Assembly (NCBI GenBank): GCA_021234155.1 | Contig: JAJEKV010000008.1 | Span: forward strand, 6,784,445 to 6,848,444 | From: Isoetes taiwanensis | Lineage: Eukaryota > Streptophyta > Lycopodiopsida > Isoetales > Isoetaceae | Reading direction: 5' to 3' | Length of the DNA: 64,000 bases | Part shown: positions 1 through 64,000 of the stretch, in pieces | Numbering within the stretch: the stretch's first letter is position 1 | How the letters are laid out: each line of letters starts with the position of its first letter | Notes under the pieces: model-generated | Databases searched by the model: none | The model's input: the letters and a program-made list of their open reading frames with translations, nothing else | Told to the model about the DNA's origin: nothing | Made by a program: the position numbers and the translations under genes

Positions 1-63
1 TTGTCTGACAGTCCACTCATGAAGTGAATACTATTGCAGTGATTAGTATGTCAAACCTTGCAG

Positions 64-843
64 GACCAGGGAGATTGTACAAACACTGGGGTACGGCATT
101 TTCAGAACTGGTACAAACCAATGTTCTTGAAAGAGCTGCGGAAATTGTGGAATAAAGATAAGCTTGACCTACCATGGAATCGTGGTGATTATGCAGAATG
201 CAACACTTTACTTATTGATGACAGCCCTTACAAAACATCTGGAAATCCTGTAAGCATTCAAGAAAATTTCAAATACCACATCTAAAACAATCAGTCCAGT
301 GGGGTAAAGATGTTGTTGTCATGCCCAGATGTTCTCCTCGATATCACCGTTGCCTTACACAGCATCTGATGAGCAGGACAATTACCTTGGTAATTTTATA
401 TTGTTCATTCTATTCTAGAGCTAGTTTGATATTCCATCTGATGCAGTACTTGTATTGCTTTCCTAGTTCGTGTAATGAAGGTCTATTTGGAAGGTGTCAG
501 AGATGCTGAAAGTGTCCAGCAATATGTAATGTCAAATCCCTTGCCATCAAGTGTCACTGTTGATCCTGGGTGGATTTATCTGAAGCAATTATACAGCCCA
601 GGCTGTATTTATTTGCGTGAGTTTCTACTTTCTCATGTAACGTCACATCAGGACAGATGCAAGCAAGGAACATCCTTAGTTCTGTATAAGGGCTCAGCTG
701 GTGCTAAGTTGTTGCTGAATGAGGATAAAGAAATTGCAGAAGCGTCTTTAATTGTTTATGAAGGTTCAGCTGATGGCACATTTTCACAGAATACTCAAGA
801 TGCCATATTATCGCAATGCACGCAGGTGGCCACAATTGATTGA
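64..843 (+). pseudogene. FCP1/NLI-type phosphatase, 3' exons (partial gene or fragment)
   Basis: Three exons read as the C-terminal half of an FCP1-homology (HAD-superfamily, CTD-phosphatase-like) domain. Exon 64-249 follows a TTGCAG acceptor and encodes KPMFLKELRKLW and the motif NTLLIDDSPYK, the acidic DDSP element of the family; it ends at a GTAAGC donor. Exon 329-389 encodes a stretch like the usual IFP-PY-D--L segment (MFSSISPLPYTASDEQDNYL). The exon from 467 encodes MKVYLEGVRDAESVQQYV, matching the family's terminal YLEGL-A--VQ-YV. The frame stays open to a stop at 841-843, but a GTGAGT donor near 617 may end the exon earlier. Phases 0 and 1 join consistently. The DxDx(T/V) catalytic motif would lie left of the window, so activity cannot be judged. 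It may be the true end of a gene entering from the left, or a captured fragment like the xylose isomerase piece beside it. Confidence 0.72.
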
Positions 844-1008
844 GGCATTGAACAGGTGATTCTTTCTTTTAGTGACAGAAGCATTTTAAAGAGGTTATGG
901 TCGGACAGAACACAGTTACTGCACTTGATAGGCTTATAGTAGTTTTTGTTGATTATTATTGCATACTGGTTGGCCACAATTGAGGCATTTAAACACGTGA
1001 TTCTCTGT
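827..1008. repeat. Short imperfect direct repeat
   Basis: A stretch of about 40 bases starting TGGCCACAATTGA and running through GAGGCATT and GTGATTCT occurs at 827-870 and again at 971-1008. The second copy lacks four bases and has substitutions. Its function is unknown. Confidence 0.6.
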
Positions 1009-1794
1009 TTAGTACAAAGTGCATGTATTCTGTTTTGTGCAACCTTAATGGATCTTTCATTTCTTGCTGGTATTGAGACTAATTAAAACATATAGGATTT
1101 TCACAGTGAGGCTTAAAAGTTAAGGCTTAAAAGTTAAGACAAAGGATGGCAAGCATTAAAATTTCAGAGACAACTAAAGTTGCATAATTGTGTCAGATCT
1201 GCAAGCATGTCCTTAAACCATGCAAAAAGAAATATGAAACAAATAACGTAGGAATAATCTAGGCCCCAGTCCTTTTGGCCAATTGTGACATCAATTTGCA
1301 CGTTTTTGGGTTGCCCGTAGGGGGCAACCCTCTTGTTGGAGGGTGGAGTGACGGTTCGAAGGCTTGGATTTGTTTTGAGGATAATATACCCCGGAATATT
1401 CTATGCAAGCCGTTGCGATCGGTTGGGCTTTTTTAGGGTTTTAGTGACGGCCAGTGACAGTTAGATGTGCGCGACGGCAGGAATTGTTCGAGTCTAGGGC
1501 AGTGGCACGAATGCTTCCTTTTCTTTCGTTCCGGCCGATCCATGGCAGCGGAAGCAGAATTGCAGGTGCATTTGCAACTGTTTAGCATGTTGGTTCCTCA
1601 ACTCTTGTTATGCTTCGGATTATGAAAGCTTGTAGGTTTCAATGGAGATGCGAAAGTTAAACTATATTGTAACGCCATGGACATGAATCCCTGCAACTTT
1701 CCCATGCAATGCTCACACATGCAATGCTCACACAGATGTTATTTCTTGGAATGTATGCCCAGGGTGTAATGGACATGAAATCGTGGATTTGCAG
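844..1794. other. Non-coding stretch with a perfect 8-bp hairpin
   Basis: No supported exon. At 1308-1330 an 8-bp inverted repeat (GGGTTGCC / GGCAACCC, 7-base loop) starts a GC-richer patch running to about 1,600. At 1541-1566 an ATG in good context opens an 8-codon reading frame ending at a CAG/GTGCAT donor-like site. This could be a first exon of something, but nothing downstream in frame supports it. No upstream xylose isomerase exons were found here. Confidence 0.4.
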
Positions 1795-3313
1795 GGAATT
1801 TTAAGCTTAACATTGAATGCAATCATGCAACCTTATCTGGGCACAGGTGTGTCATCATAGAAGATACTTATTTTAGGTATTATTAGAATCGAGGGATTTA
1901 TGATTATATGAAATACTACAGCTACTACCGCGAACTTGAACTTGCTCGGATCAATGGGATGCTGGGTAATATTGATGCTAATACTAGCGATCCGCAAACA
2001 GGTCAGTGAATACCTGCATATTTTGAATCTTCAACTGTTTGAAATAATGCTGTTCATGGTTGTTTATTATACGCAGGATGGGATACAGACCAGTTTTTGA
2101 CTGATGTTAGTGAAGCTACACTTGTCATGTACTCAGTTATAAAAAATGTACGGAAGTTTTTTGAAGGAGGGTTTCCATTAGTTTAGAGAAGTAGTTCATA
2201 ATTACACAACTTATTTATGCACTGTTTGCCTTTTTCACAGAATGGGCTCGCTTTGGGCGGCTTCAATTTTGATGCAAAGCTGTGAGTACTATATTGCAGC
2301 ATCTGGTCTTCATCTGACATTGGAATGCAAAAGTAGCAGATTAGAGCACATTGGGAACGCTGTAAATATGCTGTACACATACACACACGCAAATGGAAAA
2401 TACCATCATAAGACAATGTTGTTTAGAATCTCTTGCTCCCTTACCTTTTCCAACTAGCTCCATTAGTGCATTTGCATATCTATACGTAAAAGATGTTCAT
2501 TGGTGGTCTAAGACGCACTTAAGGTCATTACTCTGGATAATGCAAGTTTTGGGGTCTAGCACAAGTAGCTTTTGGCTGCATATTTGCAATGTTGGATGTC
2601 AGGGACTTGTAAATCTAGATGAAGATGGAGGGAAAAAAGGAAACTTGAGAACTGAGGCATTTCTGTACGTTTTATGAGCACACTTTTAAGTGAAATTTGT
2701 TTTCATAATCTCTGTAGTCAAGGACCTTCATGCAACTCAGTCTCTTTGATACAGTCTGCAGTTTTTTACATCTATTGCACCAGATTAAGCAACATGTTAC
2801 TTCTCAGGAGAAGAGAAGCACAGATGTTGAAGATTTGTTTATTGTGCACATATCAGGAATGGACACTTTAGCTCGTGGTCTGCGTAATGCAGCAAAGCTA
2901 GTGCAAGCAAGTTTTGTTTTAAAGGAAAATTGGAAGCATTGCTATCTAAGAGTTTTACTTTTTGACGCCAGGATGGAGTTCTTGAAAAACTTGTGAAGGA
3001 ACGCTATTCTAGTTTTGACACACCGTTTGGAGTTTCTATTGAGGTACAGACAAGGTTTCCACTTTGCATATTCCATTCCGTTTAAATAGATTCCTATACG
3101 AGTTTGTATGCAGGCTGGAGAGCTAGGATTTGAAGATTTGGAAAAAAAGCATTTGAATGGGGAGAGCCCCGAATCTCATCAGGAAGACAGGTACTGCAGA
3201 AAATTAGACTTCATTTTGTAACCTTCTATATACTTTAGAACTCATTCTTGGTTTCTTACAAACTATGCATGTATCAGGAATTAGCAGAGATAATCTTCCA
3301 GTCTGCTATCTAG
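1795..3313 (+). pseudogene. Xylose isomerase, 5'-truncated gene copy with introns
   Basis: Eight exons with GT-AG borders encode the C-terminal half of plant xylose isomerase (D-xylose to D-xylulose). They lie at 1795-1846, 1922-2001, 2077-2147, 2241-2281, 2808-2900, 2972-3043, 3114-3190 and 3278-3313 (stop TAG). Recognisable residues include FKLNIECNHATLSGH (metal-binding Glu and His region), ARINGMLGNIDAN, WDTDQFLTDVSEATLVM, GGFNFDAKL, STDVEDLFIVHISGMDTLARG and the terminal ELAEIIFQSA. Introns are kept, so this is a DNA-level copy and not a retrocopy. The N-terminal exons are absent between 844 and 1794. Two one-base losses break the frame: one at the start of the fifth exon (expected RREST) and one in the A-run before the expected AFEWGEP in the seventh. 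CHHELE has become YYRELE. Probably a decayed fragment; sequencing error in the A-run is possible. Confidence 0.85.
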
Positions 3314-3539
3314 AGAGAATGGACAAGAATATATTAGTGAAATGTTAAAGCATTACCTTTTGGTTTTGCAACATGAGTATTTGCTTCAGCGTTAAAAGGG
3401 AGCATATTTATGAAAATAAGATCCTTTCCATGAATTTGGAGGGTCACAATAGATTAACATTAAATTAATATTAATATCAAGTTCTATTCTAATTGGTTGG
3501 GAAGAAACAATGACAAGATTGTGGTCCCATTAATAAGAA
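3314..3539. other. Spacer, nothing recognised
   Basis: AT-rich sequence between the xylose isomerase stop and the first LINE remnant. No coding or structural signal was seen. Confidence 0.5.
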
Positions 3540-5330
3540 GAATATTTTAAACAAGGTGCTTTCACATTGTGGGTTGCCCGCCAGTCTAAAGGGATTGATG
3601 CCAGACTACATAAAAAGAATTCAAATGTTCTTTTCAAGCCTGCTTTCGAACATGCTTCAAGATATTCACCATCTTTTCCTCTCTTGGGCAATTTGAATCC
3701 ATTGCACCATCTGGGGCTCCCTATGGATCTCAAGGAAGCGCTTGCATGTCAGACTGCATCTGAGTCGCACAGCCGCATGCAACCGGAAGGACAGTCATTT
3801 GCCAGGAGCATTGGAGTTAGGCAAGGTTGTCCTCTCTCACCCACACTCTTTGGACTTTACATTGACCAGTTGGAAGCCTGGCTTGCTGCCAATGGGGGGC
3901 GGTATCTGACTCACACACGGGTCATCCGGCAGACTCATCTATGCGGATGATGTGGACCTCTTGGCCCATACACCGGGAGGCGTCGGCAGCACACCTAGAT
4001 GCCCCTGGACACATTCTCGCCAAGCGGCGGACATGCGTGTCAACCCGGCCAAGACTAAGGTGGTCCTCATATCCTCCTCCACGTCATCCGGCACCTCCCC
4101 AGCTCACTTATCGGGGCGGATGGTAGAGGTTACACCCGGCTACAAGTACACGGGGGTGGAATTTCCGTCCCTCAATGTATTGGGATGCATCCATTAAGCC
4201 TTCGGGGTGGACCGAGGTTGGAAGGCGCCATGACGCAATGCAAAACAATAGTCCTGAGGTCGAGTCCGTCGACCGGGGCCACCAAATACACATTTGTTCC
4301 CGCAACCGTGGTGGAGCGATTCTTCATGGGGTCGAGGTGTGGGGCCCGGTGGTGTCTTTGGCGACTTGGAACAACTTAGAGCAGGTCCGAAGGCATTTTT
4401 TGGCGGGCACTTGGGGTCAAGCCCTCGCCCCATATCGGATCTTGTTGCAGAGATGATTCATGCCCCTACAAAGATGCCCTCGATAGACACATTGTTTATT
4501 TCGAAAAGTGGCCAGCATGGGCGACACTCGGCCCCGCGACTTGGCTTACGGCCAGGGCGATGAGCCCGCAACGGTTCGTGGCTTGTTGGAAGGACAAGAG
4601 AGCCCGTGGCTAGCTATTTGGAACGTAGACGCATATAGGTGCGTCCAGGTGCACACACGCGCCCGAACGGATAGGGCCGAGGGGGTACTTGGACTCTTGT
4701 TTCTGGGGGAAGCTCACGGGACCACCATGCTCGGAATGTAAAGGTGGCACACTACAAACAACACATAAACCCCACCCTCGTTCGAGGCCCACAGGCTCTA
4801 CCTCGCGTTCTCGGTTGTCCATGAAGAAGCGGGGATCATCAGCGGCCCATTCGAGCAGGGGCCCACCATCTTCGGCTTGAGACGGGTCGGTGGGTTGGAG
4901 AGCCGCGCCAGGACAGGCTTTGTCAATGTTGCCCGCTGGGGGTTGTTGAGGATGAAAGCCATGCCTTCTAGAGCTGTCCAGCCTATAGTCAGATTCAGGC
5001 TCGCTATATTCTCTTGGTGCGACACAGTGCCCCTACCGACGAAGCTACTCAAGACAGCCGGGCCGATCCCTTGGCTCCTACCTCCGGAGGTTTTGGATCT
5101 CTTGGGACTCACCCCTCGCCCTGGCTTCTACGAAGTGCCGGAATTCATGTGTTCAGATATTTGTAATAAATTGGCCAGCTTGTTGTTTGCGGCGGTTTTT
5201 CCCTCCTAAGGGGGGGTTTTTTAATCTGGGTAGCAACGGGCTTGCTGCACCCGTGTAATTTGGGTCCCATAGGCCGATTGGCCTCCGCGGACGATAAAAG
5301 AACCTTCCTTCCTTCCAATTGCTCAAAACA
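3540..5330 (+). mobile_element. LINE family R, decayed 3' part (reverse transcriptase to 3' end)
   Basis: Remnant of a non-LTR retrotransposon ORF2 broken into several frames. The frame at 3567-3950 holds reverse-transcriptase motif B (GVRQGCPLSPTLFGLYIDQL). A different frame from about 3,935 reads LIYADDVDLLA, the catalytic YADD, so a frameshift lies between them. MRVNPAKTKVVL follows. The frame at 4175-4456 carries GVEVWGPVVSLATWNNLEQV, found again in the copy at 42.2 kb. The 3' end after about 5,190 shares GGTCCCATAGGCCGATTGGC and GGACGATAAAA with that copy, then ends in a CCTTCCTTCC tract instead of poly-A. GC content is higher than in the flanks, typical of a different lineage from the LINEs at 7-36 kb. 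Not functional. Confidence 0.8.
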
Positions 5331-7392
5331 ATTCGTACAACAAACTTCATCAAATCTTCCATGCCCATTGTGTTTTTTGTCTCTTTCGCAGTAGGCATCC
5401 GCTTCTCTTCATTTTTCAACCTTAAAAGATATAGTTAGATAATCATTCATCCACTTCCAGATTGCATTAACGCACCACATACCATTTCAATAATTGTCTT
5501 TGATCCATTATTTGCTCATCTCCATCCAACTATAGTGTAATAAACATGGTGATGCGGCACAATGGGTTGCCTTTATCGTGTCTTAATGAATGTTTTTTCC
5601 ATTGTGGTGTACTCTCCTGCCAAAAACACATTCAATTACCCCTCAAGGCCCATATCTCACTGCACTCCTCTTACAATTCAATTTTCATTTCTATTTCTTT
5701 CAATTTTGGCATGCACGCCAACAAACGAATCAGAAGAGACGTTAACCAACAACCGTATCTGGAAACAATGATAAACTATTGAGCAACATCATGGCCATGA
5801 ATATTTTTACACAAAAGAGTGTAGCTGCTATTTAAAGTGACCAAACATCCAAACAACATCACTTACTAAGTATATCCCTAATTTTAATTCCAGATGCTCC
5901 CAGAACCTTTGTAACCATATTATCAATAGAAAAGAAAAGAAACACTAAATAAATGAAACCTCCACAATCTATAGAAATGTGTCCTTTGAACAAATCATCC
6001 CTCTCAGTTTTAAAAGCCTCATTGCAAACAACAAATCACCCCTCAACAACGATTACATAAACACTTTCGTATTGTACGATACGTGAATGAAGATGTTAAA
6101 ATAAAAAAAACTTTTGAACCTAGGCTAACAATACACGAAAGTTATTGCTAATTCCAAAGCTCTCCGAATAAATCTGCTATTAACATCCAATCCCATAGGT
6201 TTATGGCATACTTTTTACACACAATATTATTCGCCACAAGAACGTCCAGAGTAATTGCGCACGCATCAATGGCTCCTACAAAGGGCAACCCATTGATGTG
6301 TTAGCATCTTGTTTAAATTGCTATATGTAGCTAGATTGAGAGCCAATGCTCAGTTTTTTGCTCGGGAAGTGGTTCTGAAAGCAAGAAGAAGATAGTTGCA
6401 TGGGATTAATACTCGAACCATTCAGATGTTTATGGAACCTTGAAAAAGATTGAGCATGTATTATTGCTAGAGCGTGTATTATCTTTTGTAGGCCCTACGA
6501 TTGTGGCCCATAGATCCTATGCGCCCATCCCAAGTCAATTTGGGGTCAAATCAACCCCTGTTGATCCGCTTTTAAAGGGCGTGCCTACAGACCAGGCACC
6601 ATTGGTTAGTATCGTATACAAAGATTATGGTACGTATACAACACGACGCCACACCAATACAACACCGAATTGTAGACCTCCAGCATAACAGCAGCGTCCC
6701 AATGTGACATGAGCCTGGGGAATCGAACCCCAATTCGAATCCAATGCCACAACTCACCTGTTCATGCTACATTTCCTCACAATTATAATAAGCCTATGCA
6801 TAGGGACGATTAAACACGTGCCACTTACTGCCACTCCAAGTTGCAACGTTCAATGGCATGCATCCGATGATCATAACTACCTTGCTATTATGCCTATAAA
6901 AAGTTTAGTTATGATCTACAGAAATAATTTGAGAATTCCATTTCTTGTGTTATCCCACTAAAATAATTTCATATGCTTCCATTGCTTCTAATGCATAAGT
7001 TGGCAATTGAGTTATAGTAAGTTTGGCTGATCTATACTAAGTTCATGCCTGCAAAAATGTTCACGTGTTTTTTCATAGTCAAGTCTACAAATAAACGTTA
7101 AGTACAACACTTTAAGCTAATGCGCAAGAAGTCGAGTGGATAACCATCGCAGTGTGGTTTGCGCACATGGTTCTTTTGAATGGGAGTTATTTTACGTAAC
7201 TCCTCCAAGTGCCCTCCCCCAAGTAAAAATTGCTTCTCTTATTTTGTTGTAAAATATAAGTCATAATTTGTCCCGTTATCATTTGATCATTAACAGGCAA
7301 TTCTAGACACTTCCAGGTAGAAACACACATCTTATTCTTGTTTTGGCAACCCAAAACTCAATAATTAGATCGTAATCTATGTCTCCTTTTTT
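5331..7392. other. Intergenic, AT-rich, no supported gene
   Basis: The open frames here are short and lack family motifs. On the minus strand at about 6,712-6,757 there is a GGTTCGATTCCCC box similar to a pol III B box. No matching A box or acceptor stem was found, so neither a tRNA nor a SINE is called. Confidence 0.45.
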
Positions 7393-8623
7393 ATGAATGA
7401 TTACGGGAATACCAGTTTGTATGAAGAGGAAAATAGACTCAAGATTGAAATTAAACACGTTGAAGAATATCAAGCTAGAGGGATGGCTCTCAGAGCCAAG
7501 ATTACTTATGCAAAAGAGTTAGATAATTCTTCTTCTGTCTTTTTCTTTAAAAAGGACAAATCAAGGCTACTCAATAATGCTATTACTCAAGTTAAGGATG
7601 ATTTAGGGAATATTATTCTTGATGACCAATCTGTCAGAGATCACTTTTATAGTAAATATAAAAACCTATTTAAAGAAGATTTGTATCAAAACCAAACGAT
7701 CGATGCTCAATTTCAGATCTTTAGCTCTATCAGGTATTCTCAAACTATGTCCTTAGATGTCCTGGGGAGAATGTTATTTTTAAGGCCATTGTGAAGATGA
7801 AACATGGCAAGATTCCTAGCCCTGATGGATTTCCCCCAAAATTCTTTGTAGAATTTTGGGATATCTTCAAATATGACCTAACTATATTTTTTAGATGATA
7901 CTGGTTCTCTATAGATCTACATCCAGCCTACACTTCAAGCATGTTTCTCTCATTCCCAAGGAGTCAAATCCTATGGTCTTCAGTGAATGGATGCCAATCT
8001 CTCTGACCAATACCACTTACAAGATAGTGGTTAAGATTATTACAGAGAGAATAAAATCTCATTTGCAAGATACTATCTCAAGTTGCCAGTCTGCATTCTT
8101 GTCCAAGAGATTTATCTTAGATAATTTTGTGGCTGCTAATGAAGCTCTTCATTGAAACAAATTGTCCAAACAAAATTGTATTCTGCTTAAGTTCAGTGTA
8201 TGACTGCATTAATTGGAACTTTTTAGAGCATACCATGGATTGTGTCGGCATTCATTTTAATCTAATTCAGAGAATTATGGGCTTAAACAACAATGCCTAT
8301 TCTGCCTTGATTATTAACGTGTCTCCTACTAAGTTCTTCCCCATTCAAAAAGGAGTTAGACAAAGCTGTCCTCTGGCTCCCTATCTTTTTCTCAATGTGG
8401 CTGAAATTCTTGCTAGACTCATATTTTGCCCGCAAGCTTCTAGTAAGATCATTGGCCTGAATATACAGTATGCTGATGATACCTTCATTATGCTCAAGGC
8501 AAAAAATGAGGTCATAGAGAATTTCTTTGAGTGTATCCATCTTTTTGTTATTGCCTCATGGGTTTTTCTTAACACGGAAAAGAGTTCTATTCTTCGGGAT
8601 GATCCAGATTCTATAGTGAATAT

Positions 8624-8628
8624 CAAAG
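8624..8628. repeat. Target-site duplication of the solo LTR, left copy
   Basis: CAAAG, identical to 10360-10364 on the other side of the solo LTR. Five bases is the usual length for LTR element integration. Confidence 0.8.
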
Positions 8629-10359
8629 TGTTATGCCTAAATAAATTAACAGACCATTGTTGGATATTTGGCATGTATGCTAATGTTTGGCATAATAGAA
8701 TGTTCTATGGGTTTGTGCCGTAGACGTGTTATGGTCGCATGTATTCTCTAGCCTAAGTGAATGGTGCACCTTCATAGATCTTCGGCTAGGGGTAACGGGG
8801 TCCATGCGAATAATAAATGTGGTGGCGACATTGTTTGTATGCATGGGGCCTTGTGGTCGAGATGGTTAGGATGGTTAAATAGCCATTGGGCCATCTAGGG
8901 GCTAGGGGCAAATAGCCCTTAAAGTTATAACATTGTTATAACGATATGCAACAATGGTTTTAAATGGCCATTGTTTAAAAGGCATATAAATGGTTTAAAA
9001 ACCATTAAGGTTTAAAAAGGTGAGCACCCCTTAAATCGGGGATGCCACCTACGATTCCTCCTGCAGCATGGATGGGCTGGTTTGGGTGAGACCTGGGCCA
9101 CCGGATTTTGCTCCCGCTGGATTGCCCAGCTGCTGATATGCTGCCACGTGGGCCCTGCCATGAGGGCAGGAGTTTCCAATAGATGGGCGGAGGAGGAAGC
9201 CGGCCTGTTACGGAAGGAAGGAGGCGGCAGAACAGAACTGGGCGGATTCAAGAAAAGAGAAAAAGGGTGGAGTGACTGGAATTGCAGAGGCGGGCAGCCG
9301 GCTGAGTTGCTGGGAGGTCTGGGTAGACTTTTGAACGGCGATTCAATAATCAGACTTGGTGTTCAGGTGGGTCTCCTGCTCTTGGTGGGAAACATTAAAT
9401 TAACCAGGGTGACTGTGGCAACCCGAAAGTACCTGAACCTAAGTGATAAGCTGGCGTACCTGCTCTCAGATCAGAATACTGGGTAGCTGGGTGAGCTTCC
9501 CGGTTGTTCACTCATAAACCCGGTTGGCCACTCATACACTGATTGCTCTTTTCTATTTATGATGTGTAAGCTTGGTGCTGCTTAGGAAGGCTGCTGGTCA
9601 GCTTTCCGATAGCAGGCCTGTTCTTGCAGCCACAAGCCCTTCTGTGCCATATAGATAATTAGACCTTGTGCACTGGTGAGACAAACACCTAGCATTGGTA
9701 TGGAACGATGTTAAGCGGGAATCGACAGTCCAGTATCACAAGAGCCTAGTTTGAGTATCATCATGATATCTAGCTCTGCAAGAGTAGTTGCAGAGAATGA
9801 AGAAGTGCGGAAGTACTTCTTCAAAGGAGTTTTATGCATTACATCCGCATGGATAAGCGTGGCTTATCTGGTACAGAACTATAGGTGCTAGTGAGGGAAA
9901 ATCTGTCACCGGTATGGGACGGTGTTGAATCTAACCAACAGTCTAGTAACTTAGGTTCTTAAGATGTTTGCAGTTTCTCCCTTCCTTTGGATCCACCAGC
10001 GCGGGGGTTCTAGACGACGTACTGTCTAGATATGGTGGGGTGTGTCTGCTTGGCAGATACTATGGTGCGTGTGGTGGACTCTATATGTGTGTTCTTGCAG
10101 TCCGTCAGTCGTTGCTTCGTGTTGACACTATTGGATAACTCTTGTGCATGTTACTAACACGTGGAAGCTTGTGCAGGCTGTTTGATAGCTGGCGGAGTGT
10201 ACGTGTGCATTTAGTTATCTGGTGTTGTCATCTTGTTATCTGTATACGTGGTGTTCATGTATAATAGCCTCGCGGGAGGCAGTACTTGTTCTGTGTACTC
10301 TGATGGTTTGATGTGAATACAAATCGAAATTTTTGGTACTAAAATTTTGGTTCGTAACA
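8629..10359. mobile_element. Solo LTR (1,731 bp) with 5-bp TSD CAAAG
   Basis: The segment starts TGTTATG and ends GTAACA, the short inverted TGTTA/TAACA ends of a long terminal repeat. It is flanked by CAAAG at 8624-8628 and CAAAG at 10360-10364. It interrupts LINE ORF2: the frame before (NIK) joins the frame after the second CAAAG. No internal domain, primer-binding site or second LTR is present, which fits LTR-LTR recombination. The 134-codon frame at 9082-9486 inside it has no recognisable domain. No related LTR was noticed elsewhere in the window, so the superfamily is unknown. Confidence 0.82.
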
Positions 10360-11390
10360 CAAAGGTATTAAAATTGTTGAGTCAAACTACAGTATCACCC
10401 TTCTCGGTCTTCCTCTTACTATCAATAACTCAGCCAAAGGTGTACGGGATAGCATTGTTAACATAATTAAAAGAAAAAGCAGTGGCGTCAGCAAATCTTT
10501 GTCTAAAAGAAGAACCATTGTGGCTAACTCTATCTTAGTTGTAATCACATCTATTTTTCTTTTGTTCTTATTGCTAACAAGAATTCTTATGAATTAATTG
10601 AGAGATGTGTCAGAGATTTTATCTGGTCTGGTATGCACTGTCTTAATTGGAATGAACTGGCTCATGATAAAGACCAAGGGGGATTGGGATGCAAATTTTT
10701 GTCCAAACAAGATCAACCTCTAGGAGCTAAGTTTATCTGGAAAGCAATTAACAACTATGAACCTCCTGCCATGAGGTTTATAAAATTTTGGTTAAAGAAA
10801 AGTAGACCTTTTAACAGATCTAAGTGTAATCATGTTCTACCTGATTCTGCCTTTCAACCTTTTAAAGCTACTCCGAATACCTCTAGCTTGATGAGAAACT
10901 TATTTAAAGCTTAGAATATAGTGTCACCAACCTTTGATCACATGCCTAACCAACATGACAGTGTTTCCTTCTCTCTATTTTGGTCAACAGCTTTTAGCAA
11001 AAATGGTTTCTCTTATCTTGCTGAGGAACACCCTAAAATTTATAAGAAATGGTAGAATGCAGGCGTTTCTATTCTGTCAGATCTCCAGCTTATATGGGTA
11101 GATGGAGAAGTTGGAATGAAATGCAATGCCTTGGAATTCTTCTCAAACTGATAAGTGTATCTATAACCAAATTATGACATGTCTTGTGGGGACTATTGGA
11201 TGTACTATCAATGACTGTCCGAATTGAACACAGGGAAGCTGCAAGTCATATAGTGTTTCTAAAACCTATAAAGCTATATGTAGTAAAAAATCTGATAAGA
11301 TACCTTTGAAATGGAATATTGCACCTAATGAGTTTGGCAGAATTATAAAAAATTGTTGGAAATACTACTGTCAATCAAAAGTTACTGCCA

Positions 11391-12397
11391 AGTCAGAAAC
11401 TCTCCCTTATGTGGCCTCCATTATCCCAGTTGAATTGAGCCCAGTTTACTGGAACCATGAATGCTTCCACTCCCCTTTCAATTCCATTAGTTCTTATATA
11501 TATCTGCTGACTTTAAGCTTCATTCACCTCCAACAGTCTTTGTCCAAATTGATATGCTAAAACCTCTGCACTAGAAACTACCTTTTTAGATCTTTTTGAA
11601 GAAAAACTGACAATCCCACTGAGATGGAGCAGAATTCCACCAAAAAGTGGAAGAAGTAGTAAGAGATTGCAAGGTGCAAGCCCAACATTCCTACAGATGA
11701 TGTAATTGGAGAGGAGGAAAGGGTTCTGGAACAGATATATCAGAGCAACAGCAATAGTAACAGTCTTTACAGGAGAAATGGGAATGTTAATGGAAGCATG
11801 AGAAGAATGGAATGAAAAAAAGTATAGCAGGCTAAAATAATCCAAGGTAATGAGGAATTGGAAGAATCTAGAAAGAAAGCTAGAGATAGTAATAAGAAGA
11901 ATTGGGAGGTAGTGAAACATGGGAATATTAGAGTCTTGAACAAAGTATTCAATTGGCTTCTGGTAACAAAGAGAATACCCATCCCAATACTGACTTTGCG
12001 AGCACGAAAAATGATAGGATTCAAAAAAGGAAGGGCGTTTCTTTCAATGGGCTAGATCATATTGCTAAGTTCAATAAACATAACCCTACGACAAAATTAT
12101 ACTTTACGGATAATAGTTCTTTAAAGGGTAAGAAAGTCATGAATCTGGTTATGAGGACAGGAGTGAAGCAAAATTTAGATAAGAAAAGAGACTGTCAAAC
12201 TCAAATATATCAAATATACCCATATGGTGAAGAGCTATTTGGTTTAAGTGAGTGATTCTAGCAGAGACAATGACAACATAAGTGAGTACAGAGATGCTAA
12301 TCCTTTCTAGATTCTACAAGAGTGCTCAGATGTGGACTATGAAGCAACGATATTGGCAGGGGATAAAATTTTTAATTACTCAACAAGGGGGAATGTC
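11391..12397 (+). pseudogene. LINE ORF1 remnant, left half of a split LINE
   Basis: Degenerate ORF1 matching that of the nested LINE. VYWNHECFHSPFNSISSYIY aligns with CWNEDCFRSLFNSIGTYIS. In shifted frames FVQIDMLKPL aligns with FIQLDLSKDI, and LRWSRIPPK with LRWSGLPPQ just before the zinc-knuckle position. A basic, Asn/Lys-rich tail follows (frame 11953-12255). The block ends at 12,397 with ATGTC, directly against the LTR of the gypsy element; the right half of the same ORF resumes at 32,174. It abuts ORF2 of the previous LINE at about 11,390, an abnormal ORF2-then-ORF1 order, so a deletion or insertion joined two copies. Confidence 0.72.
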
Positions 12398-13403
12398 TGT
12401 GACGCTCCTCGAATCCATACGATGCTCCCATCGTATAAATACGGGAAATTCCCCTCCCATGGTGACTTCATCACCACGGAAAGGCCCTCCGTCTGACTCG
12501 AACCACTTATGATGGCCAAGTGTCCGAGTGAAGGACACAGAGGCGTCATTCATCCCACGCCTTCTATGGGAATCCGATATAGCAGAAGCGTACATGCATG
12601 TTAGCACCTGGCAACAATACTAATAAATAATATACCACCACGAAGGGTGGCCCATCATCATCAAGACAAATAACAACAGAATACCAATATAACAAAGGAA
12701 ATGCACCATAAATTAGAGCTCTATCCTGGGCTCAGTCTCATGGTGATGCAAGTCACCAGGCTTGGGTGTATTTTGGCATGTGACCATGATGATAATTGTG
12801 CTCACCATAAACTCTCAACACAAGAGAAACAGAAAGAGAGCTATCCTTATACATCCATCCATCAATACCTTCGAATAGAACATAAAATAGAGATTAAGAA
12901 TACATCTATTCATACAAGGGTTAATCCTAGCTATCTTCTAAGCATACAAAGGGTTAATCCTATGACTATCTAGGAATCCAAGCTATCTACGTACTAACCA
13001 GAATCATAGCTAGATCTACTATTTCTCTCGTTCTCCATCCTTCTGGCTGGGGTAGGATTGAACAGCAGCTCCTCCCCCACCAATCCTCCCCAATTAGAAT
13101 TGGGGCAAATTGGGGTGGAAGCCCCAATTTTGGTGTCCCAAATTGGCAAGCCTACCTTGCCCAATCGATTTGGACCAGGTGGCAACTCTGGGTTGGTTAA
13201 TATTAACTAATTTAATATTTTAACCCCTTTTAGTATGAGGTTAAGCCCTAGATTCGAATTAGGATTTAGGGTTAAGTTTCCACCTTAATAATTAATGATT
13301 TACATAGCTAACGTTAGCTTATGAATAATTAATGATGCATTGATTATTCATAGTGACGTGTCACATATTCATACCCAAAAGGCATATAAATACGTGTGTC
13401 ACA
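12398..13403 (-). repeat. 3' LTR of the gypsy element (full-length form, 1,006 bp)
   Basis: On the + strand it runs from TGTGACGCTCC to GTGTGTCACA. It shares with the other LTR the stretches CATACGATGCTCCCATCGTA, GTGTCCGAGTGAAGGACACA and AGCGTACATGCATGTTAGCA, plus the terminal AAAAGGCATATAAATACG. The other LTR lacks about 650 bases from its middle, so this copy shows the complete length. Frames inside have no recognisable coding content. Confidence 0.8.
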
Positions 13404-13416
13404 TTCTCCCCACCTT
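13404..13416 (-). promoter_or_regulatory. Polypurine tract of the gypsy element
   Basis: Minus strand AAGGTGGGGAGAA directly precedes the TGTGAC start of the 3' LTR, the position and composition expected of the plus-strand DNA priming site. Confidence 0.65.
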
Positions 13417-14079
13417 GAAACCTTAGCATCAAGATTGTTCTTGCATTGGGCCAACACATGGCATGTTGGAGGCAAGTCACCCCACCTTTAAGAGGTAACG
13501 CGAAATTATAAGCCACACAAAAGTTGTCATGTTCAAAGTGATCAAGTTTGAAATGATGTGGAATGTGCAATTTAACTGCGCGAGAGTTGAACGGTAGTTA
13601 GTTTGAGCAACGTTATGTGGAGGGGGACATAACGAGACGGTGATATAAAAGATACATAGGTTCTCGATAGACCGTAGCCTATAGGGCCTAGCAGTTTACT
13701 AGGAAAAAAAAAAGACAACAAGAACATGGGCCCGCAATGGCCCTTAGAAGAAGCTGCAGATGCCAAGGTAAGCGCTTCTGGCATGCAGAATCGTAAGATA
13801 TCAATACTTACAAACTAATTTATATGTTGTGGTTGAAGGGACCACCCCATTTGAAGAAGAAAAAAATGAAGAAAGGGGAAACCTATCATGCCTAAGGCTT
13901 GCCATCCGTCTCGGCGTAAGGAATGGTAATGTTCCCATTATAGCCATAAACGAAGGCGTCCTATCATGCCTATATGTATGTCCCCATTCCTAGGATGCAT
14001 TTAGCCCAAACCCCCTGCATGAAGGCTAGACTACATGATCCCTGTCGGATCTAAGACGTATCGTTTTGCGTCGAAGCTA

Positions 14080-14350
14080 AAGTTGATGGCATCATTGGTC
14101 AAGCATCGAGGACTGATGTTGTATCCTCCTTCCGTAAGTGGGTCCACTTAACCAAGTAGGACAGGTGATGAGTATTGCTTGTCTATTTGTATGCACGATC
14201 GAGAAGTGCATGTGGAACTAGTTCCACTTGCTCGTCCATAATATCCAAGAGCATTTAGAATCCATATAGTATCTTAGGATCAAATGTATACTTCTCAAAA
14301 AGGCTTACGTGAAGGACATTATAGGCCTTCAGATACTTGAATCCTCAACA
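14080..14350 (-). pseudogene. Gypsy pol C-terminus (integrase end and chromodomain-like)
   Basis: Minus-strand reading with stops gives NVLHVSLFEKYTFDPKILYG and then HHLSYLVKWTHLRKEDTT. These resemble the common Ty3/gypsy integrase-end pattern (NVFHVSLL-KY--DP) and the following YLVKW---PEEDATWE of the chromodomain-like tail. It lies about 700 bp inside the 3' LTR, the correct place. Further toward the LTR, NLDAKVSRWGE runs into the polypurine tract. No reverse transcriptase or integrase core was found to its right before the nested LINE. Confidence 0.6.
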
Positions 14351-14995
14351 GAAGCTTGCATGTCGGTGAACACGTGGTGGGGTCAGCCATGAGGGTGATG
14401 AGTTCCGCAATGGTTGGAACTCTTTTGGAATCCATGACTATTGACTTCTTTATTTCACTATACTGATCGATCCATACCTCTCATTACTAGACTATTCATT
14501 CGTGTTATACCCTTATAGATATACGTTACAGTGACACTATATCACAGTATACCAAATTTAGAATCATTCTTTATTCACACACGTAGCTGATTATATATTA
14601 TACAGGGGCATAGATATAGACAACTTCTATTTCTTCTGTTAATGTAATACACACTTATAATTTTTGCACTGTTTAGTATAAACTCATTCTAATCATATTA
14701 ACTTCTGTCTATATGTCTATTATACTTCCCCTTCACTTTACAATTTGTTTTATTACAGTCTGCCCTAATTTAATTTCTTATCAAAATTTTGTTTTCTTAT
14801 TTCGTTATAGTTTTAACAACTCATATATTGCTATCCCCAGCGTTTTACATGCCCGTCACATTTATACTTATCCTTTAATATAATTATATATTGCACTATA
14901 TCTCATATTTTTACATATGTACTCTAACATTAATTACACACACGTTCTTCATCATTTATTATTCATAACCTTTTTATAATCATAATCTAAGTCAC
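14351..14995. other. AT-rich gypsy-internal sequence, no gene seen
   Basis: Low-complexity AT-rich sequence between the pol remnant and the nested LINE. No domain could be read on either strand. Confidence 0.4.
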
Positions 14996-15011
14996 GTTTT
15001 TCCTTCAATAG
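14996..15011. repeat. Target-site duplication of the nested LINE, 3' side
   Basis: GTTTTTCCTTCAATAG here and GTTTTTATTCAATAG at 22940-22954 flank the LINE. They differ by one substitution and one base of length. TSDs of 10-20 bases are usual for L1-like elements. Confidence 0.72.
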
Positions 15012-15036
15012 TTTTTTTTTTTTTTTTTTTTTTTTT
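15012..15036 (-). repeat. Poly-A tail of the nested LINE (T run on + strand)
   Basis: 25 uninterrupted T on the + strand at the 3' terminus of the minus-strand LINE, immediately beside the TSD. Confidence 0.85.
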
Positions 15037-15427
15037 GAGAGTAAGGGTAGATTTTTCCATTAATTAGATAAAGCCATACAATCCTTTTGTCCACCTATCA
15101 GGTATGACAATTGGAGAAAATTGATACTCTTTATGAGCATCAAGTAGAAGTAGTAAAAATAATATTCAAATAGAGGTAGCAGTAGATAAGAAGAGTAATA
15201 AAATCCAGTAGTAGACTTAAAGAACTTAAGTGTAGATCTACTCCTTTGGGTGACGTATGCAGTAAAAAGTCTTCAAGTTCCTGCTCTTAATTTCCTGTAA
15301 AAGCAAACAAAAAACCAACCATGATTTCACAAGAGCTGTTTTCTGGAAATCATAGAGATGAACATGGATGATAGAAATGATAGGATATGTAAAATGAAAT
15401 GGAAGGCTGTAATGAGGGATCAGAGGT

Positions 15428-15895
15428 TTAGATGTGGCTGCCAAGGTTGTTGTTAAACCATTCATTGTAGTGCTGGTAAAACTCTGCTGTAGAACCCAGA
15501 ATGTAACTGCCTTGCCCTTTATCATTTTGCATCAGTAGCTTTGTCAAACTTTCCTTCCCCATCAGAAGAAGAAGGGTACCATACAAGTCTGTCAACAGTT
15601 TATGGCTGTAGTACATTTCCCTGAACCTGCTCAACTGAGTTTCTGTCATACTGAAGTGAGTATTAAATAAGAACTCAAACAAGATGTGCATCTGCATGAA
15701 CTCTCGAGTATATATTTCTGCCCATACTGCTTCTTTTGTTCTAGAACTTTCAACCTCTTTCAAAAAATCATCTGTCAGCTCACACAATTGCTTCAGTGTT
15801 AACTTTTTCCCAACTTGTTGACTCTGATACATGGCTAATTCATAACTGTCAACATCTGTGTCCAGCTTTGTGGCACCTTCTCCCTTAAGAAACAT
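15428..15895 (-). CDS. LINE ORF3 candidate, 155 codons, overlaps ORF2 stop
   Basis: The frame is open over 208 codons (15428-16054). The first 53 lie over ORF2 in another frame and look hydrophobic by chance, so I take the Met at 15895. That ATG overlaps the ORF2 TAA (15885-15887) within the 11-nt string ATGTTTCTTAA, a layout compatible with termination-reinitiation. The product starts MFLKGEGATKLDTDVDSYEL. It looks mostly helical and rich in Leu, Glu, Lys and Thr, with no transmembrane segment, zinc motif or family I recognise. About 390 bp of 3' UTR follow to the poly-A tail. It could instead be a frameshifted C-terminal extension of ORF2. Coding status is inferred only from length and composition. 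Confidence 0.45.
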   Translation of the reverse strand: MFLKGEGATKLDTDVDSYELAMYQSQQVGKKLTLKQLCELTDDFLKEVESSRTKEAVWAEIYTREFMQMHILFEFLFNTHFSMTETQLSRFREMYYSHKLLTDLYGTLLLLMGKESLTKLLMQNDKGQGSYILGSTAEFYQHYNEWFNNNLGSHI

Positions 15896-18800
15896 TAAGT
15901 ATTCTGTGACAGTCAGAATATGGAGCATTAGAATCAATAGCATTGAGAAAAGACACAAACAAATCAAAATGGCCCCTGTATAGCCCAATAGAATTCCAGC
16001 AAGTATTATAACTGTCTCCAAATTTTCTTTTGTGGCACGTTGCAATGGCTTCAATATCTAATTGAAAATGCATTTTGATCCAGAAAATAGAGAGAGGTTT
16101 AGATGCATAGAGAACTCTATTTCTGGATTTCCAAATATTCCATAAGGCAGTGTGCACAAGAGTGTTTGCAAAAATGTCACCTTGTTGCAGGAATTGAATA
16201 ATATTACTGAAATTCTGTTTTTCAGAAATGAGCCAAGCTTATTTAGGAACCAAGCCCAGAAGGGTTTCAGTTTGGGACAAAGGAAAATATGCTGTAGATC
16301 CTCTTCCTGAAGACATCCAGAGCTACATATTGAGGTTACATTGCATCTTCTAGATAGGGAAACCAAGTTTGTTAGACTTTTATGAGCAATCAACCAAACG
16401 AAGAAGCAAATTTTAGGAGTACAAAATGACTTCCAAACATTTTCAAAAAGAGACTGAACTTGAGCTTGATCTAATGACCATTTCTGCAGAGCCTTTAGTG
16501 GAGCATCAGTCACATTAATCAAGGTATAAATTTCTTTGACTCTGTAAGCATGTTTACCATTTATGGAGCAACCAAGAGATTTACTGAAGTCACCATAATT
16601 ATTGAAGGAAGCCAAGATATTCTTAAAATGCAGAAAAAGCTTCTTATCACTAGAGGTACCCCTTAGAACAGTCTTCAGAGCAGTCCAAGTTATGAAAGTG
16701 TTATTCCTTCTGTAAAGATCTTTTATAGCAGTGATCCCTTTGTTAGACCATTTTCTGTAAATCTTAGGATGCTTAATGGCCATTGTATTTGAGAACTGAT
16801 CAGAGAAGATTGGTGACCAAAAAAGATCAGTGTTCATAGTGGCTTGATGAATATTGTCTCTCTGAAGCACAGGATGAATTTTATTCCAGGCCATTATTAG
16901 ATTTCTCATCAGAGGAGAAGTATTAGGAGCAGGGTGAATGACCACAAAAGCAGATTGAGAAAGGGAATGCTTAATAGAGGAATGTCCAGTAGGGTAGGAG
17001 CAATTAAGCCAGTACTCGATGAACTGGGATGCAGCAGAATTATTTCCCATGATAGTTCTCCAGATATATTTTCCTGCCAAAGAACAAGCCTGAAGGTGAA
17101 GATTTTTACAGCCAAGTCCCCCCAAATTTTTAGGCCTGGAGACAGAATTCCAATTAACCAGATGTGAACCATTCCAAATGAAATTTCTAATAACCTTTTC
17201 CAACTCAGAGTAAATTGATTTAGGAGCAATAAGAGCAGAAGAAAAGTACACATGAGAGGAAGCTAAAACAGAGTTTGCAATGATTGTCCTACCTACAAAA
17301 GATAGGCAATTCCTATAATTATTCAGTTTTCTTTTGATTCTTTGCAGGATAGGATCCCAAAGACCCTTTAAGTTTGGACTTAGAGAGAGAGGCATACCTA
17401 ATAATTTGGAAGCTTGATTAGGATTCAGAACTTGAATGTCACAAATATAAGACTGAGTGACATCTCCTATGATCTTACTTTTATCAATATTGAGATGAAC
17501 TCCTGATGCTGCAGAGAACTCCTTAAGGAGATCTAGAAAGGTATTGATATTGTTGGGATTGGAATCCAAGAATACAAAAGTGTCATCAGCATACTGTGAA
17601 ATTGTAAGCATATCCAAGTTATTAGGAAGAGATAAACCAGTTAACAGTCCAGAATTTTGCATATGGAGAACACATCTCGTGAGCATTTCAGCAATAATGA
17701 GAAAAAGATAAGGGGCCAAAGGGTAACCCTGTCTAACACCTCTTGCCAAGGGGAAGAAATTTGAAGGAGATCCATTGATCAAGACAGCAGAGTTGGACAT
17801 AGAATTTAGACCATGAATAAGAGATATGAGCTTGGTATGAAAACCCATTTTTTTGAGAGCAATGTCAATGAAATCCCAACTTACAGTATCAAAAGCTCTC
17901 TTAAAATCTAATTTGAGCAGAATGCAAGATTGATGGGAGATCCTATTCCAATGCAAGCCTTCCATAGCACTAATATAATTATCTAGGATAAATCTGTTTG
18001 GTAGAAATGCAGATTGATTGATACTTATATTTTTCTGGAGAAAAGCCCGGATCCTTCTAGCAATAATTTTGGCACAGAGTTTGTAAGAAGAATTGGTGAG
18101 AGAGATTGGTCTCCATTCATTGAAGTAAGTAGGATTATCCACCTTTGGCACTAAAGTAATGAAACCAACAGAAATGGAAGAGTGTAAATGATCAGAATTC
18201 CAAAACCCATGCACAAAGCCAATAATATCAGTTTTCATAATGTCCCAAAATTGAGAATAGAATTCTGGGGGGAAACCATCAGGACCAGGAGATTTGTTCT
18301 TGGAGAAGCTCAAAAGGGTTTTAAGACTTTCCTCCTCCCCAGGAATTGCAATTAGGGAGATATCCATAGAATCAATAGTATTTGGAAGAATAGAGTCCAA
18401 CTTAGCCATAAATTTATCCCTGTTTATTATATCAGTAGCAGTGAGATCATTGTCCTTGAAAAGGAAAGAGTAACTGTCATAGAAATACTTCTTGATCTCA
18501 TGATTCGAGCTGAGAGTAGTGCCAGAGTCATTGATTACATGACTTATAGAGTTCTTGAGAAGTCTGGACTTAGCTACTCGGAAGAAAAATTTAGAGCTCC
18601 CATGGTCAATCTCACTATTGTATTTGATTTTACATTTTATTGCAGAGAATCTAGCCTCCTTTTCCTCAATGGATTTAAGATGCCTCTCAATTAATTCCTC
18701 TGCTATGTGAAGACTAGAATTATATGGGTCAATTTGCAGCAGGGACCTCACATCTTTCATCTTATGAAGAAGACTTTCTTTTTCTTGAATCTTGGCCATA

Positions 18801-19756
18801 TTTTTATTTTTTGCCCAAGCCTTTATCCACTCTTTAGCCTTGTGGCGTGACGTTAAAATCTCTTCTTCTTCTTCTTCTTCTTTAGCCTTTTTTATTTTGG
18901 AATAGAAATTTTTCATGGATGTATTAGGTAGCATGGAATCAAGGGACCTGTAGAAATCAGAGAACTCTTCATGAAAAGAGTTGTTTTGAAGGAGAGAACA
19001 ATTAAATTTGAAGGGAAAATTTCTCTCCCTTGGGGGATTAAGCAGATGCTTGGTACAAAGAAATTGGGGCTGATGGTCCGAGATGGAAGTACCTTCATCA
19101 CTTATGACATAGCAATTATCCCAAAAATCAGAGTTTGGATTCGAGACATAGAATCTATCTAAGGCACAGAACACTCTGTCAAGATTTTTTTGTTTATTAG
19201 ACCAAGTATAAACAGAGGTAGAAGAAGGAATGTGAATGAGAGATGAATCAGAAATAAGATTATTCCAACTCACCCTCTCTGCCACAGACATATTGATTTT
19301 ATTTCCCAATTTCATATCCCAAGTAGGGGTATTATTAAAGTCACCTGCTAGAATCCAGTCAACAGAGGAATTTTGAGTGATCCAAGAATTGATATTGGGC
19401 CAAAGATTTTCTCTCTCCTTTGGACAGGTGGAGGCATACACATTTATGACTCCAAAGGAAATGTTGTTCACAGAGAAAGTGACAGACTGCCACATTTTAG
19501 AGAAACTATTGCAGAAGGAGACATGATGCAGGTTTTTCCAAATAATGGCCATTCCTCCTCTAGTACCATTAGCTTCAATCCAGATTGATGAGGAGCCTGG
19601 GTAAATCCAGTCTCCCAAATTAGAAGCTTCAAACTTAGGGAGTTTGAGTTTCTGGAGCATTATAATGTCTGCATCATACTGCCTAATTTGAGCAATGGCT
19701 CTCCTTCTCTTCAAAGGTCCTTTAGTACCTCTTAGATTCCAACTAAGAATCTTCAT
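15885..19756 (-). CDS. LINE ORF2: endonuclease, reverse transcriptase, zinc finger (one frameshift)
   Basis: The 1,232-codon frame 16058-19756 is followed, after a one-base shift near 16,150, by the true C-terminus in the frame ending at 15885 (ALWNIWKSRNRVLYASK, usual after the zinc finger). Residues 1-240 are an APE-type endonuclease: WNLRG, GDFNN and SDHQP are present, but the expected catalytic Glu of the LQE motif is Lys36. The reverse transcriptase follows: SPGPDGFPPEFY, EWRPISLTNSSYKL, motif A LKLDFKRAFDTVSW (second Asp about residue 623), motif B GVRQGYPLAPYLFL and motif C YADD (722-725). A zf-RVT-like Cys/His region (CTPKICFFVWLIAHKSL to HIFLCPKLKPFWAWF) closes it. The start lies 33 nt after the ORF1 stop. 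It performs target-primed reverse transcription in the nucleus. Confidence 0.9.
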
Positions 19757-19789
19757 TTATAGATGAGATAAGAAATAAATAGAGGGAAC

Positions 19790-22289
19790 TTATGTAGATC
19801 TCCCCAAATTTTTGCCAGCCTTTTTATTTCTCTGTTTAGATTTTTTGCTTCGAGTATTATTGGCAGGGGTGTTGGCATCCACCAATTTTAGCAATGTTTT
19901 GGAATGAGGCTTAGCCTTACAAAAAGAATCTCTCAAGAGCTCATCATCTCCCCAAGTATTATCCCCTAGATTTTCTTTATTAGAATCTAGATCTTTCTCA
20001 CTCTCACTATCAGAGGCACCCCCTGGAATAAACTCAAACATCCTGTTTACTGAGCTATCAAACAAGCATTTCTTAGCTGAATTATGAAAAGGTACTTGCC
20101 TGGGCACTTGAGCATCCATAAGAGAAGTATGAGGGTTGATGCAGATCTCGGGACTAAGACTTGGAGGAGTTTCAGAAACAACTTGGAGCTGATCTCGTTC
20201 TGGAGTATCTAATACCATTGCATTCTCTGAGAAACAGCCTGAGCAGCAGTCAACCTTTCCAACATCCTGGGCCTGAGTGCCAATATGAGTTGAGTTCATG
20301 CAGACTAACCCTTCCTGCAGTATGGCCATTTGTTGCTCTATATCTGCTGAGATGGACTGTCTCATTTGGTTCACAAGGGGAGGGGATATTTCAATATCAA
20401 TCAGAGGATGGAAATGAGATGGAGGAAATGAACATGGAGATTGGGGGGGTATGGGAACATCACTGAATGGAAATGAAGGAGTATCATGAAGTGAAGCAGG
20501 GATGTCATGATTTCCAGCAGACAACAATTGATCATCAAGGTTAGTATTTAAATCTGCAAGTACCTGAAACTGATTGGAGCAGAGAACCATGTTTTCTTGA
20601 TCAGGTTCATTTGAAATCACCAATGGAGATATTTTATCCCCTTTGTCCAAGTCGTGTTGGGGAAGAGTTGATGAAGAATTCTTACATTTATCCACTGCTA
20701 ATGTTTTCCTTTGTAGAGATTTAGAAATCTCACCTTGTTTCTCTAATTGTTTCTCTTGAGTTTTTGTAGAACCCAGGAGTTGAGATTTATTTGCATGGCT
20801 TTTCCTAATTAATAGATCTCCCTTACTGCTTTTTTGAAAATCCAATTTTGAAGACAGTTTGGAATTATTCAAGATTTTTGCATCTTGAATAATTCTATCA
20901 AGAGTTGAATGCAAATCTTCTGTTGATGTTGCTGACTGATCCATGGGGGCTTTCCCTTTTCCAATGTATTCACCATATTTCTGTATCACCTTTATTTCTG
21001 GAGGCTTTTTAAATATTCCTGTCAAAGCACTTTCATTTGAAATTGTTGCAGAATTATGATGGTCATGAGTTTGCTTTAACTTCTCCTTTTCCAATCTATT
21101 CTTATGGATTCTCCTTTGAGAACCATTGACCCTTTTCCAGCTGAAATCATTATGTTCATTTGCTTTTGATGCATTACCTAATAATGTCTTCACAGCTGTT
21201 TCATTTCTGTCTCGAGGCATAGCACTTCTGAATGCTATTGTTTCATGTGAGGATACAACTTTCTCAGCTTGACTCATACCCTTTAATGGAATTGTATTTA
21301 TTGTCATGTTTACCTGATTCTTAGAGCATGAACTGCAATTGTCATACCAAAAATGCCTGTTCTTACATGTTTGACATTGAGGAGGCAGACCTGACCACCT
21401 TAGTGATAGAGTTGACTTCTGTCCAAAAGCATCAAGGAAAGGAATTTGAGTTGGAATATCTTTGGAAAGGTCAAGTTGGATGAAGGCACGGGGTGGTCTC
21501 TCAGGGTAATATTCAGTGGAGATGTAGGTGCCAATGGAGTTAAATAAAGATCTGAAACAATCTTCATTCCAGCATGTAAAGTAGTAGAAGCAATGCATAA
21601 AGAGTCAAAGGATTTGGTGTCAAGTCTGGGATTCCATTTAAGAAAGGAGATTTGATAATTTTCAAATACCAGAGGACCATGGTTCAGAAAGAAATTTGCT
21701 GATCTTTTATTTTCACACTCAATCATGATGAATGGATAGTTTAGCCAGTAAATAGCTTTGATAAGAACACCTTTTTGGAGCTTTTGGCAGAAATTCCATA
21801 GCTTCCCTAGGTTAATGCCAGACTTGTTGACCTTAACTAGAATAGCAGTATCTTTAAGAATTGACATCTTTTCATGCACAGAGGGAAGATTTAAAGAAAT
21901 ACCATGATAGAGTGGTTGCTTGCTTCCATCAGCAGATCGGGTCTCCATTAAGGCTTGATCCAAAGCTTTGTCTGAGAGGACACTTCTAACTGGTTTTGGC
22001 ACCCTATAAGGCAATGGGATTTGAGTGTTTGGGTGCAAAATTGGAAGACGACCATAAAGATCCGGGTCCTTAGAAAGATTATCCCAGATTGGCACCTTAT
22101 GAGTTCTAGGGTGCATGATCTGATCAAAAGATAGAAGGTTAGCAAAATCACCAAAGAGCATACATTTTTTTGGATTTTCTTGGTAAAGACTTAACTGGTG
22201 AAGCAAGGGAGAGCTTTCGAGTCTTCAAGCTGAGCAAAATCGTGAAGAAAGGCTAGGAATTTAGGGCTAAAATTGGCTAGATTATCCAT
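19790..22289 (-). CDS. LINE ORF1: nucleic-acid-binding protein with zinc knuckle (two frameshifts)
   Basis: Starts at the Met in MDNLANFSPKFLAFLHDFAQ; the frame is continuous from that Met in the copy at 36309. It ends at 19790, about 830 codons. A DUF4283-like N-terminal domain runs through YWLNYPFIMIECENKRSANF, SLFNSIGTYIS and RAFIQLDLSKDIP. The zinc-knuckle-like CQTCKNRHFWYDNC follows, then a long Lys/Ser/Pro-rich tail ending in basic residues (SKKSKQRNKKAGK). Frameshifts occur near 22,215 and near 21,580. The fragment copy at 34.6-36.8 kb is intact at the first and carries a different one-base loss at the second. The family role is RNA binding and particle formation with ORF2. Confidence 0.83.
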
Positions 22290-22441
22290 TAAAAAGATCG
22301 GGGAAGAAAACAGAGACACGTGAGAAGGAAGTAAAAGGAGGGAGCGAGAAATTTGAAAGGAAAGAGGGAAAAGAAACAAATAGGGGAGAGGCAAATTGAA
22401 AGGAAATCAACTCAATCACTAAGAATTCAGGAAAGCACTCT

Positions 22442-22735
22442 TCATTGTCTTTGATCTGCCTCGGAATACAATTTGACTGTCAATTTTGAATCTGTCCAAT
22501 CACAATTTACTCTTAGTATAGCAGTTGCTTCAGTATTTTTGTTTCCAATGAATTCTTCCATTTCGATCTCAAATTCTTCACAGCTTGGAACAAATGTGTA
22601 TTCCAGATGAAAATTTTCCTCCGGGAAGAATTGATTTGTTATCAGAGAATGCCAAAGGCGAGTTGCAGATCCACACAGATATCCACAAGTTAGTCTGCCT
22701 TTATCCTGTAAAATTACAAAGATTTTAGTGTCCAT
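22442..22735 (-). CDS. Upstream LINE ORF (ORF0-like), 97 codons
   Basis: Sense-strand ORF in the LINE leader, ending about 150 nt before the ORF1 start. The product MDTKIFVILQDKGRLTCGYL... ends in SEADQRQ, is acidic, and looks like a compact alpha/beta protein. The copy at 36463-36756 keeps the frame without a break. The frame also stays open upstream of the Met back to about 22,880, without another ATG. No family recognised. It is not homologous by eye to ORF1 or ORF2. The sense orientation differs from primate L1 ORF0, which is antisense. Confidence 0.45.
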   Translation of the reverse strand: MDTKIFVILQDKGRLTCGYLCGSATRLWHSLITNQFFPEENFHLEYTFVPSCEEFEIEMEEFIGNKNTEATAILRVNCDWTDSKLTVKLYSEADQRQ

Positions 22736-22939
22736 TTGTAGATAATTTGGAGAGGATTCATATGGCAGTAGGCTCAGATTGCTAGCCCCTACAGGGCTAG
22801 CAGAAATCTCGATTGAATGAAGAGCTAGAAGAGCAGAATTTTCAAAATCCGAGCAAGAAGCAAGGCTTAACAGAAAAATGCACTAGAGGACAAAAATTCC
22901 AAGAAACTTGGCGCTCGAGCATTTTCGTTATCTGTCCCT

Positions 22940-22954
22940 GTTTTTATTCAATAG
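22940..22954. repeat. Target-site duplication of the nested LINE, 5' side
   Basis: GTTTTTATTCAATAG; partner of 14996-15011. Confidence 0.72.
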
Positions 22955-23305
22955 TTTGTGTAATACATATGTGATTATATTTTCGATTCTATTATATTTA
23001 ACACTGCATTCACTCTACACTTTATTTTATCAACATTTTCTTTCCTCCATATAATTTGAAATACTTTTCTTCTTTTGATTATCTCGCATCCTTCCAGACC
23101 CACAATGTTTTTCTTAACCATACTTTACATCCACATGTGTACACATATTAATTCATTAGTTATATGTATTCTCATTTACATACAATTATTACACATACAT
23201 ACATTGTTATATTTACATCGCACAGATACATCTCACAGATACATTCTATGTGGCATCATTAAGTTGATGCTGCCGGAGATGAGTCGAGGAAAGGGGGTTG
23301 ATGGG

Positions 23306-24522
23306 TCACTGTGCGCCTTTGGTATCGCCAGCAGAATTGTCTGCATCAAGGAAAGGGGCAGTTCTGAAAGTAGTGTCCTTGGCGGAAGCATCGAAAACAT
23401 GCCCTAGGAGCTGTTTTTGTGTTTCTTTCGAAATAGAGTGAAGAAGCTGTTGTGTAGCACTCATAATGGTGTCCAGCTTAGCAGGCTCTGGGCGTTGGCT
23501 TAGAGTAGAGGTTGAGAGTCCTAGTTCCGAGATCATAGGGGCCGCCCCCTCTAATTCAAGGGCTCTTGTTGCGGCTTAGCTACGGACTTGGTGACAAATG
23601 CACGTACCATTTTGGGAAGTTACTGACACTTATGAGTATGTGGAACATAGCGAGCTTTGAAAGCTTGAGCAAAGTTGCCAAACCTGCACGTATTATCTGT
23701 TACGTAAGCCATTAGCTGAAGCATATACCCTTCCCACTAATTACGGGCAGGACCCGTGAGGTTATTGATAGCAAGTCTCGTGGTGGCTTTATCAGTCATC
23801 CCATACCCATTGGCAACCTAGTGGATCTCCTTTAGCCAAGACTCAGCATCTACGCCGCAGAACTGGAGGAGCTTGTGGGTCCGACAAATACTAGCGCTTG
23901 CAGAGGCAATCACTTTTTGATCCTTGTCAATGGACTTCTCTTGTTCAGTATCAGACTCGGAAGAGTCGATGGAGTCCAAATTTGAGCTGGGTGCAGTTGT
24001 AGGACGTGGGCGTTTAACGCGTCTATGGTGTGCAGGAGGGCAAAAGTATGCTGGTGGGTATCAAAAAAACGTGGCCCCAGCACTTAGATCAGCACCCTGG
24101 ATGTACTATTCTATCATAGTATTCCACTTGTTATTAGTTGGAGTTGTTACATATTTCTATTGATTACCTAATTACCATGTGCTAGTACCAGTAACACCTT
24201 AAACAAGCTGCCATATGGGGTGCTATATGAGTGCTGTCAGCATGTGTCCGGACGCCTGCTTTTGATACCCACCAGCATACTTTTGCCCAGGAACACAACA
24301 AGCCATAGACGGTGGTGCACATTGCAAAATATACAGCTGCAGTTCTTCCACCTGGTGCTTGATAAGAATGATCTCCTGCTCGCAAGTCAAACGTCGACGT
24401 TCCACTATGGCAGGCCATGGGGCCTGTCGTATTCCATCTATAGCAAAAGGGAGATTACTTATAGACGAGAAATGTGTATGAATCAAATAAAAAATGATTG
24501 AACATACACATGTAGCATCCAT
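23306..24522 (-). pseudogene. Gypsy gag, degenerate
   Basis: Minus-strand reading gives an N-terminal charged, possibly coiled stretch (frame 24223-24522: IVERRRLTCEQEIILIKHQV). After a break comes an Asp/Ser/Thr-rich linker, then the capsid-like core: AESWLKEIH, GYGMTDKATTRLAINNLTGP, NFAQAFKARYVP. This fits the Retrotrans_gag pattern WL--I-----G-TD--K---A---LTGPA--WW, with stop codons at two tryptophan positions. The C-terminal part is the frame 23306-23536. No zinc knuckle is visible. It lies on the same strand as the gypsy LTRs and so probably belongs to that element, though it is 7 kb from the 5' LTR. Confidence 0.6.
24045..24290. repeat. Inverted repeat within gag, about 29-bp arms
   Basis: GGGCAAAAGTATGCTGGTGG and the following GTATCAAAA at about 24045-24073 recur in reverse complement at about 24262-24290. 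Read in opposite directions both arms encode GQKYAGGYQK. The spacer is about 190 bp. Confidence 0.7.
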
Positions 24523-24780
24523 ATGTAAAGGACCTTATTCATAGTTTCGAATGATTTTTTTTTTTATATAATACAAATGAGAGTGCGAAGTAGGACTACA
24601 CATAGAATAGTGCACGAAGGCGAATATAATTATAACATTAGAAAAGTGACATGGAACGCTTGGGGTGGAAGGTTGTCGACTGAGAGCGAGCATTGCGAGT
24701 AAAAAGTAAATAGTATTGATTCAGGCACCTTTGACGGACAAAACATAATGTGAAGATTTAGTGATAATAAGATGTTATAT

Positions 24781-25185
24781 CTAGGCATAGTTATTCGAAG
24801 ATGTGAGTGGGTCCACGATCTTTTCAAGAGTGTTGTCCCGTAAGGACCATAGGAAGTCGTACTTATCACGAGCTTGGAGGATGATGTCCTGATACTCCAT
24901 GGTCGGGCTTACTACCAAGAGGTTGAACAAGTTGTTCATTGCCCGATAGAGTACCCAAAGGTGGTCTTCAACATCGAGGAGTACTTCATCGTTTTTGTCA
25001 TCCCAATAGGGCCATCCCCACTGCCTGGTGCTCCGTAAGTCATGGGCGGCCCTATCTCGAAGAAGCATCACAAGCTCCCATCCTTGAGTGGTATAGTGTG
25101 GCGTGTTCGATGCAGGAATCATCTCTGTGGTCAATGCTAGACCCCAAAGTAGAGGCTGGAGGATCCCTTGCCTTGAGGTACACAC
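24781..25185 (-). CDS. Unrecognised 134-codon ORF in the gypsy 5' region
   Basis: An open frame on the element's coding strand, upstream of gag. The product has aromatic and acidic stretches (TRQWGWPYWDDKNDEVLLDV, YDFLWSLRDNTLEKIV) and looks like a folded protein. No family recognised. A further frame on the same strand at 25454-25699 (81 codons) may be an upstream piece of the same decayed protein. Some gypsy lineages (Ogre/Tat) carry an extra ORF before gag, but I see no motif that proves it here. Confidence 0.3.
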   Translation of the reverse strand: MCTSRQGILQPLLWGLALTTEMIPASNTPHYTTQGWELVMLLRDRAAHDLRSTRQWGWPYWDDKNDEVLLDVEDHLWVLYRAMNNLFNLLVVSPTMEYQDIILQARDKYDFLWSLRDNTLEKIVDPLTSSNNYA

Positions 25186-25699
25186 CTGTTATGGATTATG
25201 ACTTTGAGACGCTTAAGGGGGTAAGGAATAGAATAACCATATGGTGGTTACTAACGAAGGTTCAAGCATAAGGGTTTTCTATTATGAGATTGAGAGAGTT
25301 TAGTGCATCCATCTCATCATGAGGGAGCCAAAGCCGACGACATCTAAAACTGATCAAAAGTTGAAGTTGACATGATAACCTAAGAAAATAGGTTAATTGT
25401 GACAAAGCATGGTTGATATTGGGGACACAAAGAATATTTAGCTGAAGGAGCCTTTAGAAAAGCTCTTCATGTGGGGTAGTGGCCTTCGGAATAATGGCAT
25501 AATATCCCATGGGGGAATCATAGTTTATGTATGGGACTGAAGTCCTATAAAGCAGTAAGGAAATGGTTGAAGTACCTAGGGGCCCTATCAAAATGTAGGC
25601 CGCATATACCATTCCAACATAGAGTTGGCTACTGTCCATTTGGGAAGTCGGTGGCACAGCCACATCATAAAGGTACATAGGCAATGGGTTTTGTTTCAA

Positions 25700-28040
25700 A
25701 GAACTACCGAGGTTACACTTTAGCTAAGTTAGAGCAGAGCTCCAGCATTGTGGGATGAGGATATATGTTTACTATGTACGTATTATGTACACATATGATA
25801 AACATCTCGGAGAGGTAATGTATGCAGTGACACGAGGAGAGAAAGACGAGTGTATCCCATAGGTACCAATGAAGGGTCTGGAGTATGTCTGGAACGTGCA
25901 AACAACAGTGAATCTATTGGATGGTAAGGTATGATGTTGTAGTTGGCACTTGAAATAAATATCAACGAGCAATAGAATAAAGCTTAGGATGATGGGGTTG
26001 AGCAGTATAATAGTGCAATTCCAAGATGCGTAGCGAATAGCAGTTACCTACTAGAAGATCGAATATTGTCTTGCATAGACATCGAAGACTAGATCTCCCA
26101 CATGATCCATACCCGGATCAGGCAGAGGCGACCCCCATGGGTTAGATGGAAGTGTAAGTTAGAACACATAGTGCTCGAACATCGATACAAGCCATCGATA
26201 CAAGCCAGGGTAGATACTTTAGAAAGGTTTAGAAAAAGCAAGGGAGGCACCTTGATGACTCTAGGTAACTTAGGATTCTTATGAAAGCTCTCTCGCTAAT
26301 TTAGGGCATGATTATGGCTTAGATGAGGATGCCAAGTCACTGGTAATGCCACAACAGTGGCATAATATCATCACAGAGAAACGTAATGACTAACATTTCT
26401 AGGGCGCGCGACAACGTTGAATCCTAACCCCCAATGATATGTGGGTTAATAACATTTGGGGTGGATGCAAGCTTGGACATAAATTGCTATATCATATGGC
26501 ATATAATAGCGGCTTAGAAGCCACAAGACAGTTAAAGAATACCTAAAGGAGTAAATGAATTGGTGACCCTATGGAATAAAAGCTACAACCAAAGGGTGAA
26601 TTCTATATGCTGTATCACGTGAAAGGGCCGGGATAACGAATTGACCATGGACGTAGAAAGCTTATTAAGGAAGAAAAGGAATGAAGGACCCTTGTTCGTG
26701 ATATTTAGCGGCCCAGATGGGAAGGTTATTACCAAACATAAAGGGTGGTCTTTCCCAACCTGCAAAAAATAGATTTTTGGCTTCAAAGGCAGCAAGAGCA
26801 GAAAAGCTCTTTAAAGGTTTGGTGCATGGCTTAGGAAAGAAGGCTTTCATTTTCTAGGACAACATGGTGAATTGAATTCACCAAGAACCTTTTTAATAGA
26901 AGAGGCCTCTCTTGAGAGGTCTTTGAGTAGTACCGTCCTTTGGGATATCCACATAATCCCTTAGAATATGTAAGTTTATTTGTGGAACTTAATGACGTTT
27001 AGGCACTAAAGTAATGGTTCGAAACACTTTGCCCCAACCATATCTAGATACCCTAGAAGGAGATGACAATTCAACAATGGTTGGGTGCCATTAGACCGTT
27101 ATGGTAGAACAACTCCGAAAGAGGATAGGCCATCGTCAATTTGACAGGCGTATTGACATCGCTGTGGGGGTTTCAACACAAGCAATCGCTATGTGTTATA
27201 GAGTATGTAGCGCGATCTGGGGAAGTGATCCATAAAAGGAACATGACCATTGAGAAGAAGTATTGAAGGGTGATAGGATTAAAGAAATCCAAACCCATGG
27301 TCTAGAGGGGTGCTGCATGGCAGTCTATAGTCGGTTGGGCCAAGTGAGATCCTCTCTCTGGGAAATGAGGCGATTCAAGGCTTAGACACTAAAGAGAAAC
27401 AACGTTAATTATAGTTATATCTATAAAATGTTACTTAACCCTTAATATATAACGTTGAATAAGGTCTAATATAAAGCATATGAATATAGTATAGATTAAA
27501 TCATGGCAAGGCCCGAAGAAATTTTGTTATCAAGGCATCTACCAAAGGAAAAAGAATATTTAAAGCTATAGGTCTAGGAATGTCAATAACTAGACATTAT
27601 TATCCAAAAGAATATCCAAGTTGATAGTGGATTAGAATCTAACTTAGAAGTCTCTATCTTACTCAGAGGAGTTCCCTTCCACCGCTCAGCGTGAAAGTTC
27701 ATCGATATAGTTGGGGGAACCATTCCGCAGTGATAGTAAGAACCCTTAGGTTATTCCTACCCCACCATGGTTGCACAAGTCCGGCGGAGTTGTTGCCACC
27801 ACATCGTTGGTTTAGGGAGAGATGATTACTAGACCGAAGTCTTAGTAGAGAAACAGAGATACTATTAGGTAAGTATAACAAGGGACTATTATATTTATTG
27901 AAAGGAGGCTTATCGTGTTGGTAAAGGGTTTGGATGTGTGGTGGGAGGGCAAGGGTTTAAGTTCCTATAATACAGTCTTATATAGAAAGTTGCTATGCAG
28001 AGAAAACAGAGCATATAAGAAATATGTGGAACCACATTCA
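25700..28040. other. Gypsy-internal region, decayed, no family recognised
   Basis: Short minus-strand frames (for example 26583-26795 and 26665-26850, the latter reading AFEAKNLFFAGWERPPFMFG) suggest decayed coding sequence, but no domain can be named. There is no element boundary that I can support. Confidence 0.3.
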
Positions 28041-28194
28041 AGGAAGCTTGGCATGGTGGTAAGCGCTTAAAGCTTTAGTTGGAAGGTCGCAAGTTCAAAT
28101 CTATGTTGAGGGGGCAAAAAGACATTTATATGGTGAAAATATGATGGAATTTTTATACGGCAAAAATATGTTTTTTTTTTTTTTTTTTTTTTTA
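28041..28194 (+). mobile_element. Possible tRNA-derived SINE with T-run tail
   Basis: A pol III A-box-like TGGTGGTAAGCGC is followed about 30 bases later by a B-box-like GGTCGCAAGTTCAAATC, and the unit ends in about 24 T (28171-28194). Size and order fit a short plant SINE. A clear target-site duplication was not found, so this remains tentative. Confidence 0.4.
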
Positions 28195-28598
28195 TTGCAA
28201 GTAATATTTTAGTTGGAAGCTTCTAGCTCTTTACTCATAGTATAGTACTTTGGGTGGATTCACATGATAAAATAATATCAACAGGTCTGGGTAATATGTT
28301 TGCCCAATATGTATTTGTAAAGGGATTAAACATCCATATCGGCATGATTTGTCTATGCACGATTTAACAGATAAGGTTGATCATAATTTGTCAGTACAGG
28401 ATATACAATGGTCTACGTAGCATGGTAGAGGCCATATGGCCATTAAAGATATTACAATATTTACTTACATTTATTAAACAAAACTAAAGAAAATTAAACC
28501 CTAAAACGTTGCATTTACTGAAGGTGGGCTTGAAAGACAGTAAATGCCTCTTGACCTAGCAGAAGATCTATGACAGTGATCCAATAGCCAATTTTCTC

Positions 28599-28956
28599 TT
28601 GGGTACATGCGCCCACATAATGGGCTACTTTTCGGATGGTAATTACACATCGGATTCTGATAATGAAGAATTTAACATTGCTGATTTGAAGCGGGAGCTT
28701 GAAGCTTATACAGTTAAGACTGGTAAGTCTAATCACAGAATGTATTCTAGATGCACTAGAGGCGGCTGTGGCCAAAAAAGAGGCATTTTTCAAAGAGATG
28801 ATAGAAGCTATCAAAGAGGTCCCAAGCATTTCGGCAAAAGGCGATGAGTATCAAGATATACAAAAAATCCAGGAAACTCAGGAGATGGATGGGGATCCAG
28901 ACTTCGATCAGGTTTCATTTAAGATCTATAAGTTTAATTGGTTGTTATATAGATAA
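28599..28956 (+). other. Two overlapping short frames, unknown
   Basis: Frame 28599-28847 contains GYFSDGNYTSDSDNEEFNIADLKRELEAY. Frame 28699-28956 contains a helical, charged stretch EAAVAKKEAFFKEMIEAIKE. The two could be one ancestral charged protein broken by a frameshift, since the first loses good composition where the second gains it. No family recognised. Confidence 0.25.
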
Positions 28957-29608
28957 ATTTATCTGCTAGTTCCAGATCTCGCATGATGAAACTTATAAGG
29001 CAAGTTTGCTCATAAGGATTCAGGCGGCGGTTAGATGCATTAGAAATACATCTGTAAGGCACCAAATAAAGGGTTAAATTCTGATTTTTAAAGTCATAGA
29101 TGTTACAGTAATAGTCCACTGACTGGAAGTCACCCTATACACTAGTAACAATGGCTTTTAGTTGTTCCAAAACAAGATGCAATTCTATCTATCAATAAAT
29201 AAGGACGATGTATCAGTATTTTACCATTGGATGGTCTAGATTTGGCCTTCTTGTTGTGATTATTCAACAGGGAAAAACTGTAAAGCTATGAGAAGATCTA
29301 CATAAACATGAATAATTTAGGGCAGGTGTGAAGCTCTGGAATAATTTAGATCAGTGATAACAATATCTAAATGCATAACTTCATGGTTTTCAGTGGAAAT
29401 ACAAAAGTTATTCTCTGATTTCAGTTCATTTTTGTTGTCAAGACTTACTAATAGGGCAAAAGGAACAATGGGTAATCAGCGAAGAGCTGAAAACCCCAAC
29501 GTACCTTTTGGCCCTTGCCCTGATACCATTCTCATGCTAACATGGTATTGTTTGGCTTCAGGTACGGGGTTTTCTTCTCATTGTCTCTCTTTCTTTACAA
29601 GTATGGTT
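28957..29608. other. No supported gene
   Basis: AT-rich sequence up to the left edge of the 5-kb duplicated segment. The frame at 29354-29635 has no recognisable domain. Confidence 0.4.
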
Positions 29609-31794
29609 TGGCTGCAAGGATGGATCAAGTTCTGATAAAAATAGCAGTTGGCGTTCTTATACAACACACTGATATGTCTACTGAGCACATGAACAGGGTT
29701 CTTTTATATCTGAGTTTATATTCCTGCAAAGTTTGCTTATAATACATTCTGCTGAATGATATAGATATTGATATATTTTCGGCTTAAAAGTCTATGATAT
29801 ACGGATCTTAAAAAGGAAAAAGATCTATGGATATATTTTGTAAGTAAGTTCCTCTCATGAAATGAAACTTACTATTTTGAGATAAGATAAATAATGGAAA
29901 AGACCTCTGTCACAAATATATCAGGTATTCGGATCTGATCTGATTGGTGTATCATAATTTTGAACCTGTATGACCATACTAATGGTTATGCTATGATTAA
30001 CTAAGGCATATAAGCCAGTAAATACATATAATAGGTTGGACAGATCGAAATTATTGACTGGTCCCTAAAGGTTCTTTGTAAACTTTAATTTTTTATAATA
30101 GGATGGCCAGGGTGGGGTAATAAGATCCCAATTTGGCTGAACATAATAGGCCCTTGGCAAAACCACATTATGAAATCTAACGAAATGCATGTGATAGAGA
30201 TCATCTAGCTGGATCTAAATTCTAAAGTCACAAATACCGTTTAATGATCTTCTGGCATAAAAGGATATAGCTGAAACAGAATATTAAATATCAATCAGGC
30301 TACAAGTTTAGCACTAGATAAACATAGTAAGGTTCTAGAAAAGCACTTGGTCTAAGACTCGAAGTTTGTCAGGCTTCAAATACAGTTTTGGTTATGACAT
30401 GTTGTCTCTCTCAAGTCTTAAATGTGAATATAACTGTCATCTAATCCCTAAGGCAGATACCACTTTTGTATAAATTATTACACCAGTATGGGAATATCTA
30501 TGTGATCTAGTGATGTATATATTTGAGTTGATTATGAGGGGTGATACTACACTAGAAAGCTCGCTCATGCTAGTAGTAAAGTGATAATACGAGTGCTATT
30601 TTTTTTTATTTTTTTTTTAATGCGATAAATATTGCCATTGCAAATAATAGAAAAATAGTGCAAGTCATACTAAGTCTCGAAAGTTCCCTTCAAATAGCCA
30701 TATATATGTCTCTCAAGTTGTACCTCCCTCAAGTGGAGCATCGTAAATTGTAACAACATAGCATTGTGCCAATCTTGGTGATACATTGGTGCTAGGCACA
30801 CAACCATTACGTCAAGGTAAAGATTTGAAGTTAAAAGATCATTTGTTGTCTTTATACACGAAATAGGAGGTTTTTTAGTTGAATATGAAGAAAAATGGCA
30901 TGCTTGCCACTTGTCAATATTCTATAAATTGCTTGCATGCATAGTTCTCTTTTGCTTTCTCCTTGAACACTTTAAAGTAGTATTTCAATGAATTGTTGGC
31001 TAGTAAACATTTCAAAGGTAAACGGCCGTGGGTGGATAAAGGTACGTTTACTCCAATTACAATCTTCACATGCAAGTTTCACTTAGGATTTGCCAAAAAG
31101 AGCAACCCTAACATGTAGGGTTTTTTCTACAAAAAGGAGCCGCTTTGTATCCGCTTGTTCTTGCTAAATCTTCTGTCTCTTCATGCCTAGTTTGGCTGCC
31201 ATTCTGCTGGCAGATCTGATCCTATTTCTCTCACGAGAAGTCTAATGTGCCTTTTGAAAGATTGGTGACCTTGAATGGGCGAAAATGCCAAGAGCTATGT
31301 GACGGCACTTAGTGTCATGCGCACATTCCCAGCCTCTGTTAGAATAGATGGAGGTATGCTGCTGTACAGTCTTAGCATCAGTTGCATGTCATGGCTTAGA
31401 ATGGAAAATGGCTACTGTTCTAGCTACATTTTTGTGGATGCACAATAAAGGAACAATCTCATACACATTCAACTGAATACGGGTGAAATACGGGTTTCTT
31501 TTTCAATTCTAAGACTCCATTTTGCTCGACAGGCACTCTGTGTGCCCGAACCCATTTGATGTCGTTTTGATGCGGGATGCTGGTGTCCCTAGGGTAATTG
31601 GATTGTCTTCGACATGTTGGTGCAAAAATTAGCTCAATCCGAGTTACCTAGAGAAAGTTATGGCCTGTGAAAATAAGGGACCTCTTTTTTCTCCAGAAAC
31701 TTAACATATTTGATTCTAAGGACTTACGCCTTAATTCCTCCTCCCATAACTAGGTCAACATACATACTAGTTATGGAATTGGGATGGTTCCACA

Positions 31795-31810
31795 CATGCT
31801 CAGATACCAC
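31795..31810 (-). promoter_or_regulatory. Primer-binding site, initiator tRNA-Met type
   Basis: Minus strand G-TGGTATCTGAGCAT directly follows the CGTCACA end of the 5' LTR. The usual plant PBS is TGGTATCAGAGC; one base differs. The copy in the second segment is at 38970-38985. Confidence 0.72.
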
Positions 31811-32168
31811 TGTGACGTTCCCCGAATCCATACGATGCTCCCATCGTATAAATACGAGAAATTTCCCTCCCATGGCGACTCCATCACCACGGAAAGGTGG
31901 TCCGTCTAACTCGGAACACTCGTGATGGCCAAGTGTCCGAGTGAAGGACACAGAAGTGTCATTCGTCCCACACCTTCTATGGGAATCCTATATAGCAGAA
32001 GCGTACATGCATGTTAGCACCTGGCAACAATACTAATAAATAATATACCACCATGAAGGGTGGCCCATCATCATCAAGCAACGAGGTAATTAATGGTGCA
32101 TTAATTATTTATAGTGACTTTTTCACGTATTTATATCCAAAAGGCATATAAATACGCAGAATGTCACA
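31811..32168 (-). repeat. 5' LTR of the gypsy element (internally deleted, 358 bp)
   Basis: On the + strand it runs TGTGACGTTCC to AATGTCACA. It matches the LTR at 12398-13403 except for a deletion of about 650 bases after CCCATCATCATCAAG. It is flanked on the right by ATGTC (32169-32173), the TSD partner of 12393-12397. Confidence 0.78.
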
Positions 32169-32173
32169 ATGTC

Positions 32174-33060
32174 TCAAAAAAAAAAAGATTGATTCAAAAG
32201 AGAATCAAAAGCGGATATAAGTCAAGTCATTCTACTACAAAAGAGAATCGATAGTTGATATCACTCAGAGTCAAGAAGCAATATTGATGAGTTGATTAAT
32301 AACTGTGTTAAGATCCAGGAAAAGTTCAGCTCTATTCAAAATACTATCAACAAGCATAAAAGGGGCAAATCACTAATATTTCTCTAGAATTACTACTTCC
32401 CACTTCCCCACCATCCAACTCTCTTGATACCCCTAATTGTCAGACTTCTCATTCCTCTCTCCCTTCCACTGACCATTCTCTCATTCCTCCTATTATTGTC
32501 CCTACCTATCATGTTAGTTTATGGCAAAGAAATGCTCTAGTCCCTTACTCGCTACAAAGAAGATTGATGTAATGACACTACAAATTAGTAGAGAATATGA
32601 TTGAAGAGACTTTTCTTCTCTATTGTCAAGAAGAAAAAAATAAAAAATTGTCTAGTAAACACAAAAACATTGCTATTGAGGAGCTGGCCAATGATTGCTC
32701 TAGTCTGGATCAACAAGATATGGCTCTAGATGACCTTGAAGTATCTTCAAACATAGTTAATGCCCTTTCTAAACTCCATTTCAGTGAAATCTTTTCTGAT
32801 TTTCAAATGTCTCCATATGGCAATGGTGATTGTTCTCAAAATGAAAAAAGAGAGAGAACTGGAACTCCAAAATTGTATCTCTGCCAGTTTACAATATCAG
32901 CCTTTGAAGGATCTTGTTCCTATTGGCGGCACTTTAGTTCCCTCCATTATTCGGGGATGCCCGAAATGGAAGAAGGAAGCTAGAAAAAAGGGTACCTTAA
33001 ATAGACATACTATGCCCACAGAAGAAATTACACCCTGCAAGTGTGTGAAATCATAATGGC
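32174..33060 (+). pseudogene. LINE ORF1 remnant, right half of the split LINE
   Basis: Resumes immediately after the TSD. It contains a Pro/Ser/Thr-rich spacer (about 32,390-32,520) and a frame at 32597-32983 with acidic DQQDMALDDLEVSSN. A basic end follows in another frame (PKWKKEARKKGTL), as in the ORF1 C-terminus. Stops and frameshifts are present. The second copy (39772-40158 frame) differs by small indels. Confidence 0.6.
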
Positions 33061-33125
33061 CCAACCAAGTTTACAAGAAGCAATGGTGACAGCACCCCTG
33101 AATCTCTATCTAAAAAATCTCTATC

Positions 33126-33806
33126 ATGAGAGTTATCTCCTGGAATTTAAGAGGGATTAAAGGTCCTACAAAGAGAAAAAGTTTTGTTGCTAATATTTGA
33201 GAGTACAAAGTTGATTTCATCCTTATCGAAGAGCACCATCTTCCGAGCTCTAAGGCCAACAATCCAACTAATTAGATCAAAGCTGGTGCTCACTCTATAG
33301 TTATTCCATCTTGTGGTACTAAAGGGGGGCTTGCCATAATTTGGTCAAATGTTAATGTTATCTCAACTTATAATAGTCTTAACTCTAGATGGCAGTATGT
33401 TATATGGGAATCTGATGGCCAAAACATTGGCATTATTAACATTTATACTCAGACTGAACCTCATGAGAGAGATTTACTATGGCAAAATATTCAGCAAACC
33501 ATCTTAAACCTTCCTCACATTGATTGGATTATGATTGGAGATTTCAATAACACTCCCCAATGGGATATGAAGTTGTGAAAAATACCCGAGAGATGCAGGT
33601 GGAATAGTCTACTTGCGCAAAATCTTTTCTACCACATTCCTTGCTCCGATGTTAAATTCTCTTGGTTAAGTAAAAGAAACCTACACTAATTCATCTACCA
33701 GTAGCCTTTTAAATTGTCTAGTCACAGAAGACAAAGGTGCTATTCTTTCAGATCACCAACCAGTCATTATTGACTTCAAGGACCTTAGCCAGCAGAGAAC
33801 TTAGTC
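33126..33806 (+). pseudogene. LINE ORF2 endonuclease domain, decayed
   Basis: Begins MRVISWNLRGIKGPTKRK 60-70 nt after the ORF1 end, like the ORF2 start of the nested LINE. APE endonuclease motifs follow: IEEHHLP (catalytic Glu present), GTKGGLAIIWSN, IMIGDFNNTPQWDMKL and LSDHQPVII. Several in-frame stops show it is dead. The similarity ends near 33,806, before the reverse transcriptase. Duplicate at 40301-40981. Confidence 0.8.
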
Positions 33807-34187
33807 CAAGAATATAATGGGCTCTAATGGTTGTGCCTCTATAGTACAACGTCTTATGGTAACCGTGTACATGTCGATGTACTCAATATCTACTAGTGAG
33901 TGGCAGTATAATATACGTATTTATATCGTATATTATCCTGGAACGTCACACCCCCTAACCCACAACCGAATTTGGGTTAGAAGCTTTGCTATCGAAGAGT
34001 CTATTGTCAGACATATGACGAAACTATTTTCTGCATCGACCCTCTGACTTCTTAATTTCCTTCCAGAGTGCCAGCGAAATTCAAAGGTCAAGCATCCAAT
34101 ATAAATAATTTCAAATTATTGAAATTGTTGTTATGTTGCCAATTGAAAAAAAAAGGGGCCAACAACTTTCAAATTAAACAACTCTTC
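33807..34187. other. Non-coding stretch between LINE fragments
   Basis: Contains TGGAACGTCACA (about 33,950) resembling the end of the gypsy LTR family, followed by CCCCCTAACCC. No gene was seen. A short inverted repeat ATTTCAAATTATTGAAAT lies near 34,110. Confidence 0.35.
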
Positions 34188-34502
34188 TTAAAATTCTAAT
34201 GGTCTCATTATAGTGGAACATAAAACAAAAATCCAAATACTCCAGATGGCAACTTGCTTTAAGGTATTTATAAAATCATTATTTCCACTTAAAAATAGGC
34301 AAGTAGAATCATGAGGATCTATTCTGTAACCAGCTTGATACGTAATGTCTCTCAACCAACTCCATAAAATGGAAGTTCTAAGACAACTAAAAATATAAGA
34401 GGTGGTTTTAGGATACCCTTTGCACATGTCACAGATAATATCAAAGTTGGGTGCAGAATTCCCCAGCCACTTTTTGAGAAAACATTTGGAGGGAATAGCC
34501 AA
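34188..34502 (-). pseudogene. LINE ORF2 C-terminal zinc-finger (zf-RVT-like) fragment
   Basis: A 104-codon minus-strand frame with CFLKKWLGNSAPNFDIICDM, CKGYPKTTSYIFSCLRTSIL and WSWLRD. These have the Cys-x2-Cys ... His/Tyr ... Cys spacing and W--L ending of the finger after LINE reverse transcriptases. It is an isolated 3' piece of another LINE copy, opposite in strand to the endonuclease fragment beside it. Duplicate at 41363-41677. Confidence 0.62.
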
Positions 34503-34599
34503 ATGGAGAGTTCACTAGACCATGAGTTGGCCCAAGTGGCACTTGCTAATTTACCTTATTTAATAATTAGTTAATAATTAGCTAATCTTGCATAATCTT

Positions 34600-36309
34600 G
34601 CAGAGAACCATGTTTTCTTGATCAGGTTCATTTGAAATCACCAATGGAGATATTTTATCCCCTTTGTCCAAGTCGTGTTGGGGAAGAGTTGATGAAGAAT
34701 TCTTACATTTATCCACTGCTAATGTTTTCCTTTGTAGAGATTTAGAAATCTCACCTTGTTTCTCTAATTGTTTCTCTTGAGTTTTTGTAGAACCCAGGAG
34801 TTGAGATTTATTTGCATGGCTTTTCCTAATTAATAGATCTCCCTTACTGCTTTTTTGAAAATCCAATTTTGAAGACAGTTTGGAATTATTCAAGATTTTT
34901 GCATCTTGAATAATTCTATCAAGAGTTGAATGCAAATCTTCTGTTGATGTTGCTGACTGATCCATGGGGGCTTTCCCTTTTCCAATGTATTCACCATATT
35001 TCTGTATCACCTTTATTTCTGGAGGCTTTTTAAATATTCCTGTCAAAGCACTTTCATTTGAAATTGTTGCAGAATTATGATGGTCATGAGTTTGCTTTAA
35101 CTTCTCCTTTTCCAATCTATTCTTATGGATTCTCCTTTGAGAACCATTGACCCTTTTCCAGCTGAAATCATTATGTTCATTTGCTTTTGATGCATTACCT
35201 AATAATGTCTTCACAGCTGTTTCATTTCTGTCTCGAGGCATAGCACTTCTGAATGCTATTGTTTCATGTGAGGATACAACTTTCTCAGCTTGACTCATAC
35301 CCTTTAATGGAATTGTATTTATTGTCATGTTTACCTGATTCTTAGAGCATGAACTGCAATTGTCATACCAAAAATGCCTGTTCTTACATGTTTGACATTG
35401 AGGAGGCGGACGACCACCTTAGTGATAGAGTTGACTTACGTCCAAAAGCATCAAGGAAAGGAATTTGAGTTGGAATATCTTTGGAAAGGTCAAGTTGGAT
35501 GAAGGCACGGGGTGGTCTCTCAGGGTAATATTCAGTGGAGATGTAGGTGCCAATGGAGTTAAATAAAGATCTGAAACAATCTTCATTCCAGATGTAAAAG
35601 TAGTAGAAGCAATGCATAAAGAGTCAAAGGATTTGGTGTCAAGTCTGGGATTCCATTTAAGAAAGGAGATTTGATAATTTTCAAATACCAGAGGACCATG
35701 GTTCAGAAAGAAATTTGCTGATCTTTTATTTTCACACTCAATCATGATGAATGGATAGTTTAGCCAATAAATAGCTTTGATAAGAACACCTTTTTGGAGC
35801 TTTTGGCAGAAATTCCATAGCTTCCCTAGGTTAATGCCAGACTTGTTGACCTTAACTAGAATAGCAGTATCTTTAAGAATTGACATCTTTTCATGCACAG
35901 AGGGAAGATTTAAAGAAATACCATGATAGAGTGGTTGCTTGCTTCCATCAGCAGATCGGGTCTCCATTAAGGCTTGATCCAAAGCTTTGTCTGAGAGGAC
36001 ACTTCTAACTGGTTTTGGCACCCTATAAGGCAATGGGATTTGAGTGTTTGGGTGCAAAATTGGAAGACGACCATAAAGATCCGGGTCCTTAGAAAGATTA
36101 TCCCAGATTGGCACCTTATGAGTTCTAGGGTGCATGATCTGATCAAAAGATAGAAGGTTAGCAAAATCACCAAAGAGCATACATTTTTTTGGATTTTCTT
36201 GGTAAAGACTTAACTGGTGAAGCAAGGGAGAGCGCTCAGAGTCTTCAAGCTGAGCAAAATCGTGAAGAAAGGCTAGGAATTTAGGGCTAAAATTGGCTAG
36301 ATTATCCAT
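34600..36309 (-). pseudogene. LINE ORF1 partial copy
   Basis: Opens at MDNLANFSPKFLAF and reads without a break to about 35,595; there a one-base loss shifts the frame, which resumes in the frames 35384-35617 and then 34582-35328. The 3' third of ORF1 is missing, because the fragment stops at the rearrangement junction. The early frameshift seen in the source copy near 22,215 is absent here. Confidence 0.75.
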
Positions 36310-36462
36310 TAAAAAGATCAGGGGAAGAAAACAGAGACACGTGAGAAGGAAGTAAAAGGAGGGAGCGAGAAATTTGAAAGGAAAGAGGGGAAAAGAAACA
36401 GCAGGGGAGAGGCAAATTGAAAGGAAATCAACTCAATCACTAAGAATTCAGGAAAGCACTCT

Positions 36463-36756
36463 TCATTGTCTTTGATCTGCCTCGGAATACAATTTGACTG
36501 TCAATTTTGAATCTGTCCAATCACAATTTACTCTTAGTATAGCAGTTGCTTCAGTATTTTTGTTTCCAATGAATTCTTCCATTTCGATCTCAAATTCTTC
36601 ACAGCTTGGAACAAATGTGTATTCCAGATGAAAATTTTCCTCCGGGAAGAATTGATTTGTTATCAGAGAATGCCAAAGGCGAGTTGCAGATCCACACAGA
36701 TATCCACAAGTTAGTCTGCCTTTATCCTGTAAAATTACAAAGATTTTAGTGTCCAT
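36463..36756 (-). CDS. Copy of the LINE upstream ORF (ORF0-like)
   Basis: Same 97-codon product as at 22442-22735 with the frame kept. In this copy the frame extends 12 codons further upstream across the junction to a new Met. Confidence 0.4.
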   Translation of the reverse strand: MDTKIFVILQDKGRLTCGYLCGSATRLWHSLITNQFFPEENFHLEYTFVPSCEEFEIEMEEFIGNKNTEATAILRVNCDWTDSKLTVKLYSEADQRQ

Positions 36757-38985
36757 TTGTAGATAATTTGGAGAGGAATCATATGGCTGCAAGGATGGAT
36801 CAAGTTCTGATAAAAATAGCAGTTGGCGTTCTTATACAACACACTGATATGTCTACTGAGCACATGAACAGGGTTCTTTTATATCTGAGTTTATATTCCT
36901 GCAAAGTTTGCTTATAATACATTCTGCTGAATGATATAGATATTGATATATTTTCGGCTTAAAAGTCTATGATATACGGATCTTAAAAAGGAAAAAGATC
37001 TATGGATATATTTTGTAAGTAAGTTCCTCTCATGAAATGAAACTTACTATTTTGAGATAAGATAAATAATGGAAAAGACCTCTGTCACAAATATATCAGG
37101 TATTCGGATCTGATCTGATTGGTGTATCATAATTTTGAACCTGTATGACCATACTAATGGTTATGCTATGATTAACTAAGGCATATAAGCCAGTAAATAC
37201 ATATAATAGGTTGGACAGATCGAAATTATTGACTGGTCCCTAAAGGTTCTTTGTAAACTTTAATTTTTTATAATAGGATGGCCAGGGTGGGGTAATAAGA
37301 TCCCAATTTGGCTGAACATAATAGGCCCTTGGCAAAACCACATTATGAAATCTAACGAAATGCATGTGATAGAGATCATCTAGCTGGATCTAAATTCTAA
37401 AGTCACAAATACCGTTTAATGATCTTCTGGCATAAAAGGATATAGCTGAAACAGAATATTAAATATCAATCAGGCTACAAGTTTAGCACTAGATAAACAT
37501 AGTAAGGTTCTAGAAAAGCACTTGGTCTAAGACTCGAAGTTTGTCAGGCTTCAAATACAGTTTTGGTTATGACATGTTGTCTCTCTCAAGTCTTAAATGT
37601 GAATATAACTGTCATCTAATCCCTAAGGCAGATACCACTTTTGTATAAATTATTACACCAGTATGGGAATATCTATGTGATCTAGTGATGTATATATTTG
37701 AGTTGATTATGAGGGGTGATACTACACTAGAAAGCTCGCTCATGCTAGTAGTAAAGTGATAATACGAGTGCTATTTTTTTTTATTTTTTTTTTAATGCGA
37801 TAAATATTGCCATTGCAAATAATAGAAAAATAGTGCAAGTCATACTAAGTCTCGAAAGTTCCCTTCAAATAGCCATATATATGTCTCTCAAGTTGTACCT
37901 CCCTCAAGTGGAGCATCGTAAATTGTAACAACATAGCATTGTGCCAATCTTGGTGATACATTGGTGCTAGGCACACAACCATTACGTCAAGGTAAAGATT
38001 TGAAGTTAAAAGATCATTTGTTGTCTTTATACACGAAATAGGAGGTTTTTTAGTTGAATATGAAGAAAAATGGCATGCTTGCCACTTGTCAATATTCTAT
38101 AAATTGCTTGCATGCATAGTTCTCTTTTGCTTTCTCCTTGAACACTTTAAAGTAGTATTTCAATGAATTGTTGGCTAGTAAACATTTCAAAGGTAAACGG
38201 CCGTGGGTGGATAAAGGTACGTTTACTCCAGTTACAATCTTCACATGCAAGTTTCACTTAGGATTTGCCAAAAAGAGCAACCCTAACATGTAGGGTTTTT
38301 TCTACAAAAAGGAGCCGCTTTGTATCCGCTTGTTCTTGCTAAATCTTCTGTCTCTTCATGCCTAGTTTGGCTGCCATTCTGCTGGCAGATCTGATCCTAT
38401 TTCTCTCACGAGAAGTCTAATGTGCCTTTTGAAAGATTGGTGACCTTGAATGGGCGAAAATGCCAAGAGCTATGTGACGGCACTTAGTGTCATGCGCACA
38501 TTCCCAGCCTCTGTTAGAATAGATGGAGGTATGCTGCTGTACAGTCTTAGCATCAGTTGCATGTCATGGCTTAGAATGGAAAATGGCTACTGTTCTAGCT
38601 ACATTTTTGTGGATGCACAATAAAGGAACAATCTCATACACATTCAACTGAATACGGGTGAAATACGGGTTTCTTTTTCAATTCTAAGACTCCATTTTGC
38701 TCGACAGGCACTCTGTGTGCCCGAACCCATTTGATGTCGTTTTGATGCGGGATGCTGGTGTCCCTAGGGTAATTGGATTGTCTTCGACATGTTGGTGCAA
38801 AAATTAGCTCAATCCGAGTTACCTAGAGAAAGTTATGGCCTGTGAAAATAAGGGACCTCTTTTTTCTCCAGAAACTTAACATATTTGATTCTAAGGACTT
38901 ACGCCTTAATTCCTCCTCCCATAACTAGGTCAACATACATACTAGTTATGGAATTGGGATGGTTCCACACATGCTCAGATACCAC

Positions 38986-39343
38986 TGTGACGTTCCCCGA
39001 ATCCATACGATGCTCCCATCGTATAAATACGAGAAATTTCCCTCCCATGGCGACTCCATCACCACGGAAAGGTGGTCCGTCTAACTCGGAACACTCGTGA
39101 TGGCCAAGTGTCCGAGTGAAGGACACAGAAGTGTCATTCGTCCCACACCTTCTATGGGAATCCTATATAGCAGAAGCGTACATGCATGTTAGCACCTGGC
39201 AACAATACTAATAAATAATATACCACCATGAAGGGTGGCCCATCATCATCAAGCAACGAGGTAATTAATGGTGCATTAATTATTTATAGTGACTTTTTCA
39301 CGTATTTATATCCAAAAGGCATATAAATACGCAGAATGTCACA
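38986..39343 (-). repeat. Duplicate of the gypsy 5' LTR
   Basis: Identical in structure to 31811-32168, including the internal deletion. It arose with the segment duplication and not by insertion. Confidence 0.78.
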
Positions 39344-40300
39344 ATGTCTCAAAAAGAAAAGATTCAGATTCAAAAGAGAATCAAAAGCAGATATAAGTCA
39401 AGTCATTCTACTACAAAAAGAGAATCTGATAGTTGATATCACTCAGAGTCAAGAAGCAATATTGATGAGTTGATTAATAACTGTGTTAAGATCCAGGAAA
39501 AGTTCAGCTCTATTCAAAATACTATCAACAAGCATAAAAGGGGCAAATCACTAATATTTCTCTAGAATTACTACTTCCCACTTCCCCACCATCCAACTCT
39601 CTTGATACCCCTAATTGTCAGACTTCTCATTCCTCTCTCCCTTCCACTGACCATTCTCTCATTCCTCCTATTATTGTCCCTACCTATCATGTTAGTTTAT
39701 GGCAGCAAATGCTCTAGTCCCTTCTGCTACAAAGAAGATTGATGTAATGACACTACAAATTAGTAGAGAATATGATTGAAGAGACTTTTCTTCTCTATTG
39801 TCAAGAAGAAAAAAATAAAAAATTGTCTAGTAAACACAAAAACATTGCTATTGAGGAGCTGGCCAATGATTGCTCTAGTCTGGATCAACAAGATATGGCT
39901 CTAGATGACCTTGAAGTATCTTCAAACATAGTTAATGCCCTTTCTAAACTCCATTTCAGTGAAATCTTTTCTGATTTTCAAATGTCTCCATATGGCAATG
40001 GTGATTGTTCTCAAAATGAAAAAAGAGAGAGAACTGGAACTCCAAAATTGTATCTCTGCCAGTTTACAATATCAGCCTTTGAAGGATCTTGTTCCTACTG
40101 GCAGCTTAGTTCCCCTCCATTATTCAGGGGATGCCCAGAAATGGAAGAAGGAAGCTAGAAAAAAGGGTACCTTAAATAGACATACTATGCCCACAGAAGA
40201 AATTACACCCTGCAAGTGTGTGAAATCATAATGGCCCAACCAAGTTTACAAGAAGCAATGGTGACAGCACCCCTGAATCTCTATCTAAAAAATCTCTATC

Positions 40301-40981
40301 ATGAGAGTTATCTCCTGGAATTTAAGAGGGATTAAAGGTCCTACAAAGAGAAAAAGTTTTGTTGCTAATATTTGAGAGTACAAAGTTGATTTCATCCTTA
40401 TCGAAGAGCACCATCTTCCGAGCTCTAAGGCCAACAATCCAACTAATTAGATCAAAGCTGGTGCTCACTCTATAGTTATTCCATCTTGTGGTACTAAAGG
40501 GGGGCTTGCCATAATTTGGTCAAATGTTAATGTTATCTCAACTTATAATAGTCTTAACTCTAGATGGCAGTATGTTATATGGGAATCTGATGGCCAAAAC
40601 ATTGGCATTATTAACATTTATACTCAGACTGAACCTCATGAGAGAGATTTACTATGGCAAAATATTCAGCAAACCATCTTAAACCTTCCTCACATTGATT
40701 GGATTATGATTGGAGATTTCAATAACACTCCCCAATGGGATATGAAGTTGTGAAAAATACCCGAGAGATGCAGGTGGAATAGTCTACTTGCGCAAAATCT
40801 TTTCTACCACATTCCTTGCTCCGATGTTAAATTCTCTTGGTTAAGTAAAAGAAACCTACACTAATTCATCTACCAGTAGCCTTTTAAATTGTCTAGTCAC
40901 AGAAGACAAAGGTGCTATTCTTTCAGATCACCAACCAGTCATTATTGACTTCAAGGACCTTAGCCAGCAGAGAACTTAGTC
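40301..40981 (+). pseudogene. Duplicate of the LINE endonuclease fragment
   Basis: Same motifs and same stop codons as 33126-33806 (WNLRG, IEEHHLP, GDFNN, SDHQP), so the decay predates the duplication. Confidence 0.78.
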
Positions 40982-41362
40982 CAAGAATATAATGGGCTCT
41001 AATGGTTGTGCCTCTATAGTACAACGTCTTATGGTAACCGTGTACATGTCGATGTACTCAATATCTACTAGTGAGTGGCAGTATAATATACGTATTTATA
41101 TCGTATATTATCCTGGAACGTCACACCCCCTAACCCACAACCGAATTTGGGTTAGAAGCTTTGCTATCGAAGAGTCTATTGTCAGACATATGACGAAACT
41201 ATTTTCTGCATCGACCCTCTGACTTCTTAATTTCCTTCCAGAGTGCCAGCGAAATTCAAAGGCTGCTACTCCAATATAAATAATTTCAAATTATTGAAAT
41301 TGTTGTTATGTTGCCAATTGAAAAAAAAAGGGGCCAACAACTTTCAAATTAAACAACTCTTC

Positions 41363-41677
41363 TTAAAATTCTAATGGTCTCATTATAGTGGAACATAAAA
41401 CAAAAATCCAAATACTCCAGATGGCAACTTGCTTTAAGGTATTTATAAAATCATTATTTCCACTTAAAAATAGGCAAGTAGAATCATGAGGATCTATTCT
41501 GTAACCAGCTTGATACGTAATGTCTCTCAACCAACTCCATAAAATGGAAGTTCTAAGACAACTAAAAATATAAGAGGTGGTTTTAGGATACCCTTTGCAC
41601 ATGTCACAGATAATATCAAAGTTGGGTGCAGAATTCCCCAGCCACTTTTTGAGAAAACATTTGGAGGGAATAGCCAA
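41363..41677 (-). pseudogene. Duplicate of the LINE zinc-finger fragment
   Basis: 104-codon frame identical to 34188-34502. Confidence 0.6.
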
Positions 41678-41771
41678 ATGGAGAGTTCACTAGACCATGA
41701 GTTGGCCCAAGTGGCACTTGCTAATTTACCTTATTTAATAATTAGTTAATAATTAGCTAATCTTGCATAAT

Positions 41772-41915
41772 TGGCTTATTTAATTAATGTGAATTTAGCA
41801 TAGCTAATTTGGCCGCATTAGCTAATCACATAAAGAGTCAATATACTATTATGTACTTATGGTGACGTGTCATGTATTTTGTATGTGTAGTGTATAAAAT
41901 ATTTGGAATGTCACA
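41772..41915. repeat. End of an LTR related to the gypsy family
   Basis: GGTGACGTGTCATGTATTTT and the terminal GGAATGTCACA resemble the end of the LTR at 13,350-13,403. The other boundary could not be placed. Confidence 0.4.
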
Positions 41916-42213
41916 TAAGCCATAGGGATGTTATTTAATATGATAATTTGGTTGTTCACCCATTGCATGGACTGTTATTCTTTCATTATATAATGCTCTG
42001 AAAAATCCACTATCGAAACAAATGCATCTGTTGGGAGATCCTTTAGAGTTCCTTACATTGTCTAGCCGACACTAGTACCTAAGATTATTCAATGGAAATA
42101 TTTTTAGATGATTTTTCACATTATATAATAAGTATCTGAACTAATGAGTTAATCTCCTATCAAAAGTTGACCCATTGTCTTTTTCATAACCAATATACTC
42201 CCATTTCAATTTC

Positions 42214-43345
42214 ATGTTACTCTTATTGACGTTTATAGTCATAGAGCAGAGTTGTATGATTGGGCCCGATTGGGCCCATCAGTCACACCTGTTCAAGGTC
42301 TTAGTGGAGCCTGTCCTTTTATATGGGGTGGAAGTATGGGGCCCAATAGTATCACTTGCTACTTGGAATGACTTGGAGCAGGTCCAGAAAGCCTTCTTAG
42401 TACGAGCACTAGGGGTGAAGTCCACAGTCCCATATCAAATTCTGCTGCAGGAGACAGGATTCTTGCCTCTTCAGAGGGCGGCCCTTGATCGCCACATTGT
42501 CTATTTTCAGAAGGTGGTCAATATGGACGATGATCGTCTCCCTAAACTAGCTTATATCATGGCAATGGAGCCGCTTGCGCCTCAAGGCCTCTTTGGAGGG
42601 AAAAGAGAGCTCAATGGTTGGCTAGATGGAATGTGCAGAGCACACGGTGCATGCATGTGCAAACAGAGGCGATCGCCATAGCTTGAGGCAATATCTTGAT
42701 GCTTGCTTCCTCGGCAAAGCTTTGGGATGCCAATGCCCTTGAACAGTCAAGACAAAGACACTACCGGCGCCACATAAATCCCACATTGGAACGAGGCCCG
42801 CAATGCTACCGCGATATCCACTTGCCCATGAAAAGGCGCTGACTCATTGCCTCCATTCGCGCGGGGGCACATCATCTTCGGTTGAGGCGGGCGGATGGAT
42901 TAGTGAGCCACCGGGGCAGATGTGCTCAATCAATGCCGCCAAATGGGAGTCATTGAGGATGAATCTCATACCCTTCAAAGTTGCCCAAAGATATGATCAA
43001 ATTCGGACCGCGATATCTTTGAGTTGGTCAGGCCTGGCCAGCCGTTACATGTGACATTGAGCACAGCATCCGTACGGGTGCTAGGATCATATCTTCAGGA
43101 GGTTGTGGACATGCGAGATCAGCTATGTCCTCGGGCACACACTTGACATGTATATATATACATTGATGTATACTTGTGCAGTTTGACAAAGATTCTTATT
43201 AATGCGCCCGCGGTTTTCCCTCGAAAACCCTTGGTGGGGGGTTTTAACCCTGACAAGAATAAGTTTGTCGCTCCTTTTGGGTCCCATAGGCCGATTGGCC
43301 TCAGTGGACGATAAAAAATCATTCTCATTCTCATTCTCATTCTTC
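42214..43345 (+). mobile_element. LINE family R, second decayed 3' copy
   Basis: Frame 42214-42681 reads LVEPVLLYGVEVWGPIVSLA and EQVQKAFLVRALGVKSTVPY, then RAALDRHIVYFQKV. This is the region after the reverse transcriptase also seen at 4.2-4.5 kb. Basic, Pro-rich decayed sequence follows (42803-43054). The 3' end shares GGTCCCATAGGCCGATTGGC and GGACGATAAAA with the first copy and closes with a CATTCT microsatellite (43320-43345) as its tail. The 5' two-thirds are missing. Confidence 0.8.
43320..43345. repeat. CATTCT microsatellite at the LINE R 3' end
   Basis: Four tandem CATTCT units followed by TC. The other copy ends in CCTTCC repeats, so the family appears to end in variable pyrimidine-rich simple repeats. 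Confidence 0.7.
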
Positions 43346-43416
43346 TTGGACATGATTGAAACTTTTTGGTACCACAAAACTCACAATCTCCAAGGATAAA
43401 TGACTTCCTGTGAAAT

Positions 43417-43836
43417 TCATCTAAGGGATATAAAACGCCTCAGACTGGCTTCTAGTACTTGCAATCTTTTGATGTTGTGCCCTACATTGGCCAAACTCAT
43501 ATGATCTACATATATCACAAGTGCAGGTGCAATCCTTTGAATGTGGGAGGGAAGATGACTAAGCCAATGACTGGGCGCGACACCTCGAGGGGAGTGCTCG
43601 ATTCGATGGATGAGGCAAGGAAGATATCTTACGCTATTCTCCAGAATCTGGTTCCCTTTGAGGCCGTACCTATTTTGGATCCACATTCGTTGTTAATCAT
43701 AGGAGTTTGGATTTGGCAGGGCTTAAGTAATAGATCCACTGTAGGGTTTCTTAGATCTGACAGGGGCACTAGAAAAACAAGAAGTACTATAAAAGCACAT
43801 TTAGTCAAGTCTTCAAGCAGGAACTCTGAACTGTAG
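43417..43836. other. Open frames on both strands, unrecognised
   Basis: The + frame 43459-43836 (125 codons) and the minus frame 43417-43686 (89 codons) overlap. Neither has a motif I recognise, and composition does not favour one strand clearly. Confidence 0.2.
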
Positions 43837-44212
43837 GAATCTTCGAAACCTTAAAACTTAATTAATCCAGCATGTCACTTATGCAAAACTGTGGTGTAAG
43901 TGACTCTGCATGTCCAAAATTTGATATGTACAAGAGTGGTCCATGAAGTCGAACCGTACAGACGTGTTAGGCATCCTCCTCTTGGAACCAGATACAATCT
44001 TCTATTGTAAAGCTAGTATCCAACTCCAGAAAATTGGGAAGGAAAAGCCAAGGAATATCAGTCCAACTGTGAAGGAAAGCAAGAGGCCAGAGGAAATGGA
44101 AGTTTATATTAGCTAGAGCCCTAATCCCTTCTGACACAAATTTGCTTATGTGTAAATGAAAATTGTCGCTGACAACTATGAATTGGTCCATGGACATGAA
44201 GGTTACCCACAT

Positions 44213-44880
44213 GGTCAACAAAGAATTTGGGGATTAGGTAACTGAAGAATCTGAAACGACAATTTTTTTGCTATTTTTGGTTCGAGGCCATTGTACTATA
44301 TGTGTATCAAAGGTGACTTAGAAGCTTAGACAAGTCTTGGCATTTTTTGTTGTCTCACCTCCTTGTTCTAATGCTCTCCAATAGCGTCCGAAACTAGTTG
44401 TTGGATATCATAATCAAGTCAGACCACATAGCCGCCAAGATGATGCCGATGAACTAGAGAACTTCCCTCCTACGAAGACATTGCCCAAAGGGAGTGTTAG
44501 TGGAGGGGAGTGTTAGTCCCATGCCCAAAGGTACATGACTATTTCTAAGGTACACAAAGGAGCCTAAAGGCAAGGGCCAGACGTCCATGTCAGGAGCCAA
44601 GACCACACCAACTAAGAAGACGATACCAAGAGAGTCCACGACATAAGAAACCCATGGCTCATCGGTCTTAAGTGCCACGAATCACGGCAATTATGGCTCC
44701 AAATATTATGGCAGATGTTGCATGCACGGTCAGCAGAGAATTTGGAGATTAGGTAATTGAAGAATCTGAAATGCCAATCTTTTTGCTATCTTGGGCCTGA
44801 GGCCATTGTACTACATATATCAAAAGTTTACACTTAGAATCTTAGATAAATCTTGGCATTTTTTGTTGTCTCACCTCCTT
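44213..44880. repeat. Direct repeat, about 160 bp, two diverged copies
   Basis: 44213-44374 and 44729-44880 share GATTAGGTAA, GAAGAATCTGAAA, GAGGCCATTGTACTA and TTGGCATTTTTTGTTGTCTC in the same order. About 350 bp lie between; the copies are perhaps 80% identical. The element type is unknown. Confidence 0.72.
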
Positions 44881-45160
44881 TTTTGAAGACCTCGTGTATT
44901 TCAGTGATCTTTCTCATTATTTTTCTATTTCCTTCTTGCTCATTTTACTTTCTGGCTTCTATTTCTTGCAAAATCCCATGTGTCACTCTCTTGTTGAGGA
45001 GTTGCTTGTTCGACAACAAGGTCCTTAAGGAGGATCGTCTTACAGGCTCTCCCGAATCCAGACCCCAAATATCTCTTCCTACTTAATCCATCTTTCTCAT
45101 ACCTAAATGATCTAATTGACTAGGGCATGGCTAGTGCTATGATCCGGTCTACCGAGATCA

Positions 45161-45290
45161 TGGCTCTGATGCCAGTTTGATGCTCCACAAACTTATACGA
45201 TGCTCCCATCGTATAAATATGTGAAATCCTCCTTCCACGGTGACTCATTCACTAAGGAACGACCCTCCGTATCATTTTGGTGGAAGGTTC
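45161..45290 (-). mobile_element. LTR fragment with tRNA-Met primer-binding site
   Basis: The minus strand has TGGCATCAGAGCCA (complement of 45161-45174), close to the classic TGGTATCAGAGCCA. Beside it, 45178-45290 matches the gypsy LTR family (ATACGATGCTCCCATCGTATAAATA). It is a third member of the family; the rest of the LTR is lost at about 45,290. Confidence 0.62.
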
Positions 45291-45374
45291 ATGAGGAACA
45301 GCAGTAGAAGCAAAGGCAAGTTGTGCGATCTGAGGCGCACAAGTATCGTGAGCTTGGCATGACACCAAGCCAAT

Positions 45375-46400
45375 TCAATTTGACGGCTGAACAAGAGGAT
45401 TCAAAGCTTGATAGATCTCTTCATGATCCTGTTGATCCAAAGCAACTTGGGGCAAGGCTTGTGGAGGTTTGTTGTTTTTGCTGAGAAGCCCATGGTGGTT
45501 TAAGCATTGTAGGTCATGGGTCTTGTTTACCATTAGCCACCCAAAGTTGATAAGCTGTGAGTCAGACCGAAGTGGTCTAGTCGGTGCCAGGAAGCTGAAC
45601 TTGAACTTGTGGGAGATGAGGGTACATAGTGGTGGTGTGTCCCCATTCCCTGCAATGATAACACTGAGCTTTGGCAGGATAAAAAGAAGGGCGTGAAGAT
45701 TGCCTGCATTGTGGCTAAGGTTGCTGAGGCTGTGGGGGTGAATGAAATTGCGAAGACGTGGTTTGTACTTGAAAGACAAATCTTTGATAGAAGGGCAGTG
45801 GGATTAGTACGTATGCATTCTACCGTGGCATGATTGCACATATTGCAACATTTGCAATGAGGAGGACCATTTACGAAGTTACACTCATTCGCAAGATGGC
45901 CCTGATACTTACAGAGGTAGCACCAAATCTGACTGTGTTGCAGTGGATAAGACTGTTGTGGTGGCACGGAGGTCTGAGGAACCACAACTGGTGGCATAAA
46001 AGAGGAACTCCACGGAGAATACATTGACCGAATGATTTACCAACTCGATAGCCTGACTTGGGATGCAAATATTCAGTATAAGACAAATAGCTGGAGCCAG
46101 ACCTTACAGGACCCATACTAAAATCTGGCTTTGCGTCGGATACTCTTTGAGTTTGCCGATAAGAATAGGTCAGCAAAGTCTCATGCATATTCCATGGTCT
46201 CTTGTTGCAGATCATTGAGTTGTTTCAAAAGTTATTGGTCGTCGTTAGAAGAACAATAGTGGGCCAAGAACGCCACTTTTACGTCATGCCAACTTTGTTT
46301 CCAATGACCTTTGTTTTCCATGAGCCATTGGTGCGGTGCGCCTCGCAGCATGATGGAGATGATATAAAACTTAATGACCATTGAGAACAATAACACAAGG
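45375..46400 (-). pseudogene. Retrotransposon gag with zinc knuckles, degenerate
   Basis: On the minus strand, capsid-like sequence at about 46,400-46,200 (RGAPHQWLMENKGHWKQSW) is followed by a Pro/Gln-rich linker. The nucleocapsid part then has two CCHC knuckles in the frame 45533-46024: CYLCKYQGHLANEC and CKCCNMCNHATVEC. A third, CYHCRE-GHTTTM, follows in another frame. Stops and frameshifts are present. Gag lies on the 3'-LTR side of the LTR fragment at 45.2 kb, so the two are probably not from one collinear element. The protein binds genomic RNA in retroelement particles. Confidence 0.68.
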
Positions 46401-46474
46401 CCCCCAAAAATGAACTTGCATAAAAAATCAACATGAAAACCAGTACCACAATGTCAACAAAAACCATGTGCCCT

Positions 46475-46810
46475 TCATGGTTTTGCAAAACCATTGGTAG
46501 TTCATATCATATTTTTTGTACTAATTCTAAATTGTACGCGAGTTTCTAAAAATTATCATTAGTTTGTAAGATGGTTTTTAAGGGTACATTGATTCTGCAA
46601 AATAAATCCTACTTCATATTATGTTTAATTACATGAATTCTATATCACACAATGGTTTTTCGAAATCATTATTAGTTTGGAAGATGTGTTTTAAACATAT
46701 GTTGATTTTGCAAAACCATTGCTAGTTCATATCATATTTAATTATATGCATTCTAGAATTTACAATGGTTTCTCTAAATCATTACTAGTTTATGGGATGC
46801 TTTGTACTTA
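46475..46810. repeat. Tandem repeat, about 113-bp unit, three diverged copies
   Basis: The phrase TTGCAAAACCATTG-TAGTTCATATCATATTT recurs near 46,481, 46,591 and 46,706 (the middle copy most changed). Between the occurrences lie TTTCT-AAATCATTA-TAGTTT and AAGATG-TTTTTAA in fixed order. No coding content. Confidence 0.68.
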
Positions 46811-47591
46811 TACTTTTTCAATATTACGTGTATCTATACTATCGAGTTTATGCTACGATTTTTTGATGTGATTAATCATTGTGCTTGAAGATGCAAAACT
46901 TCTAAAGTATGAAGCACACGTTGTAGTGCTTCATAAAATTAAATTAACATTATCAATAGATTTTAGTAAAAAAAAAACAAAAAACGATGTGTCACTAGTG
47001 ACATAGATTTAAATCAAATTCTTGCCTAGCAATGTGAAAAACCTTGTAATGAATTTGGTGTTTAACTCGTCACCTTATAGCAATGTAGGAAACCTTATAA
47101 CGAATACAAATTGTTATTTCTAATGTTGTGAGAAACCTTGTAATGAATAGGGGTGAACCATGGAAGGTACCTAGATCATCTGCACATTTGCGAGCTGACA
47201 ACGCTTCTTGTGCTACACTAATTTCAATTTGGAATGTTTGTTGTGGGAATTCTGTCAACAACACAATGGGATCTTGTTTGGCACATTATCGTCTCTGATA
47301 ACAGGCACACCAGAACTGCCTTGACATAGACAATACAACATTTGCAAATAATCCTATCTTCATCTTGTAGCCAATTTGCAAGAACTTTGCTTTGGTCCTG
47401 CCTCGATTCATTGTGATATCTATATCACTATCTGCTCAATATAACACTTTTTAGATTCATCTTTGAGATTGAGTTGTGACTTCATCTTGTACATGTCCAT
47501 GATTACAAAAGGACATAGCTCCCGACAATCTCAGTTTAAGCATTAATGTATCTGACAAACATAATAAATAATAGGCAGCCATGAACACTTG
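46811..47591. other. Repeat-derived spacer, no gene
   Basis: AT-rich. The stretch at about 47,470-47,560 (CATGATTACAAAAGGACATA, CAATCTCAG-TTAAGCATTAA) recurs near 53,160-53,230, so it is part of an unknown dispersed family. Confidence 0.45.
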
Positions 47592-47760
47592 GAATATGTA
47601 GCATTATAACAGGGGGTTTTTTTTGTGTTTTTGTACTGTTTTCTCTAAGGTTTTCATATGATTTGGTGGCCGTATTTATCCAGGTGTACTAAATAGTATT
47701 TCTAGAGTGCACCCTTTTGTTAGCCGTTGATTTTAGAAAAGGGGGCAAATCCTGTGGTGA
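47592..47760 (+). repeat. Dispersed repeat B, copy 1
   Basis: CTTGGAATATGTAGCAT, AACAGGGGGTTTT and TTTGTGTTTTTGTAC, then TCTAGAGTGCACC and GTTGATTT in order; shared with 49899-50045. The copies part after about 150-170 bases. It may be the shared 5' end of two members of one element or gene family. Confidence 0.6.
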
Positions 47761-49593
47761 ATATCCTCCCATTAGTTTTAGGGTTTTTAGGGTTGTGTGG
47801 AGTAGGGTCCGGGTCTGGTTTTTTAGGGTTGCTAGGTCGGGCGGGAATCTCAGAATCCTAGGCTAAAATCCTATTATCTTATCTATGTTTTTGTTAATTC
47901 TCGCCATGGCAGATTATGAATGCCCGCAAGGCTCAAGAAGGATATTTTAGGGTTAATCAAGAAGGGATACTTTAGGGCGTGTCTCGGGAGGGAAGGGGAG
48001 GCGGGTCCCAACAAAGCTAGATCAGGTTTATTTTAGGGTTAATTGAGCTGCTCAATCCGCTTCCCATCAACGCCATGAGATGAAGGCCGAAGTCTATCAA
48101 TCGATAATGGATCTCGGCGGATTCTGTTCCTCCTCGAAATTTTGGCTTCTACACACCGGACACTTGATATTTCATATGATTTCGTGCTCTTGGGTTTCTA
48201 GGCGGATCATACTCAAGCTCGGTGTCCGCCATACTCGCTTTTGTTGCTTTGAGGTCATTTTTACATTTTACTATCGCTGGTAAAGTATGCATGAATGGCT
48301 TGCACGCCTTTGCCAACCGTGCGTAATGAGTTAACGCAGGGGAGGATCTCAGATCCGGACGGCTTTGCATATTCTTGTGCCCTCTTCCAAGTTATTATCT
48401 ATAAAGTTCTATCCGAAAGACTTCGGTGGTGTTTTCGCTTGAAATAGACCAGAATGGTAATGAGAACTCAAGGAGAGTCACCATGGTCATGATCTGTGGG
48501 CGTTCAAAGATCGTGAAAGGGTACTCAATGCGAACTTAAGAAAAAGGTATTTTACTTTCTCAATCCATGATTTATATTTCTTTGGACATTTTAGGTTTAT
48601 TGACAACTGCTTTGGAGAAACTCCCAAAAAAAATTTGTTACATATTTCAAGTGGGTAACCTTTGTTGCATCTTTGAAGTGGTCTGCAGAAACGTAATATA
48701 GAGAGGAGGCTAAAGATTATATGGACCGTAGAAAACTAGTTTCCTAGCATAAGCGGATCATATTCACATGCTAAATCAATGAGAACAACCTTTTAGCAAA
48801 GAGAACACAGCCACGTTCTACAACCCGTTCTACCTCATGTTCTTCAAATGATCTAGATTGCTTTATTCTTAAGCGGGAAGAAGTGCTTTAGAAGATGGGT
48901 TCAAGCACAAGTCAAGGCCACCTACACAAATTGCATCGAAATTTGTTCATGTAGTTATTTTTCCTTGTCTCAAAAAAACTATAAGCATAAAGGCTCCTTA
49001 GGCAACTAGAACTGCTTTAAGAGGACTCAAAAGATACTTGTGCTGTTGGGATTCTACCATTTGTACTGTTGGGATTCTACCACTTGAGGTTTCTAAACCC
49101 CCCGAGATTTGCAGCCCAAATCAGACAGATTTTTCTCGAGGACATTTGATGAGTTAATGTCTTGAGTTAATGTCTTGAAAATTCCTAGTAACATTTTTGA
49201 GAAACTTAAAGTGATTGAGTTAATGTCTTGAAAGTGTTCATTATCTTTGGTGTTGAATTTAAAACCTATACGATAGTGTATATGTCCGTCTTGTCATTGT
49301 TAGCATGTTTCTAATTCTTAGTTTTGTTGCTGCACTTGTTCTTTTCAGATTTGGTCTTGAACTAATGTTTTCTATTTTTTAAATGTGTTACCATTTGTCT
49401 ATTATCTATCATGGTATTATGTCACACTTAATATTAGGACTTCGAATTGTAATGGCTTGTTTTTAGCTCTACTACCATTTTCTATTATGATTCATATGCA
49501 CTAAGGAATCTCCATGCACAGATATTATATGCACAATATTACATGCACTAACTCAACTCCATGCATGATATTACATGCACCCCTACACCATTC
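47761..49593. other. No supported gene
   Basis: Contains several TTTTAGGGTT motifs (47,770-48,050) like plant promoter telobox sequence, and a 67-codon frame at 48080-48283 without recognisable domain. Confidence 0.35.
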
Positions 49594-52258
49594 TTAAGGC
49601 CCCGAAGGGGCCAAAATTTTTTTTAGTTAACACAAACCATTAACACACAACTACACCATTGCATTTGACACATTTAAATTAAAATCCCCCTTAAACCCCC
49701 TTTGGTTTGGGTGCATATTCACACGGGGGGTTACGTAGGGCAGCGAGAGCCCCAAAAAATTTACAATACATGTACAAAATTAACACCATTAAGTATATTC
49801 TCTCAAACCTTATAGTATTTTGTAAACCTTAATATACAGTATACAAAAACTTGTACATGCATACCCCACAAACGAGGATCGCTATGTACGGTCCAGATCT
49901 TGGAATATGTAGCATAATAACAGGGGGTTTTCTTTGTGTTTTTGTACGCTTTTCACAAAGGTTTTCCTAAGGTTTCATGGCGTATTCGAATGGATGTACT
50001 AATGCGTACATCTAGAGTGCACCATTTCTTAGTCGTTGATTTAGCTTTTTTTTTCAATGGTCCAACATCCAAGGGCTCACAACAAAAGCCCTCTTTTTAT
50101 TTTAGGGGCTGAACATGCAAGCCTCATGGATAGCATTTTAGGGCATTCTTTGCTTGGGCAGGGGAGCTTTCCTTAAACTATCATTCCCATGTCTCCTACA
50201 GTTTAATTCGGTGATGTTTTCTTCGTGGCATTTCCCTTTCTGTCGGTTTGCTTGTGGCTGCCACAAGAATCGGCTGCACAGACTCTGGCTCTATAGTTTG
50301 GGCTACCACAAATCGGCTGCAACCAGAGACCACCAGAGACGGTTCCTGCATGTTTTTTTTGTGGTTTCTGGTCAACGTTCGGACTTGGCCTTTTTCGTGC
50401 AACCTATTCTCATTAGAGTTTATGTTCTGAGATTTCCCTGAGAGAGGTGTGGACTGGCAGCAAGTATCAGAGATGGTTTTGAGCATTTGAAGAGCCTATT
50501 TCGTTTGGGCAACCTCATTTCGTATAGGGTTTTGTCCTGCAGATTTCTACGAAGTAGCACAGACCAGCCTCGGCTTCAGTGTTTCTTCTCTGTCAGGTTA
50601 TCCTATAGGCACTTCTTTTTGCCTGTGTTTTTCGCATCTCAGGGTTGGGAGCGGCAATTTACACCATATTTGCTGAGTTTTATACAATTGATCCTACTTG
50701 CTGGGATAGAGATTCAATGATTTGCATTACAATAGAATATCTAGCATAGCTTATACCATTTATCATGGCAAGAGCTGGCAACATTTACTTTGCAACAGCA
50801 TGGCAAGAATCTGTCATCATGATTCTAAGTGTGGCTAAGGCAATTCAGATTTAGTTGTTGATTCTGGATTTAATGGAGAATTCAAAGAAAGGTTTCTATG
50901 ATTGGCAGCCTTCAAATCCATGGAATTGAAATGAAGTTAGCATATATTTGAAGAGCATGGCTTTCGTGTATGATGAATGTATGAGCCAGGATAGCTTACA
51001 TATTTAACCCTTGTTCGTGCTGGGTAGTGGAGAGCAATTTTGGGATAGTTTTTGGAGTACTTTCATTCATAAGTATGCCAGGTTGGTAGTTGAAAGAAGC
51101 AGCAAGGTCTTTGTTCTGCCCCATTGCACTAGACGATTCAACAGTTTGTAGATTTGTTGTACCTCAAGTTATTGCGGATTTGTGTTACCTCAAAATTACT
51201 GTTTTGTGTTCCCAGTATTTTTCGTGTGATACAAGTCCATCTGCCGGTGTCGTCTTGTTACATTCATATAGCAGTTTCAGCATTATTTGTGTTCATTAGC
51301 CTGTCCAAGTTCCGTTGCTTATGTTGGGAACCAGTCATTGGTGGAGTTGTTTGAAGAGATGGACATGCATAGAACTTGTGATATTCAAGTTCCAAACAAA
51401 TCATTGGCAGAGTTGTGCTAAGATCGATGGTGGATCAAATTTGTGGTTAATTAAGCATAACGATTCTATCTAAACCACTGGAACAGAGATTTAATGACCA
51501 TTTTCAGATAAACATTCTTACCTGCATTTCTTCTTCTGCTCTAATAAGTGTTTTGGTTACTTTTATAGCTGTGCATTTTCTTAACCTAGCTCTTGGTATG
51601 CAATGCAGGTAATTGAGATTACAATGAAATATTTCTTGAGATTATATTTCCAAATCATGTTCACATTCTATAAATGAAAATGACAATGCTCAGTTGTGCA
51701 TTGTGTTTCTAGAATAGCTGTTAGAGTGGAATGAATGGTGTGTTGCATTTGATCCCCTGTAAACATGATTCTTGTATTGCAATATTCATATTACAGATAA
51801 TGAATATAATGAATATAATGATTACACAAAATGTATTCATAGTTGTTTGCAATGGAAATAATTTGTTTATCTTGATGTTATTGTGCTTTTTATTAATTAA
51901 TATTTTAGTAATTAATATTTAGGCCCGTTAGGGCCCGAAGGGCTCAAAATGTTTTTTAATATAACAATCAACACACAACTACCATTAACATTATTAACAT
52001 AAACCATTGCATTTAACACATTTAAATTAAAATCCCCCTTAAACCCCCTTTGGTTTGGGTGCATATTCACACGGGGGGTTACGTAGGGCAGCGAGAGCTC
52101 CAAAAATATATTTACAATACATGTACAAAATTAACACCATTAAGTTCATTCTCTCAAACCTTACAGTATTTTGCAAACTTTAATATACAGTATACAAAAA
52201 CTTGTACATGCATACTCCACAAACGAGGATCGCTATCTACGGTCCAGATCTTGGAATA
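49594..52258 (+). mobile_element. Unit bounded by about 320-bp direct repeats (unclassified)
   Basis: 49594-49907 and 51921-52258 are near-identical in order: CCATTGCATTT-ACACATTTA, CCCCCTTTGGTTTGGGTGCA, GTACATGCATAC-CCACAAAC and GTCCAGATCTTGGAATA. About 2.0 kb lie between them, starting with repeat B and holding only short frames (for example 50154-50441). The repeats do not start TG or end CA, and no PBS was seen, so a normal LTR element is not supported. This could be a non-autonomous element or a local duplication. Confidence 0.5.
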
Positions 52259-52412
52259 AAGGGCAAATATGCCCATCCGACAGCTCTCGTTGCCCGGAGT
52301 AACCCCCCATGTGAATATGCACCCAAACCAAAGGGGGTATAAGGGGGATTTTAATTTAAATGTGTTAAATGCAATGGTTTATGTTAATAATGTTAATGAT
52401 AGTTGTGTGTTG
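51969..52412. repeat. Inverted repeat, 131-bp arms, 182-bp spacer
   Basis: 51969-52099 and 52282-52412 are reverse complements with few mismatches, from CAACACACAACTA-CATTAAC to GGGCA-CGAGAGCT. The left arm lies inside the right-hand direct repeat of the unit above; a single-stranded copy would fold into a long hairpin. Confidence 0.82.
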
Positions 52413-52453
52413 TGCGAGAAACCATTGTTAATCATTTTGCAATCCAAACACTC

Positions 52454-53430
52454 AGGGCCAACCCAAAAATCTTTTCCATATTTGGTTTTTGTAGGAAAAT
52501 TGTATAAAAATATGGTGGCAATGTCAACATTGCGTTATTCATTTGAATATGTTGAAAAATGGTCTAACAACCATTGCCATATTCATAAAATATAGTTCTA
52601 ATGCACATTTTGGCAATTGTTTGGCACCAAATTGGCCATCCAACAACAACTTTACCTCACGTTCAAAGTTCGTATTTCAAATTCTTCAAGGGGTCCCTTT
52701 ATCTGACCCTTGGAACTTGAAATATTGCTGACAAATGTAGTTCGTAAGATAGAATAGATATGCAATATGCCTACAATATGCAACTATTAGAATATGTGTG
52801 CTGGGTAGCTTTTGCAACTCGAAGAGAGGCTTTAGTTGTATTCTATGAATTATCGTGGGGAATCCAAGGGATTCATGGTGATGAAACCCAAGGGATTCAA
52901 GTTAGATAAACTTGTCCCTTTGCTTTTCGTGGCATTGGCTTTATCTACTACCACACATTCTATAAGAGCCGAGGCTTATTTAGACTTTAAGAACTTAGTC
53001 CAATTTGACTGGGTTGTGGCTTCCTCTACTAAATGTGCATGATTACAAAAATTCTAACCCAACATATCATTGTCCTTTACTACTACCTCATATTTTGGAG
53101 TTAATAGTTTATTTGGAATTTGCTTTAAATTAACCTTAGAAACTGGGATGTGGCTTCACCTCCTATGTGTGCATGATTACAAAAAGCACACATCTCCCAA
53201 CAATCTCAGATTAAGCATTAAGGTAACATGATAATATAGGCACCTATGGTATTTGTTATTGGTTAACACATGAAAACATTTACAGGGTCGACCCAAAAAT
53301 CTTTCTCTTTTGTAGTAAAACTGTAAGAAACAAGGTGGCATTGCCAACTTTTGGAGCTATTTGTTTTGACTATGTTGAGAAATGATCTAACTAACACGCA
53401 TGTCTGCCCTTTATAATTAAACAGAGGATA
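52454..53430. repeat. Diverged direct repeat, about 145 bp
   Basis: 52454-52600 and 53284-53430 share ACCCAAAAATCTTT, TTTGTAG-AAAA-TGTA, GGTGGCA-TG-CAAC, TATGTTGA-AAATG-TCTAAC and -CATATTC-like ends in order, with many substitutions. The element type is unknown. Confidence 0.55.
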
Positions 53431-54410
53431 TATGTTAAGGTACACATTTCTTCTTCATTGTAAACAAGTGCTTCACGTAATACACGCCTGGGGCGAATTA
53501 CTGTAAAATTCCGTCAATTTTATACGGTGTATTTCTTCCTCTGCCTGTGTATGGCGGCACCGCCATGCTGGGTTTTTTTTTTTTTTCTGGGCAGGGCTTC
53601 CATATCCGGCTGCCATAGTTTTGTAGATGCAGAAGCAAGGATAGCTCGAAGGCACTAGCTGTACAGAAGCAGAACCAAGGCTAGATTCGGTTTTTTACCT
53701 TATGAGAGCAGATCGACTTCTGAAATCTAAACCAGAGAAGCTCCTCTACCATGGAAAGAAGCTCAGGCATATTTTTCTGTCTCATGGGAAGAAGCTCCAA
53801 GCTTCTATGCCATAGCCGTTCTTGCATGTTTCTCGCCATAGCCTTTCTTGCTCTGCCATAGCCATTCTTTCTCGAAAGCAGGAATCTCTCCGGCTGGAAA
53901 ATGGTCTAATACATAAGTGGGCCTATGTGGGCCTATGCCGTAAAACTACTTGATTAAAGCTCCTACATTTTCATTTTACGAGTTAGCCCTTTAATAATTT
54001 AATACATCATGTAGCATCCCCAATTTACATGGGGTTTGCCAAAAGAATTTAAAGGGCACGATGAACTAGTTTACTGATGATCAGATTTAACATTGGGTCA
54101 CATTCTAATTGATGAATATGGTCCCAGAAAAAGCTCAAAAATAGGTTAGGGTTAGGGCTTCTTTGGAAAAGAGGCTAGAGTTTTCATTCTCTTTGGCGCA
54201 TCTCCATGACTGGATCGTTAAGGCGAGATCGATGCTGAAAGCTTTCCATTATCTTTGGGTGCATCTCCGTGATCGGATCGCTAAGGTAAGATGGTGAGAC
54301 CACTGGTGAGGCCGTTAAGAAGCTTATACATTGATAGCGATTGGAAGAGATGTGTTACAGTCGAAACTCCTTCTTCCTTGTTTCAAGCATTGGTCTTTTT
54401 TCAACCTCTT
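53431..54410. other. No supported gene; short local repeats
   Basis: A GCCATAGCC-TTCTTGC phrase repeats three times at about 53,810-53,870. A phrase GGCGCATCTCCATGACTGGATCG / GGTGCATCTCCGTGATCGGATCG occurs twice at 54,193-54,280. A T run lies at 53,573-53,586. Confidence 0.4.
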
Positions 54411-54581
54411 AGAGCCGAACGGTACAAATTCCAAAGTGAGGCGTAAATTTAAAGGTGCTGCTTTGATGCCCAACATTACATATGGCTCCCACAAGAAGAC
54501 AAGACATATGCGACCTAATTGCTTCTACAAGTTTGTGGGGCATAATGTCAAAGATCTTGAGCGTTTAATGATCCATAACAG
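54411..54581 (+). pseudogene. Ribosomal protein eL32 (RPL32) exon fragment
   Basis: The frame reads [36 protein letters not shown] and [20 protein letters not shown]. This matches the middle of cytosolic 60S protein eL32 (usual [50 protein letters not shown]). The codon for the final Arg abuts a good donor, AACAG/GTAAAT, so the piece keeps an exon boundary. Sequence before 54,411 does not continue the protein. The following exon (normally starting TYCAEIAHNVS) was not found in the next 600 bases. Substitutions at conserved sites also point to a decayed copy. Confidence 0.8.
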
Positions 54582-56419
54582 GTAAATGCTTGAATTTATC
54601 AACAGACATGTACACTGCCTTTGTGCTTTGTGTTATCTCAGATCAGCTCAATGTAAATCTGACCAATGGTGCTTCTAGGTTTTTCCTTTATTCCAAAAGT
54701 TGTCTTAGCCACTTTTTTCTTAGCATTTCTCTGCTTACAACTTTAATTTGTTGTACACATCCTTCTTTTCCTTGTCAATTGATTATGATAGATCTATCTT
54801 CTTTTGCTAGAGTTAATGAATCTGCACCTTATATTTGTGAACTATATTAGACCACTTATAACTATCTTGTCCAACCAGTGCTATTTGGAGGTAACATTGG
54901 TTATTGCAGAGAAGTTGCTGAGTCGTAACACGGTTCATTATTTGCCAGAGCCATTCTTTGCTTCGTTGCATCACAAACATGGCGTGTTCAGTTATTGCAC
55001 TTGCGAGAGTAGGCTTCAAAGAAAATATTGAGAGGACACCATGGCAAGTATTTTTATTCTGCGTTTGAGAACTGGTAGAGCTTGTTTAGTTGCTTGAATA
55101 TCAAGCGATCAGCTTTTTACTTTACTTGGCTCTAGTCTGTTTTCGCTTTTTCTCCAATACCATGTAAGCTGCTTCTGGTTGGAAATAAAATAGTGTTCCA
55201 GATCGTAACCCGTCTATTTTGCATGGGTGCAGTATATCTCTATTTTCTGTCTCTTTTGACACTCTTGTAAAATTATAGTATTCTAACTGATTGCTCACAT
55301 AACTCTTGAATACAATCATCAGGGCTTGGAACAATAGAAGATGCAATATCTGCTTGTGATTCTACCGAGACTTTAGAGTACCTTGAAGTACGAAGTACAT
55401 TTGCTTAGAACTTGGTACTGCTAAACAAGAATCTGTTGTTGCAACAGTTGAGTCCACTAGTGTATTCTGTGCAGACAATGTGAAGGATGATTGTATAGGA
55501 TCTTCAATCAGTGCGTTGGAGATTTGTGTAGAACCTCCATCACTCAACCTGTGTCTCTAGTCCCTAGAACTTGAGGAAACAGTTAGAAAAAAAGCCCTTG
55601 AAGAAGCAGGAACATTTGTTGCCAAGAGAACATTTGTTTCCATGTTAATTGTCCGAAAATTTGTTTCTATGGGAACCTCCCAAGTGCTTCTATGTCTATA
55701 TTTTCTCTACACTATTCAAAAACTTGTAATCATGTTTCATTATTATTCTTAATATGATAATTGTTCTTGATATGATTGTTGCATAGTCCAATTCAAATTC
55801 ATATAATATTATTAACCACCACAATGAAAGCTTTCGATAAGCCACAATGAAAAACCATGGTGCCATGTGGGTAAACCATAAGCATAGACTATGAGAATAT
55901 TATACATGTCTAAACTATCATGTTTAGACCATGCAATAATATTGTGGGAAAAAAATATGTGTAAACCAAGTAAATAAATTACTTCGTATTAGATATTCCA
56001 AGTTGTTAGAAAATCTAATTGAGATAATTATGTTTTAGTATCATGGATAAAAATAGGGTAAAAAAGTCATTAGCATATTTAAACCAAGATCGTTTATCAA
56101 GTTGTGTATTGGTGATTAATCACTGTAAAGCATCATGAGAAATATGTGCTTAAAATTACCATGTCAATATATTGAAAAAGATAGATGTGATAGAAAACCA
56201 GTCTAATGAACTTAACATACTAAACAGTAGTACATATCATATAGTTTAAGTTGTCACAGAGACCAATTAAAATTATCATGTTTCGGTACCATGTCATAAA
56301 ACAATGTTGCCTTATCACCTTAGAAAAATATGTTGATGAACTATACTAGAATATATGGTTTGTAAACTTTTGAACCCACTAACATGTGCTGATTTATGGA
56401 TTTGGTTTTCACCAACAAA
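54582..56419. other. No clear gene; weak coding-like stretch at 55.3-55.56 kb
   Basis: On the + strand 55,323-55,410 reads LGTIEDAISACDSTETLEYL and, after a stop and frame change, 55,411-55,560 reads ELGTAKQESVVATVESTSVF. There is no start codon and no family I know. The rest is AT-rich without signal. Confidence 0.3.
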
Positions 56420-57060
56420 CTATTAAAACAAAATCATAACGGTTCAAATTTGGGGGCCTTGTGTAAGAGCCTCAAATTCTTTCATATATGCCTGAAAACT
56501 CTGGTCAACAGTGGGCTTACTCTTAACATTGCCAAAAATGGGATAAGGAAGTTTCAAATTTACTCCTGGAACAAATATGAAGGCACAACAGGATGCCAGA
56601 AACATACTGAGCCTGAGGCAATAGTGATTGACTAGATAGTGGGGCATGATAAGAAAAAGAAAGTCCTCCCATAGCTGTTGTAGGTGGCATCATAGTGAAG
56701 CTGGTGGTCGTAAACAAGCAAAAGTCTTGGCGTCTGGAGGTTGAGCAACATGACAACCTTCTACCTCGAGAGTAATGGCGAGGATGGAAACTCATTGACA
56801 TAAGTGGGACCAAAAGAAACCTGAGAGTAACCCATGTGGGGAGGATGGTCGTGTAGGGAGTGGGGTTTGCACTGGTGGAATATGAACATAAGTACTGGAG
56901 TTTGAAAGTACTGTGGACTCTGATGAACAGGAGTGGGATGGGGCGAATGTAATTGCGAGCAAGTCTGACACTGTGTGGGAGAGTCGGACACGTAAGAAAG
57001 TTGAGGGGTGGGGGGGGGGGGTGGTGCCACAGGGGCACGCACACGTGGGCGACTTCCCTC
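56420..57060 (-). pseudogene. Pro/Gln-rich gag-like remnant
   Basis: Minus-strand frames are rich in Pro, Ser, Gln and Tyr (HPTPVHQSPQYFQTPVLM, GYSQVSFGPTYVNEF) and end in AYMKEFEALTQGPQ. This resembles the disordered N-terminus of a retrotransposon gag. No capsid core or zinc knuckle is visible, so the call is weak. Confidence 0.3.
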
Positions 57061-58500
57061 GTATCATAGTCTTCTAAATAAGGATCACGAGCAGCTTCTC
57101 GGCATTAGTGTCTGGCCAATTGAGAAGCAGTTTGGCAGAGAAGCTCTTCTTGAGTGAAAGCCTGAAGAGATATCTTAGGAATGAAAAGAAGAAAGTAAGA
57201 CCCGGTAGCAGCGATAGTGTTTTAAGGTCTAGGTCCCGGATCGTCTGCAAGACAACCCTCTGTGAGAACCCATGGATCAAGCAGATAAATCCTGAGTATA
57301 GGTGTCGTGTGGGATTTTGCAGAAAAAAGAACTAAGAACAAGTAATGAGAAGGAGAAGATAAAAACAAGAGAAATTGTTTGTCAAGATAAAAATCCCTTG
57401 AAATGGTAAACCGAGATAGATGAAGTCTCGCAGAACGTAGAGACGAGACAACAATGACATACTAAGCTTGTCTAAGCTTCTGATATATATAATACAATGG
57501 CCTTAGGCCCAAAATAGCGAGTCCAAAAATCTCTGCTGACAGTGCGGGAGAAATATCTGGAGGTTTACTCATGATTCCCGTGATTCGTGTTGCATGAGTC
57601 TCATGCTCCAAAGCCTTGGCATCCTCACGTCGTGGGCTCCCTTGTTCTCTTCTTCTTTGGTGGCATGGTCTTGGCTCCCGGCGAGGATGCAGAGCCTTTG
57701 CCAGGCTCCTTTGTATTGTACTTTACTCTCGAAAACTCTTACAACTTCTAATACAAAGATGTTGTTTATTCGAAAGATTTCATCTTGAAATGGTTTCATC
57801 AAAAAAGCTGTTTAGAATATTTGGGCTCTGAATTGACACCAAGTCAACCAAGAGAAATGGAATGTAATAGATTTCTTCTGGCAATGCAAATAGTTGAATT
57901 TTAATAAGGTTAGAGTAATATGTGAATTACTTAAAAAAATAAAACGTTAAAAAACTATGTGTCATTTATATCCCATGGTTTATAAATTAGCCCACTAATG
58001 CATTATAAATTGACCCACTATGGATCACCACCATCCTATAGATCAAAATATAACAACATGTAGCTGAAATTTGTTACTATGTCGGATAAGCTAGTATACG
58101 AGAAATAGTCCACCATGAATTGGGCTATTGCCCATAACGACTTTGTTGTAGTTTTAAAAGTTTGAGCAATAAAAAGTTATTAGAAATTTCAATCTTGATC
58201 TTGTAAGTAGTAGATCAACAAAAATTCCAGTGTTTTAATCTTGTTGTAACCTACAAAAGTTATTGCTAGCTAAAAAATGTGACATGGGTTCTTATTGCAA
58301 AGCTTTTATTAATGGGCCCTTAATGTGGAGAAGTCCTTTTGTTATGAACACAAAATCTAGAAGTAGCTATTTAAGAGTTGGGGAGTCGCAATACCAACCA
58401 AACTATGGGCTAGCCAATCTATGTTTAAACAATTGAAGTCTTAAAATTTGGGGACCACTGAACATGCTTCTTAAAAGCCAACACATGTAGCACTGCAATA
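57061..58500. other. Possible LTR/leader remnant, then AT-rich spacer
   Basis: 57,350-57,830 is GC-balanced, with a TATATATAATAC motif and small HindIII-like direct repeat (AAGCTTGTCTAAGCTT), in the style of an LTR. No boundaries, PBS or TSD could be set. The rest has no signal. Confidence 0.25.
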
Positions 58501-58504
58501 TCTT

Positions 58505-58960
58505 GGCACAATAGCACTGCATTATGTTGGCACAATCCTCCCTGTTCATCCTCGTGTTTCAATATAGTGGGCGACGCGAGTAATTCATTTCATTGCATTA
58601 CACTAGCTGCTATTGAAAGTTGTCCATTAGTCAATTGTCTCTCTATAAGCCTGGACAATTTGAACATGGTTAAAACCCCCTATCTTAAAAGCTTATGTAG
58701 CATTGCATTATGTTGACAAAGTCCTCCATGTTCATCCTCTCCTTTCGATATGTCGGTGAAGCGATTAATTCATCGCATTGCATTATACGAGCTATTATTA
58801 AAAGTTATTGTTCATGAGTCAATTGTCTCTCTACAAGATTGTACAATTTTAAAATGTTGTTAAAACTCCCTATGTTAAAAGCTTGTGTTGCACATATAAC
58901 ATATGAATAAGCATGTACAATTTGAATGTTAAAACTCTCTAGGTTAAATGTTGCACATAT
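58505..58960. repeat. Tandem repeat, about 188-bp unit, two copies and a partial third
   Basis: GCATTATGTTGRCA, TCCTCC-TGTTCATCCTC, AATTCAT-CATTGCATTA, GTCAATTGTCTCTCTA and CCCTAT-TTAAAAGCTT recur in order at about 58,513 and 58,700. A partial third copy (ACAATTT, GTTAAAACTC, AGGTTAAA) ends near 58,960. Confidence 0.7.
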
Positions 58961-59365
58961 AGTAGTATATATGTACACTAGCTGTGGACAGTAGAGACAA
59001 GACAAGCTTGTTTTGGCAAAATTAAAACAAACAATGTTTGCATTTAAATTAGTTTTTGTTTGGAAGCTCGTACCACTGTGATCAGGGCACAGCAGTATTC
59101 TATTTTTCAACATGCCAGACTTGTACTCCCTTGTTAGAATAAATGTGGTCTTATTATTAACAAATGAGGCTTCCAACTTTATCGTCAATGGTTTAGTTTT
59201 GGCTCATTCTCTTCAGATCTACAGATTTCTCAGTCTGATTTGCAGAAAGATGAAAACTCAAAACAAAACCTAAGAGCAAACGAACGAATTGGTACAGAAA
59301 AGGAAGCAAAACAGAGCATTGATTGAATTCTGGAAGTAGATTAAACAGAGGAATATATAGGAAGA

Positions 59366-60985
59366 TTAAGATTTGAGAGGGTGCTGCTGTTGCAAGGTCT
59401 TGGAAAGGCCTGCAATTCGCATGGTAGCACAGCCAAGACAGCCAAGCAATCCCTGTTTGTAAGGCAAGAATGTTTTGCGCCTCATTTCTTCGGCATTTAG
59501 CCTCTGATTCTTGTAATGCATTGCATGAGCAGACACCCTGCCTTTCGAAATTGCGCTGCCATTAATTTTTGCAGCTGGATTCTTGGGCAGTGGAGGTAGA
59601 TCTGAAAAACCTGCACCGCCATTCTGATTTTCCATCCTTTTCCTTAATTCTTCGCTTGATTTCTTCAGCTCTGACAATATTTTCTTTGATTCTAGCACAC
59701 CTTTCCTTGATTCCGGCCCCTCTGCACCTGTTTGCCTCGATTCTGAACCCTTTTTTATTGATTCTGAACCATTTTTGCTTGATTCTGAGCCACTTTTGCT
59801 TGATTCTAAGCCACATTTGCTTGATTCGGGAGCTGGCTTGCCAGATTCGGAGCATGATTTCTGGGTTTCAGGAAGAGGAGATTTGCCCTTTCTGCTGCCA
59901 TTTAGATGCAACAATTCTCGCAGAGTTTTGCTGCGAGAAGAATGAACTCTGCGGGGCAAACTAGACCCAGAACTCGATCTGGAGCTTCTTTCATGATCAA
60001 AGGACATACTCGGTAACAATTGGGTTTTTTTGGAAGCTCCATCCGGCTCATTTCTTCTGAAAAATCTTAACGGAGATAATGAAGCGCTGCGATGCCTGTG
60101 GTAACCCCTTCCTACGCTTTTTTTCCTGCCAGATCTATCATCCCTTATCTCTGGAGACTTAACTAGTCGGAAAATCCCGTTTATAACTGCATTTTTCAAT
60201 CCTGCCGACTTGGGCGATGCCGGAATGGATTCTGCACTGCTAGAAGAGGTCACAGTATTTGAAGAACCGCTTGAATCAGACGAAGTTAGCTGCCAATGCG
60301 AAGAAGAATTGGGATATGCGGGCATTCGCAAAGGAAGAATATGACCTTTAAAAAAGAGCTCGTCCACAGAGGACATTGCAATGGAAGCTGCGGAATCCGA
60401 ATCCGACATTCTTGAACTAAATTCAAATTCTGATTCTGCCATTAAACTACCAAGCTTTGGAGTACCAGGCATTTCCGCCCACAAACTCCGTTCTCCGTCC
60501 CAGGAAAATGCATCATCTTCTTCTTCGTCTTCGTCTTCTCGATCCTTTTGCCTTCCAGGGCTGGACGGAGCACTCTGTTGAGGACTCGCCGGAGCAGAAT
60601 AATACAGCCCATGATTTAGATTTAACATGGGCGTTGCTCCGCCCCTTGAATCTGCAAAAGCCGCAGTGCTAAACTCAAAATCGCAGCCTGTGAACGAAAA
60701 TCCCCTTCTGTGCAACGAATCCTTGGGTTTTCCCGGCGATTCTTCCCATCTGAAGGGCACAGAAGCTTGATTTAAGCTGTAATCTCCATCTTCCTCTTCC
60801 GGAGGTGGGCTTGGAGGAGCACTTAGAAACGGAGGTGTGGATGAAGCACTGCCGTTTTCCGATTCACAGTTGTAGAAAAAAATTCCGTGTCGCCTGGGCG
60901 ATCTGAGCCTATCAATTGACAAAGCCTCTCGAACAGAATCCTGCATATTGAATGGGTTTGTTACATAGAGCACAGAGGTAGACAA
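59366..60985 (-). CDS. DUF688-like plant protein, 539 aa, intact
   Basis: Single uninterrupted frame from MSTSVLYVTNPFNMQDSVRE to a stop at 59366. The N-terminal part has Pro-rich SAPPSPPPEEEDG and then VPFRWEESPGKPKD, the hallmark of plant DUF688 proteins. An acidic run (REDEDEEEDDAF), WAEMPGTPKLGSL and SSVDELFFKGHILPLRMP follow, a pattern also seen in related plant regulatory families. Residues roughly 370-430 form an imperfect repeat built on ESSK-GSESSK-GSES. The C-terminus has RRKTFLPYKQGLLGCLGC. Most of the chain is Ser-rich, basic and probably disordered; no signal peptide or membrane segment. Molecular function of the family is not established. A G-box/ABRE lies 160 bp upstream. The long + strand frames over it are antisense shadows. 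Confidence 0.85.
   Translation of the reverse strand: MSTSVLYVTNPFNMQDSVREALSIDRLRSPRRHGIFFYNCESENGSASSTPPFLSAPPSPPPEEEDGDYSLNQASVPFRWEESPGKPKDSLHRRGFSFTGCDFEFSTAAFADSRGGATPMLNLNHGLYYSAPASPQQSAPSSPGRQKDREDEDEEEDDAFSWDGERSLWAEMPGTPKLGSLMAESEFEFSSRMSDSDSAASIAMSSVDELFFKGHILPLRMPAYPNSSSHWQLTSSDSSGSSNTVTSSSSAESIPASPKSAGLKNAVINGIFRLVKSPEIRDDRSGRKKSVGRGYHRHRSASLSPLRFFRRNEPDGASKKTQLLPSMSFDHERSSRSSSGSSLPRRVHSSRSKTLRELLHLNGSRKGKSPLPETQKSCSESGKPAPESSKCGLESSKSGSESSKNGSESIKKGSESRQTGAEGPESRKGVLESKKILSELKKSSEELRKRMENQNGGAGFSDLPPLPKNPAAKINGSAISKGRVSAHAMHYKNQRLNAEEMRRKTFLPYKQGLLGCLGCATMRIAGLSKTLQQQHPLKS
59690..59860 (-). repeat. In-frame 21-nt repeats in the DUF688-like gene
   Basis: Repeats of a roughly 21-base unit (on + strand TTGATTCTGA-CC-TTTTTG) encode the ESSK-GS heptads. 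Six to seven diverged units are visible. Confidence 0.7.
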
Positions 60986-61143
60986 AAAATCAGAGATTTG
61001 CCGGAATGGCGAAGAAATGCATGATTTTGCCTCTGTTCTGCTTCGCGGCCATAGCTGGAACTTAGTCCCCTTGTTGGGTGATAACGGGCTGTTAAATGTA
61101 AGTACGAAACCTTAGCTGTTATGGTTACAGTTACGGTTTGGCA

Positions 61144-61151
61144 CACGTGGC
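61144..61151. promoter_or_regulatory. G-box / ABRE-like CACGTGGC
   Basis: CACGTGGC, the palindromic CACGTG core with an ABRE-type flank, lies about 160 bp upstream of the DUF688-like start codon. bZIP and bHLH factors bind such sites in plants. Position is suggestive only. Confidence 0.4.
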
Positions 61152-61159
61152 GCAAATGC

Positions 61160-64000
61160 CGCGTGGCTGGCGGAGATCAGGCTTGTGGGGCCTTTTCCAA
61201 AAAGTTGGACAAGGTTGTCACACAAATAAATGGAACCAAAAAAAAGTTGAACCCTAGTAAAACCAAAATAAATAAATATCTTGCCTTTAATTTTAGTTAT
61301 AAAGAAAAGGAAATATGCAGATAGATGGAACCTTCCAAACTAGGATTCCCAACCTTGCAAATCAGGGTTCCCCATATTCATTCTCCCAAACGAGTTTTTT
61401 TTTAGGGACAAATAACTTGAAAAAAAGTTCGCATCCATCCAAACGCCTCCAACAAAATATTGCATGCACTCATGTAGTTGGAAAACTATTGCCTCCATAT
61501 ATAGCTATGTGAACCCCATTCCTGGACCTCTGTGGTGTCATACCAACATGCCCCCTTGCTACAGGTCTTCCATCTGCTTTTGCAGTACCTCAATGCCGCA
61601 ACGTTACAAGTGGGGATGTCAGTGAATCAAAATCAAACAAACAAAAAAATCTGCACATCACGCCACATGTTTGTCAACTTGGTATGCATCATCCAAATTT
61701 GCCCACCCATCGTGCATCTTAGTGGAGAAACTCAAAGATTTTATAGAAAATTAAAGGAATAATATAACCATAAGCCATCACACTGCAGATGCCCTCAGAT
61801 ATGGCAAGTTATGCTTCCTCTAGGGATTAGTTCAGGCCACGAGGACAAGGAGATATATGTGACAAGCATCGTGTCACAAAAAAGATCAGCAAGGAAAATA
61901 AGATAAACAAATTCTGGCGCATCTTTACTTGTCATTGTGCCAGAGTGCAAGCGTTGGCCATTGTGTGCAAGCTTCGTGTTACCATCTTCGTGCTCTTATA
62001 ATATGCTCATGATCCTATATCTCATATATTCAATCTTTTCATGCAAAAGTTTTCTGATTCTCATCACGTGGGTTCTTCTATATAATCGCTTCCATAACCT
62101 ATATTACTTTTGGCATCCAATGATCTTATATAATGCTTTTATGCCGTATTATCATTGACGACTCTTCTTTAAGAATTATAAAGATTGCATTTTATTTGTA
62201 TATGTGATTTCAATCTCTTAATGATTTTGTAAGGAGTACATGTATGATATTCAAAGGACTAGGTCATTATAATACTACCAATGCCACGAATCGTTCAAAG
62301 TAGAGATGTTAGGTGGTTTTAATGTATCACAATTATTGGTAGACTTTAACTAGAGCAATTCAACACATAATTTATCTATCCCTTTATGAAAGCCAAAACT
62401 TTTGTAACAGCAATAACAACATTAGTTATTTCTTTCTTCAAGACCTTGAGTCAATTAGCATTAAGTACATATTCTAAATGAGGTGCATCCTAGAACACCA
62501 ATGTCGTCGGATCCGACGATCCTATGGCCCAGACCGTATGTTGGCCCAGACTGTATATTGGGGCCTCTGGGTGCCTCTCGTTTCGCTTATGGTCATTTAT
62601 AATTGGGGCACTTATGATTTTGAAATATGAAATACGAGTTTGCCTAAGGTTTTGATGGAATATGGAACCTCTATACGGCTTCGTCTAAGGTTTTAGACTA
62701 TGATGTACGAAGGCTCGAACCTCCACCAAAATAACTCAATATCCTAATAAGACTACTTTGACCAATATAAGTAGTAAGCTAACGTGATTATTTTTTTATC
62801 TCAAATCGATGTTTTTTTTTTTTATATATAGAATAGAATAGAGTTTTTAGGCATATAGTCTATGGTTTTAGGAATTGTAATTTTTTTACATCCATATCAA
62901 ATTCCCCTGGAACCCCCTTTTATTGTGCTATATATTCAAGCAAATGACCTTGCGCGTCAATATCTTTTCTCATTTTTCCCCCATTTCTTTCTTTTATATT
63001 TATGGGTCAGACTCTTTGCTCTTACCCTTGCAAGACTTGCAGTCACTCACTTTACTCATCTCTGTGAGAGTCGGTGGATTACTACTCAACAAAATGAATT
63101 TGGAATCGTGATGAATTACTCAAAAGAATATGCAATTGGATCAATTTGCTACTACAGCTATTGGTGAATTTAATATGGTTTGCATTGTAGTATTGAATCT
63201 ATTTATTTATTCAATTTTGAAGTGGCAAACTGTTAAAAGCTCAAGGTCGCAGAGGTGATAGTCTACCCAAAATATGCTTCCTAGTAACAATCACAATTAG
63301 GTGTAACTTCTTGAAGAATGATTCCTTTTTTTACACCATATAGTAGCCTCTTGCACAACTTTGAAGAGGGGACAGTCAGACATTATAGATTATAACATAT
63401 AGTTGACATCTATTTATGTATGTGACCTCTATGGATGATGTCTACCATGTCATACATTGTAACATATAGGTGGCGTTTATTTATAACATATGGGTGACGT
63501 CTATCATGTGTGACACCTCTATTCATGGCAAATTCAAAAAAGTCCCCTAACTAGCAACATCATCTCATATATATACATTAATTTCTTTAATGTTTAAATG
63601 TGGAAAATGAAAAAATTCATTCTCTTTCATATTACCCATAAAGCCCATGTTCTAACTATTTGGAAGACAACATATTTCGAGGTCGTCTTGTCTAATGGAA
63701 ACGTCGTACAAAGGTAACAACCTAGCATTGAGAAATATTAATGACGATGCCTGTTTTGGCAATAATTGCGGCAAGGCAAAAGAACCAAAAGGGGGATTTG
63801 GGGGAGAAAACTAGAAGGCTAGGGGCCGATTAGTACTGCAAGTAGCGAATCAGGGTCACATGACAGTGAAGCTGGAGCTTGTAGTAAATTGAATCAGTCC
63901 CTAATAGAAAGGGTAAACTTGAGTGCAGGAAAGATAGCAAGAGGAGGAATTGTGACTTCAATTCTTGCATAAATGCCATTGGCATAGTGCAAAGGCTAAA
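61160..64000. other. Intergenic, no supported gene
   Basis: AT-rich, with T or A runs at 62,812-62,824 and elsewhere. The frames 62862-63167 and 61937-62158 have no recognisable domain. A short imperfect repeat around TAACATAT-G-TGAC-TCTAT occurs several times at 63,390-63,530. No TE boundary was seen. Confidence 0.4.

Follow-up and report, generated by a model that had tools for sequence, protein, structure and literature searches.

How does a piece of a LINE come to stand between two nearly identical copies of a 5.0-kb segment? The question is raised by a locus of Isoetes taiwanensis within a window of 64,000 nucleotides, the whole stretch of DNA that was analysed (contig JAJEKV010000008.1; positions are counted from the first base of the window). 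BLAST comparison of the window with itself recovers what the initial annotation had reported, a 5.0-kb segment present twice with a 2.2-kb LINE piece between the copies. Segment C aligns with C' (29609-34596 and 36784-41771) over 4,995 columns at 99.44% identity, with 14 mismatches and 11 gap openings, and LINE stretch A aligns with A' (20579-22766 and 34600-36787) over 2,192 columns at 99.22%, with 9 mismatches and 7 gap openings. A second comparison agrees piecewise. Chance is ruled out for both pairs, because the next longest self-match among the matches listed covers just 329 columns at 89%. The arrangement A-B-C-A'-C' is confirmed as real in the assembly. Its features are:

15015-22946 (ends approximate), minus strand: L1-type LINE, the donor, with its 3' poly-T on the plus strand and the 11-bp direct repeat TTCAATAGTTT on both sides
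20579-22766, plus strand: A, LINE stretch on the ORF1 side, template of the inserted piece, with a deletion shared with A'
22767-29608, no strand given: B, segment of 6,842 bp skipped in the second unit, single copy in the window self-comparison
29609-34596, plus strand: C, first 5.0-kb copy, of degenerate repeats including a LINE endonuclease fragment (self-comparison)
34583-34602, plus strand: junction 1, TAATCTTGCA twice, a 10-bp local back-copy linking C to A', with microhomologies TAAT (4) and GCA (3)
34600-36787, plus strand: A', templated LINE piece in the orientation of its source and without either LINE end (self-comparison, LINE alignments)
36778, plus strand: substitution present in A' alone, 6 bp ahead of junction 2; A here against T in the source and 10/10 other LINE copies
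36784-36787, plus strand: junction 2, microhomology TGGC, shared by LINE 22763-22766 and C 29609-29612
36784-41771, plus strand: C', second 5.0-kb copy, running on into the ancestral right flank (self-comparison, repeat across 41771)

Within C, positions 33276-33578 are 48% identical to the ORF2 of the local LINE over 100 amino acids, and the minus-strand frame 34188-34511, LINE-like by eye, has no significant match to this ORF2 (E 0.37).

Donor of the inserted piece and polarity of the borders

The local LINE is bounded by exact copies of the 11-bp repeat at 22947-22957 and 15004-15014, with its 5' end near 22946 and the poly-T run of the plus strand near 15015. Its ORF2 (16058-19756) carries the domains RVT_1 (2.5e-32), Exo_endo_phos (5e-10) and zf-RVT (1.5e-6). 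The inserted piece had been attributed to this element 14 kb away, and we agree: A' is 99% identical to it, compared with 96% for the next genomic copy among the matches listed, and a deletion of about 16 bases is common to A and A' but found in none of the 10 other LINE copies aligned, which marks the local LINE as the donor. Retrotransposition of a LINE would leave a 3' end with poly-A and a target-site duplication. A', flanked by C and C', starts about 180 bp inside the 5' end and stops about 5.6 kb short of the 3' end, so that both LINE ends are missing and the reported lack of poly-A and target-site duplication holds.

Relatives elsewhere tell old borders from new joins. At 20579 and 22766, 25 of the 49 LINE matches listed (window included) begin within query 1-7 and extend beyond 22766, to query 2374 or later, two of them by at most 20 bases. 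The border at 29609 is crossed well by five matches at other places, with a sixth beginning 19 bp before it; at 41771, a dispersed repeat continues across the border in 31 of the 40 listed matches. Since relatives run across all four parental borders, only the joins C|A' and A'|C' are new, as the initial annotation had supposed. Each junction sequence, allowing up to 2 mismatches, occurs once in the 1.66-Gb assembly.

Junction anatomy and a proposed template-switching path

At junction 1 three extra bases, CTT, had been described beside a repeated TAATCTTGCA. The bases are there (34597-34599), but they are no mere extras: they belong to a 10-bp back-copy, with the two copies of TAATCTTGCA at 34583-34592 and 34593-34602. 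Copying of these bases from 10 bp away indicates a polymerase that switches template. The 4-base microhomology TGGC reported for junction 2 is present as described; a chance match of at least 4 bp at one random junction has a probability of about 0.016 under equal base frequencies. MMBIR or FoSTeS predicts a few bases of microhomology at every new join, and these are seen (TAAT 4, GCA 3, TGGC 4), as is the expected complex product of duplication, skip or deletion and templated insertion, here A-B-C-A'-C' with its 10-bp back-copy. End joining by polymerase theta (POLQ; TEBICHI in plants) combines microhomology with a short templated insertion from the flank, and junction 1 has this combination. 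Three microhomologies at one locus are suggestive as to the pathway, though they do not prove it. The change at 36778 is the sole substitution outside CAG/CTG and homopolymer contexts; the other differences are linked to CAG/CTG, of homopolymer type or directly beside CAG. Extra point mutations near joins are typical of MMBIR.

We therefore lean towards a single germ-line repair or restart event, driven by a polymerase that made three template switches, either as MMBIR/FoSTeS-type restart or as polymerase-theta joining once synthesis-dependent repair had been aborted. Having copied to 34596, a 3' end would have re-annealed 10 bp back via TAAT, copied CTTGCA and then switched via GCA to the LINE, which lies about 14 kb further back. 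After copying 2.2 kb of the LINE (20579-22766), it would have switched forward via TGGC to 29609, and C would have been copied a second time, on into the normal right flank. Read in the opposite direction, this switch path fits equally well. For the replication path by MMBIR that was originally proposed, the derived joins, the microhomology at both of them and the LINE donor stand. That all switches belong to one event is our inference, because a 14.0-kb tandem duplication followed by a 6.8-kb deletion of B leaves the identical sequence, and in the one assembled allele no signal dates the A'|C' join apart from the C|A' join. MMBIR as the mechanism is not established either, because the junctions agree equally with a failed repair intermediate being end-joined by polymerase theta.

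A structural trigger for stalling was also sought. Only the border at 41771 lies in an inverted repeat, an imperfect one (arms 41752-41776 and 41802-41826, 76% complementary), and the 251 nt around it fold somewhat better than shuffled sequence (z -2.09, with 6 of 200 shuffles as good). Windows of 120 nt at the four parental borders are no consistent energy outliers against 400 random window places (z -0.11, -1.61, 1.52 and -0.55; DNA energy set intended), and hairpin-driven stalling was dropped on this ground. No stall trigger was identified.

Differences between the copies and the age of the event

What keeps the identity down to 99.2-99.4% is mostly differences at CAG/CTG. This motif is touched by 16 of the 23 clusters in which the copies differ, in 13 cases by an indel or a multi-base change, and one other near-identical repeat family has the same excess. 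CAG/CTG is a plant CHG methylation motif. We infer that these differences are uncorrected long-read errors at methylated CHG sites; methylation as the cause is our own suggestion, because the consulted parts of PMC7025897, PMC2621351, PMC8654963, PMC7501810, PMC11610573, PMC6097286, PMC5413072 and PMC8514461 hold no statement linking methylated CHG to CAG/CTG errors in plant assemblies. If they are errors, the copies are probably separated by next to no true divergence and the event is probably younger than its identity suggests, hence recent. Dating from raw divergence was abandoned owing to the CAG/CTG pattern.

Some counts speak against base errors. In 10 diverged LINE copies CAG/CTG is touched by just 13 of 60 private clusters of complex or indel type (a raw count summed by hand after removal of clusters longer than 13 columns; the motif makes up 9.3% of columns), a result that may reflect short reads mapping uniquely there. 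CG-containing triplets exceed CAG by fold excess in 7 of 7 pairings, at smaller counts. Other triplets are raised as well in some pairs. In the C pair, the count for GCA/TGC was reached in 65 and that for CAA/TTG in 57 of 5,000 placements; in the A pair, that for ACG/CGT in 56 of 5,000; in the pair L017a/b, those for CAA/TTG in 25 and for TCA/TGA in 39 of 2,000; and in L018/L019, those for GCA/TGC in 3, for ACG/CGT in 2 and for the control GAC/GTC in 110 of 2,000. A single repeat family, itself about 80% alike to 29315-29885, supplied the four copies behind all five control pairings, which are therefore neither mutually independent nor unrelated to the locus. For 32176-34095 no relative was found that would polarise the differences; the best outside match to 39250-40300 spans 109 bases (40 of 775 candidates scored).

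Rival readings and known systems

The strongest competitor, though on balance an unlikely one, has two steps: a tandem duplication of A-B-C (20579-34596, 14,018 bp) made the C|A' join, and a later deletion of 6,842 bp removed the second B via TGGC. It reproduces the observed order and junctions exactly by ordinary changes, and polymerase-theta tandem duplications with microhomology and occasional templated insertions are described for C. elegans without HELQ in the consulted part of PMC8654963. However, it calls for two microhomology events, independent of each other, in one 14-kb stretch and within a short time if true divergence is indeed near zero; the second B has left no remnant in the window, and 14.0 kb exceeds the size range given in that part of PMC8654963. 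Much less credible is an artefact of assembly or library, in which a chimeric read or a wrong consensus path made the second unit. The assembly does seem to have base errors in near-identical repeats, but repeats are normally mis-joined where identity is long, not over 3-4 bp as at these joins, and the artefact would have to account for two separate new joins at a spacing of 2.2 kb. The 10-bp templated slip is moreover a repair-type scar, and C and C' are not identical byte for byte: in 10 of 10 motif-linked clusters CAG/CTG is retained in C' but not in C, which suggests separate calling. Practically negligible are a separate LINE insertion of A', contradicted by its missing 3' end, poly-A and target duplication, and a transposon B captured in the first unit, for which TGGC on both sides would pass as a 4-bp target duplication, but whose A|B border lies inside a LINE that is continuous in other family members and whose B|C border is crossed by relatives elsewhere, so that B was there first. 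Unequal crossing-over between pre-existing repeats typically gives tandem products but is contradicted, to the same degree, by the lack of homology beyond 3-4 bp at either new join.

The single-event reading has counterparts in known systems. In the consulted part of PMC2621351 (Hastings et al. 2009), complex discontinuous duplications mixed with deletions and joined at 2-5 bp of microhomology are among the observations behind MMBIR, with a switch behind the fork giving duplication and one ahead of it deletion. Our locus resembles this in its skipped-piece duplication, its short microhomologies and its backward and forward switches. Unlike here, the model there was built on disease loci in humans, where switches span tens to hundreds of kb; ours reach about 14 kb and 7 kb in plant repeats, on one allele with no parent for comparison. 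Templated-insertion cycles and local n-jumps of cancer likewise place a copied segment between two copies of a re-replicated host segment, but, in the consulted part of PMC7025897, the cycles are somatic and their segments typically come from different chromosomes; here the piece is local and the genome a reference. The consulted part of PMC8654963 describes how polymerase-theta joining in C. elegans without HELQ yields tandem duplications that range from about 100 bp to 10 kb, with a median of about 1 kb; it adds that HELQ is not encoded by plants, whose TMEJ outcomes are far more complex. Microhomology with a short templated insertion is common to these and our locus, and the 7.2-kb period falls within their range, whereas the 14.0-kb reach lies above it; they were seen in animals, in helq-1 mutants, and that part describes no kilobase piece between copies such as we have here. 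The structure is clean, recent and of an already known type. Natural rice tandem duplications, mostly short, were reportedly ascribed to patch-mediated break repair by Vaughn and Bennetzen in 2014, and ours is likewise a plant tandem duplication attributed to break repair.

A bolder version, which we think improbable, is a germ-line chain of three switches in a single generation, with templates and products essentially identical and the allele possibly still polymorphic. The substitution of A for T, 6 bp away from the final join, would then perhaps be the only true mutation, a trace of a low-fidelity polymerase. As plants are reported to be without HELQ, long templated pieces between duplicates could typify plant polymerase-theta repair rather than MMBIR.

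The locus offers a clean, fully polarised complex local duplication in a plant genome, with the donor, a direction-neutral path and all joins resolved to the base. In the near-identical repeats examined in this assembly, differences concentrate on CAG/CTG, often as indels. If this is base-calling error, repeat ages and paralogue frameshifts taken from such assemblies would be overestimated.

Layout of the locus and the donor LINE

The locus carries two long repeat pairs, all copies in the same orientation, and self-comparison of the window recovered both to the very bases given in the initial annotation, whose observation was right. The segments follow one another in the order A-B-C-A'-C':

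20579-22766: A, inside a LINE
22767-29608: B
29609-34596: C
34600-36787: A', 99.22% identical to A over 2,192 columns
36784-41771: C', 99.44% identical to C over 4,995 columns
~15015-22946, minus strand: the LINE holding A, ~7.9 kb, bounded on either side by an exact 11-bp direct repeat; poly-T marks the 3' side

The genome search covered an assembly of 1,658,258,908 bases in 1,110 contigs (the window lies on contig C1089) and scored the best 40 candidates only, so that repeat copy counts are lower bounds. Among the genome matches listed, the complete C segment has two copies only, C and C'. The LINE, whose ORF2 has RVT_1, endonuclease and zf-RVT domains, lies 14 kb upstream of A' and is 99% identical to it, versus 96% for the next copy among the matches listed. 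A deletion at 21572 is common to A and A' and absent in 10 of the 10 best-scoring other LINE copies; its size of ~16 bases was judged by eye, since the aligner broke up the gap and A' has one base shifted at this point. Because of this deletion and the higher identity, the local LINE and no other family member is the donor of A'.

Directly downstream of ORF2 and in frame with it lies a 209-aa open frame (15428-16057, minus strand) that had no Pfam match at E 0.01; it may be additional coding sequence of this LINE family. Besides the shared deletion, the ORF1 frames have breaks that differ in position between the source LINE (21387-22381) and the copy (35408-36401), and some of these breaks, located at CAG/CTG, may be sequencing errors. 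C itself holds degenerate repeat sequence, including a piece of LINE endonuclease (100 aa, 48% identity to the local ORF2) and a repeat (~30599-31477) with many genome matches of 83-95%. Three frames examined in C or C' had no Pfam match at E 0.01, and no intact gene was evident among them. A DUF1645/DUF688 protein is found at 59366-61111; these families are not known outside plants, and together with the CAG/CTG pattern described below the protein points to a plant genome. A further tandem array lies at C1028:14043712-14060397 (L021, L017, L022), with two ~6.3 kb units of 98% identity, a period of ~6.8 kb and a partial third unit, preceded by an imperfect palindrome of ~550 bp that is 80% self-complementary.

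Borders and junctions

Both ends of A are spanned by LINE relatives in 25 of the 49 matches listed, window included; these begin at query 1-7 and extend beyond 22766, in two cases by no more than 20 bases. Five matches elsewhere span position 29609 far from their own ends (four cover query 16-586, one 83-1156), and a sixth starts 19 bp ahead of it. The end of C' at 41771 falls within a dispersed repeat: of 40 listed matches to 41400-42300, 31 continue across this position, while C breaks off there. Since relatives are continuous across 20579, 22766, 29609 and 41771, the parental order was A-B-C-flank, and the only new joins are C|A' (34596/34600) and A'|C' (36787/36784). Each of these was found once in the assembly at ≤2 mismatches. 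The AT-rich dispersed repeat at the C border (41699-41916, ~220 bp) has an imperfect inverted repeat and 31 further matches listed, at 74-87% identity.

The A'|C' join is a plain 4-bp microhomology, TGGC, as had been proposed. The sequence over the C|A' join reads TAATCTTGCA-TAATCTTGCA-GAGAACC. The three extra bases CTT noted there are present; they are part of a 10-bp back-copy and no untemplated insertion. As CTTGCA is copied again from 10 bp back, no junction base is left untemplated, and the path involves three switches, with microhomologies of 4, 3 and 4 bp. The chance of at least 4 matching bases at a random join is ~0.016, assuming equal base frequencies.

Differences between the copies

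The C pair differs in 14 clusters and the A pair in 9. CAG/CTG is touched by 10 of the 14 (1.5 expected; 0 of 5,000 random placements as high) and by 6 of the 9 (1.3 expected; 3 of 5,000), while the composition-matched control GAC/GTC had no excess in either pair (1 vs 1.2 and 1 vs 0.8 expected). Thirteen of these 16 clusters involve an indel or more than one base (8 of 11 clusters of this type in the C pair, 5 of 7 in the A pair), and deamination of methylated C does not explain them, since it makes no such changes; the remaining three, single-base, could be true mutations. CG-containing triplets are also raised, with a fold excess above CAG in 7 of 7 pairings, in part because CAG minus its middle base reads CG, and certain other triplets are likewise raised. 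The intact motif is on the C' side in 10 of 10 motif-linked clusters of the C pair and split 3 and 3 in the A pair.

A second family of near-identical repeats, itself related to the B-C border, had the excess again (19 of 29 clusters vs 4.2 expected, 15 of 26 vs 4.3), as had three further pairings among the same four copies. The control was mildly raised in one pair, L018/L019 (6 vs 2.8 expected; 110 of 2,000 placements as high). The pile-up, often of indels, is found in C/C', A/A' and L017, L018 and L019 of the same assembly. Another LINE copy is garbled at two CAG sites also affected at the locus; across 10 diverged LINE copies there was little or no excess (in sum, 13 of 60 private clusters that are complex or indels touch the motif).

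We interpret the CAG/CTG differences as errors that long-read base calling made at methylated CHG sites, a cause we infer, as we do the failure of short-read polishing to mend them in nearly identical copies. In bacteria, nanopore errors tied to methylation are documented (PMC11610573), and according to a plant review modified bases complicate base calling (PMC7501810). Seven clusters have no CAG/CTG contact. Five of them change a single base within or next to a homopolymer run, a sixth is a shifted base immediately adjoining a CAG, and the last is a clean substitution of T by A at 36778, 6 bp from the A'|C' join, where T stands in the source LINE and in 10 of 10 further LINE copies. Mutation next to microhomology joins is reported in yeast (PMC5413072); the single change at 36778 proves nothing in this respect.

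Origin of the locus

Template switching is the best reading of the locus. Copying would have reached 34596, where the end of C (GCATAAT) would re-anneal at TAAT 10 bp back and CTTGCA would be copied a second time. GCA would then pair with the LINE, allowing a switch back to 20579; the LINE would be copied to 22766, and a forward jump to 29609 would lead onward into the flank. In the MMBIR scheme (PMC2621351), backward switches give duplications and forward switches deletions, and the proposed path likewise combines a backward jump with duplication and a forward jump that skips B.

The initial annotation had favoured MMBIR, an interpretation that is partly supported; a single such event is plausible. 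A 14,018-bp tandem duplication followed by a 6,842-bp deletion of B would yield the same product, and the sequence of one allele fits both, but this two-step route seems less likely, as near-zero true divergence would give little time for a second event. We lean towards one event for that reason, and because three microhomology switches, including a local templated slip, are traces of a switching polymerase. The enzyme may also have been polymerase theta: in C. elegans lacking HELQ, its joining yields duplications that carry microhomology and, now and then, a templated insertion, and plants are reported to encode no HELQ and to show far more complex outcomes (PMC8654963).

If the real differences are only the change at 36778 and at most the three single-base changes linked to the motif, raw divergence would overstate the age of the rearrangement several-fold. 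The locus is a new example of an already known kind of rearrangement.
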